Below are positions 1 to 64,000 of a DNA stretch of 64,000 nucleotides, in pieces. Numbering within the stretch: position 1 is the first letter of the stretch; each line of letters begins with the position of its first letter. The DNA comes from Phycisphaeraceae bacterium. GTDB lineage: Bacteria; Planctomycetota; Phycisphaerae; Phycisphaerales; Phycisphaeraceae. The stretch covers positions 1 to 64,000 of the forward strand of contig JADZCR010000008.1 of assembly GCA_020851465.1 (NCBI GenBank), in the 5' to 3' direction. The position numbers and the translations under genes were made by a program. The notes beneath the pieces are model-generated. The model was not told the origin of the DNA. It made no database searches and worked only from the letters and a program-made list of their open reading frames with translations.

Positions 1-117
1 AGGCGGTTGGCTAAGGACTACGAGCGGCTGCCCGAGACGCTGGCCGGGGTTCACCTGATGGCCTTCGCCTGCATCATGCTCAACAAGGCGGTCGTGAGTT
101 TCGCGATAAGTGCATAA
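1..117 (+). mobile_element. IS5-family transposase, C-terminal end (cut by window edge)
   Basis: The first 38 codons are open and end in TAA. The translation starts RRLAKDYERLPET and continues with an AGVHLMAFACIML stretch, which is the characteristic C-terminus of IS5-type DDE transposases (IS427-like group). The catalytic part lies left of the window, so it is unknown whether the element is intact. A CTAG at 124-127, just after the stop, may mark the element's right end, because many IS5 relatives insert at TA or CTAG. That boundary is an inference. Confidence 0.75.
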
Positions 118-677
118 CACGCTCTAGAGCGGTAGCCGCCACGTAACCGTTGTAAATTCACCGAAATCTTTCTTGAGTACACCGCGGTGGGCGAACACCA
201 CCGCGCTCAACGCCTGATTATGAATTGAAGTCGCTACGTTCTTCTTCACAGCAAGGAAGCACAAAAAAGCTTCGATATCGGACGACTCAATGCGATTGGG
301 TCATGCCATGGCTTTCCACCCTCTGGACCATGGCAGCGAAGGTAATTATTTATCCAATGAGCGCAGGCAGCTTACGTTTTGGATGACAAATATCGAACGC
401 AGCAAAGCTCGTGAATCTGCTGCGTCAGGTTTATCGTGTTCCCATGTCGGAAGATAACCCGAATATTATTCGAGCAAAGATGGCTTCTTTTACGCGGATA
501 GTTGGAGTAAACCCAGAACGGGGATCCAAGATGTCTTGATAATAAAACCCTTGATGCTGATGTATACTCGCGCGATTCGATAGGTTGCCATCTTGTGAAT
601 GGATGGTCCTTTCGTGAGATTATCAATGGATAGGACACCAACGACGTTTTCTGACCAAGGTAGGCAGGAGCCAGTGG
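118..677. other. Non-coding stretch, nothing recognised
   Basis: These 560 bases between the transposase tail and the toroid gene are visibly more AT-rich than their surroundings. The only sizeable open frame, on the minus strand at 372-704, gives a low-complexity translation with no recognisable domain. I see no RNA gene here. The promoter of the downstream gene should lie in the right half, but no convincing -35/-10 pair stands out. Confidence 0.5.
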
Positions 678-1676
678 ATGGCGGCTAATCCAGCCAGACG
701 ACAAGTCTCGACGTCAAACAGATCGGTCATCCGCTGGCTGCTTGATTCTGACCCTTCGATCCGTTGGCAGGTGATGCGTGACCTGACTGATGAGAGCGCT
801 GAGAAGGTCGCTGCCGAGCGTGCAAGGGTCGCTACCGAGGGCGTGGGCGCGCGGTTGCTCAGCCTCCAAGCACCCGACGGGCGGTGGGGTGGCGCGGCGT
901 GGAACCGCGGGTGGGACTCGACGATGCACGTCCTATTGCTCTTGCGGGAGATGGGGCTCAATCCCGCCAGCGACGAGGCACGGCACGCAGTGGAACTCGT
1001 CCGTGGCCGCGTAACATGGCAAGGATGCGGTCCACAGGAAGCGGACGACAACCCCTTCTTCGCCGGCGAGGTCGAGCCCTGCATCAACGGCCAAGTCGGG
1101 CTGGTCGGTGCCTATTTCGGCCAAGACGTCCGGGGCATCGTCGACCGGTTGCTCGCCGAACAGTTACCTGATGGCGGCTGGAACTGCGAAGCCGCCATCG
1201 GCTCAACGCGGTCGTCGTTCAACACCACGATCTGCGTGCTCGAAGCCCTGCTCGAATACGAACGAGCCGCCGGGGGCAATCCAGAGCTGACCGGGGCCCG
1301 CCTCCGCGGGCAGGAGTACCTCCTCGAACGTCGTCTCTTCCGCCGGAAGTCGACCGGCGAGGTGATTGAACGAGATCGCAAGGGCGACGCCGTGTGGACG
1401 CGCTTCGCCTTCCCAACGTGGTGGCACTACGACGTGCTGAGGGGGCTCGAATACCTGCGCCGCGCTGGCCACGCGCCCGACGAGCGCGTAGCCGAGGCAA
1501 TCGCCTTGGTGGCGTCGAAGCGTGACGACGACGGCACGTGGCCGCTCGAGACCCAGTACCCCGGCAAGATGCCGGTCGAGACGGACGACGGTGAGGGCCG
1601 GCCGAGCCGGTGGAACACACTCCGCGCCTTACGAGTACTGGATTGGTATTCAGCACGAGACTGGCCTCTTCAGTGA
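678..1676 (+). CDS. Squalene-cyclase/prenyltransferase-like toroid protein
   Basis: A 332-residue protein with at least three QW-type repeats of the alpha/alpha-toroid fold: APDGRWGG near residue 66, LPDGGWNCE near 165 and DDDGTWPLE near 288. These repeats define squalene cyclases, prenyltransferases and related terpenoid-cyclase-like proteins. The protein is about half the length of a true squalene-hopene cyclase, and I see no DXDD catalytic motif, so a cyclase activity is doubtful. No signal peptide or membrane segment is visible, so it is probably cytoplasmic. It stands alone, and no sterol or hopanoid genes are nearby. The family assignment is fairly safe and the substrate is unknown. Confidence 0.75.
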   Translation: MAANPARRQVSTSNRSVIRWLLDSDPSIRWQVMRDLTDESAEKVAAERARVATEGVGARLLSLQAPDGRWGGAAWNRGWDSTMHVLLLLREMGLNPASDEARHAVELVRGRVTWQGCGPQEADDNPFFAGEVEPCINGQVGLVGAYFGQDVRGIVDRLLAEQLPDGGWNCEAAIGSTRSSFNTTICVLEALLEYERAAGGNPELTGARLRGQEYLLERRLFRRKSTGEVIERDRKGDAVWTRFAFPTWWHYDVLRGLEYLRRAGHAPDERVAEAIALVASKRDDDGTWPLETQYPGKMPVETDDGEGRPSRWNTLRALRVLDWYSARDWPLQ

Positions 1677-1695
1677 CGCTGTCGATACCGAGGTG

Positions 1696-1758
1696 GCCTA
1701 ACAACCGGTTGCAGCAGATGGTGCTAAGTGCCGAGTCGCAGAGCTTGGGGCGTTACGC
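1696..1758 (+). other. Possible degenerate attC-like site
   Basis: Nineteen bases after the stop of the toroid gene there is GCCTAAC (1696-1702), which fits the RYYYAAC left core of integron attC sites. GTTACGC follows at 1752-1758 and is one base away from the GTTRRRY right core. The two cores are inverted and 49 bases apart, in the range of short attC sites. Pairing of the inner L boxes is poor. A short site directly after a lone gene is typical of a gene cassette, and an integron-integrase relic lies at 19.8 kb. It could be chance. The rest of 1759-2115 shows nothing. Confidence 0.25.
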
Positions 1759-2115
1759 TCCACTTCGTCGTGCGATGTTTCGGCTGCGCCCGGAAGAATG
1801 AGTTGGCAAGCGAGCAACTTGAAAACGGTAACTACTTCGCAAAAGTGATTGCTGGAAGGTGAGTCGGCGAATCGTGATGTCTCGCAGCTTTTTATGCCGT
1901 TGCGATCAAGCCGACTTTGTTCGATAGCGGAACTCCATCACCTAGCCAGCGTTAACAGTGATTTCGCGGCGTATCGCAGCAACCATGTCAGGCGTGAAAA
2001 CTCCGAAAAACATACAGGAAATCACGCATCATTCGTGTTACTCTTGATTTGAACCGATATTGGTTATATAAAATGAGCGTCTGCATCTCTGGTCTCGCAA
2101 AAACATGGAGCCGTG

Positions 2116-2958
2116 ATGATGCCGCGGAGGATCAGGCAAATCGGCGCGGGTGACAGGTCAGGGTTTACCCTGGTCGAGCTGCTGGTGGTCCTTTCCATAA
2201 TCACGCTGCTTATCGCGATTCTTTTACCCAGCATTGCGGCTGCGCGAGAGCGGGCGAGGGCCATTGTCTGTGCGAGCAACTCTCGCCAATCCGTAATCGC
2301 CGCCACGCTGTGGACCTATGACGCCATCGACCGGCTGCCGAGTATGTGTAACCCGCCGAAAGACGTCACCGGCATTGATCCCGCATATTTTGTGACGGGA
2401 CTTCCCTATGCAAATCCGAACTGGACTCCCCCGACGCCGCCGGGAATTTACAGCGCGACACCGCAGTATGGTTATGCCCAGCGCTACATGGCTCGAAAAT
2501 ACCTGGACAACAATTACTCAGTATTTCGATGTCCAACCTCAAAGACCGTTTTCGATCCGGGTCACATCTGGGGGCCCGGATATTTCTCGCACATGGGATG
2601 GTCGGGATTCTCCGATTACAAAAATCGACCGCCCTGGTTCACCGAGTCATGGGGTCGCGGTCACTGGTACGCCTACAACGGCGATCCCATCCTCTTAACC
2701 AACGTGGTAAGCCCGAGGCACAAAATCTTCTGGCTCGACGGCGAAGATTTTTACTACACTCTCTGGAGCCAAATGTGCGGGTCAAGCATCAACGGCGGCT
2801 ACTACGATAAAAACTTCACGCGCCATCTGGGGGGCGTTAACACCATCATGGTGGACGGCCATCACGAGTTTCATAAAGACGAAGACCTCGGCTCGGGCGA
2901 TGGTGAGTACAACAACACCACAAAGCGATACTGGTGGGCGTATAACCTGGAGCAGTAA
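2116..2958 (+). CDS. Prepilin-like protein with H-X9-DG motif
   Basis: A 280-residue protein of the type II secretion pseudopilin-like family that is expanded in planctomycetes. The N-terminus has a short basic leader, the prepilin peptidase site RSG|FTLVE and a hydrophobic helix of about 20 residues. The C-terminus carries HLGGVNTIMVDGH, the H-X9-DG signature. A GGAG five bases before ATG 2116 supports this start over the GTG at 2113. No pilus or secretion genes are nearby. Family members are thought to be exported or inner-membrane-anchored proteins; the function of this one is unknown. A related but divergent protein lies on the other strand at 4.1-4.8 kb. Confidence 0.88.
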   Translation: MMPRRIRQIGAGDRSGFTLVELLVVLSIITLLIAILLPSIAAARERARAIVCASNSRQSVIAATLWTYDAIDRLPSMCNPPKDVTGIDPAYFVTGLPYANPNWTPPTPPGIYSATPQYGYAQRYMARKYLDNNYSVFRCPTSKTVFDPGHIWGPGYFSHMGWSGFSDYKNRPPWFTESWGRGHWYAYNGDPILLTNVVSPRHKIFWLDGEDFYYTLWSQMCGSSINGGYYDKNFTRHLGGVNTIMVDGHHEFHKDEDLGSGDGEYNNTTKRYWWAYNLEQ

Positions 2959-3443
2959 ACAATCAACTGCGCTTTGCTGCTGTCCCGCGCCGCATCAAAC
3001 AACGGCGGTTTTTATCTCTCGACTTATCTGCTCCTCTAAACCCCGGATTTTAGCTGCTGGATACCGCGTATATCGCGGACATAGCGCAACTGACGCGCAG
3101 ACTCGATAACACGCTGCCGCTCCTGGCGCCGCACCGCGAAACCCTCCGCACGCTGGTCGAAGCACAACCCGATACTTCACGCGGCGAGTAAACCGTGGCT
3201 CTAGATTGTCGGAGCGGCCTCGGACATTGGTCTCGCTACGGCAATGATGTCACGCTAAGGGCGTTTGCGCCGTCTGCCGCAGAGAGCATATAAAGAAAGT
3301 GTTTCGGGAACTGGGAAGATAGGCGTTCCGCCTCGCCCACTGGCGTGACGGGGCGCACTCTCTGACTCTCTCGTAAACAGAGAGCGGCCAAGCAATAGAT
3401 CCGTTCGCACCGAACCCTACCGCGGCTTGGAACTCTGGCACTA
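2959..3443. other. Intergenic region with a short open coding-like fragment
   Basis: No complete gene is visible in these 485 bases. A plus-strand frame is open from 3054 (right after an in-frame TAG) to a TAA at 3189-3191. It has no ATG but a protein-like translation of 45 residues (start LLDTAYIADIAQLTRRL), which could be the C-terminal scrap of a lost gene. I cannot name the family. Confidence 0.35.
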
Positions 3444-3926
3444 CTAAAACGGCAGCCGCCATTCCCACACGATGCCGTCTTCGGGATGCAGGATCGTCTC
3501 GGCATGCTGGAATCCGAGCTTCTCAAGGATGCGATGCGAGGCGTTGCGCTGCGGCAAAGTCTGGGCGGCAATGATGGGCTGCGATGTATGTCCCTGGGCA
3601 ATTCCCACCAGTTGGGCAGCCATCGCGGTGGCGAAGCCCTTTCCCTCGCAGTCAGGAAACGTGAAGTAAGCGATCTCAACTCGTCCCTCGCAAGGTGGCC
3701 CCTTGAAGCCGCAGGTTCCCACGACGGCACTGTCCGCCATCGCCAAGTAGCAAATCCACGGCTCTTCAAAACCCAAAGCCTCATACATGCCCACGGTAGC
3801 CCGGATAGCTTCACCCGCGACTGCCGAAAGGTTCGCTGTACAGCCGCGTGCGATGCCGTCGCGGCCGATCGGAATGAGAGTTATGGAACCACTCACGGTC
3901 GGGATTTTATAGCGATCAGTGAGCAT
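3444..3926 (-). CDS. GNAT-family N-acetyltransferase
   Basis: A 160-residue protein with the GNAT fold pattern. A central beta-strand with VEIAYFTFPD is followed by the acetyl-CoA pyrophosphate-binding loop CEGKGFATAMAAQLV (R/Q-x-x-G-x-G/A type) around residues 95-110. A C-terminal part has the NASHRILEKLGF motif seen in RimJ-like members, which acetylate protein N-termini, antibiotics or small amines. It is probably cytoplasmic, and the length is normal for a single-domain GNAT. The gene is monocistronic, with its neighbours about 190 bases upstream and on other strands. The substrate cannot be deduced. Confidence 0.85.
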   Translation of the reverse strand: MLTDRYKIPTVSGSITLIPIGRDGIARGCTANLSAVAGEAIRATVGMYEALGFEEPWICYLAMADSAVVGTCGFKGPPCEGRVEIAYFTFPDCEGKGFATAMAAQLVGIAQGHTSQPIIAAQTLPQRNASHRILEKLGFQHAETILHPEDGIVWEWRLPF

Positions 3927-4114
3927 GGAAAACTGATTTCCATCGTCACCATCCAGACTGTCTTCAGTACCTTCCGCTATTTTTGAACTCGCACCGGGTA
4001 AGTAAGAAAAGGACGAAAAGCACTAACCCATTCAGGTCGCTCCGCTGGGTGTGCGACGGAAATGTCGGCCCTATCCGAGCGTGCGGGATCGCGCGGTCAG
4101 TGCGCGGTGAGCGG

Positions 4115-4846
4115 CTATCGGCGTCTGCCGGTAGGCATCCATTCTCCGCCGAGGCTGGTGCTGTACGCGAAGGAGCGGGTTTCCATGGAGACCCCGCCGT
4201 CACCCCAGAGCAGGTTCAGAGCCTGCGGGTTTTCCAGTGAGCCATGATTCCCCGTCGGAGGTGAAAAGAAAAAGACGCTTCCGGTTCCCTTGGTGTACTC
4301 AAACACCAGCGGCGTGGTGGCGAGTACGCGATCGAGTTTGTAGTCCGCCACCGGCCATGGCGCGCTGGCCGGGCGCGGCAGAGCAAAGTTCGTCGCTTCG
4401 TAAAGGCCGGAATGAATCTGATAACCCCGCGCGTACATCTGGGCACAATAGGCGTTGCGGCCTATCGACGAGCCGGGCGTGGTCACTGCCGACGGGCAGT
4501 AGAAAATCCGCGTGTCCCGATGGAGGTAGTAGAGCAACGGCTGCCAGTAGATCCAACCTTCTTCCGTGCTGGCGCCGCCGTATGACCTCACCGAAGGGTA
4601 ACTCCACCCCTGCTCATAATTAAATTTACTGCGCAGATAGGCTTCGCCTTTGTGGTCGTTGGCAAAGGTGAACGTGCTTAACCCCACCTGGCTGAGGTTG
4701 CCGGCACAAACCACACGCCGCGCGTGTTCTCTGGCCGCTCCCAGCACCGGCAGCAATAGCGCAACCAACATCGCGGTGATCGAAATGACGACCAGCAGTT
4801 CGATCATTGTAAACCCCCGGACGCACGTCGAGCACTTGCTTTTCAT
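4115..4846 (-). CDS. Prepilin-like N-terminal cleavage/methylation protein
   Basis: The N-terminus [20 protein letters not shown] is a classic prepilin leader with cleavage at G|F and a following hydrophobic helix. I chose ATG 4846 (243 residues) because a longer frame from 4912 would add 22 residues before the leader. The C-terminal half has [10 protein letters not shown] followed by LLWGDGGV, a relaxed form of the H-X9-DG signature with a longer spacing. Like the 2.1 kb gene, it belongs to the large planctomycete family of pseudopilin-like exported proteins. No strong ribosome binding site is visible. Function unknown. Confidence 0.82.
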
Positions 4847-5006
4847 TTGGGGTCGTCCGGCAAAAACGCAGGTCGAGGAGAAAGCAGAGAGACAGGGATT
4901 ACGATTGAACATCGTCAGAATATGGCTCCCGCCTCCTTTTTAAGCACCAACTCAGGAAATGCGACACATCCGCAAGTCTTTTGTGCCACAACCGGAGGCT
5001 GCATGG

Positions 5007-5762
5007 CTACCGAGTGGTATATCCGCCATTGGCGAAGATCGTCTGGCCGGTGATCCACCAGCCGTCGGTGACGAGAAACAGCACCAGCGGAGCGATGTCC
5101 TCGATCTTGGTCAGGCCACCCAGAGCTGATGCAGACTTGTGGTACGCGACCGCTTCCGGCGTCTCCTGGCCGTAAAAGAACGGGGTATCCATCGGTCCCG
5201 GCCCTACCGCCGTCACCGAAATGCCTCGCGGCCCGAACTCTTTGGACGCAGCCCGCGTGTAGTGTTCGACTGGGGCCTTCCCGCCGGCATAGGTCGCATA
5301 CAGGCCGGTGTACGCAGACAGCAGCGAGGTCACAATGGTGCAGATCTTTCCGCCGTCGTTGAGGTGTTTGCCCGCTTCTTGAATGAAAAAGAACGCGGTC
5401 TTGGCGTTGACGGCGGCCATCTCGTCGTACTCGGCTTCGGTCACTTCCGTAAACGGCTTCTTGAGCACCTTGCCGACGGTATTGATGGCCACGTCAAGCC
5501 CGCCGAATTTCTCTTTGGCCGCAGCGAATACTTTGGCCACGTCGGCGACCTTGGTGAAATCACCCTGAATGGCAAACGCTTCACCGCCTGCCTTCTTAAT
5601 GGCGGCGACCGTGGCGTTCGCGTCGGATTTGGTTGAGGCACTGTTGTAATGAACGATCACTTTCGCGCCGGCCTCGGCCAATTGTCGGCTGATCAGTCCG
5701 CCGAGATTCTTCGCCCCACCGCCGACCAAAGCCGTTTTGCCCTTGAGTTTCTGTCCCGCCAT
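5007..5762 (-). CDS. SDR-family oxidoreductase
   Basis: A classical short-chain dehydrogenase/reductase of 251 residues. It has a glycine-rich nucleotide loop GGGAKNLGG (residues 14-22) and the active-site pair Tyr158-x-x-x-Lys162 within YAGGK, preceded by a Ser near 146. The C-terminal SDR signature VGPGPMDTPFF is also present. The usual NNAG strand reads INTVG, a divergent form. The start at 5762 is fixed by a strong AAGGAG six bases upstream; the frame is open further upstream but has no better start. It is an NAD(P)-dependent cytoplasmic enzyme of unknown substrate. Downstream of it (4847-5006) nothing is seen. Confidence 0.88.
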   Translation of the reverse strand: MAGQKLKGKTALVGGGAKNLGGLISRQLAEAGAKVIVHYNSASTKSDANATVAAIKKAGGEAFAIQGDFTKVADVAKVFAAAKEKFGGLDVAINTVGKVLKKPFTEVTEAEYDEMAAVNAKTAFFFIQEAGKHLNDGGKICTIVTSLLSAYTGLYATYAGGKAPVEHYTRAASKEFGPRGISVTAVGPGPMDTPFFYGQETPEAVAYHKSASALGGLTKIEDIAPLVLFLVTDGWWITGQTIFANGGYTTR

Positions 5763-5949
5763 TGTTGTCTCCTTGAGGTATGTAATGATTCTATCCGTCG
5801 ATGAGATCTCACTGCGAGCTACATCGTAATGTTGTGGCGGAGCGTCGCGCTGCAACTTCGTGCAAAAACCATCGAACTTGCCAAGGTTGTCGGACGCCCG
5901 CTGGAGAGATGTTACGAGGAGACGAGACAACACGGGGATACAGGCCCGC

Positions 5950-6099
5950 GCAACAGCTTCGGCGAAGGCCACGGACGGCTGCATCTGGGGGCTGACGAAT
6001 CGGTGCGTTCACCTCGTGCCGCCTGACGGTGGCAGAGTTGAGGTGATCGCGGAATACGAGGACCATGCCGGAGGCCCGTGGTCAACGACCTATGGTTAA
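5950..6099 (+). pseudogene. C-terminal remnant of the beta-propeller family (copy 1)
   Basis: The frame ending at TAA 6097-6099 reads CIWGLTNRCVHLVPPDGG and then EVIAEYEDHAGG. This matches the C-terminus of the intact propeller gene (IWGLTDRCVF near 12.63 kb, then LADYEDC) and the decayed copy at 8.6 kb. About 70 bases (6006-6076) align without gaps to 8562-8632 with only a handful of mismatches. Upstream sequence can be followed to about 5950 only with a frame change. There is no start codon or RBS, so this is a relic. It shows that the propeller gene once existed in more than one copy here. Confidence 0.7.
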
Positions 6100-6145
6100 C
6101 GATCAGATGTACGGCCGGCTATCTGAAGTCTCGCCGTCAGCCTGC

Positions 6146-7639
6146 TCAGTACCCGGCCTCCGTGATCGGCAGCGGATCAATCGTCTGGGCCATCCGGCTG
6201 GCCAATAGCTGTAACATCTGAGCTTTGATCTCTATTGCCGATGGATCGTCCCACAGGTTCCGTACCTCACCCGGGTCGTGCATCAGGTCATAAAGTTCAC
6301 CCGACGGCCTCTGAACCTGGTTGTGGACAGCCGTCAGCGAATACTGACGATTTCGCACGCCTGTCAGATAAGCATGACCGACCTTGTGATAGCCACCCGG
6401 AATGGCGCGGTGATACTCAAAGTACACACTGTCGCGGTGAGTGGAAGGATCGCTCTGCCCGGTAAGAATCGGCAGAAATGACCGCCCCTGCATCCCCGCA
6501 TAAGGTGGTGTGGCCGTCGCCTCCAGTAAAGTCGGAGCAATATCCACCAATTCCACCAGCGCCTGGGATCGCAACCCCTTGCTGAAGCGGGCGGGCCATT
6601 GCATCAACAAGGGCACGTGCATCATCTGCTCATAAAAATACGCACCCTGGAAATAGATGCCGTGATCTCCGAGCATCTCGCCATGGTCAGACATGAACAA
6701 AACGATTGTATTTTCGTACTGCCCGGTTTCACGCAGAACCTTCATGACCCGGCCGACCTGGTAATCGATATGGTCGATCATGGCCCAGTACGCCGCACGA
6801 ATCATGCGATGATCCGTCGGGGTCATCGCACTGGCTGCGAAATAGCCGCTTCCCCCGCCCCAGACACCCTCGCGATCGATTCGCTGGAAAATCGGCTTGT
6901 TCTCCAGCTCACCGGGCTGATACGTCGGCAACGGAATCTCATCCAGCCGGTCAAGATAAGGCTCCAGATAACGTCGCGGGGGATCGTAAGGATCATGCGG
7001 GTCTTCAATGTTCATGGTGAAGAACCACGGCCGATCAAGCGTACGGCTGACGTTGATGAAATTGATCGCCCGTTGAGTGATCCAGGCCGTATTACTGGTC
7101 TTCTCATCCATACCGAAAGTCACATATTTTGACCCGGCTACCGGTTCACGTTTGAACTCAATTCCGTGTTCGCTCAGCCATGCCGTATATGGGCTGACCG
7201 GTGTGGCAGGCGGGTGCAACGACCAGTCAAAGACGCGATAGCCGTCATCGATCCGCGGCTCGCACCAGTCTGCGATCGGCGGACTGGACGGCCCGAGGTG
7301 AAACTTGCCTGCATGACCGCACACATATTCCGCATCAGCCAGCAGACGGGGCAGAACCTTTTCAGAAGGTGGAATGCGCTGGGCATTACGATTCATCCGT
7401 GTGGTGCTGGGATAACGCCCGGTCAGAAAACTGGCCCGGCTCGGACCACAGATGGGGTTCTGGCACCACGCCTGCTCCATCACGACACCCTGAGCCGCCA
7501 TGGCATCAAGATTCGGAGTCGTCACCCACGCATTACCGTTGCAGCCCAGCGTGCTGTGTTGCTGACGGTCGGTCGTGATCCACAGGATGTTGGGGCGTTT
7601 TGATAAAGCCGAAGTTTCGGATGAACTGATTTGATTCAT
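6146..7639 (-). CDS. Type I sulfatase (formylglycine-dependent), no signal peptide
   Basis: A 497-residue arylsulfatase-type hydrolase. The signature Cys64-Gly-Pro-Ser-Arg within ICGPSRASFLTGRYP is the site converted to formylglycine by an FGE-type activase. Metal-binding residues are present in the N-terminal ITTDRQQHS stretch (Asp24) and in SDHGEMLGDHG. The length is typical for a bacterial polysaccharide or glycan sulfatase. The N-terminus is polar (MNQISSSETS), so a cytoplasmic location is likely, unlike most planctomycete sulfatases. It sits next to the heparinase-type locus, which suggests action on sulfated oligosaccharides. No activase gene is in the window, and no clear ribosome binding site is seen. 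Confidence 0.92.
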   Translation of the reverse strand: MNQISSSETSALSKRPNILWITTDRQQHSTLGCNGNAWVTTPNLDAMAAQGVVMEQAWCQNPICGPSRASFLTGRYPSTTRMNRNAQRIPPSEKVLPRLLADAEYVCGHAGKFHLGPSSPPIADWCEPRIDDGYRVFDWSLHPPATPVSPYTAWLSEHGIEFKREPVAGSKYVTFGMDEKTSNTAWITQRAINFINVSRTLDRPWFFTMNIEDPHDPYDPPRRYLEPYLDRLDEIPLPTYQPGELENKPIFQRIDREGVWGGGSGYFAASAMTPTDHRMIRAAYWAMIDHIDYQVGRVMKVLRETGQYENTIVLFMSDHGEMLGDHGIYFQGAYFYEQMMHVPLLMQWPARFSKGLRSQALVELVDIAPTLLEATATPPYAGMQGRSFLPILTGQSDPSTHRDSVYFEYHRAIPGGYHKVGHAYLTGVRNRQYSLTAVHNQVQRPSGELYDLMHDPGEVRNLWDDPSAIEIKAQMLQLLASRMAQTIDPLPITEAGY

Positions 7640-7699
7640 AATGAAACTGATTCTTGGGATTGGAAGTAGAACGATCGACCATATTGATGGTTTGCGAGA

Positions 7700-7872
7700 T
7701 CAACATGCAGTAAACGGCGGCGGAGTTACATCCGTCTTGAACTCGATCCGTTCGATGGACAATGCCCGATGAGTATGCAGATCAATCTCCAGATAAACAC
7801 CACAGACTCGGGGGTCAGCCGTCCTGACATGCCTACGATATCATCAGGCACGACGATTTTCAGATTTGCCAT
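7700..7872 (-). pseudogene. Frameshifted coding remnant, family unknown
   Basis: Reading leftwards from ATG 7872, MANLKIVVPDDIVGMSG is protein-like. After a shift of frame near 7830 the translation continues as RTADPRVCGVYLEIDLHTH and ends at TGA 7700-7702. Both pieces look coding and fit end to end, which suggests one frameshift in a short tail of a lost gene. I do not recognise the family. Nothing else is seen from 7640 to 8106. Confidence 0.3.
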
Positions 7873-8106
7873 GTCGGAAATGTTTCACCATTTGCACACC
7901 TCATAGGCAGAGGGACAAGGACACCGGGCTGGTTGCACAGAAATTTACCCCTCAGATCTTTCCACCATCGTCGCACCGTTGCTCAGGTTGCAGGGGAATC
8001 GTTTTTGAAGCTCCTGGATACGAGAGCCATAGTGTCGCTTCATGCTTGTTCCAACCCCGTCATCCTCCGCGAACAGTCCGACGGTAATCATCGCGCGATT
8101 CGGGCC

Positions 8107-8280
8107 CTACCTGTTCACCCTTGGCTCGCAATTGCCCAGTTCGCGGGCGACCTGGGAAACGGACTTGGTCTGCAGCATCTCGGTAACCTGCCGCAGTTCT
8201 GGCGTCAGGCCGTCGAGCATCGAATCCATGTCGAGTTGGAGATGGGCACGCTCCTCAGCGGGGCGCGTCATCATCCAACT
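8107..8280 (-). pseudogene. Sigma-factor region 4-like remnant
   Basis: The minus frame from 8280 to the stop at 8107 reads RPAEERAHLQLDMDSMLDG and then LTPELRQVTEML, QTKSVSQVARELG. This resembles the helix-turn-helix of sigma-70 region 4 as found in ECF-type factors. The recognition part breaks off in a stop (VNR*), and LFAEDDG, which would suit the end of such a protein, appears just beyond it. There is no region 2 and no start, so this is a fragment. Assignment rests on pattern only. Confidence 0.4.
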
Positions 8281-8286
8281 TTCGGG

Positions 8287-8721
8287 GGCATGCTGGTACG
8301 AGTTGCAGAATGGAGAGACGCACCCGATCGACCGCGCAAAAATCCGCCTGACGCCGACGAACTCCCCCCTGCTGTTCAGCGACGGGAGTTATGTGGAGCG
8401 CATCGACGGACTTGAAGTCGCGTACGTTGACACGAGTGGTCGGCGAACAACGATTGGGCGTCAGGCTCGTTCGCCATTCACCCGGAGACGGGTGAAGAAA
8501 TCATCATCCATTCGACGCTGGAGTTCGGCATCGTCTGGATCGACGTGAAATCCGGGCGAAGCGCGCACCTCGTACCGCCCGACGGCGGCGGAGTTGAGGT
8601 GATCGCGGAATACGAGGACCATGCCGGCGGCTCGGTCAATCGCTTCGGCTTGTGCTTCGGTGATGACGGCCACCTGTACTTCGCCAGCGGTACCCATCTT
8701 TTCCGCATGCGGGTAAAGTGA
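8287..8721 (+). pseudogene. Scrambled, internally deleted copy of the beta-propeller gene
   Basis: Three pieces of the propeller gene occur here in the wrong order. From 8287, CWYELQNGETHPIDRAKIRL and LLFSDGSYVERI match the middle of the intact protein (KWIELRGG, VLSDGTYISRI). At 8441 the sequence switches to a stretch nearly identical to codons 15-59 of the intact gene. At about 8566-8577 it jumps, in frame, to the C-terminal part (HLVPPDGGGVEVIAEYED, ending HLFRMRVK) and stops at 8719-8721. The N-terminal and C-terminal pieces share one open frame; the middle piece is in another. No proper start exists, so a functional product is unlikely. Confidence 0.75.
8441..8574 (+). repeat. 134-bp direct repeat, left copy
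   Basis: Aligns without gaps to 10996-11129 (constant offset of 2,555 bases) with four mismatches by eye. The two copies flank the whole heparinase-like gene in the same orientation. The left copy lies in the scrambled propeller relic. Confidence 0.9.
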
Positions 8722-8771
8722 CACAAAGGCTGTTTTCCCTCGCGGGGTTCATTTGTCGAAAGCAGACTTCC

Positions 8772-10949
8772 ATGAGTTTTGAGTTTGGCGTAGCGGCACC
8801 GCTCTATCACAAGCGTGTGCACCCACGCTTACTGGTAGATGACAAAAGCATCGCGCACCTCCGCAAGATCGTGAAGACCGGCGTGGCGAAGAAGCTGATG
8901 AAGGCGTTGCGAGAATACGTCGGGCCGCTGGTCGAAGCGGTTGAGGCCGTCGAAGATATGGTTGACTCGCAATGCGAGGCGCAACATCAAAACTTCCCGG
9001 AACTCAGCCGGGCGCGAGCGGCGCTTTGCTCGATCGCCATCGTGGGCGTCATCGACCAGAACGAGCGTGCGATCAACGCCGTGAAGAAGGTGCTCGACGG
9101 CATCCCGAAGGCCGAGGCGAAATGGAACCGTGACCGCTCACGGTACGGCTACGGCACGCGATACACGCTTCATCACGCGTATGACCTCGTGGCGAACTTC
9201 ATGACCGACATGGAGCGTCGAAACTACACCGACTGGGCAGTGCAGGCGTCAATCCGCGAATCGCTCGAAATGATTCGCAAAAATAACTTTCTCCGCTGCG
9301 CAGCCGCCAACATCCCGATGGCCGGGATGATCACCGCGCTGCACGGCGTGTTCGCGGTTGAAGGTGATCCAGGCGTACCAGACCTCTCGGCTGAGAAAAC
9401 GCTGCTGCTGCAATACCTCGAGGCTTCGCTCTACTCTGAACTCGGCGAGAACGGCTACGCGCACGAAGACATCGGCTACGGCACCCTCATGACGTCGGAT
9501 CTGGCGAGCTTGATTGAGGTGGCGCGCCGCGCCGGTGTCTATGACGCTTACACGCGGTGCCCGCGTTACCTGAAGTTTGGCCGGTCGATGCTCGCGTTCG
9601 TGCAGCCGTGGGGCAAAGCTCTCTCGAATACCGGCGACTACGGCGCGGACTTCGGCCACCGCGCGCCGGTGTTCCCGCGCATCGCTGCGGCGACGAACGA
9701 CCGCGTGCTGCTCTGGCTGCACGGTCAGCTTTCCTATCCCATCGCCACCTCCGGTCCGCGGGACATGAGCAAGCGTCGGCTGCATCATCCCGAATTGTTT
9801 ATCGGGCGCGATTACCAGATCCCCGTTGACTACACCTCGCTCGTGACGGTGGAAGATCTCAAGCCGCCGGTGCATCCATCAAAGGCGCGAGTGCCGACGC
9901 AGTACGCCGATCGCGATCGCGGCCTTGTGACGTTCCGCAGCAGTTGGAAATCCGACGCCACGTTCGTCGTCTTCGACGGGTCGCATCGCACACCGGCCGG
10001 ACAGGGCCACGCGCACGACAGCGGCGGGCACTTCAGCCTCTCGTCGCTGGGTGAGTACTTTGCGATCGACACGGGACGCTACAACATCGAGCAGGATCAA
10101 CACAACGTCGTGCTGGTCGATGGCAAGCCGGGCGTGAGTACCAACGGTGAGTGGCGGATGACCCACTACGCATCGCGACTCACCGGATACCGCCCCGATG
10201 CCTTCGTCGATACGTCGTCAGTGGATTCCTCGCAGACCTCAGACTGCTACTGGGCGCGGCGAACCCTCGGCTTGGTGAAAGACCCGACCAACGCCGGCGT
10301 GCCGAGCTATGTGTGGACGGTGGAAGACATCAACAAGAACAACGACTTCCACGAGTTCTGGTGGCAGATGCAGGTCAATCCCAGGCACAAAATCAAACTC
10401 CACAACGGTCACGCAACGGTGCAAGGCAGCAACCACGGCAACTTGCTCGACGTGCACATCGGCATGCCGTTTCCGAATCAGTACCCGAAGCCCAGTACTC
10501 TCGAGTGGTCACATGAGTTGAAACTATGCGGCTCTAGGAAGTACATCTTGAAGGACCCCTTGGAGCTGCAGGCTGACTACGTGCGGCTGGTGGGGAACGA
10601 AGAATACGGCCCGTCGTTCGCGCGACCGCGACTGCTGGCAAAAGTCAGCAGCTACGCGGGGAGGTTCATGTCGCTGATGATTCCGCGCAAGAAAGGCGCT
10701 GCTGCGCCGAAGGTCGAACGGCTCGATTCACTCGACAACTCACTTGCCATGCGAGTGACGTTCAAGAACGTGGAAGACACGATTATCTGGGCGTATGAGC
10801 ATCACCTCCTCGAAGCGGGTGATGTTGTGGCCAGGGGCAATTGGTGCGTCGTACGTCGTTCACGCAAGTCGGGCAAGGTACTCGCCCACGCGATCGATGA
10901 GGGCACACGACTTGAAGTGGCGGGCAAGCCGATGAAGCTCGACAAGTAA
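8772..10949 (+). CDS. Heparinase II/III-like polysaccharide lyase
   Basis: A 725-residue protein. An alpha-helical N-terminal half (toroid of heparinase-type lyases) is followed by a beta-rich C-terminal half carrying His413-Ala-His415-Asp416 in GHAHDSGGHFSLSSLGEYF and then AIDTGRY. This is the metal-site and core motif of the heparinase II/III family, which cleaves uronate-containing glycans by beta-elimination. I chose ATG 8772; a GTG at 8718 would add 18 residues and overlap the stop of the upstream relic, but neither has a good RBS. No signal peptide is visible, implying an intracellular enzyme working on imported oligosaccharides. It is followed after three bases by the propeller gene, so the two are co-transcribed. 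Confidence 0.85.
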   Translation: MSFEFGVAAPLYHKRVHPRLLVDDKSIAHLRKIVKTGVAKKLMKALREYVGPLVEAVEAVEDMVDSQCEAQHQNFPELSRARAALCSIAIVGVIDQNERAINAVKKVLDGIPKAEAKWNRDRSRYGYGTRYTLHHAYDLVANFMTDMERRNYTDWAVQASIRESLEMIRKNNFLRCAAANIPMAGMITALHGVFAVEGDPGVPDLSAEKTLLLQYLEASLYSELGENGYAHEDIGYGTLMTSDLASLIEVARRAGVYDAYTRCPRYLKFGRSMLAFVQPWGKALSNTGDYGADFGHRAPVFPRIAAATNDRVLLWLHGQLSYPIATSGPRDMSKRRLHHPELFIGRDYQIPVDYTSLVTVEDLKPPVHPSKARVPTQYADRDRGLVTFRSSWKSDATFVVFDGSHRTPAGQGHAHDSGGHFSLSSLGEYFAIDTGRYNIEQDQHNVVLVDGKPGVSTNGEWRMTHYASRLTGYRPDAFVDTSSVDSSQTSDCYWARRTLGLVKDPTNAGVPSYVWTVEDINKNNDFHEFWWQMQVNPRHKIKLHNGHATVQGSNHGNLLDVHIGMPFPNQYPKPSTLEWSHELKLCGSRKYILKDPLELQADYVRLVGNEEYGPSFARPRLLAKVSSYAGRFMSLMIPRKKGAAAPKVERLDSLDNSLAMRVTFKNVEDTIIWAYEHHLLEAGDVVARGNWCVVRRSRKSGKVLAHAIDEGTRLEVAGKPMKLDK

Positions 10950-10952
10950 GCG

Positions 10953-12806
10953 ATGAAATACAGTATTGAAAACCTTGGCATCGCCGGTTACGGCTCGGCG
11001 AATGACGATTGGGCGTCAGGCTCGTTCGCCATTCGCCCGGAGACGGGTGAAGAAATCATCATCCATTCGACGCTGGAGTTCGGCATCGTCTGGATCGACG
11101 TGAAATCCGGGCGAAGCGCGCACCTCGTGCCGGAAGACCCACTCGTTACGCTGACCTCGCGCGGGGCGACGCAGGGGCGTGACGGCCGGCTTTATCTCGC
11201 AGGTTGCCGCGTCGATCCGAAAGCCAACCAGCGCGTGTGGCATGTGCTCGTCTGGGATTGGAAATCGCCAGGCCTGCGTGTGGTGGCACCCTGCCCCAGC
11301 GGCGGAGACTACTATCACCGACCCGCGGCTGCGCCGGACGGCGCGATGATCTATGGCGGGTTTGCTGGCGTGCCTGCCCAGCGCTTCGATCCGGTCGCCA
11401 AATCCTTCACACGATTCGCCGATGCAAGCGAAGGCGTTTATATCGGCCTCGATGGGCAAGCCTACTCACGGAACGGCGGCAAGATCGAGCAGATCGACGC
11501 CAGAACCGGCACGCGAACGGCTGTTCACATGACGGATGGATCGGAATGCCCGGATGGGGAGATCGTCAGCGACGCCGACGGGCGCGTGATTGTGATTCCG
11601 AACTCGCGTCAAGCTAATACGGTTGTGAAATGGATCGAGCTTCGCGGCGGCCGAGGCGAGTTTGTCGATCCGGCGAAGACGCGCATCTCTCGCACCATCG
11701 TGGGCAACAACGAACTCGCGATGAGCTACGACATGGCGAAGATGCTGCCTTATGTGCTGTCGGACGGCACCTACATCAGCCGGATCGTGAGCAAGGAAGT
11801 GACCGTCGTCGCGCCGACCGGCGAAACGCGGACGTTCACCATGCAGCGGCACGACAGGCCGCAGCGGCTTTTCTCAATCGAGCGCTGCGATGATCGGTTG
11901 TTTGTCGGCGGGGTGCTGCCGCTCTATCTCATGTCGTTCGATCCTGCTTCGGAACGGTTTACAAACTACGGCAATCCCTCGCCTGCGCTCGGTGAGATTT
12001 ACAACATGGTGGCGTCGCGCGGGCGATTGTATTTCGCCGCATATCCGGGGGCGTATCTCGTCCGATACGATCCCAACCTGCCGTGGCGGCTCGACCGCAG
12101 CGAGCAGGCGAACCCGAAGCAACTCGGCCCGATGAAGGACGTCGGCCTGCACGTCCACCGCGTCCACGGGCGAGCGATTGACCCCAGCGACAACGTCTAT
12201 TTCGCTGCCTACGGCGATTACGGCTGTGAAGATTCCGCCGTCGTGCGGATCGACGCCAACACGGAAGCCGTGTCGCGATGGATCTATCCGAACACAAGGC
12301 TGATGTCGCTGGTCTATCTGTCGCGGACTCAACAGCTTCTCGCGAGCGAAACGCGGGGCGACGAGAAGACGATTCGTTTCACCTTCATCTGTCCCGATAC
12401 CGGGAAAGAAATTTCGTCCGAGCCGGTGATTCACGACCACGGCATGGTGACCTCATGGCTGCACGACGGCGGGGACTGGGTCTATGGTCTGCACGATTAC
12501 CGCGCGACCATATTCGCCTACAGCCTGCGCGAGAAGCGCATCGTCACGACGCTCCCCGAGATCGGCATGGGCGAGCATCTGAAGAACAGCCTCGTGTTCG
12601 GCAAAGACGGCAAAATATGGGGTCTCACGGATCGGTGCGTGTTTGCAGTCGATCGTGATCTCAAAACAAAGGAACGGCTCGCGGATTACGAGGACTGCAC
12701 CAACACCTACGCCGCCTTTCACAGCCGGTTTGGCGCCAGCATCGGACCTGACGGCCACCTCTACTTCATCAATGGGCCGTGCCTGATGCGGATGCGGACG
12801 AGTTGA
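10953..12806 (+). CDS. Cytoplasmic beta-propeller protein, partner of the heparinase-like enzyme
   Basis: A 617-residue protein without signal peptide or membrane segment. It is built of repeated four-strand blade patterns such as GRDGRLYLAG, APDGAMIYGGF, LVFGKDGKIWGLTD and IGPDGHLYFINGP. This resembles bacterial propellers with six to eight blades. I do not recognise a named family; oligogalacturonate lyases share this fold and pathway type, so a lyase or sugar-binding role is possible but unproven. The gene starts three bases after the heparinase-like gene. Pieces of two further copies are found as relics at 5.95 and 8.3-8.7 kb. Codons 15-59 are nearly identical to the relic at 8.44 kb. Confidence 0.75.
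   Translation: MKYSIENLGIAGYGSANDDWASGSFAIRPETGEEIIIHSTLEFGIVWIDVKSGRSAHLVPEDPLVTLTSRGATQGRDGRLYLAGCRVDPKANQRVWHVLVWDWKSPGLRVVAPCPSGGDYYHRPAAAPDGAMIYGGFAGVPAQRFDPVAKSFTRFADASEGVYIGLDGQAYSRNGGKIEQIDARTGTRTAVHMTDGSECPDGEIVSDADGRVIVIPNSRQANTVVKWIELRGGRGEFVDPAKTRISRTIVGNNELAMSYDMAKMLPYVLSDGTYISRIVSKEVTVVAPTGETRTFTMQRHDRPQRLFSIERCDDRLFVGGVLPLYLMSFDPASERFTNYGNPSPALGEIYNMVASRGRLYFAAYPGAYLVRYDPNLPWRLDRSEQANPKQLGPMKDVGLHVHRVHGRAIDPSDNVYFAAYGDYGCEDSAVVRIDANTEAVSRWIYPNTRLMSLVYLSRTQQLLASETRGDEKTIRFTFICPDTGKEISSEPVIHDHGMVTSWLHDGGDWVYGLHDYRATIFAYSLREKRIVTTLPEIGMGEHLKNSLVFGKDGKIWGLTDRCVFAVDRDLKTKERLADYEDCTNTYAAFHSRFGASIGPDGHLYFINGPCLMRMRTS
10996..11129 (+). repeat. 134-bp direct repeat, right copy
   Basis: Partner of 8441-8574. 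It lies inside the N-terminal coding part of the intact propeller gene. The adjoining 12-mer cacctcgtgccg at 11121-11132 also occurs at 6010-6021 in the C-terminal relic, in the same reading phase (His-Leu-Val-Pro). Confidence 0.9.
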
Positions 12807-12841
12807 GCCTGGGTCAGCGACCGCGTGTCGGAAGACTCAAT

Positions 12842-12905
12842 AGTGACGTTAACCTCGAGTGACGTTAACCTCGCGGCGACGCTTATTCCCTGACGTTAAT
12901 CCTCG
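12842..12905. repeat. Short tandem repeat, 16-bp unit
   Basis: Two perfect head-to-tail copies of agtgacgttaacctcg occupy 12842-12873. A third degenerate copy (tgacgttaatcctcg) ends at 12905. It lies in the 105-base gap between the convergent propeller and autotransporter-like genes, where it could affect transcription ends, though no stable hairpin with a T-tract is seen. Confidence 0.8.
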
Positions 12906-12911
12906 TCACGT

Positions 12912-15179
12912 TCACTTGCTCGGCAATACCCGCCGCCTGCGCATCATCACCATGCCGCTTAATGCCAGCAGCGCGAGACTCGTCGGTTCGGGCACGTTCT
13001 GGAAGTTGTAGAGCACGACATCGTTGCCGCCGGTGATCGAGTTTGAGCCTGAATCACCGAAGTAGCTGATCTTCGCCGTGCCCGAGAACAGCCCGCCGAT
13101 GCTCACCGTCGCTCCGTCGGCGAGACCGTTAAACGTGCCGCTGATCGCGTCGGTGTTGTCGTTGATGAGAATGAATAGTAGCGAGCTGTCCGGAACGACG
13201 CCGATCGAAATCGCAGAGAGCGTGGCATTGTTGAGTGTCACCGTTCCGTTGACCGCGAGCTGGTCGTACGCCCCGAACCCATCGAGTTCGACGACGAACT
13301 GCGACAACGTGCCGCCGAAGGAGAAGTTGTTGTCGATCGTCAGCAGCCCTGCGCTGTTGCCCGGTGAAACGATCCCGCCGTTGCTTATTGACGTGCTGCC
13401 GAGGATTCTCCCGTTGCCGCCGAGCGTCGCACCACTGGCGACCGTGACCGTACCCGTGCCGGTGGCGCTGCCGCTGGTGTTATTGACCAGCAGCGTGCCC
13501 TGCGTGACGGAAGTCGCGCCGTCGTACGTGTTACCGCCGGGGGCGGCGAGGTTAAGCACCGATGTCCCGCTCTTCGTGATACCCCGCGTCTGCGCAGCGT
13601 CAGTTACCGTGCCGTTGAGCGTCACAGGAATATATACGCCCCATGCGTAGGTGCCGTCTCGCAGAGTCGTTGTGCCGTTGACAGTCAGACTTCCAGTTCC
13701 GCCGAACGAAGGAGTGCGGAAGACGTCCATGGGGTTGGCAATCGTGCGGTTGCCGGTGACGCTCAGTGCTCCATTCGCGAACCGAAGCAGATTCGCGCTG
13801 TTACCCAGCGCCGAGTCGTGGGCGATGTTCAGTAAGCCGCCACCGTCCAGCAGCACCACGCCCCCGCCCGAAAGAGTGTAGGTGTTATTACCCGCCAAAC
13901 TCACCGTGCCTCCGCTGAAACCCGAGCCGCTGCCGATGGTCAGGTCTCCTACCGGGTTACCTGAAAGCGTGTTGGTAAACGTGAGGCTGCTGCCCGTGAC
14001 GGCACCTAAGCGAATGGTGTCCGCCAACACAATCGGAACGGTAATAACGCCGGCACCCGCCGCAGATGCGGCAAACGTGATCTTTCGCCCGCTGCCACCG
14101 GCGGTAATCGTGATGTCTCGGGAGATCGTGTAAGACCCGTGGGTCATCAGGCCCACGATGCCGCCGCCGGTGTTGGTGAACTGGATCGGGTTAGCACTGT
14201 TCCCCAGCGGTCCGTCGGTGCTGGGTGCGACATTCCCGACGACATAGGTGTAGCCGTAGTCAAAGTACGTATTGCCCGTGTAGGTATTCACCCCGTTGAT
14301 GATGGCGACATTGGCCGAGTTGCCGTCGCGACGAAGCGCACCTACGCCGGAAATGACGCCGCTGAACGTCGCCGACCCGCCGGCTTCTGTGTTGAGCGTC
14401 GTGGCACGGTCCATCAGGATGTCGCCTGAATAGACGACATTCGACGCACTGTACGTTCCGATCAGCACCGCCCCGGTGCCGTTGTTGGTTACGTGAATGT
14501 CGCGTCCCACCGTTGTGCTGCCGTTGTATTGGCTCAGTTTGATCGTGCTCGAACCGCTCGATGTGGTGCCCATCACCACTGCTGACGTGGTGTTGCCCAG
14601 CACGCCGTTGCTGCCGCTGGGAGCGTCGCCGTAAATTCGGAGCACGCCTTGGGAGAGGATCGTCTGCCCGGTATAGCTGTTGGCCGTATTGGTCAGTGAC
14701 AACGTACCCGCGCCGGTCTTGGTGATGTTGAAGCCGCCGCTGACCACCCCGTTTACGACCAGCATGCTGGAGAGGGTTCCCGTGCCGTTGTACCACGTGC
14801 CGTTATTGCCCAGCACGACGTCGGAGTTAATCGTGTGATTGCCGCCGCCTGAATTCCGCGTGATGTTGCCGCTCTCAATGGTGAGCGTGTCACCGTCAAT
14901 GGAAAACGCGCTCGACGCGCCGGCGTTGAATGTCAGGCTGTTGATGTCGCGATTGGCACCCAGTGTCGTCGTGGTGTCCGTGCCCAGCGTGGAGTAGAAA
15001 ACGATGTCGTCCGTGCCATCGAACGCCGGAGCACTGCTCCAGTTGTTGGCGTTACCCCAGTCGCCGTCGTTGTCCGAACCGTCCCAGGTGAACGTCGCAG
15101 CCCCGGCACTCCCGGCGTAACCGGCAAGCAGAATAACCAACAAAGACGAGCGACGAGCGAGTTGCAAGGTCTTTCTCAT
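12912..15179 (-). CDS. Secreted autotransporter-type beta-strand repeat protein with PEP-CTERM tail
   Basis: A 755-residue exported protein. A Sec signal peptide (residues 1-27, ending GSAGA) precedes an N-terminal TFTWDG...NWSSAP motif, then many Gly/Asn/Thr-rich repeats such as TGAGTLSLTN, YTGQTILSQG and GATLGGNGRI. These are autotransporter-associated beta-strand repeats predicted to form a beta-helix. The C-terminus VPEPTSLALLALSG plus an Arg cluster is a PEP-CTERM signal, cleaved by an exosortase-type system. GGAGG lies seven bases before ATG 15179. The GntR regulator gene ends only 76 bases upstream on the same strand, so the two may share a transcript. Likely a surface or matrix protein. 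Confidence 0.92.
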   Translation of the reverse strand: MRKTLQLARRSSLLVILLAGYAGSAGAATFTWDGSDNDGDWGNANNWSSAPAFDGTDDIVFYSTLGTDTTTTLGANRDINSLTFNAGASSAFSIDGDTLTIESGNITRNSGGGNHTINSDVVLGNNGTWYNGTGTLSSMLVVNGVVSGGFNITKTGAGTLSLTNTANSYTGQTILSQGVLRIYGDAPSGSNGVLGNTTSAVVMGTTSSGSSTIKLSQYNGSTTVGRDIHVTNNGTGAVLIGTYSASNVVYSGDILMDRATTLNTEAGGSATFSGVISGVGALRRDGNSANVAIINGVNTYTGNTYFDYGYTYVVGNVAPSTDGPLGNSANPIQFTNTGGGIVGLMTHGSYTISRDITITAGGSGRKITFAASAAGAGVITVPIVLADTIRLGAVTGSSLTFTNTLSGNPVGDLTIGSGSGFSGGTVSLAGNNTYTLSGGGVVLLDGGGLLNIAHDSALGNSANLLRFANGALSVTGNRTIANPMDVFRTPSFGGTGSLTVNGTTTLRDGTYAWGVYIPVTLNGTVTDAAQTRGITKSGTSVLNLAAPGGNTYDGATSVTQGTLLVNNTSGSATGTGTVTVASGATLGGNGRILGSTSISNGGIVSPGNSAGLLTIDNNFSFGGTLSQFVVELDGFGAYDQLAVNGTVTLNNATLSAISIGVVPDSSLLFILINDNTDAISGTFNGLADGATVSIGGLFSGTAKISYFGDSGSNSITGGNDVVLYNFQNVPEPTSLALLALSGMVMMRRRRVLPSK

Positions 15180-15255
15180 GGTTTTTCCTCCAAGTTCCAG
15201 CCTTTGAAATGATCAAGCACATGAAGACGCCGCAGGCACTCGCCCGCGCAAAGCG

Positions 15256-16074
15256 TCAGTTATTAGCTCCAGTCAACACGGAAAGAAAATCGGTCTCGTT
15301 CAACTCATCCGCCCTATCGCGTTCTATCTGCCCGACCAGCAGCTTCACCGCTGGTGACCAGTCCGCGCCGACGCCTTCCCGCTCGTGCGCATCGAGCAGA
15401 GCGAGGTAGTTGACTTTTGCCTGGCGGATGTGGGCTGCCATCGCATCGCGTGCCGTCTGCGCATCGCGCCGTCGAATCGCCACGCTCACGCGCAGGTGTT
15501 CGCGTGAGATCAGCGTCAGCTTGCGGATCAGCCCTTCCCAGCCCGCGCCTGCCTGAACGTCAAACTTCCGAGTACGCGTCTGCAGCATGGAATCGATCAC
15601 CACCCGCGTAATGGCCCGGTTGCCCGATGCTCGAAGGATCATCCAGTGGAACTGGAGATCTGCCTTGAGCGCCCGCATTCCCATCTCGCTGCTCGTCGCG
15701 CCTGGCCCTTGCGCCCGCATCTCCGCCGCCACGGCGCGATACTCTCGCTCGTATCGCACTATGGCTTCTATTTGATCCGTATTCGCGTTCTGCGCCGCTA
15801 AGGCTGCCGCCTCGCATTCCAAAACCTCACGCAGATGAAAAATCTCGTCGGTTTCTCGATCATTCGGCACGCGAACAAATGCCCCGACCCGCGGCACCTG
15901 AACCACCAATCCTTGAGTTTCCAATTGACGCAGCGCATGTCGCACTGGCGTTCGACTCACTCCGATTTCCTTCGTCAACGCCGTCTCCGAAAGCTGGCTC
16001 CCGGGTACCAGTTCGCCGGTGAATATCCGGCTTCGAAGGTTGTAGTAGGCAATTTTTTCTAAGCTTACGGCCAT
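15256..16074 (-). CDS. GntR-family transcriptional regulator, FCD type
   Basis: A 272-residue regulator with an N-terminal winged helix (residues about 8-70, ETALTKEIGVSRTPVRHALR and LETQGLVVQVPRVGAFV). An all-helical C-terminal FCD ligand-binding domain includes REVLECEAAALAA and a downstream FHWMILRASGN stretch, giving the metal/ligand-binding His pattern of this subgroup. FCD regulators usually respond to sugar acids or other small carboxylates. ATG 16074 has an AGAG-type RBS; a TTG at 16104 is less likely. A promoter is seen directly upstream. It probably regulates the PEP-CTERM gene downstream or the divergent LamG gene. Confidence 0.93.
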   Translation of the reverse strand: MAVSLEKIAYYNLRSRIFTGELVPGSQLSETALTKEIGVSRTPVRHALRQLETQGLVVQVPRVGAFVRVPNDRETDEIFHLREVLECEAAALAAQNANTDQIEAIVRYEREYRAVAAEMRAQGPGATSSEMGMRALKADLQFHWMILRASGNRAITRVVIDSMLQTRTRKFDVQAGAGWEGLIRKLTLISREHLRVSVAIRRRDAQTARDAMAAHIRQAKVNYLALLDAHEREGVGADWSPAVKLLVGQIERDRADELNETDFLSVLTGANN

Positions 16075-16107
16075 AAACCACTCTTCTGGGATTCCAGTAT
16101 CCAAGCC

Positions 16108-16135
16108 ATAATACCTCAGAAATAGTTTATTGCAA
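16108..16135 (-). promoter_or_regulatory. Sigma-70-type promoter of the GntR gene
   Basis: On the minus strand TTGCAA (16130-16135) and TATTAT (16108-16113) are separated by 16 bases. The transcript would start near 16100, giving a leader of about 25 bases before ATG 16074. Confidence 0.55.
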
Positions 16136-16359
16136 CACTAACGTATTCCTAATTTTAGTATTTTTTGCGTGCCTTGCCGTTACCGAACCTTCCTAATTAT
16201 GTCAGCGTGGGTCACAGGCGGGTACGGAGACGCTTCATTACGCAGCAGAGGGTGACCAAGGTAAGCCGCCAGCACGGAGCCAATGCAGGTTGATCAACGG
16301 CTTCTGGACAACCGTGGGCGCCCCCTGCAAAAAATATCCGTTTAAACGAAATTATTCTC

Positions 16360-16388
16360 TTGCACATTGAATCGAGTTGTGTTATAAT
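16360..16388 (+). promoter_or_regulatory. Strong sigma-70-type promoter of the LamG/PEP-CTERM gene
   Basis: TTGCAC (16360-16365) and a perfect TATAAT (16383-16388) are separated by 17 bases, the ideal spacing. The promoter lies inside a longer open frame starting at 16360. This argues that translation starts at ATG 16444 and not further upstream. Confidence 0.7.
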
Positions 16389-16443
16389 GACGGGGTTTGC
16401 AGGGATCACAGGTCGTCCACGCCCAGGAGAGGATGAATACCCG

Positions 16444-17349
16444 ATGAAAAAAGTCCCTTTCGCAGCCGTCAGCGGTGTTGTAGCCGGTGCCCTTCTGCTC
16501 GCATCGGCGGCGCATGCGTCCGTTTACAGCACCGCCGTGCTGGCGGATAGCCCGACCGTGTACTATGAGATGAACGACAGTACGACCACGGTCACCGATA
16601 GCGCCTCGCTCGGCGGCTCGAACAACGGGGTTTACCGCAACGGCGGCACAGCTTTAGTCGGCAGCCCAGGACCCCTTCTGGGCCAGCTCGGCCCCCGCCC
16701 GGCGGCGTTTCCGGGCATGGATGCCGCGAACGTAGCGACGAAGTTCGACGGTATCGTCTCCGGTGTCCCTAACACCGCCGCTGACAACGTACTCTTGGCG
16801 AACGCGAGCGTCACGATCAGCTCGAATTACAGCGTTGAGTTCTGGTTCAACGGCACCAACCTCAAGTACTCCACGCCCAGCTCCTTGTCGTACATATTCT
16901 CGCGCGGCGGCACCGCTACCGCCATCGATGGGATCGGAGTGAATGGAACGCTTTCCGGAATTACCCCGAAGAAATTGTTCTACGCTAATGGCGTGAGTGG
17001 CAATTCGTTTGGCCCCGACATCGCAGAGAATACGTGGTATCACCTCGTCTTCGTACGGAGTGGCAACAACCTTTCCTTTTATCTCAACGGCAATTTAGAG
17101 GGCACGGCGACTAGCACAGTAAATTTCACAACGGACGACTTCCAGTTCGCCGCCCAGATTGGAATCCCCGTGAGCGGCGCTCCCCACCCTCACAGCTTCA
17201 ACGGCCACCTCGATGAAATCGCCATCTACGACAGTGTGCTCTCGGCGGCTCAAATCACCGCCCACTACAACGCAGCAATCCCCGAACCGTCCTCCGTCCT
17301 GCTGCTGGGATGCAGCGGATTGCTGTTGATCCGACGCCGGCAGCGGTAA
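16444..17349 (+). CDS. LamG-domain secreted protein with PEP-CTERM tail
   Basis: A 301-residue protein with an N-terminal Sec signal peptide (MKKVPFAAVSGVVAGALLL, cleavage near AHA|S). A concanavalin A-like LamG domain covers most of the rest, with typical strands YSVEFWFNG, NTWYHLVFVRSGNNLSFYLN and FNGHLDEIAIYDSVLS. The C-terminal sorting tail is IPEPSSVLLLGCSGLLLI followed by RRR. The LamG fold usually binds glycans or packs against other surface proteins. An AGGAG lies about 16 bases before the ATG, and the perfect promoter upstream suggests high expression. The gene is divergent from the GntR gene. Confidence 0.92.
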   Translation: MKKVPFAAVSGVVAGALLLASAAHASVYSTAVLADSPTVYYEMNDSTTTVTDSASLGGSNNGVYRNGGTALVGSPGPLLGQLGPRPAAFPGMDAANVATKFDGIVSGVPNTAADNVLLANASVTISSNYSVEFWFNGTNLKYSTPSSLSYIFSRGGTATAIDGIGVNGTLSGITPKKLFYANGVSGNSFGPDIAENTWYHLVFVRSGNNLSFYLNGNLEGTATSTVNFTTDDFQFAAQIGIPVSGAPHPHSFNGHLDEIAIYDSVLSAAQITAHYNAAIPEPSSVLLLGCSGLLLIRRRQR

Positions 17350-17653
17350 CTCCTGGGGGGAGTGTGCGGCTCCGGTTCGTCCGCAGCGGTTGTTACAGGC
17401 GGTTTTGCGATGAACCGGAGAACAGCGACAGCGGCTCTAACCGGGCACGCCGCCAACAAGCAGCGAGCATCCGTCTCCTATTGAACCGCGGTACCAAACC
17501 ATTGGAGCAGCTCTTACCCTGCGTGGGAAAGACAGGCACTGCATGGCCGTGGGGCGAACCGATGAGATGACGAGCAGCCGTTCGAGCAGCTTGAACCCCG
17601 ACCGTGACAATAAAATAAATGCTGGCCCTTGCCTTCGCGCGACACGAACTCAA
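17350..17653. other. Convergent intergenic region with an inverted repeat
   Basis: This separates two convergent PEP-CTERM genes. ctccggttc (17370-17378) and its perfect complement gaaccggag (17412-17420) could form a nine-base stem with a 33-base loop. There is no T-tract, so it is not a standard terminator. No gene is seen. Confidence 0.4.
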
Positions 17654-18391
17654 TTACCTGCGCGTGCGTCGTCGCAGTGCCGCGGCGATGCCGATCGAAA
17701 GCAACCCTCCGGTTGCTGCCTCCGGCACCGTAGTGGGAGAACCGAATGCCTGCCACTCGCGGAATACGGTTTCGGGGTTCGGGCTGACGGAGGAGGGATC
17801 CACGGCCATGACGCTGAACCGCAGCGATTTCATATTGGACACAATCGGCCCGCCTGACGAGCTGAGTTTCGTATGCGTCGAAGCGTTTGAGATTGCGGGA
17901 TAGGAAGGCCCGAAGCCCTCCTCAACCAAATAATTGTGAAAGATGCCAAGTGAGATGAAAGTGCTTGGCGCGGAGACAGTCGAGTAAAACAATTCATACT
18001 TCTGATCAGAGCGGGAGGTCGTCCAGCCTGCAAAGGTGTCAACCTGCACGAGGTCGTATCCTGCGGTATTCAAGGTGGTGTCAAACGTATAGGTGCTCGT
18101 CCATATGCCATTGGTATCGAACCCTGTGGCGGGCAGGCTGGTATTCGTTCCGTGTGTGTTATTGGTCAACGCCGCTGTGTTGCTCCCTCCTGCGCCCGTA
18201 AACCCGGAGTCCACGCTCGCCATCCCGGATATGAGATTCGTCGTCCCTCCCGGCGCGCTGGCGAGAGGAAACGCCGTCTGCGAGGTATTGCTGGCCTGGT
18301 TCGTTTGCACGATCGACGCCGAGGCGAGCGAGGTGCCGAGCACTGTCGTGGCTGCAAGTAACGAGACAATCAGGTGGTTGGAAGCCTTCAT
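17654..18391 (-). CDS. Secreted PEP-CTERM protein of unknown fold
   Basis: A 245-residue protein. The signal peptide MKASNHLIVSLLAATTVLG (cleavage near ASA|S) is followed by a Ser/Thr/Asn-rich beta-type domain without cysteines (for example TYTFDTTLNTAGYDLVQVDTF), which suggests a discoidin or jelly-roll-like fold. The tail TVPEAATGGLLSIGIAAALRRR is a PEP-CTERM variant with PEA for PEP. ATG 18391 has GGAG upstream; the frame extends 19 codons further, but that would place a polar segment before the signal peptide. It is divergent from the XylR-like regulator, with about 190 bases between them. Confidence 0.85.
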   Translation of the reverse strand: MKASNHLIVSLLAATTVLGTSLASASIVQTNQASNTSQTAFPLASAPGGTTNLISGMASVDSGFTGAGGSNTAALTNNTHGTNTSLPATGFDTNGIWTSTYTFDTTLNTAGYDLVQVDTFAGWTTSRSDQKYELFYSTVSAPSTFISLGIFHNYLVEEGFGPSYPAISNASTHTKLSSSGGPIVSNMKSLRFSVMAVDPSSVSPNPETVFREWQAFGSPTTVPEAATGGLLSIGIAAALRRRTRR

Positions 18392-18584
18392 TTTCTTTCT
18401 TTCTCCTTTGCTACCGAATGCTCCGATCGAGCAACCGATGGATTTCAATCGCCTCTCATTTCGCCACGCGACCGCATGATTCCGTAATCCCCGGCCCTCA
18501 TAGAAAGAGACGAGGCACAGATTTGTGCGTCAATTATCCCTCAAACGACAATCACGGCCACACTATAATGCGCATAACCATTTT

Positions 18585-19790
18585 ATGAAATACGTCAATC
18601 ACCCGTTCAAACTCGCCTCTAATCGCACAATAGACCGCCAGATCGGTCTGGCGGTTCCGATCGGCGATTCGAGCTTCCGCGAAGCCGTCGGCGGTATCAG
18701 TGCCTTTATTCAACATGCGCCAGGTTGGTCGCTGCGCATAATGGACTATTGGGATGTCGATTGGGCGTGGGTACGCCACAAAGCCGACGGGATGTTGATG
18801 TTTCTCACTCGACCGCATCGCGATGAGAGACGGCTTCTCGATATTGGAGTACCGACGGTGCTGGTCATGGCGTCGTGCCCGTCAGTGCTGCCCTCGGTCG
18901 GGGTGGATGAGCGGTCGATCGGCGCAGTCGCAGCGGAGCATCTCCTCGCGCGAGGGCTGCGCCGTTTCGCATACCTCAATCTCACCACACACCACGCTGA
19001 CGCCGATCGGGAACGCGGTTTCACCAGCACGGTTATCAAAGCGGGATTTGAGTGCCGCCTCTACCGCGATGCGCCCCTCTGCCGGCCCAAACAGGAAGCG
19101 GCGATCCTTGCGTGGGTACGCTCGCTTCCCAAGCCCGTCGGCGTGATGGCATTCAACGACTTGATGGCCCAAATGCTAATCCGCATCTGTGGCCATGCGG
19201 GGATTGATGTGCCGGATCACGTCGCCGTCGTAGGCGTTGATAACTGCCCGATCTACTCGCAGCTCGCACCGCCGTATGTCACGAGCGTCATCGGTCCATT
19301 TGAACGGGTCGGCTACGAAGCCGCGGCGATGCTTCAACATCTGATGGATGGCGGAACCGCACCGAATGCGCCGCTGATGCTCCCAGCGGAGAGCGTCGTC
19401 GCCAGACAGTCAAGTGATTTTCTTCTCACTGACGACGCCAACCTCGCCGCAGCCGTGCGTTTCATCCGCGACAATGCCCATCTCGGCGTCGGTGTAAAAC
19501 AACTGCTTCAGGCGGTTCCCATGTCGCGGCGCCGGCTCGAACGGGAGTTTATGAGAAACCTTGGCCGAACACCGCTGCACGAGTTTCATCGCACACGGAT
19601 TATGCTGGCCAAGGAACTGCTGACGACCACCGAGCGTCCCATGCCTGACATCGCCTCGCGCTGTGGCTTCAGCAGTTCCGCCCGGCTCGCGGTGGTGTTC
19701 CGTAAAGTTGTCGGCACAACACCGTCGCGGTTTCGGATGCAAGCCCGGCAGAGCGGAGCGAGCCGCCATCAATCGCGTCGGCTTCACTAA
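18585..19790 (+). CDS. XylR-type regulator: LacI-like sugar-binding domain fused to AraC DNA-binding domain
   Basis: A 401-residue protein. The N-terminal two-thirds is a periplasmic-binding/LacI-like sensor ([69 protein letters not shown]). The C-terminal 100 residues carry the AraC double helix-turn-helix ([35 protein letters not shown]). E. coli XylR, a xylose-responsive activator, has the same architecture, so a sugar ligand is likely. I prefer ATG 18585 over GTG 18525. A TATAAT at 18564-18569 with only a weak -35 would give a very short leader. It may regulate the divergent PEP-CTERM gene. Confidence 0.9.
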
Positions 19791-19965
19791 GCCAGCCTCC
19801 TGTCACACCTTCGGGCACTCATTCGTAACGCACTTACTCAAGAATGGATACGACATCCGAGCCTTGCAGGAACTCCTGATCCACCACGATGCGAAAATGA
19901 CGATGATCTACACTTCTGTCGTAAACCGTAGTCCATCAGCCGTGCGCAGCCCAGCCGCGAGCTAG
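19771..19965 (+). pseudogene. Integron-integrase-like tyrosine recombinase, C-terminal remnant
   Basis: The frame ending at TAG 19965 reads [30 protein letters not shown] and [18 protein letters not shown]. This is the C-terminal catalytic part of IntI/XerD-like recombinases (consensus HTFRHSFATHLL, LLGHxD, TTMIYTHV), with the nucleophile Tyr retained. The catalytic Arg of the HxxR box is Gly here, and everything upstream is missing; the sequence overlaps the end of the AraC gene. It is therefore a dead fragment. The VxNRxxxxVRSP ending is the one seen in integron integrases. Confidence 0.75.
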
Positions 19966-20168
19966 CAAGGGAGCGTGCTATGCTCAGCCATCTGAACATG
20001 CTGGCGGGCCAACAGCGGAACATGGGAGTCGTTATCGTTTGATGGCAAATAATATGGATTACGTCTCCGCGTGTGCGGGGACGTTATGCCGGCCCCCAGA
20101 GCGTTGCCGGGATGTTAGATGGGGGCGGCTAATTTCTGTTCGGCGGACTTGGAGAGGGAGAAGCGCAC

Positions 20169-20633
20169 ATGATCCGGAAGGTCTTGGTTGTGGCGTGGCT
20201 CGCATCCACGGTCCCGGTCGTTGGGGCAATTGGATTGCTTCACCAGTCGAATGCGCGGAAGGCCGCATTCTGCGCGGCTGCCACAGGCAGAGCTGAGGGG
20301 CAAGTGGTCAAGATCGATCACGAGAATGGAAGGCGTATTCGGCTGGTGCCCGTTCTCACATTCACGACGGCCGAGGGCCGCGCGATCGAGTTCAAGTCCC
20401 GGAATCAAGACCTGTTGGCCTACCCGCCGTACAAGTACGCGGTCGGTCAGAAGTGGCCAGTCGTGTACGTTCCCGCCGAGCCGGAACGAGCCGAAATCGA
20501 CGACTCGAGCCTGCGGCAGCCAGACGGAGATGTTCTGCAAAAGGCAGGCTTCATCTGGTGCGGTGCGATGACAGCGCTTTTCGCGCTTCTTGGAGTCTGG
20601 CTGGCACGGCGTCAGAAACCGGCGACACCTTGA
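20169..20633 (+). CDS. DUF3592-type membrane protein
   Basis: A 154-residue protein with a transmembrane segment at each end (residues about 5-23 and 127-146). A soluble central beta-domain lies between them, with PVLTFTTAEGRAIEF and YAVGQKWPVVYVPAEPERAEID. This is the pattern of DUF3592 proteins, a widespread family of unknown function. A GGGAG about ten bases upstream supports ATG 20169. It lies in a patch of accessory genes between an integrase relic and a peroxiredoxin and is transcribed alone. Confidence 0.75.
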   Translation: MIRKVLVVAWLASTVPVVGAIGLLHQSNARKAAFCAAATGRAEGQVVKIDHENGRRIRLVPVLTFTTAEGRAIEFKSRNQDLLAYPPYKYAVGQKWPVVYVPAEPERAEIDDSSLRQPDGDVLQKAGFIWCGAMTALFALLGVWLARRQKPATP

Positions 20634-20814
20634 CGCAGCCGGTCGCAAGGCCGCAGCAACAAGAAAGCTCCGGGCTTCGATGACTCAGAGCAATAGCCAG
20701 TTCTAAGACACCCAGCCCGGGCACTGCGGCGAACCCGGCATAATGTCGGAGTTCGCAATCAGTGCATCCGGGTGCCGGGTCGCTGAGTTTGATCGTTGAA
20801 CGCAGGGAGCTGAC

Positions 20815-21378
20815 ATGTCAGCAAATAATGATTTTCCACTACCGGAAGGCTTGCCCGTTCCGGTAGATGACGGTGCTGCCGACCATCTTCCCGGTTTGGA
20901 GATGCCGCCATTGGTGTTGCTGAGTACTGACGGCTCCGAGGTGAATCTGGCAGACATTGAGGGTTATTGGGTTCTATACATCTACCCAATGACGGGTCGG
21001 CCAGGCGTTGCGCTGCCTGATGGCTGGGACGTCATTCCAGGCGCACGGGGATGTACGCCGCAATCGTGTGGTTTTCGAGACCATTACGCGGAGCTGCAAG
21101 CGTTCAATAGCCGTGTCTTTGGATTGAGCACTCAAGACTCCGACTACCAGCGAGAGGCTCGGAACAGACTTCATCTGCCGTTTCACTTGCTGAGTGATTC
21201 TGGACTCAAGCTGAAGCATCAGCTCGGGCTGCCCACTTTTCAGGCCGCCGGGATGGAACTGTTCAAGCGATTGACGCTGATTGGCAATCATCGTCGCATA
21301 GCAAAGGTGTTCTATCCGGTCTTCCCGCCAAATCAGAACGCCGAGGATGTGCTGGCTTGGTTCAAAGCAAACACATGA
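20815..21378 (+). CDS. PrxQ/BCP-like peroxiredoxin
   Basis: A 187-residue thiol peroxidase. The peroxidatic Cys80 and a second Cys85 sit in GARGCTPQSCGFRDHYAEL, the CX4C arrangement of BCP/PrxQ enzymes that form an intramolecular disulfide. The thioredoxin-fold strands VLYIYPMTGRPG and FGLSTQDSDYQ are present. It reduces peroxides with electrons from thioredoxin in the cytoplasm. The variant with an insert between YPMTG and the first Cys is known from cyanobacteria and proteobacteria. AGGGAG seven bases upstream supports the start. No thioredoxin gene is near. Confidence 0.9.
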   Translation: MSANNDFPLPEGLPVPVDDGAADHLPGLEMPPLVLLSTDGSEVNLADIEGYWVLYIYPMTGRPGVALPDGWDVIPGARGCTPQSCGFRDHYAELQAFNSRVFGLSTQDSDYQREARNRLHLPFHLLSDSGLKLKHQLGLPTFQAAGMELFKRLTLIGNHRRIAKVFYPVFPPNQNAEDVLAWFKANT

Positions 21379-21502
21379 AAAAGTCAATGCCTCGCCGACC
21401 TCGCCACGACTTCAGGCAAACCACACCGCCTGCTGACAGGTAAACCCCGCGTCCGTGGTCCCCGGTTGATCTTGATGATTTCACGAATCATCTCCAGTAA
21501 GC

Positions 21503-21720
21503 ATTCGCAGAACGCTGGAAAACTCCCTTGACAAACGGTTTCGATGGCGGTTGGTGACGCTCGCTCAGGCCGTCCGCAACAGCGGTGCAGACCGCACGTG
21601 GGACGAACTATCCCGCCTCCTCCAGAACAACGAGGAGATGTTCGACGCGCACGGACATCGGCGAAATCTGGGGATCTTCACCGAACACCGTGACACACTC
21701 AGTTTCCTCGACGGCAGGAT
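21503..21720 (+). pseudogene. Helicase (SNF2-type) fragment
   Basis: The frame through 21551-21720 reads RTWDELSRLLQ, EMFDAHGHRRNLGIF and TEHRDTLSFLDGRI. This resembles the segment just before the second RecA-like domain of large SNF2-type helicases (consensus KLxIFTEHRDTLxYL). The similarity starts near 21503 and is lost after 21720. Flanks are unrelated and there is no start with RBS. Nothing else is seen between the peroxiredoxin and the GH18 gene. Confidence 0.5.
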
Positions 21721-21842
21721 CATGATGTCCAAGTACACATGCCCCGATCCGTGGTACGCTGCGCCGCCGTGGCGGGACGGGGCCGTAGGCCGGGGGCCTG
21801 TCGGGAGTTCTGAATCATCATGGCTTGTCAGGAGTAACCGCG

Positions 21843-22805
21843 ATGCCCAAAGCCAGGCGTCACGTGTCAGCGTGGTTCAACACTGAGGTTTACGACCAGG
21901 GGCTGGAGCTGCTCACGCGGCACGCTGCACTGTTCGACGACATCAGCATCGGGTGGGCTAACTACCAGAAACGCGATCTTCGCAAGGAGCAGGCCATCCT
22001 CGATGTCTGCAAAGACGCGAACGTCGGGGCGCTCATCCTGGCAGGCGGTTCCGACCACCCGAATGCGCAGGCCATTGACCTCATCAAGCGGCACCCTGAG
22101 CAACTCGTGGACTTCTATCTGCGCGAGACAGACAGGCCGGGCATCACCGGCGTGGACGTGGATTACGAGGGACTCCCCGGCGACATACGGAACGCTTATA
22201 CCGACTTCATGTGCCTGTTGGCCCAGAGGCTGCACGACGCGGGTAAAGTCGTGAGCATCTGCGCGGGCGCAGTGGACGAGCGGGTTGCGTTGTATCACGC
22301 ACGCAACGGCGTCGAGCCGTTCATCGACGCCGAACGGGTCGGTGCCGTCGTGGATCAGTTTCGGGTCCTCTGCTACGACATGTATGTTCCCCCGTCCTTG
22401 TTCGTAGGCCCGACCGCTACGGTCCCGTGGGTGAGCGACGTGCTGTCCTACACGCTCCAGAAGGTGCCTCGTGACCGCGTCGTCGCCGGGCTGAGCATTC
22501 ACTCAGTGGACTGGAACCTCACCGCTCCTGAAAAATCGGCCGCGCTGTACGACCAAGGCCGCATCGAAGACCTCGCGCGCCGATCCGTGTGCGGTCTGGG
22601 TTACGTGATGTATTACGACGTGTATTACCTGCGATACATCGATGACGACGGATCGACGCATTTGGCGTGGATCAACAACGCTGAAACATTCGCGTACCTG
22701 CTCGACCTCGTCAATACGTTCGACATCGGCGGCATCTCGGTGTGGGAACTCCTCGGCGGCGACCCCGCGGTGTGGCGGGCGATCCACGATAAGTTCGCTG
22801 TTTGA
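21843..22805 (+). CDS. GH18-type glycoside hydrolase without signal peptide
   Basis: A 320-residue TIM-barrel protein of the GH18 (chitinase-like) family. GVDVDYEGL supplies the DxDxE catalytic motif, with Asp105, Asp107 and the acid Glu109. LCYDMY matches the MxYD strand, and GGISVWELLGGD the final barrel strand. GH18 enzymes cleave chitin or GlcNAc-containing glycans, or are inactive lectins; the intact DxDxE favours activity. AGGAG eight bases before ATG 21843 fixes the start. The N-terminus MPKARRHVSAWFN is not a signal peptide, so the protein appears cytoplasmic, which is unusual. It is monocistronic, and the 180 bases after it show nothing. Confidence 0.85.
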   Translation: MPKARRHVSAWFNTEVYDQGLELLTRHAALFDDISIGWANYQKRDLRKEQAILDVCKDANVGALILAGGSDHPNAQAIDLIKRHPEQLVDFYLRETDRPGITGVDVDYEGLPGDIRNAYTDFMCLLAQRLHDAGKVVSICAGAVDERVALYHARNGVEPFIDAERVGAVVDQFRVLCYDMYVPPSLFVGPTATVPWVSDVLSYTLQKVPRDRVVAGLSIHSVDWNLTAPEKSAALYDQGRIEDLARRSVCGLGYVMYYDVYYLRYIDDDGSTHLAWINNAETFAYLLDLVNTFDIGGISVWELLGGDPAVWRAIHDKFAV

Positions 22806-22984
22806 TAGCCGGAGGCACAGTCTTCGATTCTGTTTTATTCATGCTTAATTATTTTTCTTCCCCGCCAGCAACTTTCCCTAAAATTCCCGCACGCTCTGGT
22901 AGCCCACGCCGCCGCCGGCCTCTTCGGCTACTGCGATTACACGCAAGAACAAAAATAAAAACGACTAGCCATTTCACCAGCACC

Positions 22985-24001
22985 TCAGGGCTGGAGTAAG
23001 GCTTTGATAGCTCTTCGCTCATCCATCGCTCGGTAGCCCTCAGCCACCTGATTCAGCGGCAATCTCAGGTCAAAAACTTTTCCGGGGTTTATAGTGCGGC
23101 TCAGCACCAGATCGATGAGCTTTGGCAGGTATCGCCGCACGGGTGCGGGACCGCCATGCAGGTGAACATGGGAGTAGAAAAGGTCTTGGCCGTCGAGTTT
23201 CATTTCATGCGGCACTCCGACAAAGGAAGTGTACCCACCGGGCCGCGTGCAACGGATCGCCTGCATCATCGCCTGCTGCGTACCGACGCACTCCAGAACC
23301 GAATCCGCGCCAACACCTTTGGTCATGTCTTTGATGACGGCCACGCCCTCGTCGTCACGTTGGGTCACGATGTCGGTCGCGCCATACTCGCGGGCGAGGG
23401 TCTGGCGCTTTGCATGGCGGCTCATCGCGATGATGCGCTCGGCACCCATTTGCTTGGCCGAGAGAACACCGAGCAACCCGACCGCACCGTCGCCGACGAC
23501 CACGACGGTCGATCCCGGCTTGACGTTCGCAGCGTCGGCGGCGAACCAGCCCGTACCCAGCACGTCGGACGTCGCCAGCAGGCTCGGAATCAGATCTTCA
23601 GACGGCGTGTCTTCGGTCGGCACGAGTGTGCCATCCGCATGCGGGACGCGCAGAAAGGGCGCCTGCGCCCGCGTCATGAACTCTCGCTGCATGCAAGATG
23701 ATTGGTAGCCGTGCTTGCAATGCGGGCAGGTGTTATCCGAGGTGGCAAATGAGCCGACGACGAACTGGCCGGGCTTCACGTTCTTCACCGCATTGCCGAC
23801 TTCCTCGACGAAGCCGCAGTATTCGTGTCCCATCGGCTGCGGACCGCTGATCGGCTGTATTCCGCGGTAGGGCCACAGGTCTGAGCCACACACGCACGTC
23901 GCAGCCATACGGATGACCGCGTCCGTCGGCTTTTCGATCCTAGGCATCTCGCGATCTTCGAAGCGGACGTCGCGCGGGCCGTACAGGATTGCTCCTCGCA
24001 T
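22985..24001 (-). CDS. Zinc-dependent alcohol dehydrogenase (MDR family)
   Basis: A 338-residue medium-chain dehydrogenase. Catalytic-zinc ligands are Cys38 (CVCGSDLW) and His59-Glu60 (PMGHEYCGF). The structural-zinc loop CPHCKHGYQSSC keeps three cysteines, with His/Gly in place of the fourth. The Rossmann motif GDGAVGLLG lies near residue 170. It oxidises alcohols or reduces aldehydes with NAD(P). It is the last gene of a seven-gene minus-strand operon, starting 23 bases after the tautomerase, with GGAG before ATG 24001. The genes upstream suggest a role in turnover of reactive carbonyl or ring compounds. Confidence 0.93.
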   Translation of the reverse strand: MRGAILYGPRDVRFEDREMPRIEKPTDAVIRMAATCVCGSDLWPYRGIQPISGPQPMGHEYCGFVEEVGNAVKNVKPGQFVVGSFATSDNTCPHCKHGYQSSCMQREFMTRAQAPFLRVPHADGTLVPTEDTPSEDLIPSLLATSDVLGTGWFAADAANVKPGSTVVVVGDGAVGLLGVLSAKQMGAERIIAMSRHAKRQTLAREYGATDIVTQRDDEGVAVIKDMTKGVGADSVLECVGTQQAMMQAIRCTRPGGYTSFVGVPHEMKLDGQDLFYSHVHLHGGPAPVRRYLPKLIDLVLSRTINPGKVFDLRLPLNQVAEGYRAMDERRAIKALLQP

Positions 24002-24024
24002 GATTCATCTCCTCGCTGTGATTC

Positions 24025-24270
24025 TCATGATGACGGCAAATCGGACAAGTCGTAACCCGGTTTCTTGTACATCTGCTCCGGCTTGCCCACGATGTCGGGC
24101 TTGTAGACCTTCTCTGCCCAGTCCCGCGCGTCGACCTCCTCCATCACGACCGAGACGGACTCCTCGCCGTAGCCCAGTACGTCCGTGACGGCTTGGGTGA
24201 TTCGCTCGGCGAGTCGGGCTTTCTGTTGCTCGGATTTACCGGGCCAGAGTTTGACGATGACGTGCGGCAT
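24025..24270 (-). CDS. 4-oxalocrotonate tautomerase-like protein
   Basis: An 81-residue protein with the catalytic Pro2 directly after the initiator Met ([20 protein letters not shown]) and the usual beta-alpha-beta topology. The length is slightly above the 60-70 residues of classical 4-OT because of a C-terminal extension ([10 protein letters not shown]). Such enzymes isomerise enol or dienol acids in aromatic degradation. AGGAGG lies directly upstream. It sits 30 bases after the carboxymuconolactone decarboxylase gene in the same operon. Confidence 0.9.
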
Positions 24271-24300
24271 GATTTCCTCCTCGATATCGGGCTTCTGCCT

Positions 24301-25125
24301 CTATTTGGGACGCTTCTCGAAAACATCCTTCATGACCGGGAGAGCGGACATGGCGTTCGGCCAGCCAGCGTGAAAAGCCAAGTGTGTGATGACTTCCGCC
24401 GCCTGCGCCTGCGTCAGGCCGTTGTCCATCGCCTTGTTGAGGTGAAAGGGCATCTGAGCGACATGGCCGGACGCGACCAGCGCGCTGACTGTGACAAGGC
24501 TCCGATCCCGCGGCGCGAGGCCGGGACGCAGCCACAGGTCGTGGAACAGGATGTCGGTCGTGTACTGCACGAGCCCTGGGGCCACAGCCCCGAATTGTTG
24601 CTCGACGGTCGCCGCACGCTTCGCCTCGGCGGCCTTGTCGAGGGGGAGAAGGTCGGGCAAAGCCGCAGGCAGCTGATCAGCCCCGATCTTGCGGTGGGCG
24701 AAGACGTCCTTCGCGACGGCCGCGGCCGACATGGCGTTCCCCCACCCGGAGTAGAACGCGAGGTGCGTGATGATCTCGGAGACCTCTCCCGGCTTGACGC
24801 CACTGTCGAGCGCCAGGTCGAGGTAATAGGGCATCTCGACAGTTTGGTTCCGGGCGACGAGCGCCGCGAGCGTCACGATGCCCCGGTCTCGCGGGGACAA
24901 ACCGGAACGCTTCCACAGGCCGCCGCGGACGGTGTCTTGCGTGTATCGATCGAGGGCTGGAGAAACCATGCTTATCTCCTTCGTGGTAATGGTCGGGTAG
25001 CGAATGTCGTGTTTCGGCACGGCATCGGCCTTTTCCGGCGCGCGCCATGCCGAGGCGACCGGGTAAAGCAATGCCCCCAACGAGAGTACGGAGATCGCGA
25101 GGGACGTAGCGACGAGTCGTTTCAT
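24301..25125 (-). CDS. Exported double-domain carboxymuconolactone decarboxylase family protein
   Basis: A 274-residue protein. An N-terminal Sec-type signal or anchor (MKRLVATSLAISVLSLGALL) precedes two tandem CMD domains. Each has an SPRDRGIVTLAALVA or APRDRSLVTVSALVA helix, and EIITHLAFYSGWGNAMSA or EVITHLAFHAGWPNAMSA. The latter is the core of gamma-carboxymuconolactone decarboxylases; no redox CxxC is present, so it is not AhpD-like. Export of a CMD protein is unusual. GGAGGTGA before ATG 25125 settles the start. It is a member of the redox operon. Confidence 0.88.
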   Translation of the reverse strand: MKRLVATSLAISVLSLGALLYPVASAWRAPEKADAVPKHDIRYPTITTKEISMVSPALDRYTQDTVRGGLWKRSGLSPRDRGIVTLAALVARNQTVEMPYYLDLALDSGVKPGEVSEIITHLAFYSGWGNAMSAAAVAKDVFAHRKIGADQLPAALPDLLPLDKAAEAKRAATVEQQFGAVAPGLVQYTTDILFHDLWLRPGLAPRDRSLVTVSALVASGHVAQMPFHLNKAMDNGLTQAQAAEVITHLAFHAGWPNAMSALPVMKDVFEKRPK

Positions 25126-25214
25126 GCGATCACCTCCGAGCCCGGATATCATCCCGTTGCACTTCAGTCACTGTGCGAGTCGATCCTCACCGCCATGTCC
25201 ATTCAAACCCACTC

Positions 25215-25904
25215 TCACCGCACGGTGTACCGGAGCCACACGGCTCCGCCGTCCAGTACACGGTGACTGGCCAGCGTGATCGACGTGACCTTCGCCTGCC
25301 TGCTGCCGTCCGCTTCACTCGACTGAAAGACGCACGGTGCCCCTTCGACGCCATCAATGGCGGGAAAGAGAATCAGGCTGATTTCGTCGATCAACCCGTC
25401 GCGCAGGAACGCACCATTGGTCACGCCCCCGCCCTGGAGCAGGAGACGCTTGACCCCGAGTTCCCGAGCGAGGCTGTCTAAGGCGCGCGGGAGGTCGAGT
25501 TGCGACTCTCCGGCAAACAGGTACGACACTCCGTCTGTGCGGAGGCCCGCCAGATGCGTATCGGGCACCTGTTCGGTCAGAACGACCACGATGTGGTCGC
25601 CTTCGACGTCCGACCTTCCCCAGGCGATTTTTCCATGGGGATCAAGCACGACGCCGTATGCCTTCGCATCACGCTGGGCAAACCACGGCTCTCGCGAAAA
25701 ATGCTCTTCCGAATGAGCCGGGTACGATTTGCCCTTGGCGTACTCCTGACCGGTGGTGCGGCCGACGATCCAGGCATCGACCGCGAGTTCCTGGTAGACG
25801 CGCTCGAAGAGACCTTCGGCGACCACACCCTCGGGACGCCAACGGTTGAGCAGGGTACGGCCGTCGATACTGGCAGCCATGTGACAGATGACGTAGGGCT
25901 TCAT
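25215..25904 (-). CDS. RibD C-terminal/DHFR-like reductase
   Basis: A 229-residue protein with the dihydrofolate-reductase-like fold of the RibD C-terminal domain: YVICHMAASIDGRT at the start, DAWIVGRTTGQEY, and LLLQGGGVTNGAFLRDGLIDEISLI near residue 155. Stand-alone members reduce pteridine- or riboflavin-like compounds or other carbonyls with NADPH. No deaminase domain and no other riboflavin genes are present, so a riboflavin role is unlikely; the operon context points to small-molecule reduction. GGGGAGG lies before ATG 25904. Confidence 0.88.
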   Translation of the reverse strand: MKPYVICHMAASIDGRTLLNRWRPEGVVAEGLFERVYQELAVDAWIVGRTTGQEYAKGKSYPAHSEEHFSREPWFAQRDAKAYGVVLDPHGKIAWGRSDVEGDHIVVVLTEQVPDTHLAGLRTDGVSYLFAGESQLDLPRALDSLARELGVKRLLLQGGGVTNGAFLRDGLIDEISLILFPAIDGVEGAPCVFQSSEADGSRQAKVTSITLASHRVLDGGAVWLRYTVR

Positions 25905-25991
25905 GAGACCTCCCCGCTCGTGAAGATCCGTCGAATTGCGCTCAGGCTCATCATCTTCTCGTCGCTCCTTCCATTACTTCGCCGTGACGGC

Positions 25992-26903
25992 TCATCGCCG
26001 CACCGTTGGAGTTGGGTTCGAGGCGGACGGAATCCAGTCGAAGGTATCGGGGTTCGGCCCGCGTCGGCCGGCCTCGCCCTTGTTGAGCGCATCGATGGCT
26101 GCAAGATCCTCGGGCGCGAGCGTGAAGTCGAAGACCGCGATATTCTGCTCCATGCGCGCGGGCGTCGCGGTCTTCGGGATCACGATGCGACCCTGCTGCG
26201 TGTGCCAGCGCAGCACGATCTCGGCTGCGGATCGGTCGTGCTTGCGGGCGATCGCGCCAAGCGTGGTATCGCCCAGCACCTTGGCCTGTCCCAGCGGGCT
26301 CCACGCCTCGACCGCGATGCTGTGTCTGGCGCATGCAGTGAAGATCTCTCGCCGTCCGAAGTAAGGGTGAACCTCGATCTGGTTCACGGAGGGCACACGT
26401 CCCGTCTCACCGATGATGCGTTGCAGGTGGTTGGGTTGGAAGTTCGACACACCAGCCGACCGTAACAACCCCTCATCGACGAGACGGGTGATGGCACGCC
26501 ACGTGGAAACGTAGTCCCCGTCATACAAGGTCGGGAGCGGCCAGTGCATGAGGAACAGGTCCAGTTGCTCGACGCCGAGGTCTGCGAGACTTTGATCGAA
26601 GGAGCGTCGCACGTCGTCGGGTCGGTGGTTGCCGTTGCCGAGCTTGGTGGTGAGAAAAAATTCCGCTCGCGGGATCCCCGACCTGGCGATGCCCAGCCCG
26701 ACGCCCTTCTCGTTCACGTACATCTGGGCCGTGTCGAAGTGCCGGTAGCCGGCGGCAATCGCGGCTTCGACGCCCTTCGCAGTGACCTCGTGGCTCTCCG
26801 GGCTATTGTCACGAACATTCGACAGGTTCATGGTGCCGAACCCCATCTGCGGGATCGTGACACCGTCGTTCAGGGTGATCTTCGGAATGGTGTGCGTTGT
26901 CAT
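25992..26903 (-). CDS. Aldo/keto reductase, cytoplasmic
   Basis: A 303-residue AKR with the catalytic tetrad visible: Asp in HFDTAQ, Tyr in QMYVNE, Lys in LTTKLGNG and His in LFLMHWPLP. The NADPH-binding end IVIPKTATPARMEQN is also present. It is an AKR5-like, 2,5-diketogluconate reductase-type enzyme. ATG 26903 has AGGAG seven bases upstream; an in-frame ATG 15 bases earlier lacks one. It lies between the RibD-like gene and a second AKR with which it shares the fold but clearly not recent ancestry. Confidence 0.93.
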   Translation of the reverse strand: MTTHTIPKITLNDGVTIPQMGFGTMNLSNVRDNSPESHEVTAKGVEAAIAAGYRHFDTAQMYVNEKGVGLGIARSGIPRAEFFLTTKLGNGNHRPDDVRRSFDQSLADLGVEQLDLFLMHWPLPTLYDGDYVSTWRAITRLVDEGLLRSAGVSNFQPNHLQRIIGETGRVPSVNQIEVHPYFGRREIFTACARHSIAVEAWSPLGQAKVLGDTTLGAIARKHDRSAAEIVLRWHTQQGRIVIPKTATPARMEQNIAVFDFTLAPEDLAAIDALNKGEAGRRGPNPDTFDWIPSASNPTPTVRR

Positions 26904-26988
26904 GGCTGTTCTCCTCATCAGTCATCGATCGTGATCGGGTGCGAGTTCTAGTCGAACGTCTCCGGCTCGCCGTCGAGTACTTTTCCCA

Positions 26989-28062
26989 TCACAGTCCGTC
27001 GCGCTTCCGGATCAGTTCCTTAAACGCCGGGATGTCGAATTTGTCCGGGTCGGGTCCGCCGCGAAGATTCCGATTCACACCGTCGATCGCGGCCATTTCC
27101 TCTGCGGCCAGTTCGAATGTGAAGATGTCGATGTTTTTCAGCAGTCGCTCGTAGTGCTGGGACTTGGGGATGACGATAAGCCCGTGCTGGTTGTGCCAGC
27201 GGAGGATGATCTGCGCGGTGGTCTTCTTGTACTTCTGGGCCAGGTTGACGAGCACCCGATCTTGAAGCACATCGACGATATTGGTCGGATCCTTCGGAAT
27301 AATACGGAAGCAGCCGCCAATCGGTGACCAGCTTTCCGTCTTGATGCCGTGTTGATCGTGAAACTCGCGCATGTCATTCTGTGTAAGGTACGGGTGGAGT
27401 TCGATCTGGTTAAGCACCGGCACGACCTGCGTCTGGTCCATCAGCGTCTTCAGGTGATCCGCTTTGAAGTTGGACACACCAATCGCGCGGACCCGCTTGT
27501 CGGTGTAGAGCTTCTCAAGTGCCTTGTATGCGGCGATCGTCTTCTTGAAGTCGGTCGGGACCGGCCAGTGCAGAATGTAGAGGTCGATCTGGTCGAGTCC
27601 GAGCTTTTTCGCGCTCAGATCGAAGGCACGGAGCGCCTCGTCGTACCCAAAGTCCTCAATCCAGAGCTTCGTGGTGACGAACAGTTCGGACCGGGGCACA
27701 CCGCTACGGGCGATGCCTTCGCCGACCTCCTTCTCGTTTCCGTAGTTCTTGGCTGTGTCGATCAGCCGGTAGCCGTTGGTCAGGGCGAAGTGGACGACAT
27801 CGGCCGCCTGAATGGTGGGCAGCGCAAAGGTGCCTACGCCGAAGACCGGCATCTGCACTCCGTTGTTGAGTTTTGTGAGCGGACTCTTGGCGGCGACGGG
27901 TTTATTCGCCTCGTTCGAGGTGGGTTGAGCAGCCGCCCAGCCGGGAATCATCGTCCCCAACAGCGGTGCCACCGTGAGGCCCGCACCAGCGATCAGTATT
28001 TCACGACGACTGATATCCAACGAAGCATCCGAACGATCCGAGTCATTGCGGCGATTGTCCAT
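26989..28062 (-). CDS. Aldo/keto reductase with Tat signal peptide
   Basis: A 357-residue AKR preceded by a twin-arginine leader: SRREILIAGAGLTVAPLLG at residues 18-36, cleavage near AAA|QP. The tetrad is intact (Asp in LIDTAKNYGNE, its Tyr, Lys in VTTKLW, His in YILHWPVP), and the cofactor end IVIPKSQHYERLLKN is conserved. A Tat-exported AKR would be folded in the cytoplasm with its NADP(H) already bound, and exported AKRs are rare. RBS AAGGA lies nine bases before ATG 28062. It is the second gene of the redox operon, 30 bases after the cupin gene. Confidence 0.92.
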   Translation of the reverse strand: MDNRRNDSDRSDASLDISRREILIAGAGLTVAPLLGTMIPGWAAAQPTSNEANKPVAAKSPLTKLNNGVQMPVFGVGTFALPTIQAADVVHFALTNGYRLIDTAKNYGNEKEVGEGIARSGVPRSELFVTTKLWIEDFGYDEALRAFDLSAKKLGLDQIDLYILHWPVPTDFKKTIAAYKALEKLYTDKRVRAIGVSNFKADHLKTLMDQTQVVPVLNQIELHPYLTQNDMREFHDQHGIKTESWSPIGGCFRIIPKDPTNIVDVLQDRVLVNLAQKYKKTTAQIILRWHNQHGLIVIPKSQHYERLLKNIDIFTFELAAEEMAAIDGVNRNLRGGPDPDKFDIPAFKELIRKRDGL

Positions 28063-28092
28063 CTCGGTTTTCCTTTCATAACGGGTGGTGCA

Positions 28093-28626
28093 TTACTTGC
28101 GGTACTGTTTATCAGTGACCTTTTCCATCCATTCAACGTTCTTTCCGTCGAGCTTCTCGGCGATGGCGATGTGCGTCATCGCCGTCGTCGGTGATGCTCC
28201 GTGCCAGTGCTTGACGTTGGGAGGAAACCACACGATGTCGCCAGATTGGATCTCCTCGACGGGGCCACCCTCAACCTGTGCCCAGCCGAGGCCGACGGTG
28301 ACGAGGAGCGTCTGGCCAAGCGGATGCGTGTGCCACGCCGTGCGCGCCCCAGGCTCGAACGTGACTGTCGCACCGCTAACGCGGGCCGCATCGGTGCCCT
28401 CAAACCGGGAGTCGATGCGAACGGTGCCCGTGAAGTACTCGGCCGGACCCTTGCTGGACGGCTGCGAACCGTTTCTCGTGATCTTCATGTGCTGCTCCTG
28501 TCGGTTGATCGGACGACCCTCAGCCTGTGCGTAGCTCATCGCCGGAGCGGCGAGCACGGCGAGGCTGGCGACCTTGAGGAAATTGCGGCGGCCCATCTCG
28601 GCTGGATCATTTCTGCTGATGCCCAT
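28093..28626 (-). CDS. Tat-exported cupin-domain protein
   Basis: A 177-residue protein: Tat leader [19 protein letters not shown] (Arg13-Arg14), then a single cupin_2 domain. The metal-binding motifs are [13 protein letters not shown] (two His) and the second motif [13 protein letters not shown]. The closest known pattern is the CMD-associated cupins related to manganese-dependent hydroxynitrile lyase (GraHNL/AcHNL). AAGGAGG lies before ATG 28626, making this the first gene of the seven-gene operon. The exported CMD and AKR in the same operon fit an extracytoplasmic reaction. Confidence 0.88.
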
Positions 28627-29020
28627 TGCTCGCCTCCTTCCCTTCTTCCCGTGCGTCCGGAAGGATGCAAGCGGCGATGACTCTCGAAGACCTCTTGGGA
28701 GTCAAAAGTGCCGACACGGCATCCCGCGATTCAAACTCCTCCATCACGGCGAATGGTTGGGCATTGTGACATGGTATCACGATGCACTATCGAGAATCGA
28801 CCCTATGCACTGGGCGAGCTTTGATTTTGATCGCAGCTATATCCTGACGCAGAATGCGACCTCGGCGGACTGATGATCTTCAATCATCGGCGGTCACGGG
28901 TATAACTCAGCTCGCCCCATCCCTCGCAAGTGAACGTAAAGCGAAAACGCAGTTCAACACACCGCACAAGCGGCTGCGCTGAATAAATGCGATTATTTGA
29001 CGAGTTCCCGCCTATTCTGC
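28627..29020. other. Upstream region of the redox operon
   Basis: About 390 bases between the operon's first gene and the end of the AraC gene. It should hold the operon promoter, but no clear -35/-10 pair stands out on the minus strand. A plus-strand frame ending at 28873 has a protein-like tail (HHGEWLGIVTWYHDALSRID) but no start or RBS and no family that I recognise. Confidence 0.4.
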
Positions 29021-29926
29021 TTATTCCGACACGCGATGAGCATCCGCCGATGGCTCGCCGCTCTTGCGAAAGACAACGGGCGTCACGCCGACACGATGCT
29101 TGAACTGTCGCGAGAAGAAATGCACATTCTGGTAACCAAGAGCTTCGGCGATCTGACTGATCGTCAGCGGTGAGCCGCGGAGCAGATTGCACGCGCGATC
29201 AATTCGTCGGCGGATGAAAAACTCGTTGGGTGGAAGACCGGTCACCTTTTGAAATACACGGGTGAAATGTCCCCGGCTAAAGCCGTGCTGCCGCGCGATC
29301 TGCGTGACGGACGGGAACGATTCAGGGCTGACCGTGCGCTCATCGAGGATGTTCTTGATCAAGTAAAACTGGTGCTGCGCCAAGCCGGACTCGGCGGTAA
29401 TCGGGGCGGTGTCGGTGGCAGCGTCGAGGTCCATCAGCAATGCTGTGAGCAAAGCGGTGGCGACCTGACGAACAGGTCCGTCGCGGACGATCCACGCTTC
29501 GCTCAGGCCAGCACCCATCAGCAGCTCAATAATGCGCGAGGTGATCTGCTCCACCATCGAGGCACTGGGCAGCTTGACAAGCTCGCCCGGCTGATTGTGG
29601 TCGCACGACCGAACCGAACCATCGGGTTCAATCAGGTCGAACTGGATCAGGTTCATCCCCAAAGGGTCTTTGGGGTCTTGCGTCGTCTGGTACGACCATC
29701 CGGGAGTGAGCCAGACGCAGGAACCTGGTTGCAGGTCCTGCCATCCGGCGCGGAGTTTCATCCTGCCCCGACCAGCCCAGAAGTACCAGAGGCTCTGGGC
29801 GCGGAGAGTGGCGTTAACGGATCTGACGCGGTGGTCCCACCAGGGATCAATCGATACACCATGCCGCCAGCGGAGGCGGACCGTGCTGCGGAGATGAACG
29901 CGAACTTGAGACCAGTCGATCTGCAT
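29021..29926 (-). CDS. AraC-family transcriptional regulator
   Basis: A 301-residue regulator. The N-terminal 170 residues form a cupin-like sensor (LWYFWAGRGRMKLRAGWQD, LQPGSCVWLTPGWSYQ). The C-terminal 100 residues carry the two helix-turn-helix motifs (SVTQIARQHGFSRGHFTRVF and LTISQIAEALGYQNVHFFSRQF), followed by the AraC signature end FKHRVGVTPVVFRK. It lies upstream of the redox operon on the same strand and divergent from the LamG-like/PEP-CTERM gene, so it could control either. Confidence 0.93.
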   Translation of the reverse strand: MQIDWSQVRVHLRSTVRLRWRHGVSIDPWWDHRVRSVNATLRAQSLWYFWAGRGRMKLRAGWQDLQPGSCVWLTPGWSYQTTQDPKDPLGMNLIQFDLIEPDGSVRSCDHNQPGELVKLPSASMVEQITSRIIELLMGAGLSEAWIVRDGPVRQVATALLTALLMDLDAATDTAPITAESGLAQHQFYLIKNILDERTVSPESFPSVTQIARQHGFSRGHFTRVFQKVTGLPPNEFFIRRRIDRACNLLRGSPLTISQIAEALGYQNVHFFSRQFKHRVGVTPVVFRKSGEPSADAHRVSE

Positions 29927-30077
29927 AGGTCAGGTTACAAAAGTGCAAAAATATATTCTTCCGGTGCATGGCATCAGACGGACTCCGGTGTCAGAATTCA
30001 TGTTGTCGGCTAGAGAGGGCTATTTTACCGGCAAAGTTACTAATCGTAACACGAGGTCAAAAATGCGAGGTTTAGAG

Positions 30078-30989
30078 ATGAGAAAGGGATTATCTCCGTT
30101 TATCGCTGTCCTGATCGCGTTATTGTCGGGACATGCCGCCCAAGCCGGTCCGGTAACAAGCGGACTGGAGCTGTGGCTTAAGTCGGATACAGGAGTGACC
30201 ACGGATATCAACGGTCGGGTCTCGCAATGGGATGATCAGGCGATAGCTGTGGTGCAGAACGCCACGCAGGGCACGGCATCACAGCGACCGCTTTTGACGA
30301 CGGCAAACATCGGCATTCTGAGCAACCACCCGGTGCTGTTCTTCGACGGCTTCGGTAACCCGACGCAGTCGAACCGGGACTTCCTCAGCTTCACGCTCGC
30401 CAACGCGAACACGTATTCGGGCATGACGATTTTCTTCGTCGCGCAGGGAACGCATGACCCGCTGCGTTCGCCGGAAAACGCCGCGGTGCAGTTCGTGGTC
30501 GCCAGCGGTGGTTCATCAGGATCGCCAAGTCCGGGCATCCGATGGGCATTCGGTCTGGGTCAGCTTGAGCCGACCGCACCGGCAGCACTGGGCTGGGCTG
30601 GCTCAGGCGGCTCGCCGCACCTGGGCACCGGCGTGAATCTCGACGCGAACGAACTCTACATCACCTCATACGTCAAGACGAAAGGCGGCGGCTCCGGCTG
30701 GTCAATGGAAGTCAACGGTGCAGCGGTCACGTCCGTTGCGGACACCACTTTCCCCACCGGCAACTTCAATGGCATCATCGGTGCCGAGAGCACCGTGCTC
30801 GACTACGCCTTCACCGGCTACATCGCCGAGATCCTTATCTACAACCGCGCACTCTCCGCGACCGAGGTGGACAACGTGTACGACTACCTTGATAGCAGAT
30901 ACTTCACGCCGGAACCCGCATCGGCCGCACTGCTGGTACTGATGACGCTGAGCTGCTCAGGTCGCCGAACGTGGCGTCGGCTGCGGTAA
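30078..30989 (+). CDS. LamG-like secreted protein with PEP-CTERM tail
   Basis: A 303-residue protein. The signal peptide MRKGLSPFIAVLIALLSG (cleavage near AQA|G) precedes a concanavalin A-like domain with LELWLKSDTGVT, RVSQWDDQA, MTIFFVAQGTHD and YAFTGYIAEILIYNRALSA, a pattern common in planctomycetes. The tail TPEPASAALLVLMTL plus GRRTWRRLR is a PEP-CTERM signal. GAGG seven bases before ATG 30078 decides the start against several upstream in-frame starts. The stop codon lies inside a 47-base stretch copied from the ClC gene, so the last residues may have been changed by that event. Confidence 0.88.
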   Translation: MRKGLSPFIAVLIALLSGHAAQAGPVTSGLELWLKSDTGVTTDINGRVSQWDDQAIAVVQNATQGTASQRPLLTTANIGILSNHPVLFFDGFGNPTQSNRDFLSFTLANANTYSGMTIFFVAQGTHDPLRSPENAAVQFVVASGGSSGSPSPGIRWAFGLGQLEPTAPAALGWAGSGGSPHLGTGVNLDANELYITSYVKTKGGGSGWSMEVNGAAVTSVADTTFPTGNFNGIIGAESTVLDYAFTGYIAEILIYNRALSATEVDNVYDYLDSRYFTPEPASAALLVLMTLSCSGRRTWRRLR

Positions 30990-31029
30990 GTACCTCGGCC
31001 TACTCACGCGCAACAATGTCCGCACCTTG
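30983..31029 (+). repeat. Short copy of the ClC CBS-domain coding sequence
   Basis: Aligns without gaps to 32938-32984 inside the ClC gene; the first 19 bases are identical and I count six mismatches in the next 26. In frame it reads GKYLGLLTRNNVRT, against GKYLGLLTLDDVRT in the channel. It supplies the TAA stop (30987-30989) of the PEP-CTERM gene. The remaining 280 bases up to the ClC start show no gene. Confidence 0.6.
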
Positions 31030-31310
31030 CCAGGTACTCGCTCCTCTTTTCGACTTGCGTCAATCCTATTGACCATCTGAATCGCAATACCTCTGGAACC
31101 GGATTCCGCAGGTATTGCTATCATTCAAACTTCGATTGCAGGCACAACATTTTCCGGTGCTGCGTGAGGAGACCCACGCATTCCGCGACCGGATCGTAAT
31201 GCCTTGATCCTGCCTCTTTCCCCTCCGGGAGATGAAAGCACGATCACGCAAGGATCAAACGTAATCCGTATAAATTTAGCGAACCCGAATTTCGTTCAAT
31301 CCGTCCGCAC

Positions 31311-33221
31311 ATGAAAGAAGACATCCTCCACGAGATGCGCAAGATGCCTGCGGTCTGGCGACTGTACGTGCTGCAACGGCTGGCGCACTGGGGCATTCGT
31401 GAAGAGACGCTGTTGATCGGTTTGTCGGTGGTGATCGGACTGGCGGCGGGCGGAGCGGTCTGGGTTTTCGAGCGGACGCTCAAACTCATCGAGCACTACT
31501 ACTTTTACAAACTCAGCCAAGGTCTGGGGATTACCTCCGGTCGGCTGTATCTCTTACCGCTGCTCCCCGCTGTCGGCGGATTGGCCGTCGTGATGGTGCG
31601 CTATATCTTCCACACCGAACACAGCCGACTGCACGGCGTATCGGGCATTATCTTTGCCCTGATCCGCAAGGCGGCCCGCCTTCGTCGAACGCTCGGTCTG
31701 GAAACTCTGCTGACCAGCACGCTGACCATCGGCACCGGCGGATCGGCTGGACCCGAAGCTCCGATCGCTGTCATCGGAGCGTCCGTTGGCTCGATCATCG
31801 GATCGACCGCCGGGATCTCTCGTCGGAATCTGCCTACCCTTATCGGCTGCGGTGCCGCGGCTGGGATCAGCGCCATTTTCTTCGCTCCCATCGCCGGCGT
31901 CCTTTTCGCCATGGAGGTTTTACTCCGCGACTTCTCCGTCCGCACTTTCACTCCCGTTGTTGTCAGTTCCGTCGTTGCCACCGTCATGTATCAGACGATC
32001 ACCGCTTCCGGCGGAGGCGGACTTTTCGCCATACCCGCAGGTAGTGCCGCTTACCATTTCACCTTCGGCGAGATGCCCTATTACCTTTTTCTGGGCGCGG
32101 TCTGCGGCATCCTGGCGGTGATGTTCACGCGAGGGACTGCCGTCGTCGAACACCTATCGGATCGTCTGGCGCAACGTCTCCCCCGCCGCTATCACCCTGC
32201 TCTAGGTGCCGGACTTTCTGGGCTTTGCGGTGTAGCGGTGATTCTCCTGTTCCGTCACGACGGCTACCTGGGAGGTCCAGCTGGGCGGTTCGCCCTCGAC
32301 AGCTACGTGCCTATTTTCGCCGGCGGATACCCCACGATCCTCCGCTCCCTCGAACCTGCCTGGTACACCGGCATGAACACTCCCGCCGGACAATTTGCTG
32401 TGCTCACGCTGGCTTTGCTGGCGGTGCTGAGCATCCTCAAAATTGTCGCCACCTCGTTGACTCTCGGCAGCGGCGGATCAGGCGGAGTGTTTGCTCCGTC
32501 GCTCTTCATCGGTGCCACCGGCGGAGGAGCGGTCGGTATCGTGCTTCACCATTTCTTCCCCGCCATCGAACCAAGCTCCTACGCACTGGTTGGTATGGGG
32601 GCCGTCCTCGCCGCCGCTATTCAGGCGCCGCTCATGGCGATCATCCTCCTCTTTGAGCTGACGCGGAACTATCAGGTCATGCTCCCTGCCATGCTCAGCG
32701 TCGTCACTGCGACTCTCATCCAACAACTGCTCGTCAAGGAGAGCATCTACACTCTCCCCTTGCGAGCCGAGGGTATCGGGCTGGGATCACCCACGGGCAT
32801 CAGCGCGCTTCGCCGCATCAGTGTCGAGGACGTTCCGCTCCGCCCTGCCGAAACGATCGATCCCTGCGAACCCGCTGCCAATCTCATCCGTCACGGCACT
32901 CCCCGTGCTTCCTCCGACATGGTCATCATTGATCGTCGCGGTAAGTACCTCGGCCTGCTCACTCTCGACGATGTTCGCACCATGATGCTCGCCCCGGACT
33001 CTGTTTCGCTTCTGCTGGCGGGTGACCTGGTGCGATCCGATGTGCCGCCGCTCGTTACTACCGACACACTCGACAGGGCATTCGAGGCGTTTTCCCGTCT
33101 GGAGGTGGACTATCTGCCGGTCTTCGCGCCCACTGCCAGCGACACCGGACATCGCGAGCTGATGGGTCTCCTCTCCCGTGCGGACCTCATGCGCCGCTAC
33201 CACCTCGAACTGACCGGCTGA
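31311..33221 (+). CDS. ClC-family chloride channel/antiporter with two CBS domains
   Basis: A 636-residue membrane protein. The ClC core (residues about 30-485) carries the selectivity-filter segments GTGGSAGPEAP (141-151, gating Glu149) and GVFAP (392-396), plus the conserved GAVLAAAIQAPLMAIILLFEL helix. Two CBS domains follow (about 504-563 with RGKYLGLLTLDDV, and 573-632 with RELMGLLSRADLM), which bind adenine nucleotides in related proteins. It moves Cl- or exchanges Cl-/H+ across the cytoplasmic membrane. It is monocistronic, and the RBS before ATG 31311 is weak. Confidence 0.93.
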   Translation: MKEDILHEMRKMPAVWRLYVLQRLAHWGIREETLLIGLSVVIGLAAGGAVWVFERTLKLIEHYYFYKLSQGLGITSGRLYLLPLLPAVGGLAVVMVRYIFHTEHSRLHGVSGIIFALIRKAARLRRTLGLETLLTSTLTIGTGGSAGPEAPIAVIGASVGSIIGSTAGISRRNLPTLIGCGAAAGISAIFFAPIAGVLFAMEVLLRDFSVRTFTPVVVSSVVATVMYQTITASGGGGLFAIPAGSAAYHFTFGEMPYYLFLGAVCGILAVMFTRGTAVVEHLSDRLAQRLPRRYHPALGAGLSGLCGVAVILLFRHDGYLGGPAGRFALDSYVPIFAGGYPTILRSLEPAWYTGMNTPAGQFAVLTLALLAVLSILKIVATSLTLGSGGSGGVFAPSLFIGATGGGAVGIVLHHFFPAIEPSSYALVGMGAVLAAAIQAPLMAIILLFELTRNYQVMLPAMLSVVTATLIQQLLVKESIYTLPLRAEGIGLGSPTGISALRRISVEDVPLRPAETIDPCEPAANLIRHGTPRASSDMVIIDRRGKYLGLLTLDDVRTMMLAPDSVSLLLAGDLVRSDVPPLVTTDTLDRAFEAFSRLEVDYLPVFAPTASDTGHRELMGLLSRADLMRRYHLELTG

Positions 33222-33432
33222 CGGCGGCTGCCCTGTACCTTCATCCTTCCTTCAACCGTTGGGCGGCCTGCCGCGATGTATCCGTTATCGCTCGCTAGGG
33301 TTCTCGACGATCTCCCATCATCTCGTAAAACGATCTCCCACCCCGTCGAATACATACGATAATGCCGTCTCATATTTTGCTCGTTGAACCATCCGCGACG
33401 AGAGGTGCGGACCATCTGATACGGAGGGCTGC

Positions 33433-35745
33433 TTGCAACGCTTGATGCTCTGTCTGCTAGCGACTCTTGTATCCGTGGCGCAGGTTGCAGCGGCTGAGAA
33501 CACTCCGCGCCTTTTGCTGGCGGAGAATGGCAAAGCTCGATGCTGCGTGGTCGTCAGCAATGACGAAAAGTTCATCGAACCCGATGCTTTCAACTGGTCG
33601 CCCAAGACTCCGTTCCTCAAATGGGCTGCCGATGATCTGGCGCAATATCTGGGTCGGATGAGCGGCACGGAGATACCCATTTCCGACGTACCCGTTGATG
33701 GACTGATTCCGATTTATGTCGGGCGGACTGAGGATAAATGGGAACACCCCACGCCTTATGGCGACACCTATGTGCTGGACGTGACGCCGGAGCGCATAGT
33801 GCTCGCCGGCCAGTCACGGCGTGCTGTCTATTACGCAGCCTCTCAATTACTTGGTGATCTGGGTGTCCGCTGGTATGCGCCCGGCGCGATCGGCGAGGTG
33901 GTACCTGAACGACAAACGGTGGATATCGAAATCGGTCGCCGCGAGTTTGCCCCTGATTTCATGACTCGTCGGCTCTGGTGTCGCCCCGGCGATGAGCTGC
34001 GCTGGATGTACCGCAACCGGCTGGGTGACGCAACGATTCCCTGCGGTCACGCCATGCATACTTTCGGTGCCTCACTGCCCGGCTGGAAGAAACGTCAGGC
34101 GGAGCAGCACGCCGACTTTTACAGCGTCGTCAACGGACAGGCGGGCTATTTCCCCAACATGGCAAACCCGCGAGTCGTTGAGATTTTTGCGAAACGAGCC
34201 ATCGAGCTTCTTGACCGTAGCTCGCACAGCGGACAGAGCGGCAAGCAGGCACGGGGATTCATCACCATCTCGCCCGATGACGGCTACCTCCGGGACGATC
34301 GGCCTGAAGTCGTCGCGATGAACAGTCCGGGACGCGAGCCGATTCTGGGAATGCCTTCGTTCTCCGATGCGTGGATTACTTTCCTGAATAACATCTGCGC
34401 CGAGATAGAACGTCAGTCGCCGGGACTGGAGTTCAAACTTGGAACGCTGGCGTACATGAACTACATCCAGCCGCCTCGGAAAGTAAAGCCCGATGCGCGT
34501 GTGGTGCCTGTGATCGCGCCGATCTCATTCAACCGTTACGTGAGCATGGGAACTCCGGACGCCCCGACATCGCAGATGCTGGCAGAGCTTTTCAAGGGGT
34601 GGACTGCTGTTTCGCCTCGCGTCGGTACGTATTTTTACAACTTCAACCTGGCGGATATGGCCATGCCCTACACCCGGCGGGTGATCTGGACTCGCAATAT
34701 TCCGCTGCTGCACGAATGGGGTGTGCGCGATTTCACCGCTGAGTCACATCCCAACTGGCACACGATGATGCCGGGGAATTTCGTCGCGGCTCGGCTGCTG
34801 TGGGACACCAAGTCAGACGTCAACGCCCTGCTGGACGAATACTATCCCGCCTATTACGGCCCGGCGGCGGCAGCCATGCGAGCCTACGACACCACGCTGG
34901 AAGAAGCCTACGAATCCACCAAAGTTTTCGCAGGCGGCGTGTGGGGGATGCACCGCATCCTCACGCCTCAGGTGATGAAGCAGCTCGAAGCGTCGCTCAT
35001 CGATGCGGAAAATGCCAGCCGAGGCAAAGGCGTTTTCGAACAGCGTGTGGAAATCGTCCGCTTCAGTCTGACGTTTGCAAAAACATATTTCGCAGCACGC
35101 GATGCGTTGAACCGCTGCGATCTGATGGAAGCGCAAAAACAGGGCGAAGCCTTTATCGCCAATTACCGCGCGGGGTTCGATAAGTATCCCGTCTTCTTCG
35201 GCAAGAACGTGTCGTGGTCACCCAACATCGAACGATATTTCGAGCTGTTTCATTACCGCACGCTGAAGGATGCCGGCCGGGTGGCGCGTGAGGGCAAGGT
35301 CATCCTCACCCTGCCCGACGAACTGGACGCTCATCTTGAAGCAGTAGAAGACGGCTCCAAACCATCCGGGAAGATGCCGGACGACGGAGCGAAATGGGAG
35401 CCGCTCAAGACCTACTCTGCGGCACTCGATGAACAGGGACACACCTTTTTTCGCGGCGTGATCTGGTACCGTCATTCATTCGCACCGCTGCCTGCGGTTG
35501 ACGGCACGAAAAAGGTCATGCTTTGGTTCGGAGGTCTCGACAGCCGTGTGCATGTCTGGCTCAATCATCAGGACCTGGGCGAAAAATACGTCGGCAGCTT
35601 CGGTTGCTGGGAAGTGGATATCACCAATGCGGCCCATGCGAGCAAAAACAATGAATTGCTGATCTCCGTGGACAACACCTTTCCCAATGAGATCGGCACT
35701 GGCGGGATTGTCAGACCCGTGCTGATCTACACCACGCCAAAATGA
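33433..35745 (+). CDS. Secreted DUF4838 protein with C-terminal sugar-binding-like domain
   Basis: A 770-residue protein. The signal peptide MLCLLATLVSVAQVAAA is followed by an N-terminal alpha-glucuronidase-like domain (AADDLAQYLGRMSGTEIPI, RRAVYYAASQLLGDLGVRWY). The DUF4838 core follows (TISPDDGY, LGTLAYMNYIQPP), and then a C-terminal jelly-roll from about residue 670 (VMLWFGGLDSRVHVWLNHQDL), as in glycosidase sugar-binding domains. DUF4838 proteins are common in polysaccharide loci of planctomycetes and Bacteroidetes; the enzymatic role is unproven. GGAGG five bases before TTG 33433 supports a TTG start over ATG 33445, which would sit 17 bases from it. Confidence 0.85.
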   Translation: MQRLMLCLLATLVSVAQVAAAENTPRLLLAENGKARCCVVVSNDEKFIEPDAFNWSPKTPFLKWAADDLAQYLGRMSGTEIPISDVPVDGLIPIYVGRTEDKWEHPTPYGDTYVLDVTPERIVLAGQSRRAVYYAASQLLGDLGVRWYAPGAIGEVVPERQTVDIEIGRREFAPDFMTRRLWCRPGDELRWMYRNRLGDATIPCGHAMHTFGASLPGWKKRQAEQHADFYSVVNGQAGYFPNMANPRVVEIFAKRAIELLDRSSHSGQSGKQARGFITISPDDGYLRDDRPEVVAMNSPGREPILGMPSFSDAWITFLNNICAEIERQSPGLEFKLGTLAYMNYIQPPRKVKPDARVVPVIAPISFNRYVSMGTPDAPTSQMLAELFKGWTAVSPRVGTYFYNFNLADMAMPYTRRVIWTRNIPLLHEWGVRDFTAESHPNWHTMMPGNFVAARLLWDTKSDVNALLDEYYPAYYGPAAAAMRAYDTTLEEAYESTKVFAGGVWGMHRILTPQVMKQLEASLIDAENASRGKGVFEQRVEIVRFSLTFAKTYFAARDALNRCDLMEAQKQGEAFIANYRAGFDKYPVFFGKNVSWSPNIERYFELFHYRTLKDAGRVAREGKVILTLPDELDAHLEAVEDGSKPSGKMPDDGAKWEPLKTYSAALDEQGHTFFRGVIWYRHSFAPLPAVDGTKKVMLWFGGLDSRVHVWLNHQDLGEKYVGSFGCWEVDITNAAHASKNNELLISVDNTFPNEIGTGGIVRPVLIYTTPK

Positions 35746-35761
35746 GGTTGAACCTCTCAGA

Positions 35762-35803
35762 CGCCGGACGGACAAGACCCACAACTGATTGATTCGTCCG
35801 GCG
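35762..35803 (+). terminator. Stem-loop after the DUF4838 gene
   Basis: cgccggacg (35762-35770) and its perfect complement cgtccggcg (35795-35803) lie 17 bases after the stop codon with a 24-base loop. No T-run follows, so it may be a factor-dependent end or an mRNA-stabilising hairpin. The rest of 35804-36046 shows no gene. Confidence 0.4.
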
Positions 35804-36016
35804 CACCCATCGCTCTTTCGCAGCTGTATTCTTCCGACCTGATCTCATCGCGATGACTTTCGCCAAGGCCAATTACCTCTCCATACAAAACGAAACCTCA
35901 GCAACTGTCCGCGCATAAGACAGCCGTAGCTCCGTCATGATCTCCTCTCAGCAAAAGTACTTCTGCGATGAGCGGGACATGACCAAGCTACGGCTGGCTG
36001 GTTGTACACCATGATC

Positions 36017-36038
36017 GAGAAGGATAGCTCTCCTTCTC
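36017..36038 (-). terminator. Hairpin just after the small basic protein gene
   Basis: A perfect eight-base stem gagaagga/tccttctc with a six-base loop lies eight bases downstream of the stop at 36047. It lacks a T-tract on the minus strand, so it is a weak terminator candidate or a 3' stabilising element. Confidence 0.4.
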
Positions 36039-36046
36039 AGATTGAT

Positions 36047-36220
36047 TTACTTTTTCTTCTTCGCGGCCTTGCTCTTTTCGGCCTTGCTCTTCTTGGCAAG
36101 GTCAGCGCGATGGGCTCGCTCGTAGGTCTGGATGTCTTTGAACTTCCCTTCCTTGTCTCGAACCGCGTACAGCTTTTTGCCCTTCGAGCTTCGATGTGTG
36201 GTGCGCTTCGCCTTGGCCAT
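36047..36220 (-). CDS. Small lysine/arginine-rich protein
   Basis: A 57-residue very basic protein, MAKAKRTTHRSSKGKKLYAV at the start and a Lys/Ala-rich tail (KKSKAEKSKAAKKKK). The middle is RDKEGKFKDIQTYERAH. AGGAAGGA about eight bases before ATG 36220 is a good RBS, which argues for real expression. The composition suggests binding to nucleic acid (histone H1- or ribosomal-protein-like); I recall similar short proteins in other planctomycetes but cannot name a family. The upstream region to 36555 contains nothing that I recognise. Confidence 0.75.
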   Translation of the reverse strand: MAKAKRTTHRSSKGKKLYAVRDKEGKFKDIQTYERAHRADLAKKSKAEKSKAAKKKK

Positions 36221-36555
36221 AAAAGAGTCCTTCCTAAAAAGGGTGTGGAGAACCACAAAACAAACGACGATGATTTTCTCCCGCGTCCGCTTACCGCATC
36301 TCATGTAAGCCGTGACAGATAATTTTCTCCTCGCTCAAAAGGCCATCACAAGAATCAACACGCTCATTTATACCTGCCGCAAAATATAAATCAACAGTTT
36401 GAAGATAATCGCGCAGCACAATTTCGCGCTGCGACAAAACAACCACCCTTCGCTGCTGAGCGTCACGGCTGCGCATGAACTCCGACACGCCGCGGGGAAT
36501 GATTGCCCGAACTCTCACCGCCAGCTTTCCGTCGTCTGCCGCGCAACAATCCAGC

Positions 36556-36594
36556 AAAAAAAACCGGCGCATCCTTGTTGAAGGGACTCGCCGG
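36556..36594 (-). terminator. Intrinsic terminator of the giant surface-protein gene
   Basis: On the minus strand CCGGCG and CGCCGG form the outer stem (36564-36594) and CCTT/AAGG an inner stem around a CAAC loop. Eight T residues follow (36556-36563). It begins 23 bases after the stop codon. Confidence 0.88.
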
Positions 36595-36617
36595 AAAGGA
36601 TTCGTCAGGTTGGTCAC

Positions 36618-39600
36618 TTAATCATCGACGACTTTGAACTTGTCAATCGAGCCGATACTCCGAATCTTTTCGAGCAGCGATGGCGTACCCACTGAGTGGA
36701 GGGTCAGAGCCTTGATCCTGCTGTTCGATGTCGTCAGATCTCCCAGCAGGCTCGCAGTCGTGCCGTCAAAGCTCTTGAGCGGCCCCATCAGATTGATCTG
36801 CCCCAGATGCGCCGGCTGACTTGAGGTTCCAGCGACTTTGACCGTGGTCCTGGAATCAGTACCGCTGACCGCCAGATTGAAGAGTGATGCGTCGCCCGTG
36901 ACCTGGCCCATGCCCTTGCCGCCGAGGCTGAACTTCACGTCCTGCCCCTGATCGTCACGAAGTTTGAGGGTGACGTTGCTGCGACCGTCGAAATTGCCGA
37001 ACTTCCAGGCCACCGGCAGAGCCGAAGCACTGGCCGTGACATTGTTGCTCTCATCCATCTCGACGATCTGATTTGAAGAGTCCGTGACCAGCAGCAGACG
37101 GTAGCTGCCCGCAGCCAAGGTCGTCGGGATCGTGATCTTGGAGTTGAGCTTCATGCTCGCTTGTGATCCAAGATTGATATCGTGATCGACAACTGTGATC
37201 AGCACGTCGCTCGAATCGAGCAGATCATCGGTCGAAGCGTAGATAGCGGTATCCATCCGGCCGCGGACGCGAAGATTGCCGCTGTTGGTCACCACATAGC
37301 TCACGGAACCCGTATCACCCGGCACAATCACGCTGGGCAGAGAGATCTTCGACAACCGACCGGTGAGATCAGGTCCGTTGACGACCGTCGGCACCGGATC
37401 AACCACGGGGGTCTCCGTCGAACCAACCGCCACCGGCGGAACAACGTCCGGCTCCTGCGGCGGGGTGAACGGCGGCTCTGCCGTCGCAGTACCCTGTCCG
37501 GTGACCTCAGGATTGCTCGGCGGTGTAACGACGGTGATCTCCTCCGAGTCGGACCCGAAGGAATTGACCTGGAAGCTACCACCCTGCACCGGAGCATCAC
37601 CCGTGCCTGCAAGCGTGATCGCTGCGGGGCTGGCCTGCGTCGTGTCGTTGTGCCAGAACCTGAGGCTCGCAGCACGGGCACCCGTTCCGCCTGCGGTGAA
37701 GCTCACGCGGACTATTCGGGACTCGCCCGCGTAGAGCACAAAGCCGGACGTAGTCTCCTGACCAACTACGCTGTACGAGAAATCTCCCGCATCGGCACCG
37801 ATGATCTGCAGTGCAGCGATGGTGAGCGGCTTCTGGCCGTCATTACGGAGCACCACATCCAGCGACTCACCCGTACCCACGAGGTGACTGCCGAATGTCA
37901 GCGCACGATCGTTGGCGATGTCACTGGACTCCTCGACCACCAGATGCGCCGGCGTAAGCTGGAGCACGGTGTGGTTGAGGTTGTTGCCGACGACTGTCGA
38001 ATCAGCGGAGTTGATCAGACCGTCGCCGTTGACATCACCGTTGACGTTATAACCCGTTTGACCGACTACTCTGTTGAGCGTCTTGCGCACCAGCAGGAGA
38101 TCGAGGCCGTTAACCACGCGATCTCCGTTGGCGTCACCGAGCAGGCGGAAGAACGCGACTGCCGCGAACTTACCCGTCTGGCCGTCGCCGAGGTTGTCAC
38201 CGTCCACATCAAGCGTGTTACCGGCAGCATCGGTGACGTTGTCGGGCAGCACATGCAGCTCATACTCGCCATCGGTCAGACCTGCGACGTTGCGGAGATC
38301 GAGCGTCGCCTTGTTAGTCGCTTGATCGATGGTGAGCAGTGCTCCGGTCAACGGCACATTGGTCGTGCCATTGCGCAGGAGCACGAGATCATCAAGAGTC
38401 AACGTGCCGGCCAAAGCCTCGTTGAAGCTCATTTCCAGCACGATGAACGACCGCTGAGCATTGCCCTTGTTGACGACGATCGGCTGGATCAGCGTCGGGC
38501 TTGTGCGATCAAGCGTGAAGGTCAGATCCACGACCGAGGAGGTGTTCTGCGCTGAATCGGTAGCCTGCAGGTGCAGGGTGTGGACGCCGTCAGCCAGCGG
38601 GCCGCCGTTGATTTCCTCAAGCCGCGCCACGCTGAAGTTGAACACACCATTGGCCAGATCGCTCAGCACGTTGGTGAAGTTTGCCACGGGTGTACCGTCG
38701 AACCCAGCCACGAAGCTGGTGATGGCACTGAAATCCGTGACCGTGCCGGTGATGCGGGCGTCGTTGGTGAGGCCATCGCTGGCATCCACACCGGTATCGG
38801 CGACCAGTGCAGCGGTAATGACCGGAGCATCGGTGTCCGTCACCACGGTGCGGGTGATCGTCGCGGTGTAGCTGAGCTCGTTGCCGGCCAGGTCGGTCAC
38901 CTTGGCGGTGAACGAGTTTTCACCCGGCACAAGCAGGATGCCTGTGAAGGTGAAGGTGCCGTTCTGATCCGCGAACGTGGTATCGCCGGATGCGACGAGC
39001 GTAACCCGTTCGCCCGGATCGGTATGACCGATGAGCGTCACGACTGCTTCATTGGTCACCAGGTCGCCATCCGGATCGGTATCCGAATCTGGCGCCAGGT
39101 CGAAGACAGGCTGAGTGACGTTGTTGTCGAGTGTGAAGGTCAGATCGAAGACCGGCGAGATGTTGCCGTAATCATCGGTTGCACGCAGGTGCAGGGTGTG
39201 AGTGCCCTGACTGAGCGGGCTGCCGTTGATCTCCGCCATGCGGGAAGCGCTGAAGTTGAACCCGCCGCCGATCAGATCCGCCAGCACATTGACGAAGTTC
39301 GCCAGCGGCGTTCCGTCAATGCCGGCCAGGAAAGCCGCGATCGGGCTGGCGTCACTGACCGTGCCTTTGACACTGGGGTCACGAGTGATGCCGTCAGTAG
39401 CGCTGCTGCCCGTATCGTTAAGCAGCCCAGCCGTGATGACCGGAGCATCCGTCTCGTTGGGTGCGACACGGGTGAACGTCGAGGTAAAGCTGGATGTATT
39501 CCCCGCTGCATCGCTGACCTGAGTCGTCCAGGTGCTATCGCCATCAGGCAGCGCAATGTCGGTGAAGACAAACCTGCCGGTCTGATCGGCGACCGCTGTC

Positions 39601-42600
39601 TGACCCGTACCCACGAGGGTAACGATCAGGCCCGGTTCGGTCTGGCCGACGAAGCTCACCACCGAGTGGCTGGTCGTGTGGTCGCCATCAGGATCGGTAT
39701 CCGAAGCAGGGTCGAAATCAAACACCGGCTGTGTGGGCGGCGTCGTGTCGAGGGTGATCACGACCGATGCCTCTGACGGACCGGTGTCATTCGTCGCCTG
39801 CACGCGGATCGTGTTGGTGCCTTCGACCAAGATCACGTTATCAAAGTGGTACGAGCCGCTGGCGTCTGTCACAGTGACGCCATCGTCAAATGCACCGTCG
39901 TTGTCCGCATCGAGCAGCACAGTGGTTGACGGATCAGACACGCCCACGATGGTGACAGGCGTGATGTTGGTCACATGATCGCCTGCGGTGCCGGAGTCAC
40001 TCACCGTAGCCAGATCAACCGCAAGGATCGGCGGCTGGCTCGCATCGGTGAGAAGCTGGACGTTATCAATCTGAACGAGGCTGTTATTGGCACCGAAGCC
40101 AAGCAGATCGAACTTCAACGTCACCGCGGTGTCGGCCGTCAGGTGGCTCAGGTCCACATCCACGGTGGTGACAACCGCGCTGGCACCCAGATCCGAGCCG
40201 CCAACCGACCGCTTGGAGGTCAGTTCACCCAGGTAGAACTGGCCGTTGTGCTGAAGGTTCAGCAGCGCGTCGCTGTTGGACAGGTCAATGACCGGGACCA
40301 GCGGCTGGAGCGTCTGCGGATCAACCAGTGCCGCCTCGAACGCATCCGACGGGTTGAAGCTTTCCGCGTTGAGGTCCGCGGTGATGATCGTGAAGCGTAG
40401 AACCTTGATGCCCTGCGGGATGACAAACGTCTGCTCCAAGCCGGAGAAGAGCGGATCGCCTTCGCCGAGCTGACCCAGACCGTTTTGCACGCCCGCATTA
40501 CCGCGGATGATCCAGCCTGAGCCGGCCTGACCCGCGGGAATATCGAACGAACCATTGAGCAGGCCCGGCGGACGATTGGCGAAATCATTACCCGTCGCAT
40601 CTTCGCCGCTCTGATCGATCGTGATGTTGTACGCGCCGCCCAACGGAGCCGGAGCCGTGAATCCGCCGACGATCACCTGCGAGATGCTGTAAGTGCCCGC
40701 AGCCAGATTCGTGAACGAGTAGTTGCCGTTGACGTCGGTGAGTGTGTTGACCTCACCGGCATCAAGCGTGCGATTGCCGTTGACATCGATAAACACGGTA
40801 CGGCCAGACATCGCCGTGTCACCCGTGTTGAACGAGCCGTCGGCGTTGGCGTCGGTAAAGACACGGCCGCTGATGCTGCCAAGCTCGAACGCACCGAGGT
40901 TGGCTGTCGCTGTCGCCCCGCTCGTCGTGGCCACGACCGCCGCCGGCGTGAATGTCCACCCGTCCTGCTTCAACTCACGGATGCTGACCACGCCCGGACC
41001 AAGGTTATCGAATGAGTAGATGCCCTGACCATCGGTGATCATCGAACGCTCGCCGACGTTGAGTTGGCCGTCATCGTTGGCATCAATGAAGACCGTCCGT
41101 CCGGCAAGGCCCGGTTCGCCCGCATCAAGCTGGCCGTCGCCGTCGAGATCGTTGAACAACGTGCCGCTGACCGTTGCTGAGCGGAAGACACCGAAGTTCT
41201 GGTTCGGCGCATCCGTACCCAGGAGCAATTCGACCGTGTTTGCCGCTTCGCTGGGCGAAGACTGAACGTAGCCGGACTGCGCCACCTGTACGACACGGTA
41301 GGTCGCCTGTGAAGGCACGCTGAAGGCGTAATTACCCTGCGCATCGGTGACTCTGCTGATCTCACCGCTGTCGAGAATGTTGTTGTCGTTCTGGTCGAGG
41401 AAGACCGTCCAGCCTGCCATGGCCGGATCAGTCGCGTCCTTGACGCCGTTACCTGCGAGGTCTTCATAGACCGTGCCGCTGATCTGCGCCGCCGGGCCGT
41501 TCTCCACGTGGACCTTACCGGTCGAGTAGGCGGAGAAGACCGGCGCGTTATTGCCGTCCTTGGCGACTGCGTAGATGTAGTAGTCGCCCGCGGGCATTGT
41601 CGAGGTGTCCCAGTTGTAGCCGGAGACACCGTCAAACTCGCCCAGGGCGTCGGCGATGAGTACGCCGTCATATCCGCTGGCGTCCGTGTCGTAATAAAGC
41701 GCGACGCTGGCGTCGGAATCAGGATCGACCGCGTTGTATTCAAGCTGCACCGACGGGCCGGTGACCGTAGTCGAGGGCGACACGATGCCGACCGTCGGAG
41801 CGACCGACTCCACAAATGCCTTGAACTTCACCGTACCCAGCGCGTCCGCGTTGACGATCCGGGCTGTCCAGGTGCCTTCCACCGGATTACGGAACACCAC
41901 CGTCTTGCTCGTATCGCCTGAGTAGAAATCAACCAGTGCGACATCCGACGAAACGGGCAGGTTGTTGCTCAGATAGATGTTGCCCAGCGGATCCTCGATT
42001 TCGAGGATCGTGTCAGGGGCCTCGTTTTCCCACAGTGCTGAGATCATGAGGCTCGGTTCGTCGGCGCCGACGTTGAAGGATCGCGTCGCCGCCGCAGCCG
42101 CGCCGAAGTCCAGCCCTTCGACCGCAGCCCCCACTCCACCGGCGGAACTCGCCGAGCTGATGGAAGCACCGCCAAGGCCGGGGATTTCTTCCTGACTGTT
42201 GATGATGTTGAAGCTGCCGTCGAAGTTGACCTGCACGCCAAGGACGACATCACCGACGATCGGCAGCGTGGCGGTGCCCCAGCCGGCGACAAAGCCATTG
42301 CCGCCGTTGGTGGTGAGCATCCCCTTGCTTCCGCCGAGTGTCTGACCGTCCAGCGGTGTGAGCGGGATCGACGGCAGATGCACCGTCGCATCACCGTACA
42401 TCGACAGATTCATGCTTGAATCCGCGGTGAAGCTGCTGGTCATCGTGACCAGACCGCCGGCCATGGTGAAGTCACCATTGGCCTTGAGGAAGCCCTGGTT
42501 CCAGTTCAACTCTGCATGGCCGTGGCCGGTCGCCAGACCGCTGATGATCTTGATCGTGCCGTCCGCAGCGATCTTGTTCTTGTCGAGCTTGCCCTCGACA

Positions 42601-45600
42601 TCCAGACCGACCAACACGCCCTCGAAGGTTCCACCCGCCCATGATGGCAGCGGGATATTGACCGTCGGGCCGGCGCTGACGCCGATGTGGCCGCCGAACT
42701 CGATCGGCGGGCTTCCGTTCTGGCTGATGTGATCCACCTGCCCACCGATGAGCTGGAGGAACGCACCGGTCGTACCGATGGCGATACCTGGCGGCGGAGG
42801 CGAGTATTCGAGCTTCACAAAGTTGAGCTTGCCGTCCACAAAACCCAGGCCGGCGTCGATCGACATTCCCGGCGGAATCTTGATCTTCGCTTCGCCCTTG
42901 ATCAGACCGGCCACTGTGTCGATCTCAAGCATCGCCTTCTCAAGCTCCCACACGCCGGGAACGATCTTCACATCCTCCAGCTTGATCTTGCCGATCACGT
43001 CCACCTTCGGCAGTCCGCCCGGCTCCTCGGTGATCTGGATGTACCCGCCGTTCTCCTCGCGGAAGTCTGCTTCGAGGTCGAACACCTGCGGCAGATTGAC
43101 CAGACCCTGAATCTTGAACTTCATCACCGGCTGGGTGGAGAAGCTGATCTTCAGACCTTCGCCGTGAATCTTGAGGCCGAAGAATGTAATGTCGAAGTCA
43201 GGGATGGTGATGGCACCACCACTGATGGAGATGCCGTCGCTGTTGACCTCGACGACGTTGGGTTCCGCGATTTCGACGACGATGCCGCCGAACTTGTCGG
43301 GCAGGGTCAGCTTGCCCTGAATCTTGATATCCGGGTCAAAGTCTTCGCCTACTCCGGGGTTGCGATCGGGCACAATCGTGAGCTTGCGCACGTCAACGGC
43401 GACACCCGCGAGAGTAAAGTCATCGCCCTCGTCCGTGGTAATCGAGATTTCCTTGATTCCGCCGTCGGCATACTCGAACTCGACACCGATGGTCTGATTC
43501 GGGGTCTTGAGTTTTGCAGTGCCCTTGGCGGTAGCCTGCGAGAGGTCCGTGCCCAGCGGCTTCTCAACCGCCAGATCGATGTCCTGGAGCTTCCAATCGT
43601 TCCAGATCGGCAGCTCATCGAGGTGGAAATCGAGTTTGATACCCACATCGATGCCGGCATCACTGTTCTTGAGCTTGAGGTAATTGTTTCCGCTGAAGTT
43701 GAATGTCGCGTTGTTGAGCGACGGAATCTTGAAGGTGCCCTTGATCTCCGCCGACTCCTGGCCCGGAGTCGAGAGGTCAAAGTTAATCGAAGCGTCCGTG
43801 ATGGTGAAGTCGATCAGGTTGACCGCCTTCATCTTTTTGTTGCCGGGCAGGAGGATCTTGCCGCCGTCCACGGACAAGCCGTCACCATTGATGATGACAC
43901 CCTTGCCGGTGTTGACATCCACGGTGAGGTTGCCCAGGGCAGCCGGGAGCTTGACACTGCCGCGAATTTCCAGTTGCGGATCCCAATCTTCGCCTTCGCC
44001 GGGCTTGCGGTCGGCGATGAGCTTGGCTTCGGTGATGTCGAAGTCCATACCCATGAGCTGGAACTCAGGGCCGGGGGATGTCTTCACATCGATGATGAAG
44101 TTGTCGACTGTAATCTCGACCTTGATCAGGATCGCCTTGCCGTTGGCCAGCAGTGTGCCCTTGCCGGTGTACTTGTTATTCACCGAATCGACCGTGATCT
44201 CGATCTTCTTGAGATTCCACTTACCGTCCTGCGTGATGTTGACCGGACCGTCGAACTTGATCGCGCCGACGACTTCCGGATCGCCGCCGTCGGTGAGCTT
44301 GATGTAGTTGTCCGGGCCGGAGAAATCGAACGTGAAGTTCTGCACGTTGGGGAACGTGAGCTTGCCGCGGAACTCCGCCCAGCGCGCCGCGGGGCTGATG
44401 TGGAACTTGAGCTTGAGATTTTCGAGCTTCACCGTCATCACGTTGAAGAGCTTCATGTTCCACTTACCGGAAACAGACAGCTCGCCGTCGGTGATTTCGA
44501 CGCCGTCCTTGTTGATCTTGATCGGCTTGTCCTGCGGGACGTCGAAGTAGAACTCGCCCTGGCCGTCCAGACCGAGGATCTCCGCCTTCGGGCCCGTCAG
44601 ATTCAGCGGCAGCGTGATCTTGCCTGCCACCTCCAGCTCCGGATCCCAATCCTCACCCTGACCGGGCTTGCGGTCGGAGCGGAAGACAAACTTCGTCGGC
44701 GCGACATCCATCGAGAAGAGCTTGAATGTCGGCGGTGTCGCATTGGGTGCCAGATCCAGCGAAAGCTCGATCCCCGCCGCAGGCGTGATCTTCACCTTCA
44801 TGTTGAATAGCGCGCCGTTGGGACCGTGGACCTCGGCTTTGCCCGTGACCTTCCACGCATCGACCTCGCTGTTGAGGTCGAGCACGATCTTCTTGACCGA
44901 CCAGTCGGTGTTGATCTGAACAGCATCGATCTTCATCTGACCGACAAAGCCGGTTTCGACCTCTCCGCTGGTGTTGACCGTGAAGCGGAAGTACTGATTC
45001 TTCTGCTCGAGAACATCGACGGTCGTATTCCACTGCGGCAGCAGGAACTGACCGCCGAGCTTGAATGTCCCCAGCGAGCCGGGGGTCGAACCGGGTTCGT
45101 ACTTGCCCCAGATGTCCTTGGCTTCAATCTTGAATCCGCCCAGATCAGCCTTGTAGTCCTTGCCGGCATCGAGGTGGATGCCGCCGACAAGCTGGAATCC
45201 GTTGGCGGAGAACTTGAGGTAATCGTTCTCGCTGTTGACGCTGAAGGTCCAGCCGCCTAAACGATCGGGCAGCTTGGCTTCACCGCGGAACTCAATGTGC
45301 GCATCGGTGACAGGTGCGCCGGGTGCCTTGACGAACTTCATCCCGGCGAACTTGAACTCGACACCGCCGAGCGTGTAGTCACCTGCCAGGTCCTGGCTGA
45401 CTTCATCGAATGCGTTAACGATCTTCTGCGTGAGGTTGAAATGCCACTCGCCGTTCCACAGCGGCGCGGTAATCCCGCCCACCAGCGAGGAGAAGACACC
45501 CTTGGCGTAAACCTCGTCGCGGTTGTACCACATCTGGCCGGAGAGCTTGAGCAGCGGGACAAAGGCTTCGTTCGTGTCTTTGTTGGGCTTGAAGCCGACC

Positions 45601-48600
45601 TGAATTTCGCCGTTGTACTCAAAGCGTTCCAGCGCATCGTTGTAGGTGAACTGTCCGCCGATGGCGACGACCTTGATCGGGTCCAGATCGATCTCACCCG
45701 CGTCCACGGAGAACTTGTTGTTGTACGTCAGCGCGTTGTCGATGTCGTGCGGTTCAAGAACCTTGCCGGGCTTGGCCTGTTCCTCGGTCTGGCCGACCTC
45801 ACGGTCAAGCAGCACGATCCACTTGAGCGACTCCTGATTAATGCCGCTGGGCAGCTCAATGCCGGTCAGGTCTGGCTTGAGGGTTCGCGTCTGTGTCTGC
45901 CCCACGTCCAGCGGGCCGTTCGTGCCCACAAGCTGCGCACCGGAGGCGACCATGACGTGCCAGACGCCATTGGCCAGATCGTCGGGCGCGAGCACGTTGT
46001 CATCGGTACCCAACCAGAGCTGTTCTTCCCAATCGTCGGTCGGCAGCAGCTTGGTATTGCCGTTGTTCTTGACCTTGTAGGTCAGGTTGCCCAGCTTGCT
46101 GTTAAACGCAAGCACCGGCGGGATGATCTCCTGCACGACCAGATCGGGCAGCTTGAGCTTCAGCTCGGCTACCGCGCGGTTGTTGACTTTGTCTGCTTCA
46201 AAAATCTCATCATCCGAATCAACCAGAAGCACCCACTTCATGCCTGTCTTGAGCATGTCGATGGTGACCTTGTTGACTCCCGCGACATCGGCGAGGACCG
46301 GCATCGTCACCTCGATCTGGTGATCGCCGACCGATGAGAACGTCGCTTCGCCCAGCTTGTATTCCCAGCCGTTGCCGTCCACCGCGCCGTCGTCGGTGAG
46401 CCACAATGCTTCCTTCCACGACGTGGCTGCGCCGAGCTTGCTGCCGGCAACCAGTTGCGTCTTGTAGGAAATGGTACTGGCCGCGCCCATAGGCACCGGG
46501 TTGGGGGTAAACGCCTGCACCGCCAGGTCCGGGGTGAGATTGCGCACGGATACGTTGCCCGTGGCCATACCGCTAGGCAGGCCGCCCGTGACGATCTCGC
46601 GGACAAACACGCTCGGTTCAAGCTCATCAAGCGGCTGGCGCTCGAGGAAGAAGTCAGCATGGGTCGCGATGGCGTTTTTGATCGCATCCACGTCGTACAC
46701 AAAAATCGTGTGCGCCGAGCGGTAGCCGATGTAGAGGTATTTTTCATCCGGCGACAGCGCGATGCTGTCAGGGAACGAAGTGTCCACCATTCGAGTCACC
46801 GCCACGAGTCGGCGGTTTGGACCGAATGGATCCATGATGATGCCGATGTTGCCGCCGATCTCCTTGCCCGGATGCATCGCGAAATCGTGCGACGGTACGC
46901 CTTGCAGGAAGGCGTTGTAGTTCGCGGTGAACGCGAATGTCTTGTCCGAAAGTGCCACGACACCCTCGGCATTGTTGGCGTCCAGGTAGTCGCTGTTGCT
47001 GCCGAGGTTCAGGCCTACGTAGGTGATGCCGAGGTTGGCGTCGATCACGCCGAAGCCATTGGTGTCTGACTTACGGTCGGTCACCATCATCGTGCGCGGA
47101 TCGGAGGTAGCCGCCACACCGTAAACTTCCCTGCCCGCCGTAACCGCACCAACGACATTCCACAGAGTGCTGCTGTCCGACTGGACATCAATCACGTACA
47201 CCTTGCCCGGCACACCGCTGCTGGCCTGACCGCCAAAGAGCGTGTCGCCCGGAGCCGCGACAAAAAGCCGCTGGCCGTCCTTGCTGACCGCCATCCCGCG
47301 CAGGCCCTTGGCTGCCGTGCCCACGTTGATGGTGCGGATGTGCTTGTGATAGGTCGCCGACCCAATGCGCGTGTCGATCACGTACACCGAGCCTGTGTAT
47401 TCATCGGAGACGTAGAGATACGAACCGTCGCCGTCGGTGGCGACCCAGAACGGTGCCGCCCCCGCCGGGAGCGCGATGTTGTCCACCGCAGGCGTGCTGG
47501 GATCGATATCCACCTGCTGCAACGCGATGGCGTCGATGACCGCGATCTTTCCGGAGCTGCGCATCGCCACGTAGCCGCGCGTGCCGTCACGGGTGATCGC
47601 CACCGAGCGTGCCCCGGTGTACGCCCCGCCGTCGAGCTGGATGCGAGCCTTGAGATCAAAGGTATTACCGTCGATGACAGCCACGCCCTTATTGCTCGAC
47701 AGAGCGGAGAAGACATACACACTCTCCGGACGGATCATGACCGGCGCGCTGATGACATCTTCCGGCGTCGCGACGGGAGGACCGCTCGGGCCAGGAGCCA
47801 TCACGTTCTGATGCCGACGAACCTGAACCGTCGAGGTGCCCAGCACCACGCCTGGCGGAATGGCGATCTTGATCTGCTGGGCGTTGACCTGAATGATCTG
47901 ATTGCCCTGGACCACCGTCTCACGACCGGTGCCCAGATCCTTGAAGACCACCGAGATGTCATCGATCGAAGAGCCGACCCCTTCCGGCGCGCCCGCCCAG
48001 AGCATCCGCAGAACATCGAGTGTGACCGCAGGTTTCAGGTCGGCGCCGAACGTGGCAAAGCCGAAGCTCATGCTGGAGATGATCGGCTTGCCGCTGGGGT
48101 GATTCGCAGGCAGGACCGCGTTGGCGTAAGAGGTCGTGAAGCTGTTGACCGTCGAGTCAACCTGAACGCCGACGCTCGTGCGCTGCGCCAGACCCTCGGT
48201 CGTGCGCTCTACGATGTCGAAGTTGTAGTTACCAAAGCCCAGCCATGCGGTGAAGTCAGCGAAGATGTTGGCGATGAAGCTGAAGCCGTACGAGATCGAG
48301 TCGAGCACCGTGTTGATGACGAGCTTGATCTTCTGAACAACGCCGCCCTCAGCAGCGCCCAGTGACGGTGTGCTGCTTTCGCTGAATGAGCCGCCGCCCA
48401 CCGGCGCATCGGGTACGTTGACCTCGGTTTCGAGGCTGATGCCCAGCGATGTCGCCGCCAGCGGGTTGTTGAGCTGAATCCTGCCGGCGACCTGAGCCGA
48501 CACGTTGGACGCAGCCGTGGCGACTATGTACTTGCCGCTGTGAAGCACACCCTGCGAAGCCGAGAATGCGTCACTGCGGATCTTGCCGTCGGCACCGACG

Positions 48601-51600
48601 ACGCCTACCTCATCCTGATACCACGCATTGACCGTCTGACCGTCGGCGTCGGTGGTCGTGCCGGCCCGGAGGAAGACCACCTTCGTGCCCGCCGCCAGCC
48701 CGCTGCCCGGCAGAACGATCTGCGCCCGTTTGCTCAGCACCGCACCGCCGAGGTCCAGCTCAAACGCACCGGCGAACTCGAACGGCTCGAACAACGGCAG
48801 GCCGACTTGCTGCTGAGTGATCGGCGTGATGCTTACGAGCGTATCCGACGCCAGCGCACCCTCAGGGATGATGACCTGGGCGCCGCCGCCTTCGACGATG
48901 CCGCCCTGCTGTCCGACTTGTGACGGACTTGTCAGCACCTGCTGGACCACGACCGGAATAACTACCTCAGCCATCTTGTGCGTGACTGTGATCGAAGCAT
49001 TACCCGCGGCAACAGCGGTGACATAGCCGTCTGCGTTGACCGACACGACTGCCGAGTTGCTCGAGTAGTAGTTCGTTCCCGTCGAGCCGAGCGTGACCTC
49101 GCTGCCATCGGGCAGGCGTACGCGCAACTGCTGCTGACCGCCGTTGCTGGCGAGGAGAATCGCAGCCGGGTTGACGTTGACGCCGTTGATCGCCAGCGGC
49201 TGATCCGCAGCCGGGGTTTCACCGACCTGGAATGCTGTCGCCGCGACGATGCCGTGGCTGGAGACGACGATCACGCCGGTGCCGTCCGACAGACCGGTGA
49301 CTCTGCCGTCAGCGCCAACGGCAGCCGATCCGACATTGGTGGAAAGGAAGTTCAGGTAAGACGGCGCGAGTACGACATCCTGCTGATCCTCGAAATCACC
49401 GAGCACCGTCAGGGCCTGGACCTCGCCGATATCGATGCGCGGATTGCGATTGACGATCTGGAGATTGGTCAGTGCTGCCGTGCTGACGTTCACCGTCACG
49501 GTCGCCGGCGCCGAGGTCCCGAAGCCGTCGTCAGCGATAACCTGATAGCTCGCCGTGCCGCTGTAATCCGCAGCCGGCTGGAAGATCACCGTCTTGCCGT
49601 CAGCCGCGAGGCGGGCAGAGCCGTGCTGCACGTTGACCACGCGGTAGTAGATCGTGTCGTCTTCCGGATCGGTCGCAATCGTCGAAGCATCGAAACGGAC
49701 TTCGAGATCCTTGTGCGTGAGCGTATTGCCATCGACGACGACCGGCGCGCGATTGGCGACAAAGCCGTAATTCGCTCCCATGATCTGAACGTCGGTGGCG
49801 TTAACCACGCCGTCGAGATTCGTATCCGCAGCGGGGTTGTAGTTCGCATCACCCGCCTGGCTGCCCAGTGCCAGAGCCTGCGCCGCGCCGTCGAGACCAT
49901 TCACGTTGCCGTCGAGATTGACATCGCCGGCGACGAAGACTTTGAGATCAAACTCACCGGACGAGCCGTTGAGACCTGTCAGCGCGATGCTGTGCAGACC
50001 CGATGCACTGACGGCATAGAGAGCGTATGACACGCCGTTAAGTTCGCGGGCCACCAGTGGCGTAAGGCCGTCCAGACCTGCGACGGCCGGATTGAGCGTA
50101 CTGCCGCTACGGGCGGAAACTCCGATACCGATGAGTACCGTGCCCGATTGCGTAGTCGAAGCCAACTCGGAATCGCGCAGGCTGAAGGCGTAGTTCGCTG
50201 TTTCACCCTGCGTGATTTCACCCGATGTCACCACCGGCGTGAATTGGCCCGTGCTGCCCAGATCGGCAATCACCGGCGACACCAGCGGCAGGCCGGCACC
50301 CGCCGGATATGTCACCACCGCGCCGACACTGGTCGCAGCCGTCAGCGACGGCGTCACCCCGACAACCAGCAGATGCGGATCGGTGAGCGAGTATCCGTAT
50401 CGATTCGACGCACCGGTCGAGAGATTGCGGGCGGCGATCAGATTGCCCGCAGCGTCATAGTTGTAAATCACGCGACTGCTGTCAGGCGCAATGAGTGCCG
50501 AGAGTCGGCCGTCATCGCTGCGCTGCATGCCGATCGTCTCACCATTGGGGGCTGTGATGCCGCCATCGGTGAAGACCATGTGCTTGCCGTCAGCCGTGAT
50601 GATTTCCTGCGTGCCGCGTGTCGCATCGATGAGGTATTTCGTGCCGTCCGGCCCGGTGAGCGTGTAGTCCGCACCGTCAAAGCGGCCGCTGGCGGGGTTG
50701 TACGAACGCGCGGTCTGGAGATCGTAAAGTTTTTCACCGCCAAGAGTGAGCTTGGCGTCGGCGGACTCAAGCGTCCAGCCGTTGCTCAGGTCGGCGACCC
50801 AGGCCGGCGTGTAATAGGACGCCGCACCGACCAGCGTGTGCTTGACAGGCTGGAACGTGAAGCCGACGCGCTGACCCGTGGGCAATGTCAGGAACAGCCG
50901 CGAGCCGATCGACAGCGCGTTGTATGCACCGAACTCCTCACGGCCGGTATCCGGTACCGAGACTTCGATATCAAAGTCGCGCTGCACCAAGCGCCAGCCG
51001 TAACCCAGTCCGTGATCCACGTCACGCATGAGTGAGTCGTACGCACGGTCCAGCTCGAAGCTCGTCCCGTCGAGTATCGCAGCCATGTCCGTCTGACTCA
51101 GCACATACTGGCCGTTCTTGGCGGCCGTATTCACTTCGACCACGACGTTTGCCACCGATGACCGCCCGCCGATATCCGTCGCGGTCAGTCGCAGCGTGTA
51201 GAAGCCGTTGGCAACGAGCGTAGGATCGATGCTCGCAATGGCTGCATCGGCGACATTCGCCGTGCCTTGCGCGAGGACAGCAAAGTCGGCCTGTCCAAAC
51301 CGCGCAATCTCAAGTGTCCAGGAGTCGAGATTGGTATCCGACACGCTGGCCAGCACGTCGCTCGTCGTAGTCAGAGCGTTCAATCCCAGTAGCGGGTTGA
51401 AGCTCACGACCGGCGCGAGCACATCCGCTGGATCACGGACTTTCAGCACCGCATTCGCCTGACCCACCATCCCGTCCACATCCGTGGCGATCGCCTCAAC
51501 AGCAATCTGACCGGGTGTCGTCGGGATGTATTCAGCGCGGCCGAAGGAATCGAGCGCGACGGCCAGCCCATTGACTTTCACGGTCAGGCTGGCGATCTGC

Positions 51601-54600
51601 GCAAGACTTGTCGCCGCCGCGTGGATGATGACCTTCTGGCCGGGAACAGCCGGGAAGCTCGGCGTCAGCTCGATCACTACGGTCGGAGCCTGCGGGGTGA
51701 CCGAAGCTCGGATCAGTGCCGACTGCGTCGTCGAGTCCTGTCCGTCTGACACACCGAAGACCACGATGTAATCACCCGCCTGGCCGGGGCCGGGCGTCCA
51801 GTTCACCTGGCCGGTCTGCGCGTCGATCGTCGCCCCTTCGGGCAAGCCCTGAGCAAAGTAGCTCAACGTCGTGTTCAGGTCGGCGTCGGCGGAAGGAATG
51901 TTGAAGGTCAACGGCTCGCCGAGTACCGCCGCGTGGTTCGACACGTTGAGCGTCGGCGCACGGTTGACGTTATCAATGCGGACCTTCACCGTCGTCGTAC
52001 CCACCAGACCCTGCGGGTCGGTCGCGGTGAATGTCAACGAATACAGTCCGGCCTGTTCATAGCCGGGCTTCCAGGTGAACAGACCGGTGGCGGCGTTGAA
52101 CTTCGCACCCGCCGGCAACGATGAGGTCAATGCCAACGCAAGCGGATCGCCATCAATATCGTTGGCGATCACGTTGAACTGGACCAGTGAATCTTCCCGA
52201 CCTGACTGCAAAGGCAGCGGGGTGACGGTCGGAGCCTGATTGAGGTTGCTGACCGTGATGGTGATCGTGTCGCTGCTGGTCAGGTTGCCGTCGCTGACAG
52301 AGAAGACCACGCCCGGATAGGTTCCAGCATTGAACAGGTGCGGCTTCCACGTGAGCAGACCGGTCGCCGCATCAAAGCTCGCGCCCGGCGGGAGATTGCT
52401 GACGCTGTAAGCCAGCGGATCATTGTCAGGATCGGTCGCAGCCAATTGGATATTCAGCGTGGACAGCTCGGACACCACGCGATTACCAACCGGGCTGAGC
52501 AACGGAGCCGCGTTGGCAGCACGAACCACCAGCGTGATCGTCTCGCTGTCGGATGCGACATTCGCCGGCACGCCGTTGCCGCTGTCGGTGACGGTGAACG
52601 TCATCGACCGTGACCCGATGTCCGCACTCGTCGGGGTCCACTCGAACAGAGCCGTGCCATAGGTTGCCTGCGGCGTGAGAGTCGCACCGGCGGGCAGATT
52701 GGTCGCTTCGAACGTCAGATCGTCCTGATCCAGATCGCTGGCCTTGAGCAGCAGCGAAATCTTCTGGCCGGCGACCGCCACCTTGCTGCCGATGAACGAC
52801 AGGATCGGAGCTTCATTGGGGGAGTTGACCGTCAGCACAAAGGAGCGTTCGGCCACGAGGACCGCGCCAGCCCCGCCGCCGTCACCGTTATCAAACGCCC
52901 GTACGGTGATGGTGTAGTTGCCGCGATCACCGACGCCCGGCGTCATCACGAGTCGGCTTGTGCCGTCGCCGTTATCGGTGAACGTGGCGAACGACGGCAG
53001 CGCGAAGAACGGCAGCGAGCTTTGCGCCGTGAAGGTGATCGGGTTGCCGTCGGCATCGGTTGCCGCGAGGTCGATCGTCAGCGTCTCGCCGCGATTCATG
53101 CTGACGTTATTCAGTTCCGGGATCTCCGGCGCGCGGTTCGTGTTGAACACGTTGATCGGCACGGTGACCGTGCTCGTCAGCGGTACGCCCGTACCGTCGC
53201 CGTTGTCCGTCGCGGTGAAGGTGACGTTGTAGCTTCCAGTCTGGTCATAGGTCGGCGTCCACTTGAACTCGGACGTTTCCAGGTCAAAGGTCGCACCCGG
53301 AGGCAGACCGGAAACCTGATAAGTCACTGACGGAGCTGTACCCTCTAGGTCGGTCAACGAATTGTCCGGCAGGCGGGTGGGCGGAACGTAGCCGGGGTTA
53401 TCCGGGTCGAATGCGAACGCACGGAACGTCAGGAACGCACCCTCCTGAACCTGCCACGTGCCGAGTTGGTCAAACACCGGCGCGCCGTTGACGTTGAGAA
53501 CCGTGATGTGCGTCGTCCGTGTCGTCGAGCGCACGCCGTCGCTGGCAGTGAACGGAATGTCAAACTCGCCCGCCTGAATGTAACGAACATCCCACTCAAA
53601 CAAGCCCGTGTTCGGGTCCAGCAGCGCGCCGGGCGGGAGCAAGGCACTGGAGTAAGTGATCGTCTCGCCCTCGGCGTCGGAGGCCTGCAACTGAATGCGA
53701 AGCTGGTCGCCCTCGCGCACCACGCGGTCGGACGGACGCAGCAGGCTCGGAGCCTGACTCGCCGGAGAAATCTGGAGCGTCGTCGTGACGGTGGACTGAT
53801 GCAGACCATCGCTGGCGACGAAAGTGACGTTCTGATAAATACCCGCCGCGTTCGGGCCGGGCGTCCAACTGAGCGTGTGGCTGGTCGGGTCAAATGACGC
53901 ACCAGCCGGCAGGTGATCCGCCCAGTAAATCAGCGGATCGCTTTCCGCATCGGTCGCGGAAATGACGATCTCAAGCAGTTCGCCTTCCTTGCCGTTGATC
54001 TGCGCAGGCAGCGGAGTAATGCTCGGTGCCTGATTGACTCCCGCCACGGCGATCGTGAACGACTGGATGTCGTAGCCGCCACGGGAATCAAACACCATCA
54101 CTTCAACCGGCGCGTTGGCGGGGCTTGCAACGGTCGGCTCCCAGGAGATCAGACCCGTCGCCGGATCGATCGTCATGCCCTGTGGAGCCTTGTAAAGCAG
54201 GTACGCCAGACCCACGCCGTCGGGGTCGTGCGCTTCAACGTCATAGGCGAACGGCTGGCCGGCGGTCGCTTCCACCACCGCGGTCGAGTCGATGATCGGG
54301 CTGGCGTTGGGATATTCGTTGGCGTAAATGCCGTGGCTCACGTGCAGTCGCTGCGCGACGGCATTGTCGATCGTGATCGTGCGGATGATCGACGACTCAC
54401 CCGGCGCGAGCTTGCCGCCGGGCAGATTGTTGGTCAGGTCGATGACATAGACATCCGGCTCCTCCAGGATCGACGCATCGAGCGGCTCACCTGTGAACGG
54501 CCGCGTCGGAGAAAGCACGAGCATCATCGGCGCCAGCAGGTCGAAGTCACCGATGTTCGTCACTCTCACGTCGTAGGAAGCGGTGTCGCTGTTGCGCTCC

Positions 54601-57600
54601 GACCGCGGATTGATGAACTCGATATTCACGAAGGCCGCGAAGTTGGATACCGTGCGGAACTGCGTCTGGTACGCGCTGCCCAGTTCCAGGCCCTCGGTGC
54701 TCTGGATGCGGCTGGCGACGGTCAGGACAAACTCATCCGTCTGAAGCGCATCGAAGCTGATCTCCGCAGTGCGTGTCGCAGCGTCGTAGATCACCGAACG
54801 AACCGTCACGTAACCGCTCTTGTCTCCGTAGAGCTGGTAGTTATTCAGGTTGATGACCGAATCAGGGTTGCTCGCCGTGTCAACGAGCATGTCGTGATCG
54901 AAGACGACCTGAACCGTGCCGCGCGGCAGAGCGACAATCGCGTCGGCAGGCGGGTTCGTGTCCACGACACGCGGAGCCAGCGATGGATTGAGCACGTCGA
55001 TCTGGTCTGTGAGGCTCACGAGGACGCGACCGTCCTGCGTCGTGCGAACGATGTCACCACGGCTGCCGCCACGGGCGACCGCGACCTTGTTGAGAGTCGC
55101 CAGATCCACCATCGTCAGTTCGCTGCCGATGCCGCCCTTGGGACCATCGTTGGAAGTGATAAAGAGCAGACCCGCCAGCGAGCTGCCTGCTTTGCCGAAG
55201 GCGATCGAGTCCACCGCTGTGGTCAGCTCGACCATGACTTCAGCGCGGCCCTTGCTGTCGAATCGCACGACATCACCGCGGTACGGCCAGACGGCACCCC
55301 AGAGTTTGCCGTCATTGTCAAACGCGAGGTTACCCACGCGGGTATTGCTGAAGTGGGTGAACTTGCCCGTCGCCGGGTTGTAAACCTCGATGCCGTTGCC
55401 CGACGAAACATACAGCCGCCCGGTGCCCGGCTCGACCGCCAGTGCCTGCGTGATACCGTCGCCGATGCGTTCGAGAATCTGGCCGGTGTTGGCGTCGAGG
55501 CGCAGAAGCGCGCCGCCGCCGGTGGTCGCCCAGAGGTTGCCCGTTTCATCGAAAGCCATGTCGAAAACGGGAACGTCGAGCGTCGCCAGAGGTGCGCCAG
55601 CCGCGCCGCCGTCTTTATTGAGCAGGAAAATCTGGTTACGCGCCGGCCCGCCGGAGGCGAGCACCTTGCCGTCAGCGCGGACTGCGATAGCCATCGAGCC
55701 GATGCCCGCCTGGCTCTGACCGATACCGGTGGCGAAGGCGCGACCGGAGAACGGCGCGAACACAACGTCATAATCCGCCGGCTGTGTCAGGGACGGAATC
55801 GACGGAATGCCATCCTGTACCTGGGTAAAGAGCGAGTTCGTCGAGGGGCCGGTCGGCTCCGGTCCCGGGCCGAGGTCTTCCGGTGTCGTGCTCGGAACGG
55901 TCGGAAGCGCACCGAGGTTGGCGCCGCCACCATCATCAGGTGCAGCAATGCCGACCGGAGGCAGCTCTTTGTTGCCTGCGTTGTCCGTCGCCAGGGCGAG
56001 GAACTCATACGTGTGGCCGGCTTCACCGTTGTAAACACCCGACGTGTCGGTTGTCTGGCTCTTCCAGATCATGAAGTCGCCGCCGTCGGTGGCGACGTAC
56101 ACCGTTACCGCCTTGACGCCTGATCCGCTGTCATCGTCCGTCGCGGACCAGTTGAGCAGGTAATCGGTACCGCTGGCGAGTACCTGTGAGGTGAGCGTCG
56201 TGGTCGGCGCGACGCCATCAACGAGGTACTTGACCGTCAGCGTGTCCTGCGGCGGTGCGTTGTTGAAAAGAACGCGCGCCTGTGCGGAGATTTCCGTTCC
56301 CGTAGCAAGCCCATCGCTGGGGGAAACGGTGTAGGTAACGAACGCCGAGCCGCGACCTTCCGCGTTGTTGGGCAGCAGGAAGCCCTTGCTGGTGTCTTCG
56401 AGCAGTTCGCCGGTCTCCGGGTCGATCGCCTGGAAGAGCCAGGTCGCCACGTTGCTGATCGGGTCGAGACCCATGCTCACGCGGAGGATGAAGCCCTTGC
56501 TGGTCGAGAAGTCGAAGTCGCCCTGGAACGCGCCGCGTCCGTCAGGCATGTGCAGCGTGATATCACCCAGCCGGACATCGCCGAGTCGGAATGACCGCGG
56601 ATCGGTGTCGCTGTCGAGCTGTGTGACGACGCGCACTTCCTGCACGGCTGTCGAGGCGTTTGCCGGGTTTTCAAAGTTGATCGTGAACGGCATCGCCTGA
56701 CCGCCGGAGACGCCGGGGATGAAGTTCTGATTGCCCGCACCGATGGGGCCAACGAGTGTCGCCTGACGACCGACCGTTCCCGCGCCGTTGAAGAAGCTGC
56801 TGAAGTCGGGCGGAATCACCGGCGCAAACGGCGGGATATCCACACGTGCATCGCCATAGGGCACGAACACCTTGAAGGTTTCGGTGTGCGTCGGGCGCGA
56901 GGTGTGGAGGTTGAACGTCTCGGGGTCAGGAATGTCCGCTGAGCCCTCGACGCCCGGAGTGTCGCCATACCACTCGTGGATCTTGCTGAAGAAGGAGACC
57001 AGATTGCCGTCGGTAACGATTTGATCGCCGGCGGGACCAACGAGCAGACCGGTCGCCAGCGTGGCCATGAGGCTGATGACCAGCGGATTCTGTCGAATCG
57101 GCGGCGCATCGTCCGGCTCGCGGAGCAGGCCGGCCTGTTCCAGCGCAGCCAGGTACGCATCGCTCCACTGCGTCGGATCGGACGCGAGCACGACCAGTGC
57201 CAGCGGTGAGCTGGAGTCCTGAAGAATCCTGGTTCGCAGTTTCAGAGCCTCAGCCTTCTGCATCGCGATGAACTCATCGCGGGTCAGCGCGGTCGCCGAA
57301 GCCGTGATATTGAACACAAACGCGATGTCCTCATCCTCGATCCCTTCCAGCGGGCCGCCATTACCAGCGACCGACAGGTAGATCGAAGTCAGGCCGGGAT
57401 AAATCTTGTCGAGGTCTTCCGGGCCGTTATCAAGCTGGCCGACAAACTCCGGATACATGTCGTAGATGCGCTGCCGGAGATTGGCGAAGTTGGTCGGATC
57501 CTGTGCCAGGATTTCATTGAGGCCGGGATACGTGTGAATGTTGAAAGTGCGTCCGGCCCATCCGCCGTTGGCCAGATCGAAGATATACGCCGGCGCGAGG

Positions 57601-60600
57601 TTGTTGCCGTTGGTGTTGACCTTTGAGTCGATGCTCGCCCACGGCACGCCGGGCAGCGTGTCTTCGGGGGCACCGTTGATGTTCGAGGTCAGGACGGTGT
57701 ATTGGAGATTGAAAAGAATCTCGTTCTTGCCCAGTTCGGGTGTGCCGATCTGGAAGAAGACGTAGGGCGCATCGACGTTCGCCAGGTTCTTGACCGAGAC
57801 GCCGTAGGTGCCCACCGAGCCGGGTGCCAGCACGCGCGGGCCGCCCATGCCGACAGCCACATCCGCCTCGAGCGCACGCTCGACGAGGTAGCGATACGGC
57901 GAGTAGGCGATTGCGCCGTCAGGGTTGATGACCTTGATGTCGTACAGCCCGTGCGGAGCTTCACGCAGATCGAAAATCGCGATGATCGTCGTGCTGTCAA
58001 CGACCTGATAATTGACCGGCTCACGTTCATCGATGCCGGGACGTGAAAGCTTGACGATCGCACCCTGCTGGAACTGCGCACCGGTGATCCGTGCGGTGAC
58101 GTAGCGGCTGTCGCCGCCGCGATCCGCGCTGACATCGATGATGCTGAAGGGTACCGCTTCGGCGAGGATGACCACCGGCGTATTTTCGCTCGGCTCTGAG
58201 TGGCCTCGCACGAGGATGAAATATGTGCCGGCTGTGGTGCCCGGAATCACGACGGTCTGATCCGGCGCGAGAGGGCCGGAGTAGGAGGCATCGTAGCGGA
58301 AGGCCGTGGGCACATCGTCACCGCGGATGAAAAGTTCGTTTGCTCCGCCGTTGCCGTCGATGGTGACCTTGAGCGTCTGGTTGAGACCGATGGAAACCTG
58401 GAAGAGTCGGTCCTGTCCGGTACTCAGCGTCGTCGCCAGCGGTACGCCCAGTTGAAGTTCATCAACCGTAACGTTGAGCGGGTCAGCCGAGGCGGTCTTG
58501 TTATTCGCCTCGTTAGCGCCTTCGTACACCTCGTTGTAAATGTCAGGGCGGACGATGATGCGGTACTGGCCGGGCTTGGCCGGCGGCAAGGTGGCGGTGA
58601 CGGAGAGCGTGTAGCTGCCGTCCGTGTTGAGCACGCCGGTGTATGTCGCGCGACCCAGCGGGCGGTCGTTGATGTCCCAGGTCGAATCGCTCGACAGATA
58701 CGCTGCATCCGTCCAGGTACCGCTGACCGGATTGCCCCGGTTGGTGACATTCCACGAAACGGTGATCGTGTCCCCGGACCTGGCGGACGGAGGCACGTCG
58801 ATGGCGAGCACCTGGAGATCGGCCGGCGGCGGCTGGTTGATGAACATCTGCACCGCGGTCGGGCGCGCGTTGTTCGACTCGTTATCGCCTTCAAACACAT
58901 CACCGCGCACGCTGTAGCGGGCCGGATCAGTGATGACAAAGACATAGAACGGCCCGGTGAGGTCCTTCGGCGCACGGAACGCCTGCGTGATCTCGTAGGA
59001 GTCCCCCGCTGCCAGTCCGCCCGTGTGCTCGATGTACCCCAGATAACGATCCGCACTCAGATCAAGGAATTGATCGCGCGACAGGTAAACCAGATCCTGC
59101 CACTTGCTCTGACGCGGCGAGGTGTCACCGCCGCCGTTGTTGGTCACGGTGTAGGTCACGTCGAAGAACTGACCGGTCGTCGCCTGCGTCGGGGCGAGCA
59201 CCTGCGTCACCTGGAGATCGGGAGGCGTTGTCAGCAGAATCGGCATTGACGCGCCGGTGATGTTGTTGCCCTCGTCGAAGAACTCGGGCACCCGCGCCAT
59301 GGTCTGATCGACCAGATACTCAAAGCCCACGCCTGCCGAGCCGGGCGGCGTGGAGCCATCGAGGTTTGAATCGGTGAACACCAGCACGTAGAAGTCGCCG
59401 AAGATTCCATCAGGCAGCAGCACATCCAACCCGCCGTCGTACGACGCACCGGGAGCCAGTTGGCCGCTGCGAGCAAACGTGCCGAGTGTTTGGTCATCGT
59501 TCGACAGCGATGCGTCACGGGAAAGGTACACGCGGTCCAGCCAACCGCTCTGGCGTGTCGTGCGGGTGCCCAGATTGGTCGTCGTCCAGCTGACGTGGAT
59601 CGTGTCACCTGAGTGCGGCGTGACGGCAGGCAGGACGAGGTTGGTCACTTGCAGGTCAGGCTCACGATAGGTCACCGGGATCAGCGTGCTGCCCTGGTTG
59701 TTTGCCGGGTCTTCGTAACCATTGCTTCTGAAGTAGTTGTAGTTGCCCTCGTTTCCGCCGGTAGCCAGCGTCTGTTTCGCGCCGGTGTCCACGAAGACGT
59801 AGATGTAGTACTCCCCGCCGATACCTGCGGGCAGCGTGACTTCGCGGGTCTCGGTGTAGCTCTGACCCGTCGCCAGCGGCTGCTTCACTTCATGCGTGAA
59901 ATCACCCAGGGGTGTCGCCCGACCGGGGATAAAGACCGGATCAGGGGAAATAAAGACTCGCTCGTTCCAATACTGCGTCCCGCTCCACATCGTCGGGCCA
60001 AAGTTCTGCACGGTCCAGGAGATCGTCGCCTTTTCGCCTGAGAAGTTCTGGCTGGGCGCCGTGACGGACATGACGCGAAGATCAGCCGGAGGCAGCGGCG
60101 TGACGTTGGTCGCACCAATGTTGGTGTTGTTGTCGGTGTAGGGGCCTTCCCACACTGACGAGCCGGTCTTGACCAGCACGTACTTGCCGTGAGCGTTGGG
60201 CGCGAGTTTGACCGTCAGCGAGGCGCTGTAGGTCTGATCGACACCCAGGTCTCCGCTATGGGCCACATCGCCCAGATACTGCGCGTTCGCGCCGGGCTCG
60301 TTGATCGTCGGCTTGTCGGAGAGATAAATCTGATCACTCCAGCCGCCCGCGTTGGTGGTGGCGTTGCCCTGGTTCTTCACGGTCCAGTTAACCGTGAAAT
60401 CTTCACCGCCCACAGCGGCGGGCATCGCGCTGACCGTCGAGACAATCAGGTCCGGCGGCGGAGTCAGCAGAATCGTGATCGGACGAGCCTTGTAATTGTT
60501 GTTATCCAGCTCGTTGGGATCGTCAGGGTTGATGTTGATGTCCAGCGTGTCTTCCGTCACCACCTGATACGAATCGCTCCAGGGTGTGATGAAGTACTGG

Positions 60601-63600
60601 CCCGTGATCTGACTGGGCAGACGCACCTGCACCGTCTGCTCATAGCTTTCTCCGATTTCCAGCGAACCGCTGTGACCGAAGCTGCCCAGCAGCGTGTCGC
60701 CGGGGACCGATGATCCGTCGCTGAGCGTGATCGTCGGGAACGGACGACCGCGATCCGTCGTCAGCCAGATCGTGTCCGTCCAACCGTCCTGATCGGTTTC
60801 ACCGATGCCGAGGTTGGTGACTTTGTACTTGACCGTGATGACCGACCCGTCAAACGCCTGGTCAGGTGCCGCGACGTTGCTGGTGACCAGATCGGCGGGC
60901 GGCAGCGGGTTGACATTGACCTGTACCGCGGCGGTGTTGTTGTTGTCGTTGGGGTACTCGTCAACCGAGTTACCCGTGTCGGTCACGACAATCAGGAACA
61001 CCGGACCACGGAAGCGACGCGGGATCACCAAGCTCGGCGTCGTGCTCTGGTACTGCTCGCCCGGCAGCAGTGCCGACTCATTCTGAAGCGAGCCGATGAG
61101 GATGTCGTCACCTGAATAGGTGCTGTCGAGCGAGAGATAGACGTTGTCCGTCCAGCGTCCGCCGGCCGCCACCGTGCCCTGATTGATGACGGTGAAGTTA
61201 AGCGCAACCGTGCCGCCTGCCTGAACCGTGTCAGGCGCGGTGACACCCTGCACCTGGAGATCAGCTCGCGGCGAGAGCGTGACGGTGATTGTCTGATCGT
61301 CGAGCGTCGTGTTGTTAGTGGTCGCACCGTGTTCGTAAAGCGAATTGTTTGAGTTGGTCGCCACACCGATACGGAACGTGCCCTGAATGTTCGTCGGGAG
61401 CGTGACCTGTTCGGATCGCTGATAAAACTTGCCAGCCTGGATCGGATTACCGAAACCGAACGAACCGAGCGAGATCTTCGGAGCGTTCGGATTACCCGCT
61501 TCCTGCATGTAGATGTAGTCGGACCATCCGCCGATGGCGTCACCCGCGCCCTGATTGGTCACGGTCCAGCTCACGTCGATCTTGGAGCCGGAAAGCACAT
61601 CGGTCGGCGCAACGATGTCGGTCACCGTCAGGTCGGGCGGCGGAGTCAGCGAGATGCTGATCGGGCCGCTCACGCGGCGGTTGAGTGCGTTGTTGTAGAT
61701 GAACTCGTAAGGGCCACCGGTGACGATGACGACGTAATACGTACCGCTGATCCCTTGCGGGAGCGTCGCCTGACCGGTGCGAGTGTAGGTATCGCCCACC
61801 GCCAGCGCGCCGACGTGGTTGAAATTGCCCAGATGGGTGACGATGTTGGCCCCTTCCGCATCCGTGGCGAGATAAGCCGAGTCCCACCACGACGAAACAT
61901 TCGTCGTCGCGATGCCGTTGTTGGTCACATCCCAGGTGAAGCTGAACGACTGCCCGCTGGAGGCTGTGGCGTCGGCGCTGGCGGCTGCCACCTGAAGATC
62001 CGAGTACGGAATCGTTGTGACATCGAAGAAGCTCGCAGGCTCAGCTGCGTTGTTGGCTTCCGAGCCGTTTTCAAACACGACGTCGTTCACATCCGTGCGG
62101 ACGAACAGGTGGTAACGACCCTGGAACGCGGGCGGCAGGCTGATCAACTCGCTCCGCGTGTAGCTCTCCCCCACCGCCATGGCACCGGAATGGGCGAAGG
62201 TCGCCAGCGTGATGTCATCGCCGTCACCGACGATGGCGTTCCCGGAGGCGACGATGCGGTCGTTCCAGCTTGAAGTCTGACCGGCCCCCGTGCCGACGTT
62301 GGAAACCGTCCAGCCAACGGTCACCTTGAGCGGGTCGCCGATGGACATCGCCGGTGCGGTCACGTTCGACACCGCCAGGTCCGCGTATGGCGCGAGCGTG
62401 ACATTGAGCGCTGATGATGCGACGTTGTTGGTTTCCGCACCGTATTCGTTGACCGTGTTGGTCGCGTCGCTGACAACCAGCAGGTACCAGTTACCCGAAA
62501 CCTCAAGCGGAATCTGGACATTGGTCGAACGCAGCAGGTTGGAGCCGCTGGCGATCGGGCCGTTGGCGGCAACCTCGGCCAGGAGTTTGTCGCTGCCGTC
62601 GAGCGTGGTGTTCTGCGAAAGATAAACGCGATCCACCCATGCGCCCACGGCATTGGCGGTGCCGACGTTGGCGTCACGCCAGGAGACGTTGATGCTCGAG
62701 CCGGACTGCGCCGCCGTCCCCGATGCCGGGCTTTCGATCTGCGGCTGGAGATCGGAGTGGCCGATGGCGACGACACCCGCGCTGGCGCGGAGGTTGTTCC
62801 CTTCCTTTGAGCCTTCGTAAACAGCATTGTCCGAATCAGTGACGACGATGATGCGATAGTTGCCGTCGCCGAGATTGGGAATCGTGACATTCGCAGCCGC
62901 GGAGTAGCTGGCGCCGGACGCCAGATCAGCGGCGCGCTGGACGGTCGCCAGCAACGTCGCACCCGAAAGCGTGCCGGTGGTGGAAATGTAAACACGATCC
63001 ACCCACGGACCGGGCGCGACGCCCGTACCGCTGTTGGTCACGGTCCAGTCCACCGCCACGGTCTGACCGGGCTGCGCGCTGATCGGAGCGTTGAGACCGG
63101 AAACCTGGAGGTCGGGTTCGGGCGTGGCCGCGATGGTGATCGGATCAACTGTTCGCGCGCTGTTGTTGTTGTCGAACTGATACTCGTAAACGTTGTTGTT
63201 GAAATCGGTGATGACGAAGACGTGGAAATTACCCGACACGCCGTTGGGTAACTTCACCATCGCTGTCGTCGAGTAGGTCTCGTCGGCGGCCAGATTGCCG
63301 CTGTGATTGATCAGACCGACCTGCACGTCGTTGGCGTCGAGCGTGTCGTTGGCGGAGATCATGATGCGGTCGTTCCAGCTCGTCACGTTCGTTGTGCCGA
63401 CACCCTGGTTCCGCACACGCCAGCCGATTTCGACATTCTGACCGCTCTGAGCGTTCACCGGAGCGGACACCGTCTCGATGATCAGGTCCGCGTAAGGAAC
63501 CGTCACTTGAATCGGTGCCAGCGCGGATCGGTTGTTCAGCGGAGAGCCGCTCTCGGAAACATCGTCGGCGGCGTCAGTGACCACGTACAGCTTGAAAGTG

Positions 63601-64000
63601 CCGGTCCGATTCGGCGGCAGCGTCACGGTCTGGTCCTGCGTGTATGCACCGCCCGGAGCCAGCGCGCCGTCGTGGGTGAACTCGCCGAGCAGCACATCGT
63701 CACCGTCGCCCACCGTGTCGTTGGTCGTGATGTAAACGCGGTCCACCCACTGACTCTCAGTGGTGGTGGTCGCGCCCTGGTTTGTCACGGTCCAGCTCAC
63801 AGCCGCCTGCGCCGGATTGCCTACCAGAGGCTGCGCCGGTGCCATGAACGCGGTGACCGCCAGATCCGGCGCGACGCCGATGGCGAAGGTTCCGTTGAAC
63901 GTCGCCGCCATCGAGTTACCAGCCGTGTCGAGCACGTTGGGGCCGATGGTCAGGTTGTAGGTTCCCGATTCGGTCTGGGAAGCGAATGCGAGGCGATAGG
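36618..64000 (-). CDS. Giant modular surface protein, at least 9,126 residues (5' end outside the window)
   Basis: One uninterrupted minus-strand frame runs from the window edge to TAA 36618-36620, so the N-terminus and signal are not seen. It is a chain of extracellular modules listed separately: CARDB repeats, propellers, cadherin/Ig-like units, an RHS-like module, two dockerin pairs, a novel repeat block, SdrD-B units and a planctomycete-type C-terminus. There are almost no cysteines and many Asp/Asn-Gly calcium-binding turns, as expected outside the cell. The C-terminus (SIGSIDKFKVVDD) is neither PEP-CTERM nor LPXTG. Planctomycete giants of this type often begin with a LEPR-XLL leader. 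Likely role: adhesion, surface coat or matrix. No frameshift is visible over 27 kb. Confidence 0.95.
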   Translation of the reverse strand, partial: YRLAFASQTESGTYNLTIGPNVLDTAGNSMAATFNGTFAIGVAPDLAVTAFMAPAQPLVGNPAQAAVSWTVTNQGATTTTESQWVDRVYITTNDTVGDGDDVLLGEFTHDGALAPGGAYTQDQTVTLPPNRTGTFKLYVVTDAADDVSESGSPLNNRSALAPIQVTVPYADLIIETVSAPVNAQSGQNVEIGWRVRNQGVGTTNVTSWNDRIMISANDTLDANDVQVGLINHSGNLAADETYSTTAMVKLPNGVSGNFHVFVITDFNNNVYEYQFDNNNSARTVDPITIAATPEPDLQVSGLNAPISAQPGQTVAVDWTVTNSGTGVAPGPWVDRVYISTTGTLSGATLLATVQRAADLASGASYSAAANVTIPNLGDGNYRIIVVTDSDNAVYEGSKEGNNLRASAGVVAIGHSDLQPQIESPASGTAAQSGSSINVSWRDANVGTANAVGAWVDRVYLSQNTTLDGSDKLLAEVAANGPIASGSNLLRSTNVQIPLEVSGNWYLLVVSDATNTVNEYGAETNNVASSALNVTLAPYADLAVSNVTAPAMSIGDPLKVTVGWTVSNVGTGAGQTSSWNDRIVASGNAIVGDGDDITLATFAHSGAMAVGESYTRSELISLPPAFQGRYHLFVRTDVNDVVFENGSEANNAAEPASFFDVTTIPYSDLQVAAASADATASSGQSFSFTWDVTNNGIATTNVSSWWDSAYLATDAEGANIVTHLGNFNHVGALAVGDTYTRTGQATLPQGISGTYYVVIVTGGPYEFIYNNALNRRVSGPISISLTPPPDLTVTDIVAPTDVLSGSKIDVSWTVTNQGAGDAIGGWSDYIYMQEAGNPNAPKISLGSFGFGNPIQAGKFYQRSEQVTLPTNIQGTFRIGVATNSNNSLYEHGATTNNTTLDDQTITVTLSPRADLQVQGVTAPDTVQAGGTVALNFTVINQGTVAAGGRWTDNVYLSLDSTYSGDDILIGSLQNESALLPGEQYQSTTPSLVIPRRFRGPVFLIVVTDTGNSVDEYPNDNNNTAAVQVNVNPLPPADLVTSNVAAPDQAFDGSVITVKYKVTNLGIGETDQDGWTDTIWLTTDRGRPFPTITLSDGSSVPGDTLLGSFGHSGSLEIGESYEQTVQVRLPSQITGQYFITPWSDSYQVVTEDTLDININPDDPNELDNNNYKARPITILLTPPPDLIVSTVSAMPAAVGGEDFTVNWTVKNQGNATTNAGGWSDQIYLSDKPTINEPGANAQYLGDVAHSGDLGVDQTYSASLTVKLAPNAHGKYVLVKTGSSVWEGPYTDNNTNIGATNVTPLPPADLRVMSVTAPSQNFSGEKATISWTVQNFGPTMWSGTQYWNERVFISPDPVFIPGRATPLGDFTHEVKQPLATGQSYTETREVTLPAGIGGEYYIYVFVDTGAKQTLATGGNEGNYNYFRSNGYEDPANNQGSTLIPVTYREPDLQVTNLVLPAVTPHSGDTIHVSWTTTNLGTRTTRQSGWLDRVYLSRDASLSNDDQTLGTFARSGQLAPGASYDGGLDVLLPDGIFGDFYVLVFTDSNLDGSTPPGSAGVGFEYLVDQTMARVPEFFDEGNNITGASMPILLTTPPDLQVTQVLAPTQATTGQFFDVTYTVTNNGGGDTSPRQSKWQDLVYLSRDQFLDLSADRYLGYIEHTGGLAAGDSYEITQAFRAPKDLTGPFYVFVITDPARYSVRGDVFEGDNESNNARPTAVQMFINQPPPADLQVLAIDVPPSARSGDTITVSWNVTNRGNPVSGTWTDAAYLSSDSTWDINDRPLGRATYTGVLNTDGSYTLSVTATLPPAKPGQYRIIVRPDIYNEVYEGANEANNKTASADPLNVTVDELQLGVPLATTLSTGQDRLFQVSIGLNQTLKVTIDGNGGANELFIRGDDVPTAFRYDASYSGPLAPDQTVVIPGTTAGTYFILVRGHSEPSENTPVVILAEAVPFSIIDVSADRGGDSRYVTARITGAQFQQGAIVKLSRPGIDEREPVNYQVVDSTTIIAIFDLREAPHGLYDIKVINPDGAIAYSPYRYLVERALEADVAVGMGGPRVLAPGSVGTYGVSVKNLANVDAPYVFFQIGTPELGKNEILFNLQYTVLTSNINGAPEDTLPGVPWASIDSKVNTNGNNLAPAYIFDLANGGWAGRTFNIHTYPGLNEILAQDPTNFANLRQRIYDMYPEFVGQLDNGPEDLDKIYPGLTSIYLSVAGNGGPLEGIEDEDIAFVFNITASATALTRDEFIAMQKAEALKLRTRILQDSSSPLALVVLASDPTQWSDAYLAALEQAGLLREPDDAPPIRQNPLVISLMATLATGLLVGPAGDQIVTDGNLVSFFSKIHEWYGDTPGVEGSADIPDPETFNLHTSRPTHTETFKVFVPYGDARVDIPPFAPVIPPDFSSFFNGAGTVGRQATLVGPIGAGNQNFIPGVSGGQAMPFTINFENPANASTAVQEVRVVTQLDSDTDPRSFRLGDVRLGDITLHMPDGRGAFQGDFDFSTSKGFILRVSMGLDPISNVATWLFQAIDPETGELLEDTSKGFLLPNNAEGRGSAFVTYTVSPSDGLATGTEISAQARVLFNNAPPQDTLTVKYLVDGVAPTTTLTSQVLASGTDYLLNWSATDDDSGSGVKAVTVYVATDGGDFMIWKSQTTDTSGVYNGEAGHTYEFLALATDNAGNKELPPVGIAAPDDGGGANLGALPTVPSTTPEDLGPGPEPTGPSTNSLFTQVQDGIPSIPSLTQPADYDVVFAPFSGRAFATGIGQSQAGIGSMAIAVRADGKVLASGGPARNQIFLLNKDGGAAGAPLATLDVPVFDMAFDETGNLWATTGGGALLRLDANTGQILERIGDGITQALAVEPGTGRLYVSSGNGIEVYNPATGKFTHFSNTRVGNLAFDNDGKLWGAVWPYRGDVVRFDSKGRAEVMVELTTAVDSIAFGKAGSSLAGLLFITSNDGPKGGIGSELTMVDLATLNKVAVARGGSRGDIVRTTQDGRVLVSLTDQIDVLNPSLAPRVVDTNPPADAIVALPRGTVQVVFDHDMLVDTASNPDSVINLNNYQLYGDKSGYVTVRSVIYDAATRTAEISFDALQTDEFVLTVASRIQSTEGLELGSAYQTQFRTVSNFAAFVNIEFINPRSERNSDTASYDVRVTNIGDFDLLAPMMLVLSPTRPFTGEPLDASILEEPDVYVIDLTNNLPGGKLAPGESSIIRTITIDNAVAQRLHVSHGIYANEYPNASPIIDSTAVVEATAGQPFAYDVEAHDPDGVGLAYLLYKAPQGMTIDPATGLISWEPTVASPANAPVEVMVFDSRGGYDIQSFTIAVAGVNQAPSITPLPAQINGKEGELLEIVISATDAESDPLIYWADHLPAGASFDPTSHTLSWTPGPNAAGIYQNVTFVASDGLHQSTVTTTLQISPASQAPSLLRPSDRVVREGDQLRIQLQASDAEGETITYSSALLPPGALLDPNTGLFEWDVRYIQAGEFDIPFTASDGVRSTTRTTHITVLNVNGAPVFDQLGTWQVQEGAFLTFRAFAFDPDNPGYVPPTRLPDNSLTDLEGTAPSVTYQVSGLPPGATFDLETSEFKWTPTYDQTGSYNVTFTATDNGDGTGVPLTSTVTVPINVFNTNRAPEIPELNNVSMNRGETLTIDLAATDADGNPITFTAQSSLPFFALPSFATFTDNGDGTSRLVMTPGVGDRGNYTITVRAFDNGDGGGAGAVLVAERSFVLTVNSPNEAPILSFIGSKVAVAGQKISLLLKASDLDQDDLTFEATNLPAGATLTPQATYGTALFEWTPTSADIGSRSMTFTVTDSGNGVPANVASDSETITLVVRAANAAPLLSPVGNRVVSELSTLNIQLAATDPDNDPLAYSVSNLPPGASFDAATGLLTWKPHLFNAGTYPGVVFSVSDGNLTSSDTITITVSNLNQAPTVTPLPLQSGREDSLVQFNVIANDIDGDPLALALTSSLPAGAKFNAATGLFTWKPGYEQAGLYSLTFTATDPQGLVGTTTVKVRIDNVNRAPTLNVSNHAAVLGEPLTFNIPSADADLNTTLSYFAQGLPEGATIDAQTGQVNWTPGPGQAGDYIVVFGVSDGQDSTTQSALIRASVTPQAPTVVIELTPSFPAVPGQKVIIHAAATSLAQIASLTVKVNGLAVALDSFGRAEYIPTTPGQIAVEAIATDVDGMVGQANAVLKVRDPADVLAPVVSFNPLLGLNALTTTSDVLASVSDTNLDSWTLEIARFGQADFAVLAQGTANVADAAIASIDPTLVANGFYTLRLTATDIGGRSSVANVVVEVNTAAKNGQYVLSQTDMAAILDGTSFELDRAYDSLMRDVDHGLGYGWRLVQRDFDIEVSVPDTGREEFGAYNALSIGSRLFLTLPTGQRVGFTFQPVKHTLVGAASYYTPAWVADLSNGWTLESADAKLTLGGEKLYDLQTARSYNPASGRFDGADYTLTGPDGTKYLIDATRGTQEIITADGKHMVFTDGGITAPNGETIGMQRSDDGRLSALIAPDSSRVIYNYDAAGNLIAARNLSTGASNRYGYSLTDPHLLVVGVTPSLTAATSVGAVVTYPAGAGLPLVSPVIADLGSTGQFTPVVTSGEITQGETANYAFSLRDSELASTTQSGTVLIGIGVSARSGSTLNPAVAGLDGLTPLVARELNGVSYALYAVSASGLHSIALTGLNGSSGEFDLKVFVAGDVNLDGNVNGLDGAAQALALGSQAGDANYNPAADTNLDGVVNATDVQIMGANYGFVANRAPVVVDGNTLTHKDLEVRFDASTIATDPEDDTIYYRVVNVQHGSARLAADGKTVIFQPAADYSGTASYQVIADDGFGTSAPATVTVNVSTAALTNLQIVNRNPRIDIGEVQALTVLGDFEDQQDVVLAPSYLNFLSTNVGSAAVGADGRVTGLSDGTGVIVVSSHGIVAATAFQVGETPAADQPLAINGVNVNPAAILLASNGGQQQLRVRLPDGSEVTLGSTGTNYYSSNSAVVSVNADGYVTAVAAGNASITVTHKMAEVVIPVVVQQVLTSPSQVGQQGGIVEGGGAQVIIPEGALASDTLVSITPITQQQVGLPLFEPFEFAGAFELDLGGAVLSKRAQIVLPGSGLAAGTKVVFLRAGTTTDADGQTVNAWYQDEVGVVGADGKIRSDAFSASQGVLHSGKYIVATAASNVSAQVAGRIQLNNPLAATSLGISLETEVNVPDAPVGGGSFSESSTPSLGAAEGGVVQKIKLVINTVLDSISYGFSFIANIFADFTAWLGFGNYNFDIVERTTEGLAQRTSVGVQVDSTVNSFTTSYANAVLPANHPSGKPIISSMSFGFATFGADLKPAVTLDVLRMLWAGAPEGVGSSIDDISVVFKDLGTGRETVVQGNQIIQVNAQQIKIAIPPGVVLGTSTVQVRRHQNVMAPGPSGPPVATPEDVISAPVMIRPESVYVFSALSSNKGVAVIDGNTFDLKARIQLDGGAYTGARSVAITRDGTRGYVAMRSSGKIAVIDAIALQQVDIDPSTPAVDNIALPAGAAPFWVATDGDGSYLYVSDEYTGSVYVIDTRIGSATYHKHIRTINVGTAAKGLRGMAVSKDGQRLFVAAPGDTLFGGQASSGVPGKVYVIDVQSDSSTLWNVVGAVTAGREVYGVAATSDPRTMMVTDRKSDTNGFGVIDANLGITYVGLNLGSNSDYLDANNAEGVVALSDKTFAFTANYNAFLQGVPSHDFAMHPGKEIGGNIGIIMDPFGPNRRLVAVTRMVDTSFPDSIALSPDEKYLYIGYRSAHTIFVYDVDAIKNAIATHADFFLERQPLDELEPSVFVREIVTGGLPSGMATGNVSVRNLTPDLAVQAFTPNPVPMGAASTISYKTQLVAGSKLGAATSWKEALWLTDDGAVDGNGWEYKLGEATFSSVGDHQIEVTMPVLADVAGVNKVTIDMLKTGMKWVLLVDSDDEIFEADKVNNRAVAELKLKLPDLVVQEIIPPVLAFNSKLGNLTYKVKNNGNTKLLPTDDWEEQLWLGTDDNVLAPDDLANGVWHVMVASGAQLVGTNGPLDVGQTQTRTLKPDLTGIELPSGINQESLKWIVLLDREVGQTEEQAKPGKVLEPHDIDNALTYNNKFSVDAGEIDLDPIKVVAIGGQFTYNDALERFEYNGEIQVGFKPNKDTNEAFVPLLKLSGQMWYNRDEVYAKGVFSSLVGGITAPLWNGEWHFNLTQKIVNAFDEVSQDLAGDYTLGGVEFKFAGMKFVKAPGAPVTDAHIEFRGEAKLPDRLGGWTFSVNSENDYLKFSANGFQLVGGIHLDAGKDYKADLGGFKIEAKDIWGKYEPGSTPGSLGTFKLGGQFLLPQWNTTVDVLEQKNQYFRFTVNTSGEVETGFVGQMKIDAVQINTDWSVKKIVLDLNSEVDAWKVTGKAEVHGPNGALFNMKVKITPAAGIELSLDLAPNATPPTFKLFSMDVAPTKFVFRSDRKPGQGEDWDPELEVAGKITLPLNLTGPKAEILGLDGQGEFYFDVPQDKPIKINKDGVEITDGELSVSGKWNMKLFNVMTVKLENLKLKFHISPAARWAEFRGKLTFPNVQNFTFDFSGPDNYIKLTDGGDPEVVGAIKFDGPVNITQDGKWNLKKIEITVDSVNNKYTGKGTLLANGKAILIKVEITVDNFIIDVKTSPGPEFQLMGMDFDITEAKLIADRKPGEGEDWDPQLEIRGSVKLPAALGNLTVDVNTGKGVIINGDGLSVDGGKILLPGNKKMKAVNLIDFTITDASINFDLSTPGQESAEIKGTFKIPSLNNATFNFSGNNYLKLKNSDAGIDVGIKLDFHLDELPIWNDWKLQDIDLAVEKPLGTDLSQATAKGTAKLKTPNQTIGVEFEYADGGIKEISITTDEGDDFTLAGVAVDVRKLTIVPDRNPGVGEDFDPDIKIQGKLTLPDKFGGIVVEIAEPNVVEVNSDGISISGGAITIPDFDITFFGLKIHGEGLKISFSTQPVMKFKIQGLVNLPQVFDLEADFREENGGYIQITEEPGGLPKVDVIGKIKLEDVKIVPGVWELEKAMLEIDTVAGLIKGEAKIKIPPGMSIDAGLGFVDGKLNFVKLEYSPPPPGIAIGTTGAFLQLIGGQVDHISQNGSPPIEFGGHIGVSAGPTVNIPLPSWAGGTFEGVLVGLDVEGKLDKNKIAADGTIKIISGLATGHGHAELNWNQGFLKANGDFTMAGGLVTMTSSFTADSSMNLSMYGDATVHLPSIPLTPLDGQTLGGSKGMLTTNGGNGFVAGWGTATLPIVGDVVLGVQVNFDGSFNIINSQEEIPGLGGASISSASSAGGVGAAVEGLDFGAAAAATRSFNVGADEPSLMISALWENEAPDTILEIEDPLGNIYLSNNLPVSSDVALVDFYSGDTSKTVVFRNPVEGTWTARIVNADALGTVKFKAFVESVAPTVGIVSPSTTVTGPSVQLEYNAVDPDSDASVALYYDTDASGYDGVLIADALGEFDGVSGYNWDTSTMPAGDYYIYAVAKDGNNAPVFSAYSTGKVHVENGPAAQISGTVYEDLAGNGVKDATDPAMAGWTVFLDQNDNNILDSGEISRVTDAQGNYAFSVPSQATYRVVQVAQSGYVQSSPSEAANTVELLLGTDAPNQNFGVFRSATVSGTLFNDLDGDGQLDAGEPGLAGRTVFIDANDDGQLNVGERSMITDGQGIYSFDNLGPGVVSIRELKQDGWTFTPAAVVATTSGATATANLGAFELGSISGRVFTDANADGSFNTGDTAMSGRTVFIDVNGNRTLDAGEVNTLTDVNGNYSFTNLAAGTYSISQVIVGGFTAPAPLGGAYNITIDQSGEDATGNDFANRPPGLLNGSFDIPAGQAGSGWIIRGNAGVQNGLGQLGEGDPLFSGLEQTFVIPQGIKVLRFTIITADLNAESFNPSDAFEAALVDPQTLQPLVPVIDLSNSDALLNLQHNGQFYLGELTSKRSVGGSDLGASAVVTTVDVDLSHLTADTAVTLKFDLLGFGANNSLVQIDNVQLLTDASQPPILAVDLATVSDSGTAGDHVTNITPVTIVGVSDPSTTVLLDADNDGAFDDGVTVTDASGSYHFDNVILVEGTNTIRVQATNDTGPSEASVVITLDTTPPTQPVFDFDPASDTDPDGDHTTSHSVVSFVGQTEPGLIVTLVGTGQTAVADQTGRFVFTDIALPDGDSTWTTQVSDAAGNTSSFTSTFTRVAPNETDAPVITAGLLNDTGSSATDGITRDPSVKGTVSDASPIAAFLAGIDGTPLANFVNVLADLIGGGFNFSASRMAEINGSPLSQGTHTLHLRATDDYGNISPVFDLTFTLDNNVTQPVFDLAPDSDTDPDGDLVTNEAVVTLIGHTDPGERVTLVASGDTTFADQNGTFTFTGILLVPGENSFTAKVTDLAGNELSYTATITRTVVTDTDAPVITAALVADTGVDASDGLTNDARITGTVTDFSAITSFVAGFDGTPVANFTNVLSDLANGVFNFSVARLEEINGGPLADGVHTLHLQATDSAQNTSSVVDLTFTLDRTSPTLIQPIVVNKGNAQRSFIVLEMSFNEALAGTLTLDDLVLLRNGTTNVPLTGALLTIDQATNKATLDLRNVAGLTDGEYELHVLPDNVTDAAGNTLDVDGDNLGDGQTGKFAAVAFFRLLGDANGDRVVNGLDLLLVRKTLNRVVGQTGYNVNGDVNGDGLINSADSTVVGNNLNHTVLQLTPAHLVVEESSDIANDRALTFGSHLVGTGESLDVVLRNDGQKPLTIAALQIIGADAGDFSYSVVGQETTSGFVLYAGESRIVRVSFTAGGTGARAASLRFWHNDTTQASPAAITLAGTGDAPVQGGSFQVNSFGSDSEEITVVTPPSNPEVTGQGTATAEPPFTPPQEPDVVPPVAVGSTETPVVDPVPTVVNGPDLTGRLSKISLPSVIVPGDTGSVSYVVTNSGNLRVRGRMDTAIYASTDDLLDSSDVLITVVDHDINLGSQASMKLNSKITIPTTLAAGSYRLLLVTDSSNQIVEMDESNNVTASASALPVAWKFGNFDGRSNVTLKLRDDQGQDVKFSLGGKGMGQVTGDASLFNLAVSGTDSRTTVKVAGTSSQPAHLGQINLMGPLKSFDGTTASLLGDLTTSNSRIKALTLHSVGTPSLLEKIRSIGSIDKFKVVDD
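36621..38140 (-). other. C-terminal domains: second dockerin pair, HYDIN-like, CARDB, planctomycete module
   Basis: Dockerin loops GDANGDRVVNGLDLLLVRK and GDVNGDGLINSADSTVV lie at 37.97-38.14 kb. An HYDIN/choice-of-anchor-D-like domain (37.60-37.90 kb, LRNDGQKPLTIAALQI) and a Pro-rich linker follow. Then come a terminal CARDB (37.02-37.38 kb) and a Gly/Thr module of about 130 residues (DDQGQDVKFSLGGKGMGQV, LGQINLMGPLKSFDG) of a type I associate with planctomycete surface proteins. Confidence 0.7.
38145..39985 (-). other. Domain block: bacterial Ig-like adhesion units
   Basis: At least four Ig-like units. FDxxPxSDTDPDGDxxT is repeated twice (PASDTDPDGDHTTSHSVV and PDSDTDPDGDLVTNEAVV). DAPVITAxLxxDTG occurs twice with a following HTLHLxATD strand. 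A SbsA-like unit (FNEALAGTLTLDDLVLLRNG) follows. Confidence 0.7.
40050..42085 (-). other. Domain block: PPC-like, three SdrD-B units, DUF642-like
   Basis: A PPC-like domain (41.8-42.08 kb) and an Ig-like unit are followed by three SdrD-B/Cna-B-type units (40.58-41.49 kb). Those carry repeated GxVYxDxxGNGVKDxxDP, DNxILDxGExxxxTDxxGNYxF turns, which bind calcium and rigidify surface stalks. A DUF642/galactose-binding-like domain (LLNGSFDIPAGQAGSGWIIR) ends the block. Confidence 0.7.
42190..45690 (-). other. Novel repeat block: about 215-residue beta-rich units carrying a DRxPGxGEDxDP motif
   Basis: About 1,170 residues with no recognised domain. The motif DRKPGQGEDWDPELEVAG (Asp codon at 44673-44675) recurs as DRKPGEGEDWDPQLEIRG (44010-44012) and DRNPGVGEDFDPDIKIQG (43365-43367), spaced 221 and 215 residues apart. 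A degenerate first unit has PGAPVTDAHIEFRGEAKLP near 45.32 kb. Between motifs each unit has long amphipathic strands, a YIKL or YLKL element and WxLKxIxxxVD. The block is Lys- and Asp-rich and lacks cysteine. Likely an elongated beta-structure. Confidence 0.7.
45700..46545 (-). other. Domain block: two more CARDB units
   Basis: PDLAVQAFTPNPVPMG...WLTDDGAVDG...NNRAVAEL and PDLVVQEIIPP...WLGTDDNVL...NNKFSVD are CARDB-like units with longer loops than those at the N-terminal end. Confidence 0.7.
46640..47725 (-). other. Domain: YVTN-type beta-propeller
   Basis: Blades repeat VAVIDGNTFDLKARI, VAITRDGTRGYVAM, DGSYLYVSDEYTGSVYVID, MAVSKDGQRLFVAAPG and LSPDEKYLYIGYRSAHTIFVYD, the YVTN/SMP-30-like propeller signature of surface-layer proteins. 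Confidence 0.8.
48510..48920 (-). other. Domain: ZU5-like module
   Basis: GGIVEGGGAQVIIPEGAL, SITPITQQQVGLPLF and KIRSDAFSASQGVLHSGKY give the strand order of ZU5-like domains found in extracellular bacterial giants. It follows two Big_2-like units. Confidence 0.5.
49765..49930 (-). other. Domain: dockerin type I pair (first)
   Basis: Two F-hand-like calcium loops, GDVNLDGNVNGLDGAAQAL and DTNLDGVVNATDVQIMGAN, form a complete type I dockerin. It lies internally between the RHS-like module and cadherin-like/Big_2 domains (48.95-49.75 kb). Confidence 0.8.
50340..51130 (-). other. Domain: RHS-like module without YD-repeat array
   Basis: The stretch FELDRAYDSLMRDVDHGLGY and GWRLVQRDFDIEV, then LPTGQRVGFTF, YTLTGPDGTKYLIDATRGTQ and RVIYNYDAAGNLIAARN, is typical of the start of RHS/YD-repeat shells. 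Only two or three YD-like turns are present, so no toxin-enclosing cage can form; it is a borrowed module. Confidence 0.65.
51700..54310 (-). other. Domain block: nine cadherin/Ig-like (He_PIG-type) units
   Basis: Nine units of about 90-110 residues. Each opens with N-x-APxIxPL or a close variant, contains ATDxDGDPLxYxxxxLPxGA and FxWTPxxxxxG, and ends with an FTATDxG-like strand. These are calcium-stabilised adhesion folds. Confidence 0.8.
54640..55800 (-). other. Domain block: beta-propeller followed by SbsA-type Ig-like domain
   Basis: Blade motifs VRADGKVLASGG, DETGNLWATTGGGALLRLD, EPGTGRLYVSSGNG, AFDNDGKLWGAVWPY and TTQDGRVLVSL define an NHL-like propeller. It is followed by a Big_5-like Ig domain (VVDTNPPADAIVALPRGTV, VVFDHDMLVD). 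Confidence 0.7.
56000..58460 (-). other. Domain block: PPC-like, IPT-like and conserved CARDB-associated module
   Basis: From N to C: a pre-peptidase-C-like beta domain (VPLATTLSTGQDRLFQVSI, about 58150-58460), an IPT/TIG-like domain (ARITGAQFQQGAIVKLSRPG), and about 240 residues with no recognised fold (57.6-56.9 kb). Then comes the module with TFKVFVPYGDARVDIPPF, LGDITLHMPDGRGAFQGDF and STGTEI-like strands that often accompanies CARDB giants, ending in an Ig-like unit (LLNWSATDDDSGSGVKAVTV). Confidence 0.6.
58470..63890 (-). other. Domain block: 14 consecutive CARDB units
   Basis: Fourteen units of roughly 115-145 residues. Each starts near DLxVxxVxAP, contains WTVTNxG and a WxDRVYLSxD strand, and ends with a TDxxNxVxExxxxNN calcium-type turn. 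This is the CARDB adhesion fold. The units differ enough to be old duplications. The first unit begins close to the window edge, so more may precede it. Confidence 0.85.

Follow-up and report, generated by a model that had tools for sequence, protein, structure and literature searches.

The propeller-gene sequence at 8249-8721 of the 64 kb window (the whole stretch of DNA analysed here) is very probably a chimeric pseudogene, that is, the remnant of an upstream propeller gene (P2) which carries a patch of its paralog P1 and which would have arisen by duplication and then deletion. Its three pieces run from a middle piece (M) through an N-terminal one (N) to a C-terminal one (C) (Table 1). The relic is real, but it is an ordinary outcome of gene decay at short stretches of matching sequence.

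Table 1. Coordinates of the propeller-gene sequences, their joints and the associated heparinase-like gene.
Feature	Coordinates	Strand	Description
P3	5971-6085	+	Second, older relic, from the C-terminus of a P2-type propeller gene
M	8249-8458	+	From the middle of paralog P2 (family HMM positions about 196-282)
Left joint	8440-8458	+	End of M and P1 codons 15-21 agree at 17/19 bases
N	8440-8577	+	Copy of P1 codons 15-60; blastn 134/138
Right joint	8566-8577	+	12 bases common to P1 (11121-11132) and P3 (6010-6021)
C	8578-8721	+	C-terminal end of paralog P2; native stop TGA 8719-8721
Heparinase II/III-like gene	8772-10949	+	Pfam PF07940, E 3.7e-6
P1	10953-12806	+	Intact propeller gene (617 aa) from which N derives

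Composition of the relic

The pieces were located with a profile HMM of six relatives from which P1 was excluded, and 200 dinucleotide shuffles of 5600-8760 served as the control; the best score across these shuffles was 4.0 bits. The profile scored 44.3 bits for M (8216-8458, profile positions 196-282), 7.8 bits for N (8446-8580, positions 14-58) and 43.4 bits for C (8590-8715, positions 558-599). Tblastn with two relatives places the start of M at 8249; the HMM start at 8216, which overlaps a minus-strand frame, is less certain. A preliminary description of this DNA had reported a scrambled propeller-gene relic with two joints, which stands, and its order of middle, N-terminal and C-terminal pieces is confirmed by the HMM matches to all three. 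The coordinates that it gave were about right, except that M begins before 8287.

Between them, M and C leave a gap of about 275 family positions. The reading frame of M differs from that of N and C, with no read-through across the left joint, and the N+C frame lacks a start codon close to where it opens; a complete translatable gene is thus absent. Since M and C nevertheless retain partial similarity to the family, at 44.3 and 43.4 bits against the 4.0 of the best shuffle, the stretch has both properties of a pseudogene.

A short minus-strand frame at 8107-8274 resembles the C-terminal region of ECF sigma factors (TIGR02937, E 0.012, below the cut-off), and occurs as a single genome copy at E <= 0.01. 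None of five short upstream minus-strand frames gave a Pfam match.

The propeller family

P1 was modelled by AlphaFold2 as nearly all strand (pLDDT 83, pTM 0.82). With this model Foldseek returned 1281 PDB matches at E <= 0.001, and the best 50 of the 1281 are largely known propeller proteins, at TM values of only 0.22-0.43. No Pfam domain was found above the cut-off in P1, and its identity as a beta-propeller is supported by the predicted fold. The first nine PDB matches are to the periplasmic domain of the heparin-sensing BT4663 system (best E 1.9e-16, TM about 0.33). That a predicted structure matching a heparin/heparan sulphate sensor should be encoded beside a heparinase-like gene is suggestive, but the TM is low and propellers match one another easily. 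The stretch next to P1 (12912-15179, minus strand) specifies passenger-associated repeats and a PEP-CTERM sorting motif, and a single open frame of 9105 aa (36618-63935, minus strand) takes up almost all of the window's right half.

A broken member of the family was found in another Planctomycetota genome (G490:C107; L035/L052, 511-1574 of L035). Here HMM positions 1-214 are joined to 453-597 (matches at E < 0.05) with a change of frame and the loss of the middle. As this gene has also lost its middle, decay by internal loss has taken place at least twice in the P1 family. Like the relic it has N-terminal and C-terminal parts joined; unlike the relic it represents a simple internal loss in which the natural order is kept, and it bears no sign of a second paralog.

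Two parental genes

The relic had been described as a copy of the gene at 10953-12806. This has to be corrected, as only N comes from P1, M and C being derived from a divergent paralog, P2. The proposed alignment to 10953-12806 does give tblastn matches to all three pieces and, for N, a DNA match in which 8440-8577 corresponds to 10995-11132 (134/138 bases), but M and C reach no more than 38-45% identity with P1. N shares 39 of 41 residues with P1 (95%) and is 22-32% identical to six other members. M, over 55 aligned residues, is 38% identical to P1 and 32-45% identical to other members; the figures for C, over 49 aligned residues, are 45% and 35-51%, the shortness of both pieces setting a limit on the assignment of parentage. 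The 15-residue insertion of P1 is absent from M, and its 3-residue insertion is absent from C.

A tree was calculated with IQ-TREE (LG+G4, 1000 ultrafast bootstraps) using the distant members D24, D27 and D36 as outgroups and omitting other distant hits. P1, L029, L035 and N are separated from L021, L022, L023, L030, L031, M+C and the three outgroup rows by a split with UFBoot support of 100, which stays at 100 if N or M+C is omitted. Among the close members on the M+C side supports are only 43-63, and M+C can therefore be assigned to no single member. A three-residue insertion near the N-terminus occurs in P1, L029 and L035 only, among the alignment rows printed. Based upon the split and the insertions, these alignments indicate that the relic is a chimera of two paralogs.

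A copy of the 10953-12806 gene with its own parts rearranged would explain why P1 is matched by all three pieces, but this highly improbable reading is contradicted by the identities (38-45% for M and C against 95% for N), the missing insertions and the position of M and C across the split from P1, and is rejected; to save it, M and C would have to have changed much more rapidly than N since a single copying event.

The joints and a second relic

At the left joint the protein similarity of M extends to 8455-8458, and over 8440-8458 the relic agrees with P1 at 17 of 19 bases. The two mismatches (8448 and 8449) fit the frame of M itself and would most likely belong to P2. At the right joint identity to P1 continues to 8577, and identity to P3 is unbroken from 8566 except at 8574, the one change in the 12-base sequence that is the relic's own. 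P1, taken in full, has no longer exact match with the 118-base P3 stretch than these 12 bases; after shuffling of P1's first 600 bases, an exact match of at least 12 to that stretch occurred in 4 of 500 shuffles. Short homology is thus found at both joints, 12 bases on the right and 17/19 on the left, the latter compared on the P1 side with the P2 side presumed. The N-C joint falls between corresponding blade sequences, 8482-8712 aligning with P1 535-615 (36%, tblastn).

P3, which does not figure in the preliminary description, was matched at profile positions 537-570 with 17.1 bits, the best of 200 shuffles being 4.0 (HMM without P1). It shows 89% DNA identity to 8561-8639 of the relic (C piece) over 74-76 bases, and serves as a model of the P2 C-terminus upstream of the right joint. 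The core of N (8459-8565) differs from P1 at a single base in 107, that at 8480; set against the 11% divergence of C and P3, the copying is therefore young. The region 5800-8720, which includes an intact sulfatase gene (6146-7639, minus strand, Pfam PF00884), resembles a graveyard of cassette remains.

The genomic slot

A gap of 50 bases separates the stop codon of C from the ATG of the heparinase-like gene. This ATG, at 8772, is likely to be the true start rather than the GTG at 8718, judging by homology to L021, which begins at 8772. In the same-family genome G034:C175 (L021) a heparinase-like gene, 62% identical to that of the window, is preceded by an intact propeller gene whose end lies about 96 bases away. 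Because C occupies the slot of this intact gene, and in view of the parentage, we regard the relic as what is left of an upstream P2 that carries a patch of P1. The G034:C175 propeller is not specifically nearest to M+C, either by identity or in the tree.

Six heparinase-like loci are known outside the window cassette (L021, L024, L028, L056, L057 and L058). One of the six (L021) has a close family member directly upstream; distant members lie near L024 and L028, and none was found in the fetched stretch at the other three, so that the synteny argument depends on L021. L028 (G000:C6:66000-78000) holds the second heparinase-like gene of the same genome as the window, 52-53% identical, which faces, at about 550 bases, a stretch distantly related to the propeller family. 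Propeller matches were found in 4 of 51 family genomes, 3 of 397 genomes of the class and 3 of 392 of the phylum, these draws overlapping partly and each counting the window's own genome; the family draw contained no second genome of the genus. The pair of propeller and heparinase-like gene is thus rare at the cut-offs used. A scan of contigs gave 15 loci, 7 of them close (L029-L035), of which L030 and L035 are apparently the two G490 loci. Neither an intact P2 nor, except for that of G034:C175, an intact propeller beside a close copy of the heparinase-like gene was found in these genomes or in the contig scan.

Proposed origin

We infer an ancestral order of P2, heparinase-like gene and P1. 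A tandem duplication of about 2.55 kb, from the C-terminus of P2 through the heparinase-like gene to codon 60 of P1, would have taken place between two copies of the 12-base direct repeat and have joined N to C in frame. A deletion from mid-P2 to P1 codon 15, guided by the 17/19 match, would then have taken out the remainder of P2, the additional heparinase-like gene and the opening codons of P1, so that M, N and C were left. The passage from M to N is a forward jump, of the deletion type, and that from N to C a backward jump, of the duplication type, so that one duplication followed by one deletion would give the observed order. Only N (about 138 bases) would remain doubled, and the heparinase-like gene would again be single. 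The ancestral order and the P2 side of the left-joint homology are reconstructed, no intact P2 having come to light in the genomes searched. Heparinase fragments were found neither in 1-8771 nor in 10950-36000 of the window, nor was any other DNA repeat of the cassette found in the window, as this route predicts.

We prefer duplication followed by deletion because bacteria commonly form both types of join at short direct repeats: in the Salmonella study of Sun et al. (2012, PMC3411829) such repeats lay at the ends of every spontaneous deletion and duplication that was confirmed by experiment. The joints of the relic likewise lie in short homology; those events were recovered from laboratory Salmonella cultures, whereas the relic would be a fossil with both types of join in one place. 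A route of three events (duplication of the whole cassette and two deletions) is possible but less simple.

A single template switch is the rival that fares best, although we think it rather unlikely. Replication of P2 would have jumped into P1, copied about 125 bases and returned to the end of P2, replacing about 830 bases. Such an event would be one instead of two, and it would suit the short homology at both joints and a donor 2.5 kb away in the same orientation; on the other hand it requires two switches, forward and back, and it should leave the same sequence as duplication then deletion, so that nothing in the sequence separates the two.

A misassembly that put the N copy in this position is very improbable. 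The genome is in 20 contigs, and the longest exact run common to the relic and P1 (93 bases, 8481-8573) is reachable by short k-mers. Four differences nevertheless separate the N copy from P1, and without N the M and C pieces still flank a joint in the expected order and slot. The joint homologies of 12 and 17/19 bases, moreover, fall far below the usual length of assembly k-mers.

The open frame of N and C

N and C are fused in frame, as had been noted, and form one frame from 8440 to the TGA. The 94 codons attributed to it hold as 93 sense codons and a stop, but no ATG, GTG or TTG lies near its beginning; counted from the preceding stop the frame has 96 codons. Leaving CTG aside, the first start-type codon is the GTG at 8545, which would give 58 aa, and no ribosome-binding sequence could be recognised by eye in the 20 bases before it. 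The 94-codon frame thus has neither of the signals, start codon and ribosome-binding site, that a mini-protein would need. Stop-to-stop frames of at least 94 codons number 248 in the 64 kb window. The frame was modelled with a mean pLDDT of 41.5 (AlphaFold2, single sequence without an alignment, a weak test). Its openness is presumably inherited, two open parent frames having been joined in blade register.

The preliminary description saw here how a mini-protein might be born. That the frame is open to the native stop and that its joint falls between corresponding blade sequences would suit a working product of 58-96 residues, made from two propeller blades. With its first start at GTG 8545 unaccompanied by a recognisable ribosome-binding sequence, 248 equally long frames in the window and so low a pLDDT, albeit in a weak test, this is scarcely credible; nor was a second such fusion seen in the homologue searches (family, class, phylum and contigs). 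It is rejected for want of a start near the beginning of the frame and of a confident fold. Equally slight is the chance that N-C is a newborn short protein in which short homology has joined the strand sets of two paralogs at matching blade positions, and which uses a non-standard start and is expressed alongside the heparinase-like gene. The relic's product is most likely not translated and functionless.

Relation to known systems and significance

Disrupted beta-propeller genes next to intact ones have already been described by Pereira and Lupas (2022, PMC9218822), one of whose examples comes from a Verrucomicrobia bacterium. As set out in the cases that they present, these are, like the relic, fragments beside a propeller gene, and arose by deletions and frameshifts. 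They concern highly repetitive propellers in which one gene was broken in place, whereas the relic combines two divergent paralogs in scrambled order. Neither this locus nor such a propeller chimera was found in the literature searched, mostly at listing level, which does not prove its absence from print.

Expression of the mini-frame would make it a new instance of a protein built from the blades of two genes, a reading unsupported here. The relic is a clean example of the decay of propeller paralogs, in which short sequences common to blades and paralogs serve as break points. It illustrates that an open, in-register chimera can arise without selection, and is a warning against reading such frames as new genes.

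Follow-up and report, generated by a model that had tools for sequence, protein, structure and literature searches.

The stretch of DNA analyzed here, referred to as the window, is 64,000 nucleotides long, comes from a Phycisphaeraceae bacterium (GCA_020851465.1 JADZCR010000008.1:1-64000), and holds part of one giant open frame (Table 1). Planctomycetes have giant genes in large numbers, mostly for surface proteins or PKS/NRPS, and for the most part these genes lack an explanation (PMC5177795). Within the 11,895-residue frame lies a repeat-bearing block of about 1,180 residues (residues 8856 to 10037; window positions 45740 to 42195, minus strand). Adjacent parts of the giant protein gave strong Pfam matches to CARDB, He_PIG, Big, dockerin, SdrD_B, and other families, showing that the Pfam scan was valid on this protein. 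The entire translation lacks cysteine, and the lysine content is 7.9% in the block, compared with 1.5% elsewhere in the protein. At the N terminus of the window protein, a LEPR-XLL-like sequence, LEGLEQRVML, is present at residue 60; the LEPR-8K model scored 12.5 bits there, below its NCBIfam cutoff of 17. Another stretch of the giant protein (about 51059 to 50000, minus strand) resembles a YD/RHS-repeat fragment (FELDRAYDSLMRD...), and Pfam listed no RHS family for it.

The earlier note had described four units recurring at 215 to 221 residues, three of them with a DRxPGxGEDxDP motif, and this description was borne out by profiles built from the units themselves. On the minus strand, the motif is found at 44675, 44012, and 43367, at spacings of 221 and 215 residues, and a fourth, motif-less unit lies upstream of the other three, giving four units between 45377 and 42786 (minus strand) with a period of about 215 residues. 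Profiles made from three units and scored against the remaining one gave 74, 135, 142, and 135 bits, the value of 74 belonging to unit 1. The best of 500 shuffles reached 9.6 bits, and the best match elsewhere in the giant protein reached 6.7 bits. With scores this far over both controls, there are four real units, confined to the block within this protein. What did not stand was the idea of a simple 215-residue repeat, since each unit consists of two half-repeats, A and B, and the array is flanked by an N-cap and a C-cap. Across units, half A compared with half A gave hhalign probabilities of 93 to 99.7%, half B compared with half B gave 27 to 98% depending on the pair and direction, and pooled A compared with pooled B gave 95% (E 3.5e-8). 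This A/B homology indicated that the real repeat is the half-unit of roughly 80 to 135 residues, the 215-residue unit being a pair. The C-cap is probably also related to half B (hhalign, 76%).

Table 1. Features of the giant open frame and of the repeat block in the window.
Feature	Window position	Strand	Basis and remarks
Giant ORF, part in window	36618..63998	minus	11,895 codons in all; extends to contig position ~72305
N-cap, ~121 residues	45378..45740	minus	alignment; conserved in relatives, including one-unit ones
Unit 1 half A, degenerate, without DRxPG motif	45144..45377	minus	leave-one-out, 74 bits for unit 1
Unit 1 half B	44739..45143	minus	half-repeat comparison
Unit 2 half A, motif DRKPGQGEDWDP at 44675-44640	44451..44738	minus	motif and half-repeat comparison
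Unit 2 half B	44064..44450	minus	half-repeat comparison
Unit 3 half A, motif DRKPGEGEDWDP at 44012-43977	43827..44063	minus	motif and half-repeat comparison
Unit 3 half B	43419..43826	minus	half-repeat comparison
Unit 4 half A, motif DRNPGVGEDFDP at 43367-43332	43185..43418	minus	motif and half-repeat comparison
Unit 4 half B	42786..43184	minus	half-repeat comparison
C-cap, ~197 residues	42195..42785	minus	alignment; with unit 4, the most widely conserved part; pLDDT mostly 75-92
PPC-like and Ig-like stretch after block	41490..42080	minus	visual comparison; same order in several relatives; no Pfam call in window

The DRxPG motif is located in a loop of half A. It had been called almost invariant, which holds for three units of the window protein and fails among relatives, where the exact form is absent: of the 26 first halves aligned, 3 had DRxPGxGEDxDP, and these were all from the window's own protein. 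When the core was relaxed to D...(F/W/Y)(D/E/Q)P, 16 of the 26 had it, and many relatives retain just D...(F/W)(D/E)P without keeping the GED part. The suggestion that the acidic motif is the signature of a calcium site is accordingly weakened, because its acidic residues are not conserved in the relatives. The commonest residue of the block is glycine, at 12%, and for this reason an earlier remark on a lack of Gly-rich turns was unfair to the sequence. In the alignment of unit 4 and the C-cap, Gly, Pro, and aromatic residues account for nearly all of the invariant columns. One Asp is also invariant, and the columns include no common group of polar residues suggestive of catalysis.

The block is a genuine module, and its repeat family is undescribed in the databases searched (Pfam, NCBIfam, PHROGs, and PDB sequences), as the earlier note had supposed. 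Scans of the block against Pfam, NCBIfam, and PHROGs returned nothing at gathering level or near the cutoff, and sequence searches of the PDB, profile searches included, gave no significant match. CARDB and Ig families of Pfam did not match the block even at E 10, and hhalign against Ig and CARDB profiles gave probabilities below 2%; on both grounds, an Ig or CARDB identity was rejected, in agreement with the earlier view that an Ig-like unit is the poorer fit. No AsmA, TamB, or related Pfam profile was listed in the block or in 13 relatives. A known phage or viral family was likewise rejected: the window protein matched nothing in PHROGs, and the phage and viral contigs searched contained no copy of the block. 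BFVD gave weak structure matches to the block, none with a TM-score above 0.33.

Relatives of the block are scattered patchily over Planctomycetota and are also encoded by two plasmids of cyanobacteria, mostly in large proteins whose sequences have secreted or surface features. Besides the window's own genome, the block was found in 3 genomes of 50 in the same family, in 9 of 396 in the same class, and in 3 of 391 in a phylum sample; the named match among genome contigs was an uncultured Phycisphaerales bacterium. The cyanobacterial matches come from a search of plasmid sequences. Plasmid Cy782203 of Gloeothece verrucosa PCC 7822 encodes a 5,942-residue CARDB protein with four units, which covers 98% of the block at E 2e-145, and plasmid2 of Calothrix NIES-4105 encodes a 1,592-residue protein with one unit. 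The Gloeothece gene (NC_014502.1, 83542-101370) lies on a plasmid typed as conjugative, with an ISL3 transposase gene beside it and a gene for a PEP-CTERM protein after it. The proteins that carry the block also contain dockerin, CARDB, Calx-beta, and RTX repeats, and these partners, together with the LEPR-XLL-like start, make it likely that the host proteins are exported. The earlier note had suggested that a functional head might sit at about this site, a role that the position of the block does not establish: the block is internal in the window protein, near the N terminus in Gloeothece, and nearly the whole protein in one planctomycete. Genome G364 has a 1,507-codon frame that is mostly block plus dockerin.

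Copy number and the order of units were informative. Four units are present in the window protein, in genomes G024 and G348, and in Gloeothece, and very likely also in G017, whose array is interrupted within unit 2 by a contig break. Three units were found in G364, two in G023 and in a second protein of G017, one in several other proteins, and about 0.7 of a unit in one protein of G024. A maximum-likelihood tree, several deep branches of which are only moderately supported, sorted units across genera by their position in the array and not by the protein in which they occur. Indeed, labels of first, middle, and last required 4 changes on this tree, compared with 14.5 when shuffled. The two-unit proteins have units of the unit 1 and unit 2 classes without a C-cap, and the one-unit proteins have a unit of the unit 4 class or near it, together with an N-cap and a C-cap. 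Three of the Gloeothece units fell in the unit 3 group and one in the unit 4 group. This grouping by position led us to reject recent tandem amplification and indicated that the array is old and ordered, varied by the gain and loss of particular units.

Structure prediction gave a consistent picture of strands. An AlphaFold2 model of the whole block, made from 13 sequences, had a pLDDT of 71.8, a pTM of 0.36, and 85 strands, with no helix of four or more residues. Two joined units, the construct proposed in the earlier note and modeled from 17 sequences, gave a pLDDT of 86.2 and a pTM of 0.58, were all beta, and showed the strand pattern twice. The block is thus modeled as all-beta, mostly in long amphipathic strands. 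The 50 strands of at least 7 residues in the model averaged 11 residues, and their alternation index was 2.99, compared with 1.61 (standard deviation, 0.17) for shuffled sequences, in line with the alternating strands that had been noticed by eye. On strands taken from the model, Ile, Gly, Val, Leu, and Phe lie on one face and Lys, Glu, Thr, and Asp on the other. Foldseek with the whole block returned LptD, ApoB100, and pilus ushers; the lowest E value was 2e-6, and none of these hits had a TM-score above 0.20. The two-unit model had no match in the PDB at E<0.001. VIA-align gave Z values of about 12 to 15 to ApoB, VDAC, Tom40, and similar sheets, with an rmsd mostly of 8 to 25 Å, so that at most an up-and-down strand order is shared, and not a fold. 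The groove half of the earlier "beta-groove or beta-solenoid" fits these antiparallel sheets and barrels. No beta-solenoid was found among the top fold-search rows, although such a fold may still apply. An AsmA or TamB groove was likewise missing from the top rows, apart from a TamAB hybrid barrel in the two-unit search, which carries no weight for or against a groove.

The reading that we prefer, to which we give about an even chance, is that the block is an extended, capped, continuous amphipathic beta-ribbon of secreted or surface giant proteins, possibly groove-like. A run of homologous half-repeats, two per 215-residue unit, would stand between the N-cap and the C-cap, and half-repeats and caps together would form one long, mostly antiparallel beta-meander with an Ile/Gly/Val/Leu/Phe face and a Lys/Glu/Thr/Asp face. 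Such a ribbon or groove would be extended and curved, its apolar face being shielded by the curvature or holding an apolar partner, and its length would depend on how many units there are and of which kind. The position-sorted units of the tree fit a ribbon, since neighbors and ends would be specialized. We infer both the curvature and the continuity of the sheet across units, because the alignments behind the models were shallow (13 rows for the whole block and 17 for two units) and the whole-block pTM was low at 0.36. The role of the ribbon may be to hold a ligand or to act as a stiff surface spacer.

Three other explanations were weighed against the ribbon. In the main one, the block is a diverged segment of the repeating-beta-groove (AsmA/TamB/YhdP) type, moved from periplasmic lipid-transfer proteins to giant secreted ones and still binding lipids or other hydrophobic molecules in its groove. 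We regard this origin as doubtful, although long amphipathic strands fit an AsmA-type groove and half B compared with an alignment of 20 AsmA/YhdP-like proteins taken from this bacterium's family and order scored 34.4 (105 columns, 31%, E 5e-4), above a reversed profile (25.7), the best of 25 block shuffles (22.2), Omp85 (15.8), and CARDB (14.6). At 31% this similarity is not significant, and it fell to 23% with a larger half-B set, for which the reversed control scored 26. Moreover, half A and whole units gave less than 5% and the C-cap 3%. AsmA/YhdP-like proteins are present in 59 of 61 genomes and the block in 4 of 61, the Chorein-N start is absent from the block, nothing points to a place between two membranes, and no AsmA-type chain was ranked high by the fold search. 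The profile similarity of half B is therefore best taken as a faint lead and not as membership.

Separate beta-sandwich or barrel domains strung together, of a family not yet described and serving as a mechanical spacer like the surrounding Ig and CARDB domains, would suit the setting of the block among CARDB, He_PIG, SdrD_B, and Big domains and the variable number of units, from one to four. An ordinary two-layer beta-sandwich is also expected to show amphipathic alternation, which counts against the ribbon. We nevertheless consider such a string unlikely: the profile comparisons showed no Ig or CARDB similarity, the lysine content is unlike that elsewhere in the protein, the units are position specific in the tree and not interchangeable, and the fold searches returned antiparallel meanders and not Ig folds. 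An enzyme or a specific adhesin head appears improbable. Its activity would lie in the two parts conserved most widely, the last unit and the C-cap. Such a head would agree with the retention of a unit of the unit 4 class and the C-cap in one-unit relatives, and with one relative that has a lipase-like segment ahead of an incomplete unit and the C-cap. Against it are the Gly, Pro, and aromatic character of almost all invariant residues and the two-unit proteins of G023 and G017; their lack of a C-cap means that the C-cap is not always needed. The lipase-like segment, with the sequence GHSLGGALSQL, lies at about residues 900 to 1100 of a 2,878-codon frame on contig C57 of G024.

A bolder proposal, in our judgment rather unlikely, is that lipids or other hydrophobic molecules are carried outside the cell in a groove built from the ordered units, making the block a new secreted, capped beta-groove family of planctomycetes and cyanobacteria. 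If so, it would be an extracellular equivalent of AsmA-type or ApoB-type lipid carriers, that is, a groove-type hydrophobic carrier outside the cell; otherwise, it is still an undescribed, ordered family of beta-repeats. In either case, the module can be isolated from its giant protein and is fit for separate study, having clear ends and short natural versions, namely one unit plus caps, the 1,507-codon frame of G364, and the 1,592-residue Calothrix protein. The homolog on a plasmid of a named strain, Gloeothece PCC 7822, further makes the module accessible.

Several known systems resemble the block in part. AsmA (PF05170), TamB (PF04357), and YhdP share with it repeated long amphipathic beta-strands, and for half B there is the faint, above-control profile similarity; the block differs in having its own caps and no significant match to these families. 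The AsmA/YhdP-like protein, of 1,282 residues, is single-copy and present in nearly all relatives, whereas the block is patchy and occurs in giant proteins of a secreted type. In the window's genome, the AsmA/YhdP-like protein (G000:C2:192888-194822) matched the AsmA profile below the cutoff. The beta-belt of apolipoprotein B-100 is, like the modeled block, a long antiparallel strand meander, and it headed the VIA-align list for the model of the whole block (Z 14.8, 284 residues, rmsd 11.9 Å), with barrels close behind (Z 12 to 13). However, ApoB-100 is an animal lipoprotein with 4% identity in the alignment and no sequence relation to the block, and the rmsd is too high for a claim of similar shape. 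LptD, pilus ushers, VDAC, and Tom40 show an up-and-down antiparallel strand order over 200 to 300 residues, as the block does, but they are closed membrane barrels, with an rmsd of 8 to 28 Å to the block model; the block has no Omp85 profile similarity, and Lys, Glu, and Asp abound on its polar face. Lastly, a unit of the block is lysine-rich, about twice as long as a CARDB, He_PIG, SdrD_B, or Big domain, and without profile similarity to any of them, yet it shares with these domains both the same polypeptide and a repeat architecture.
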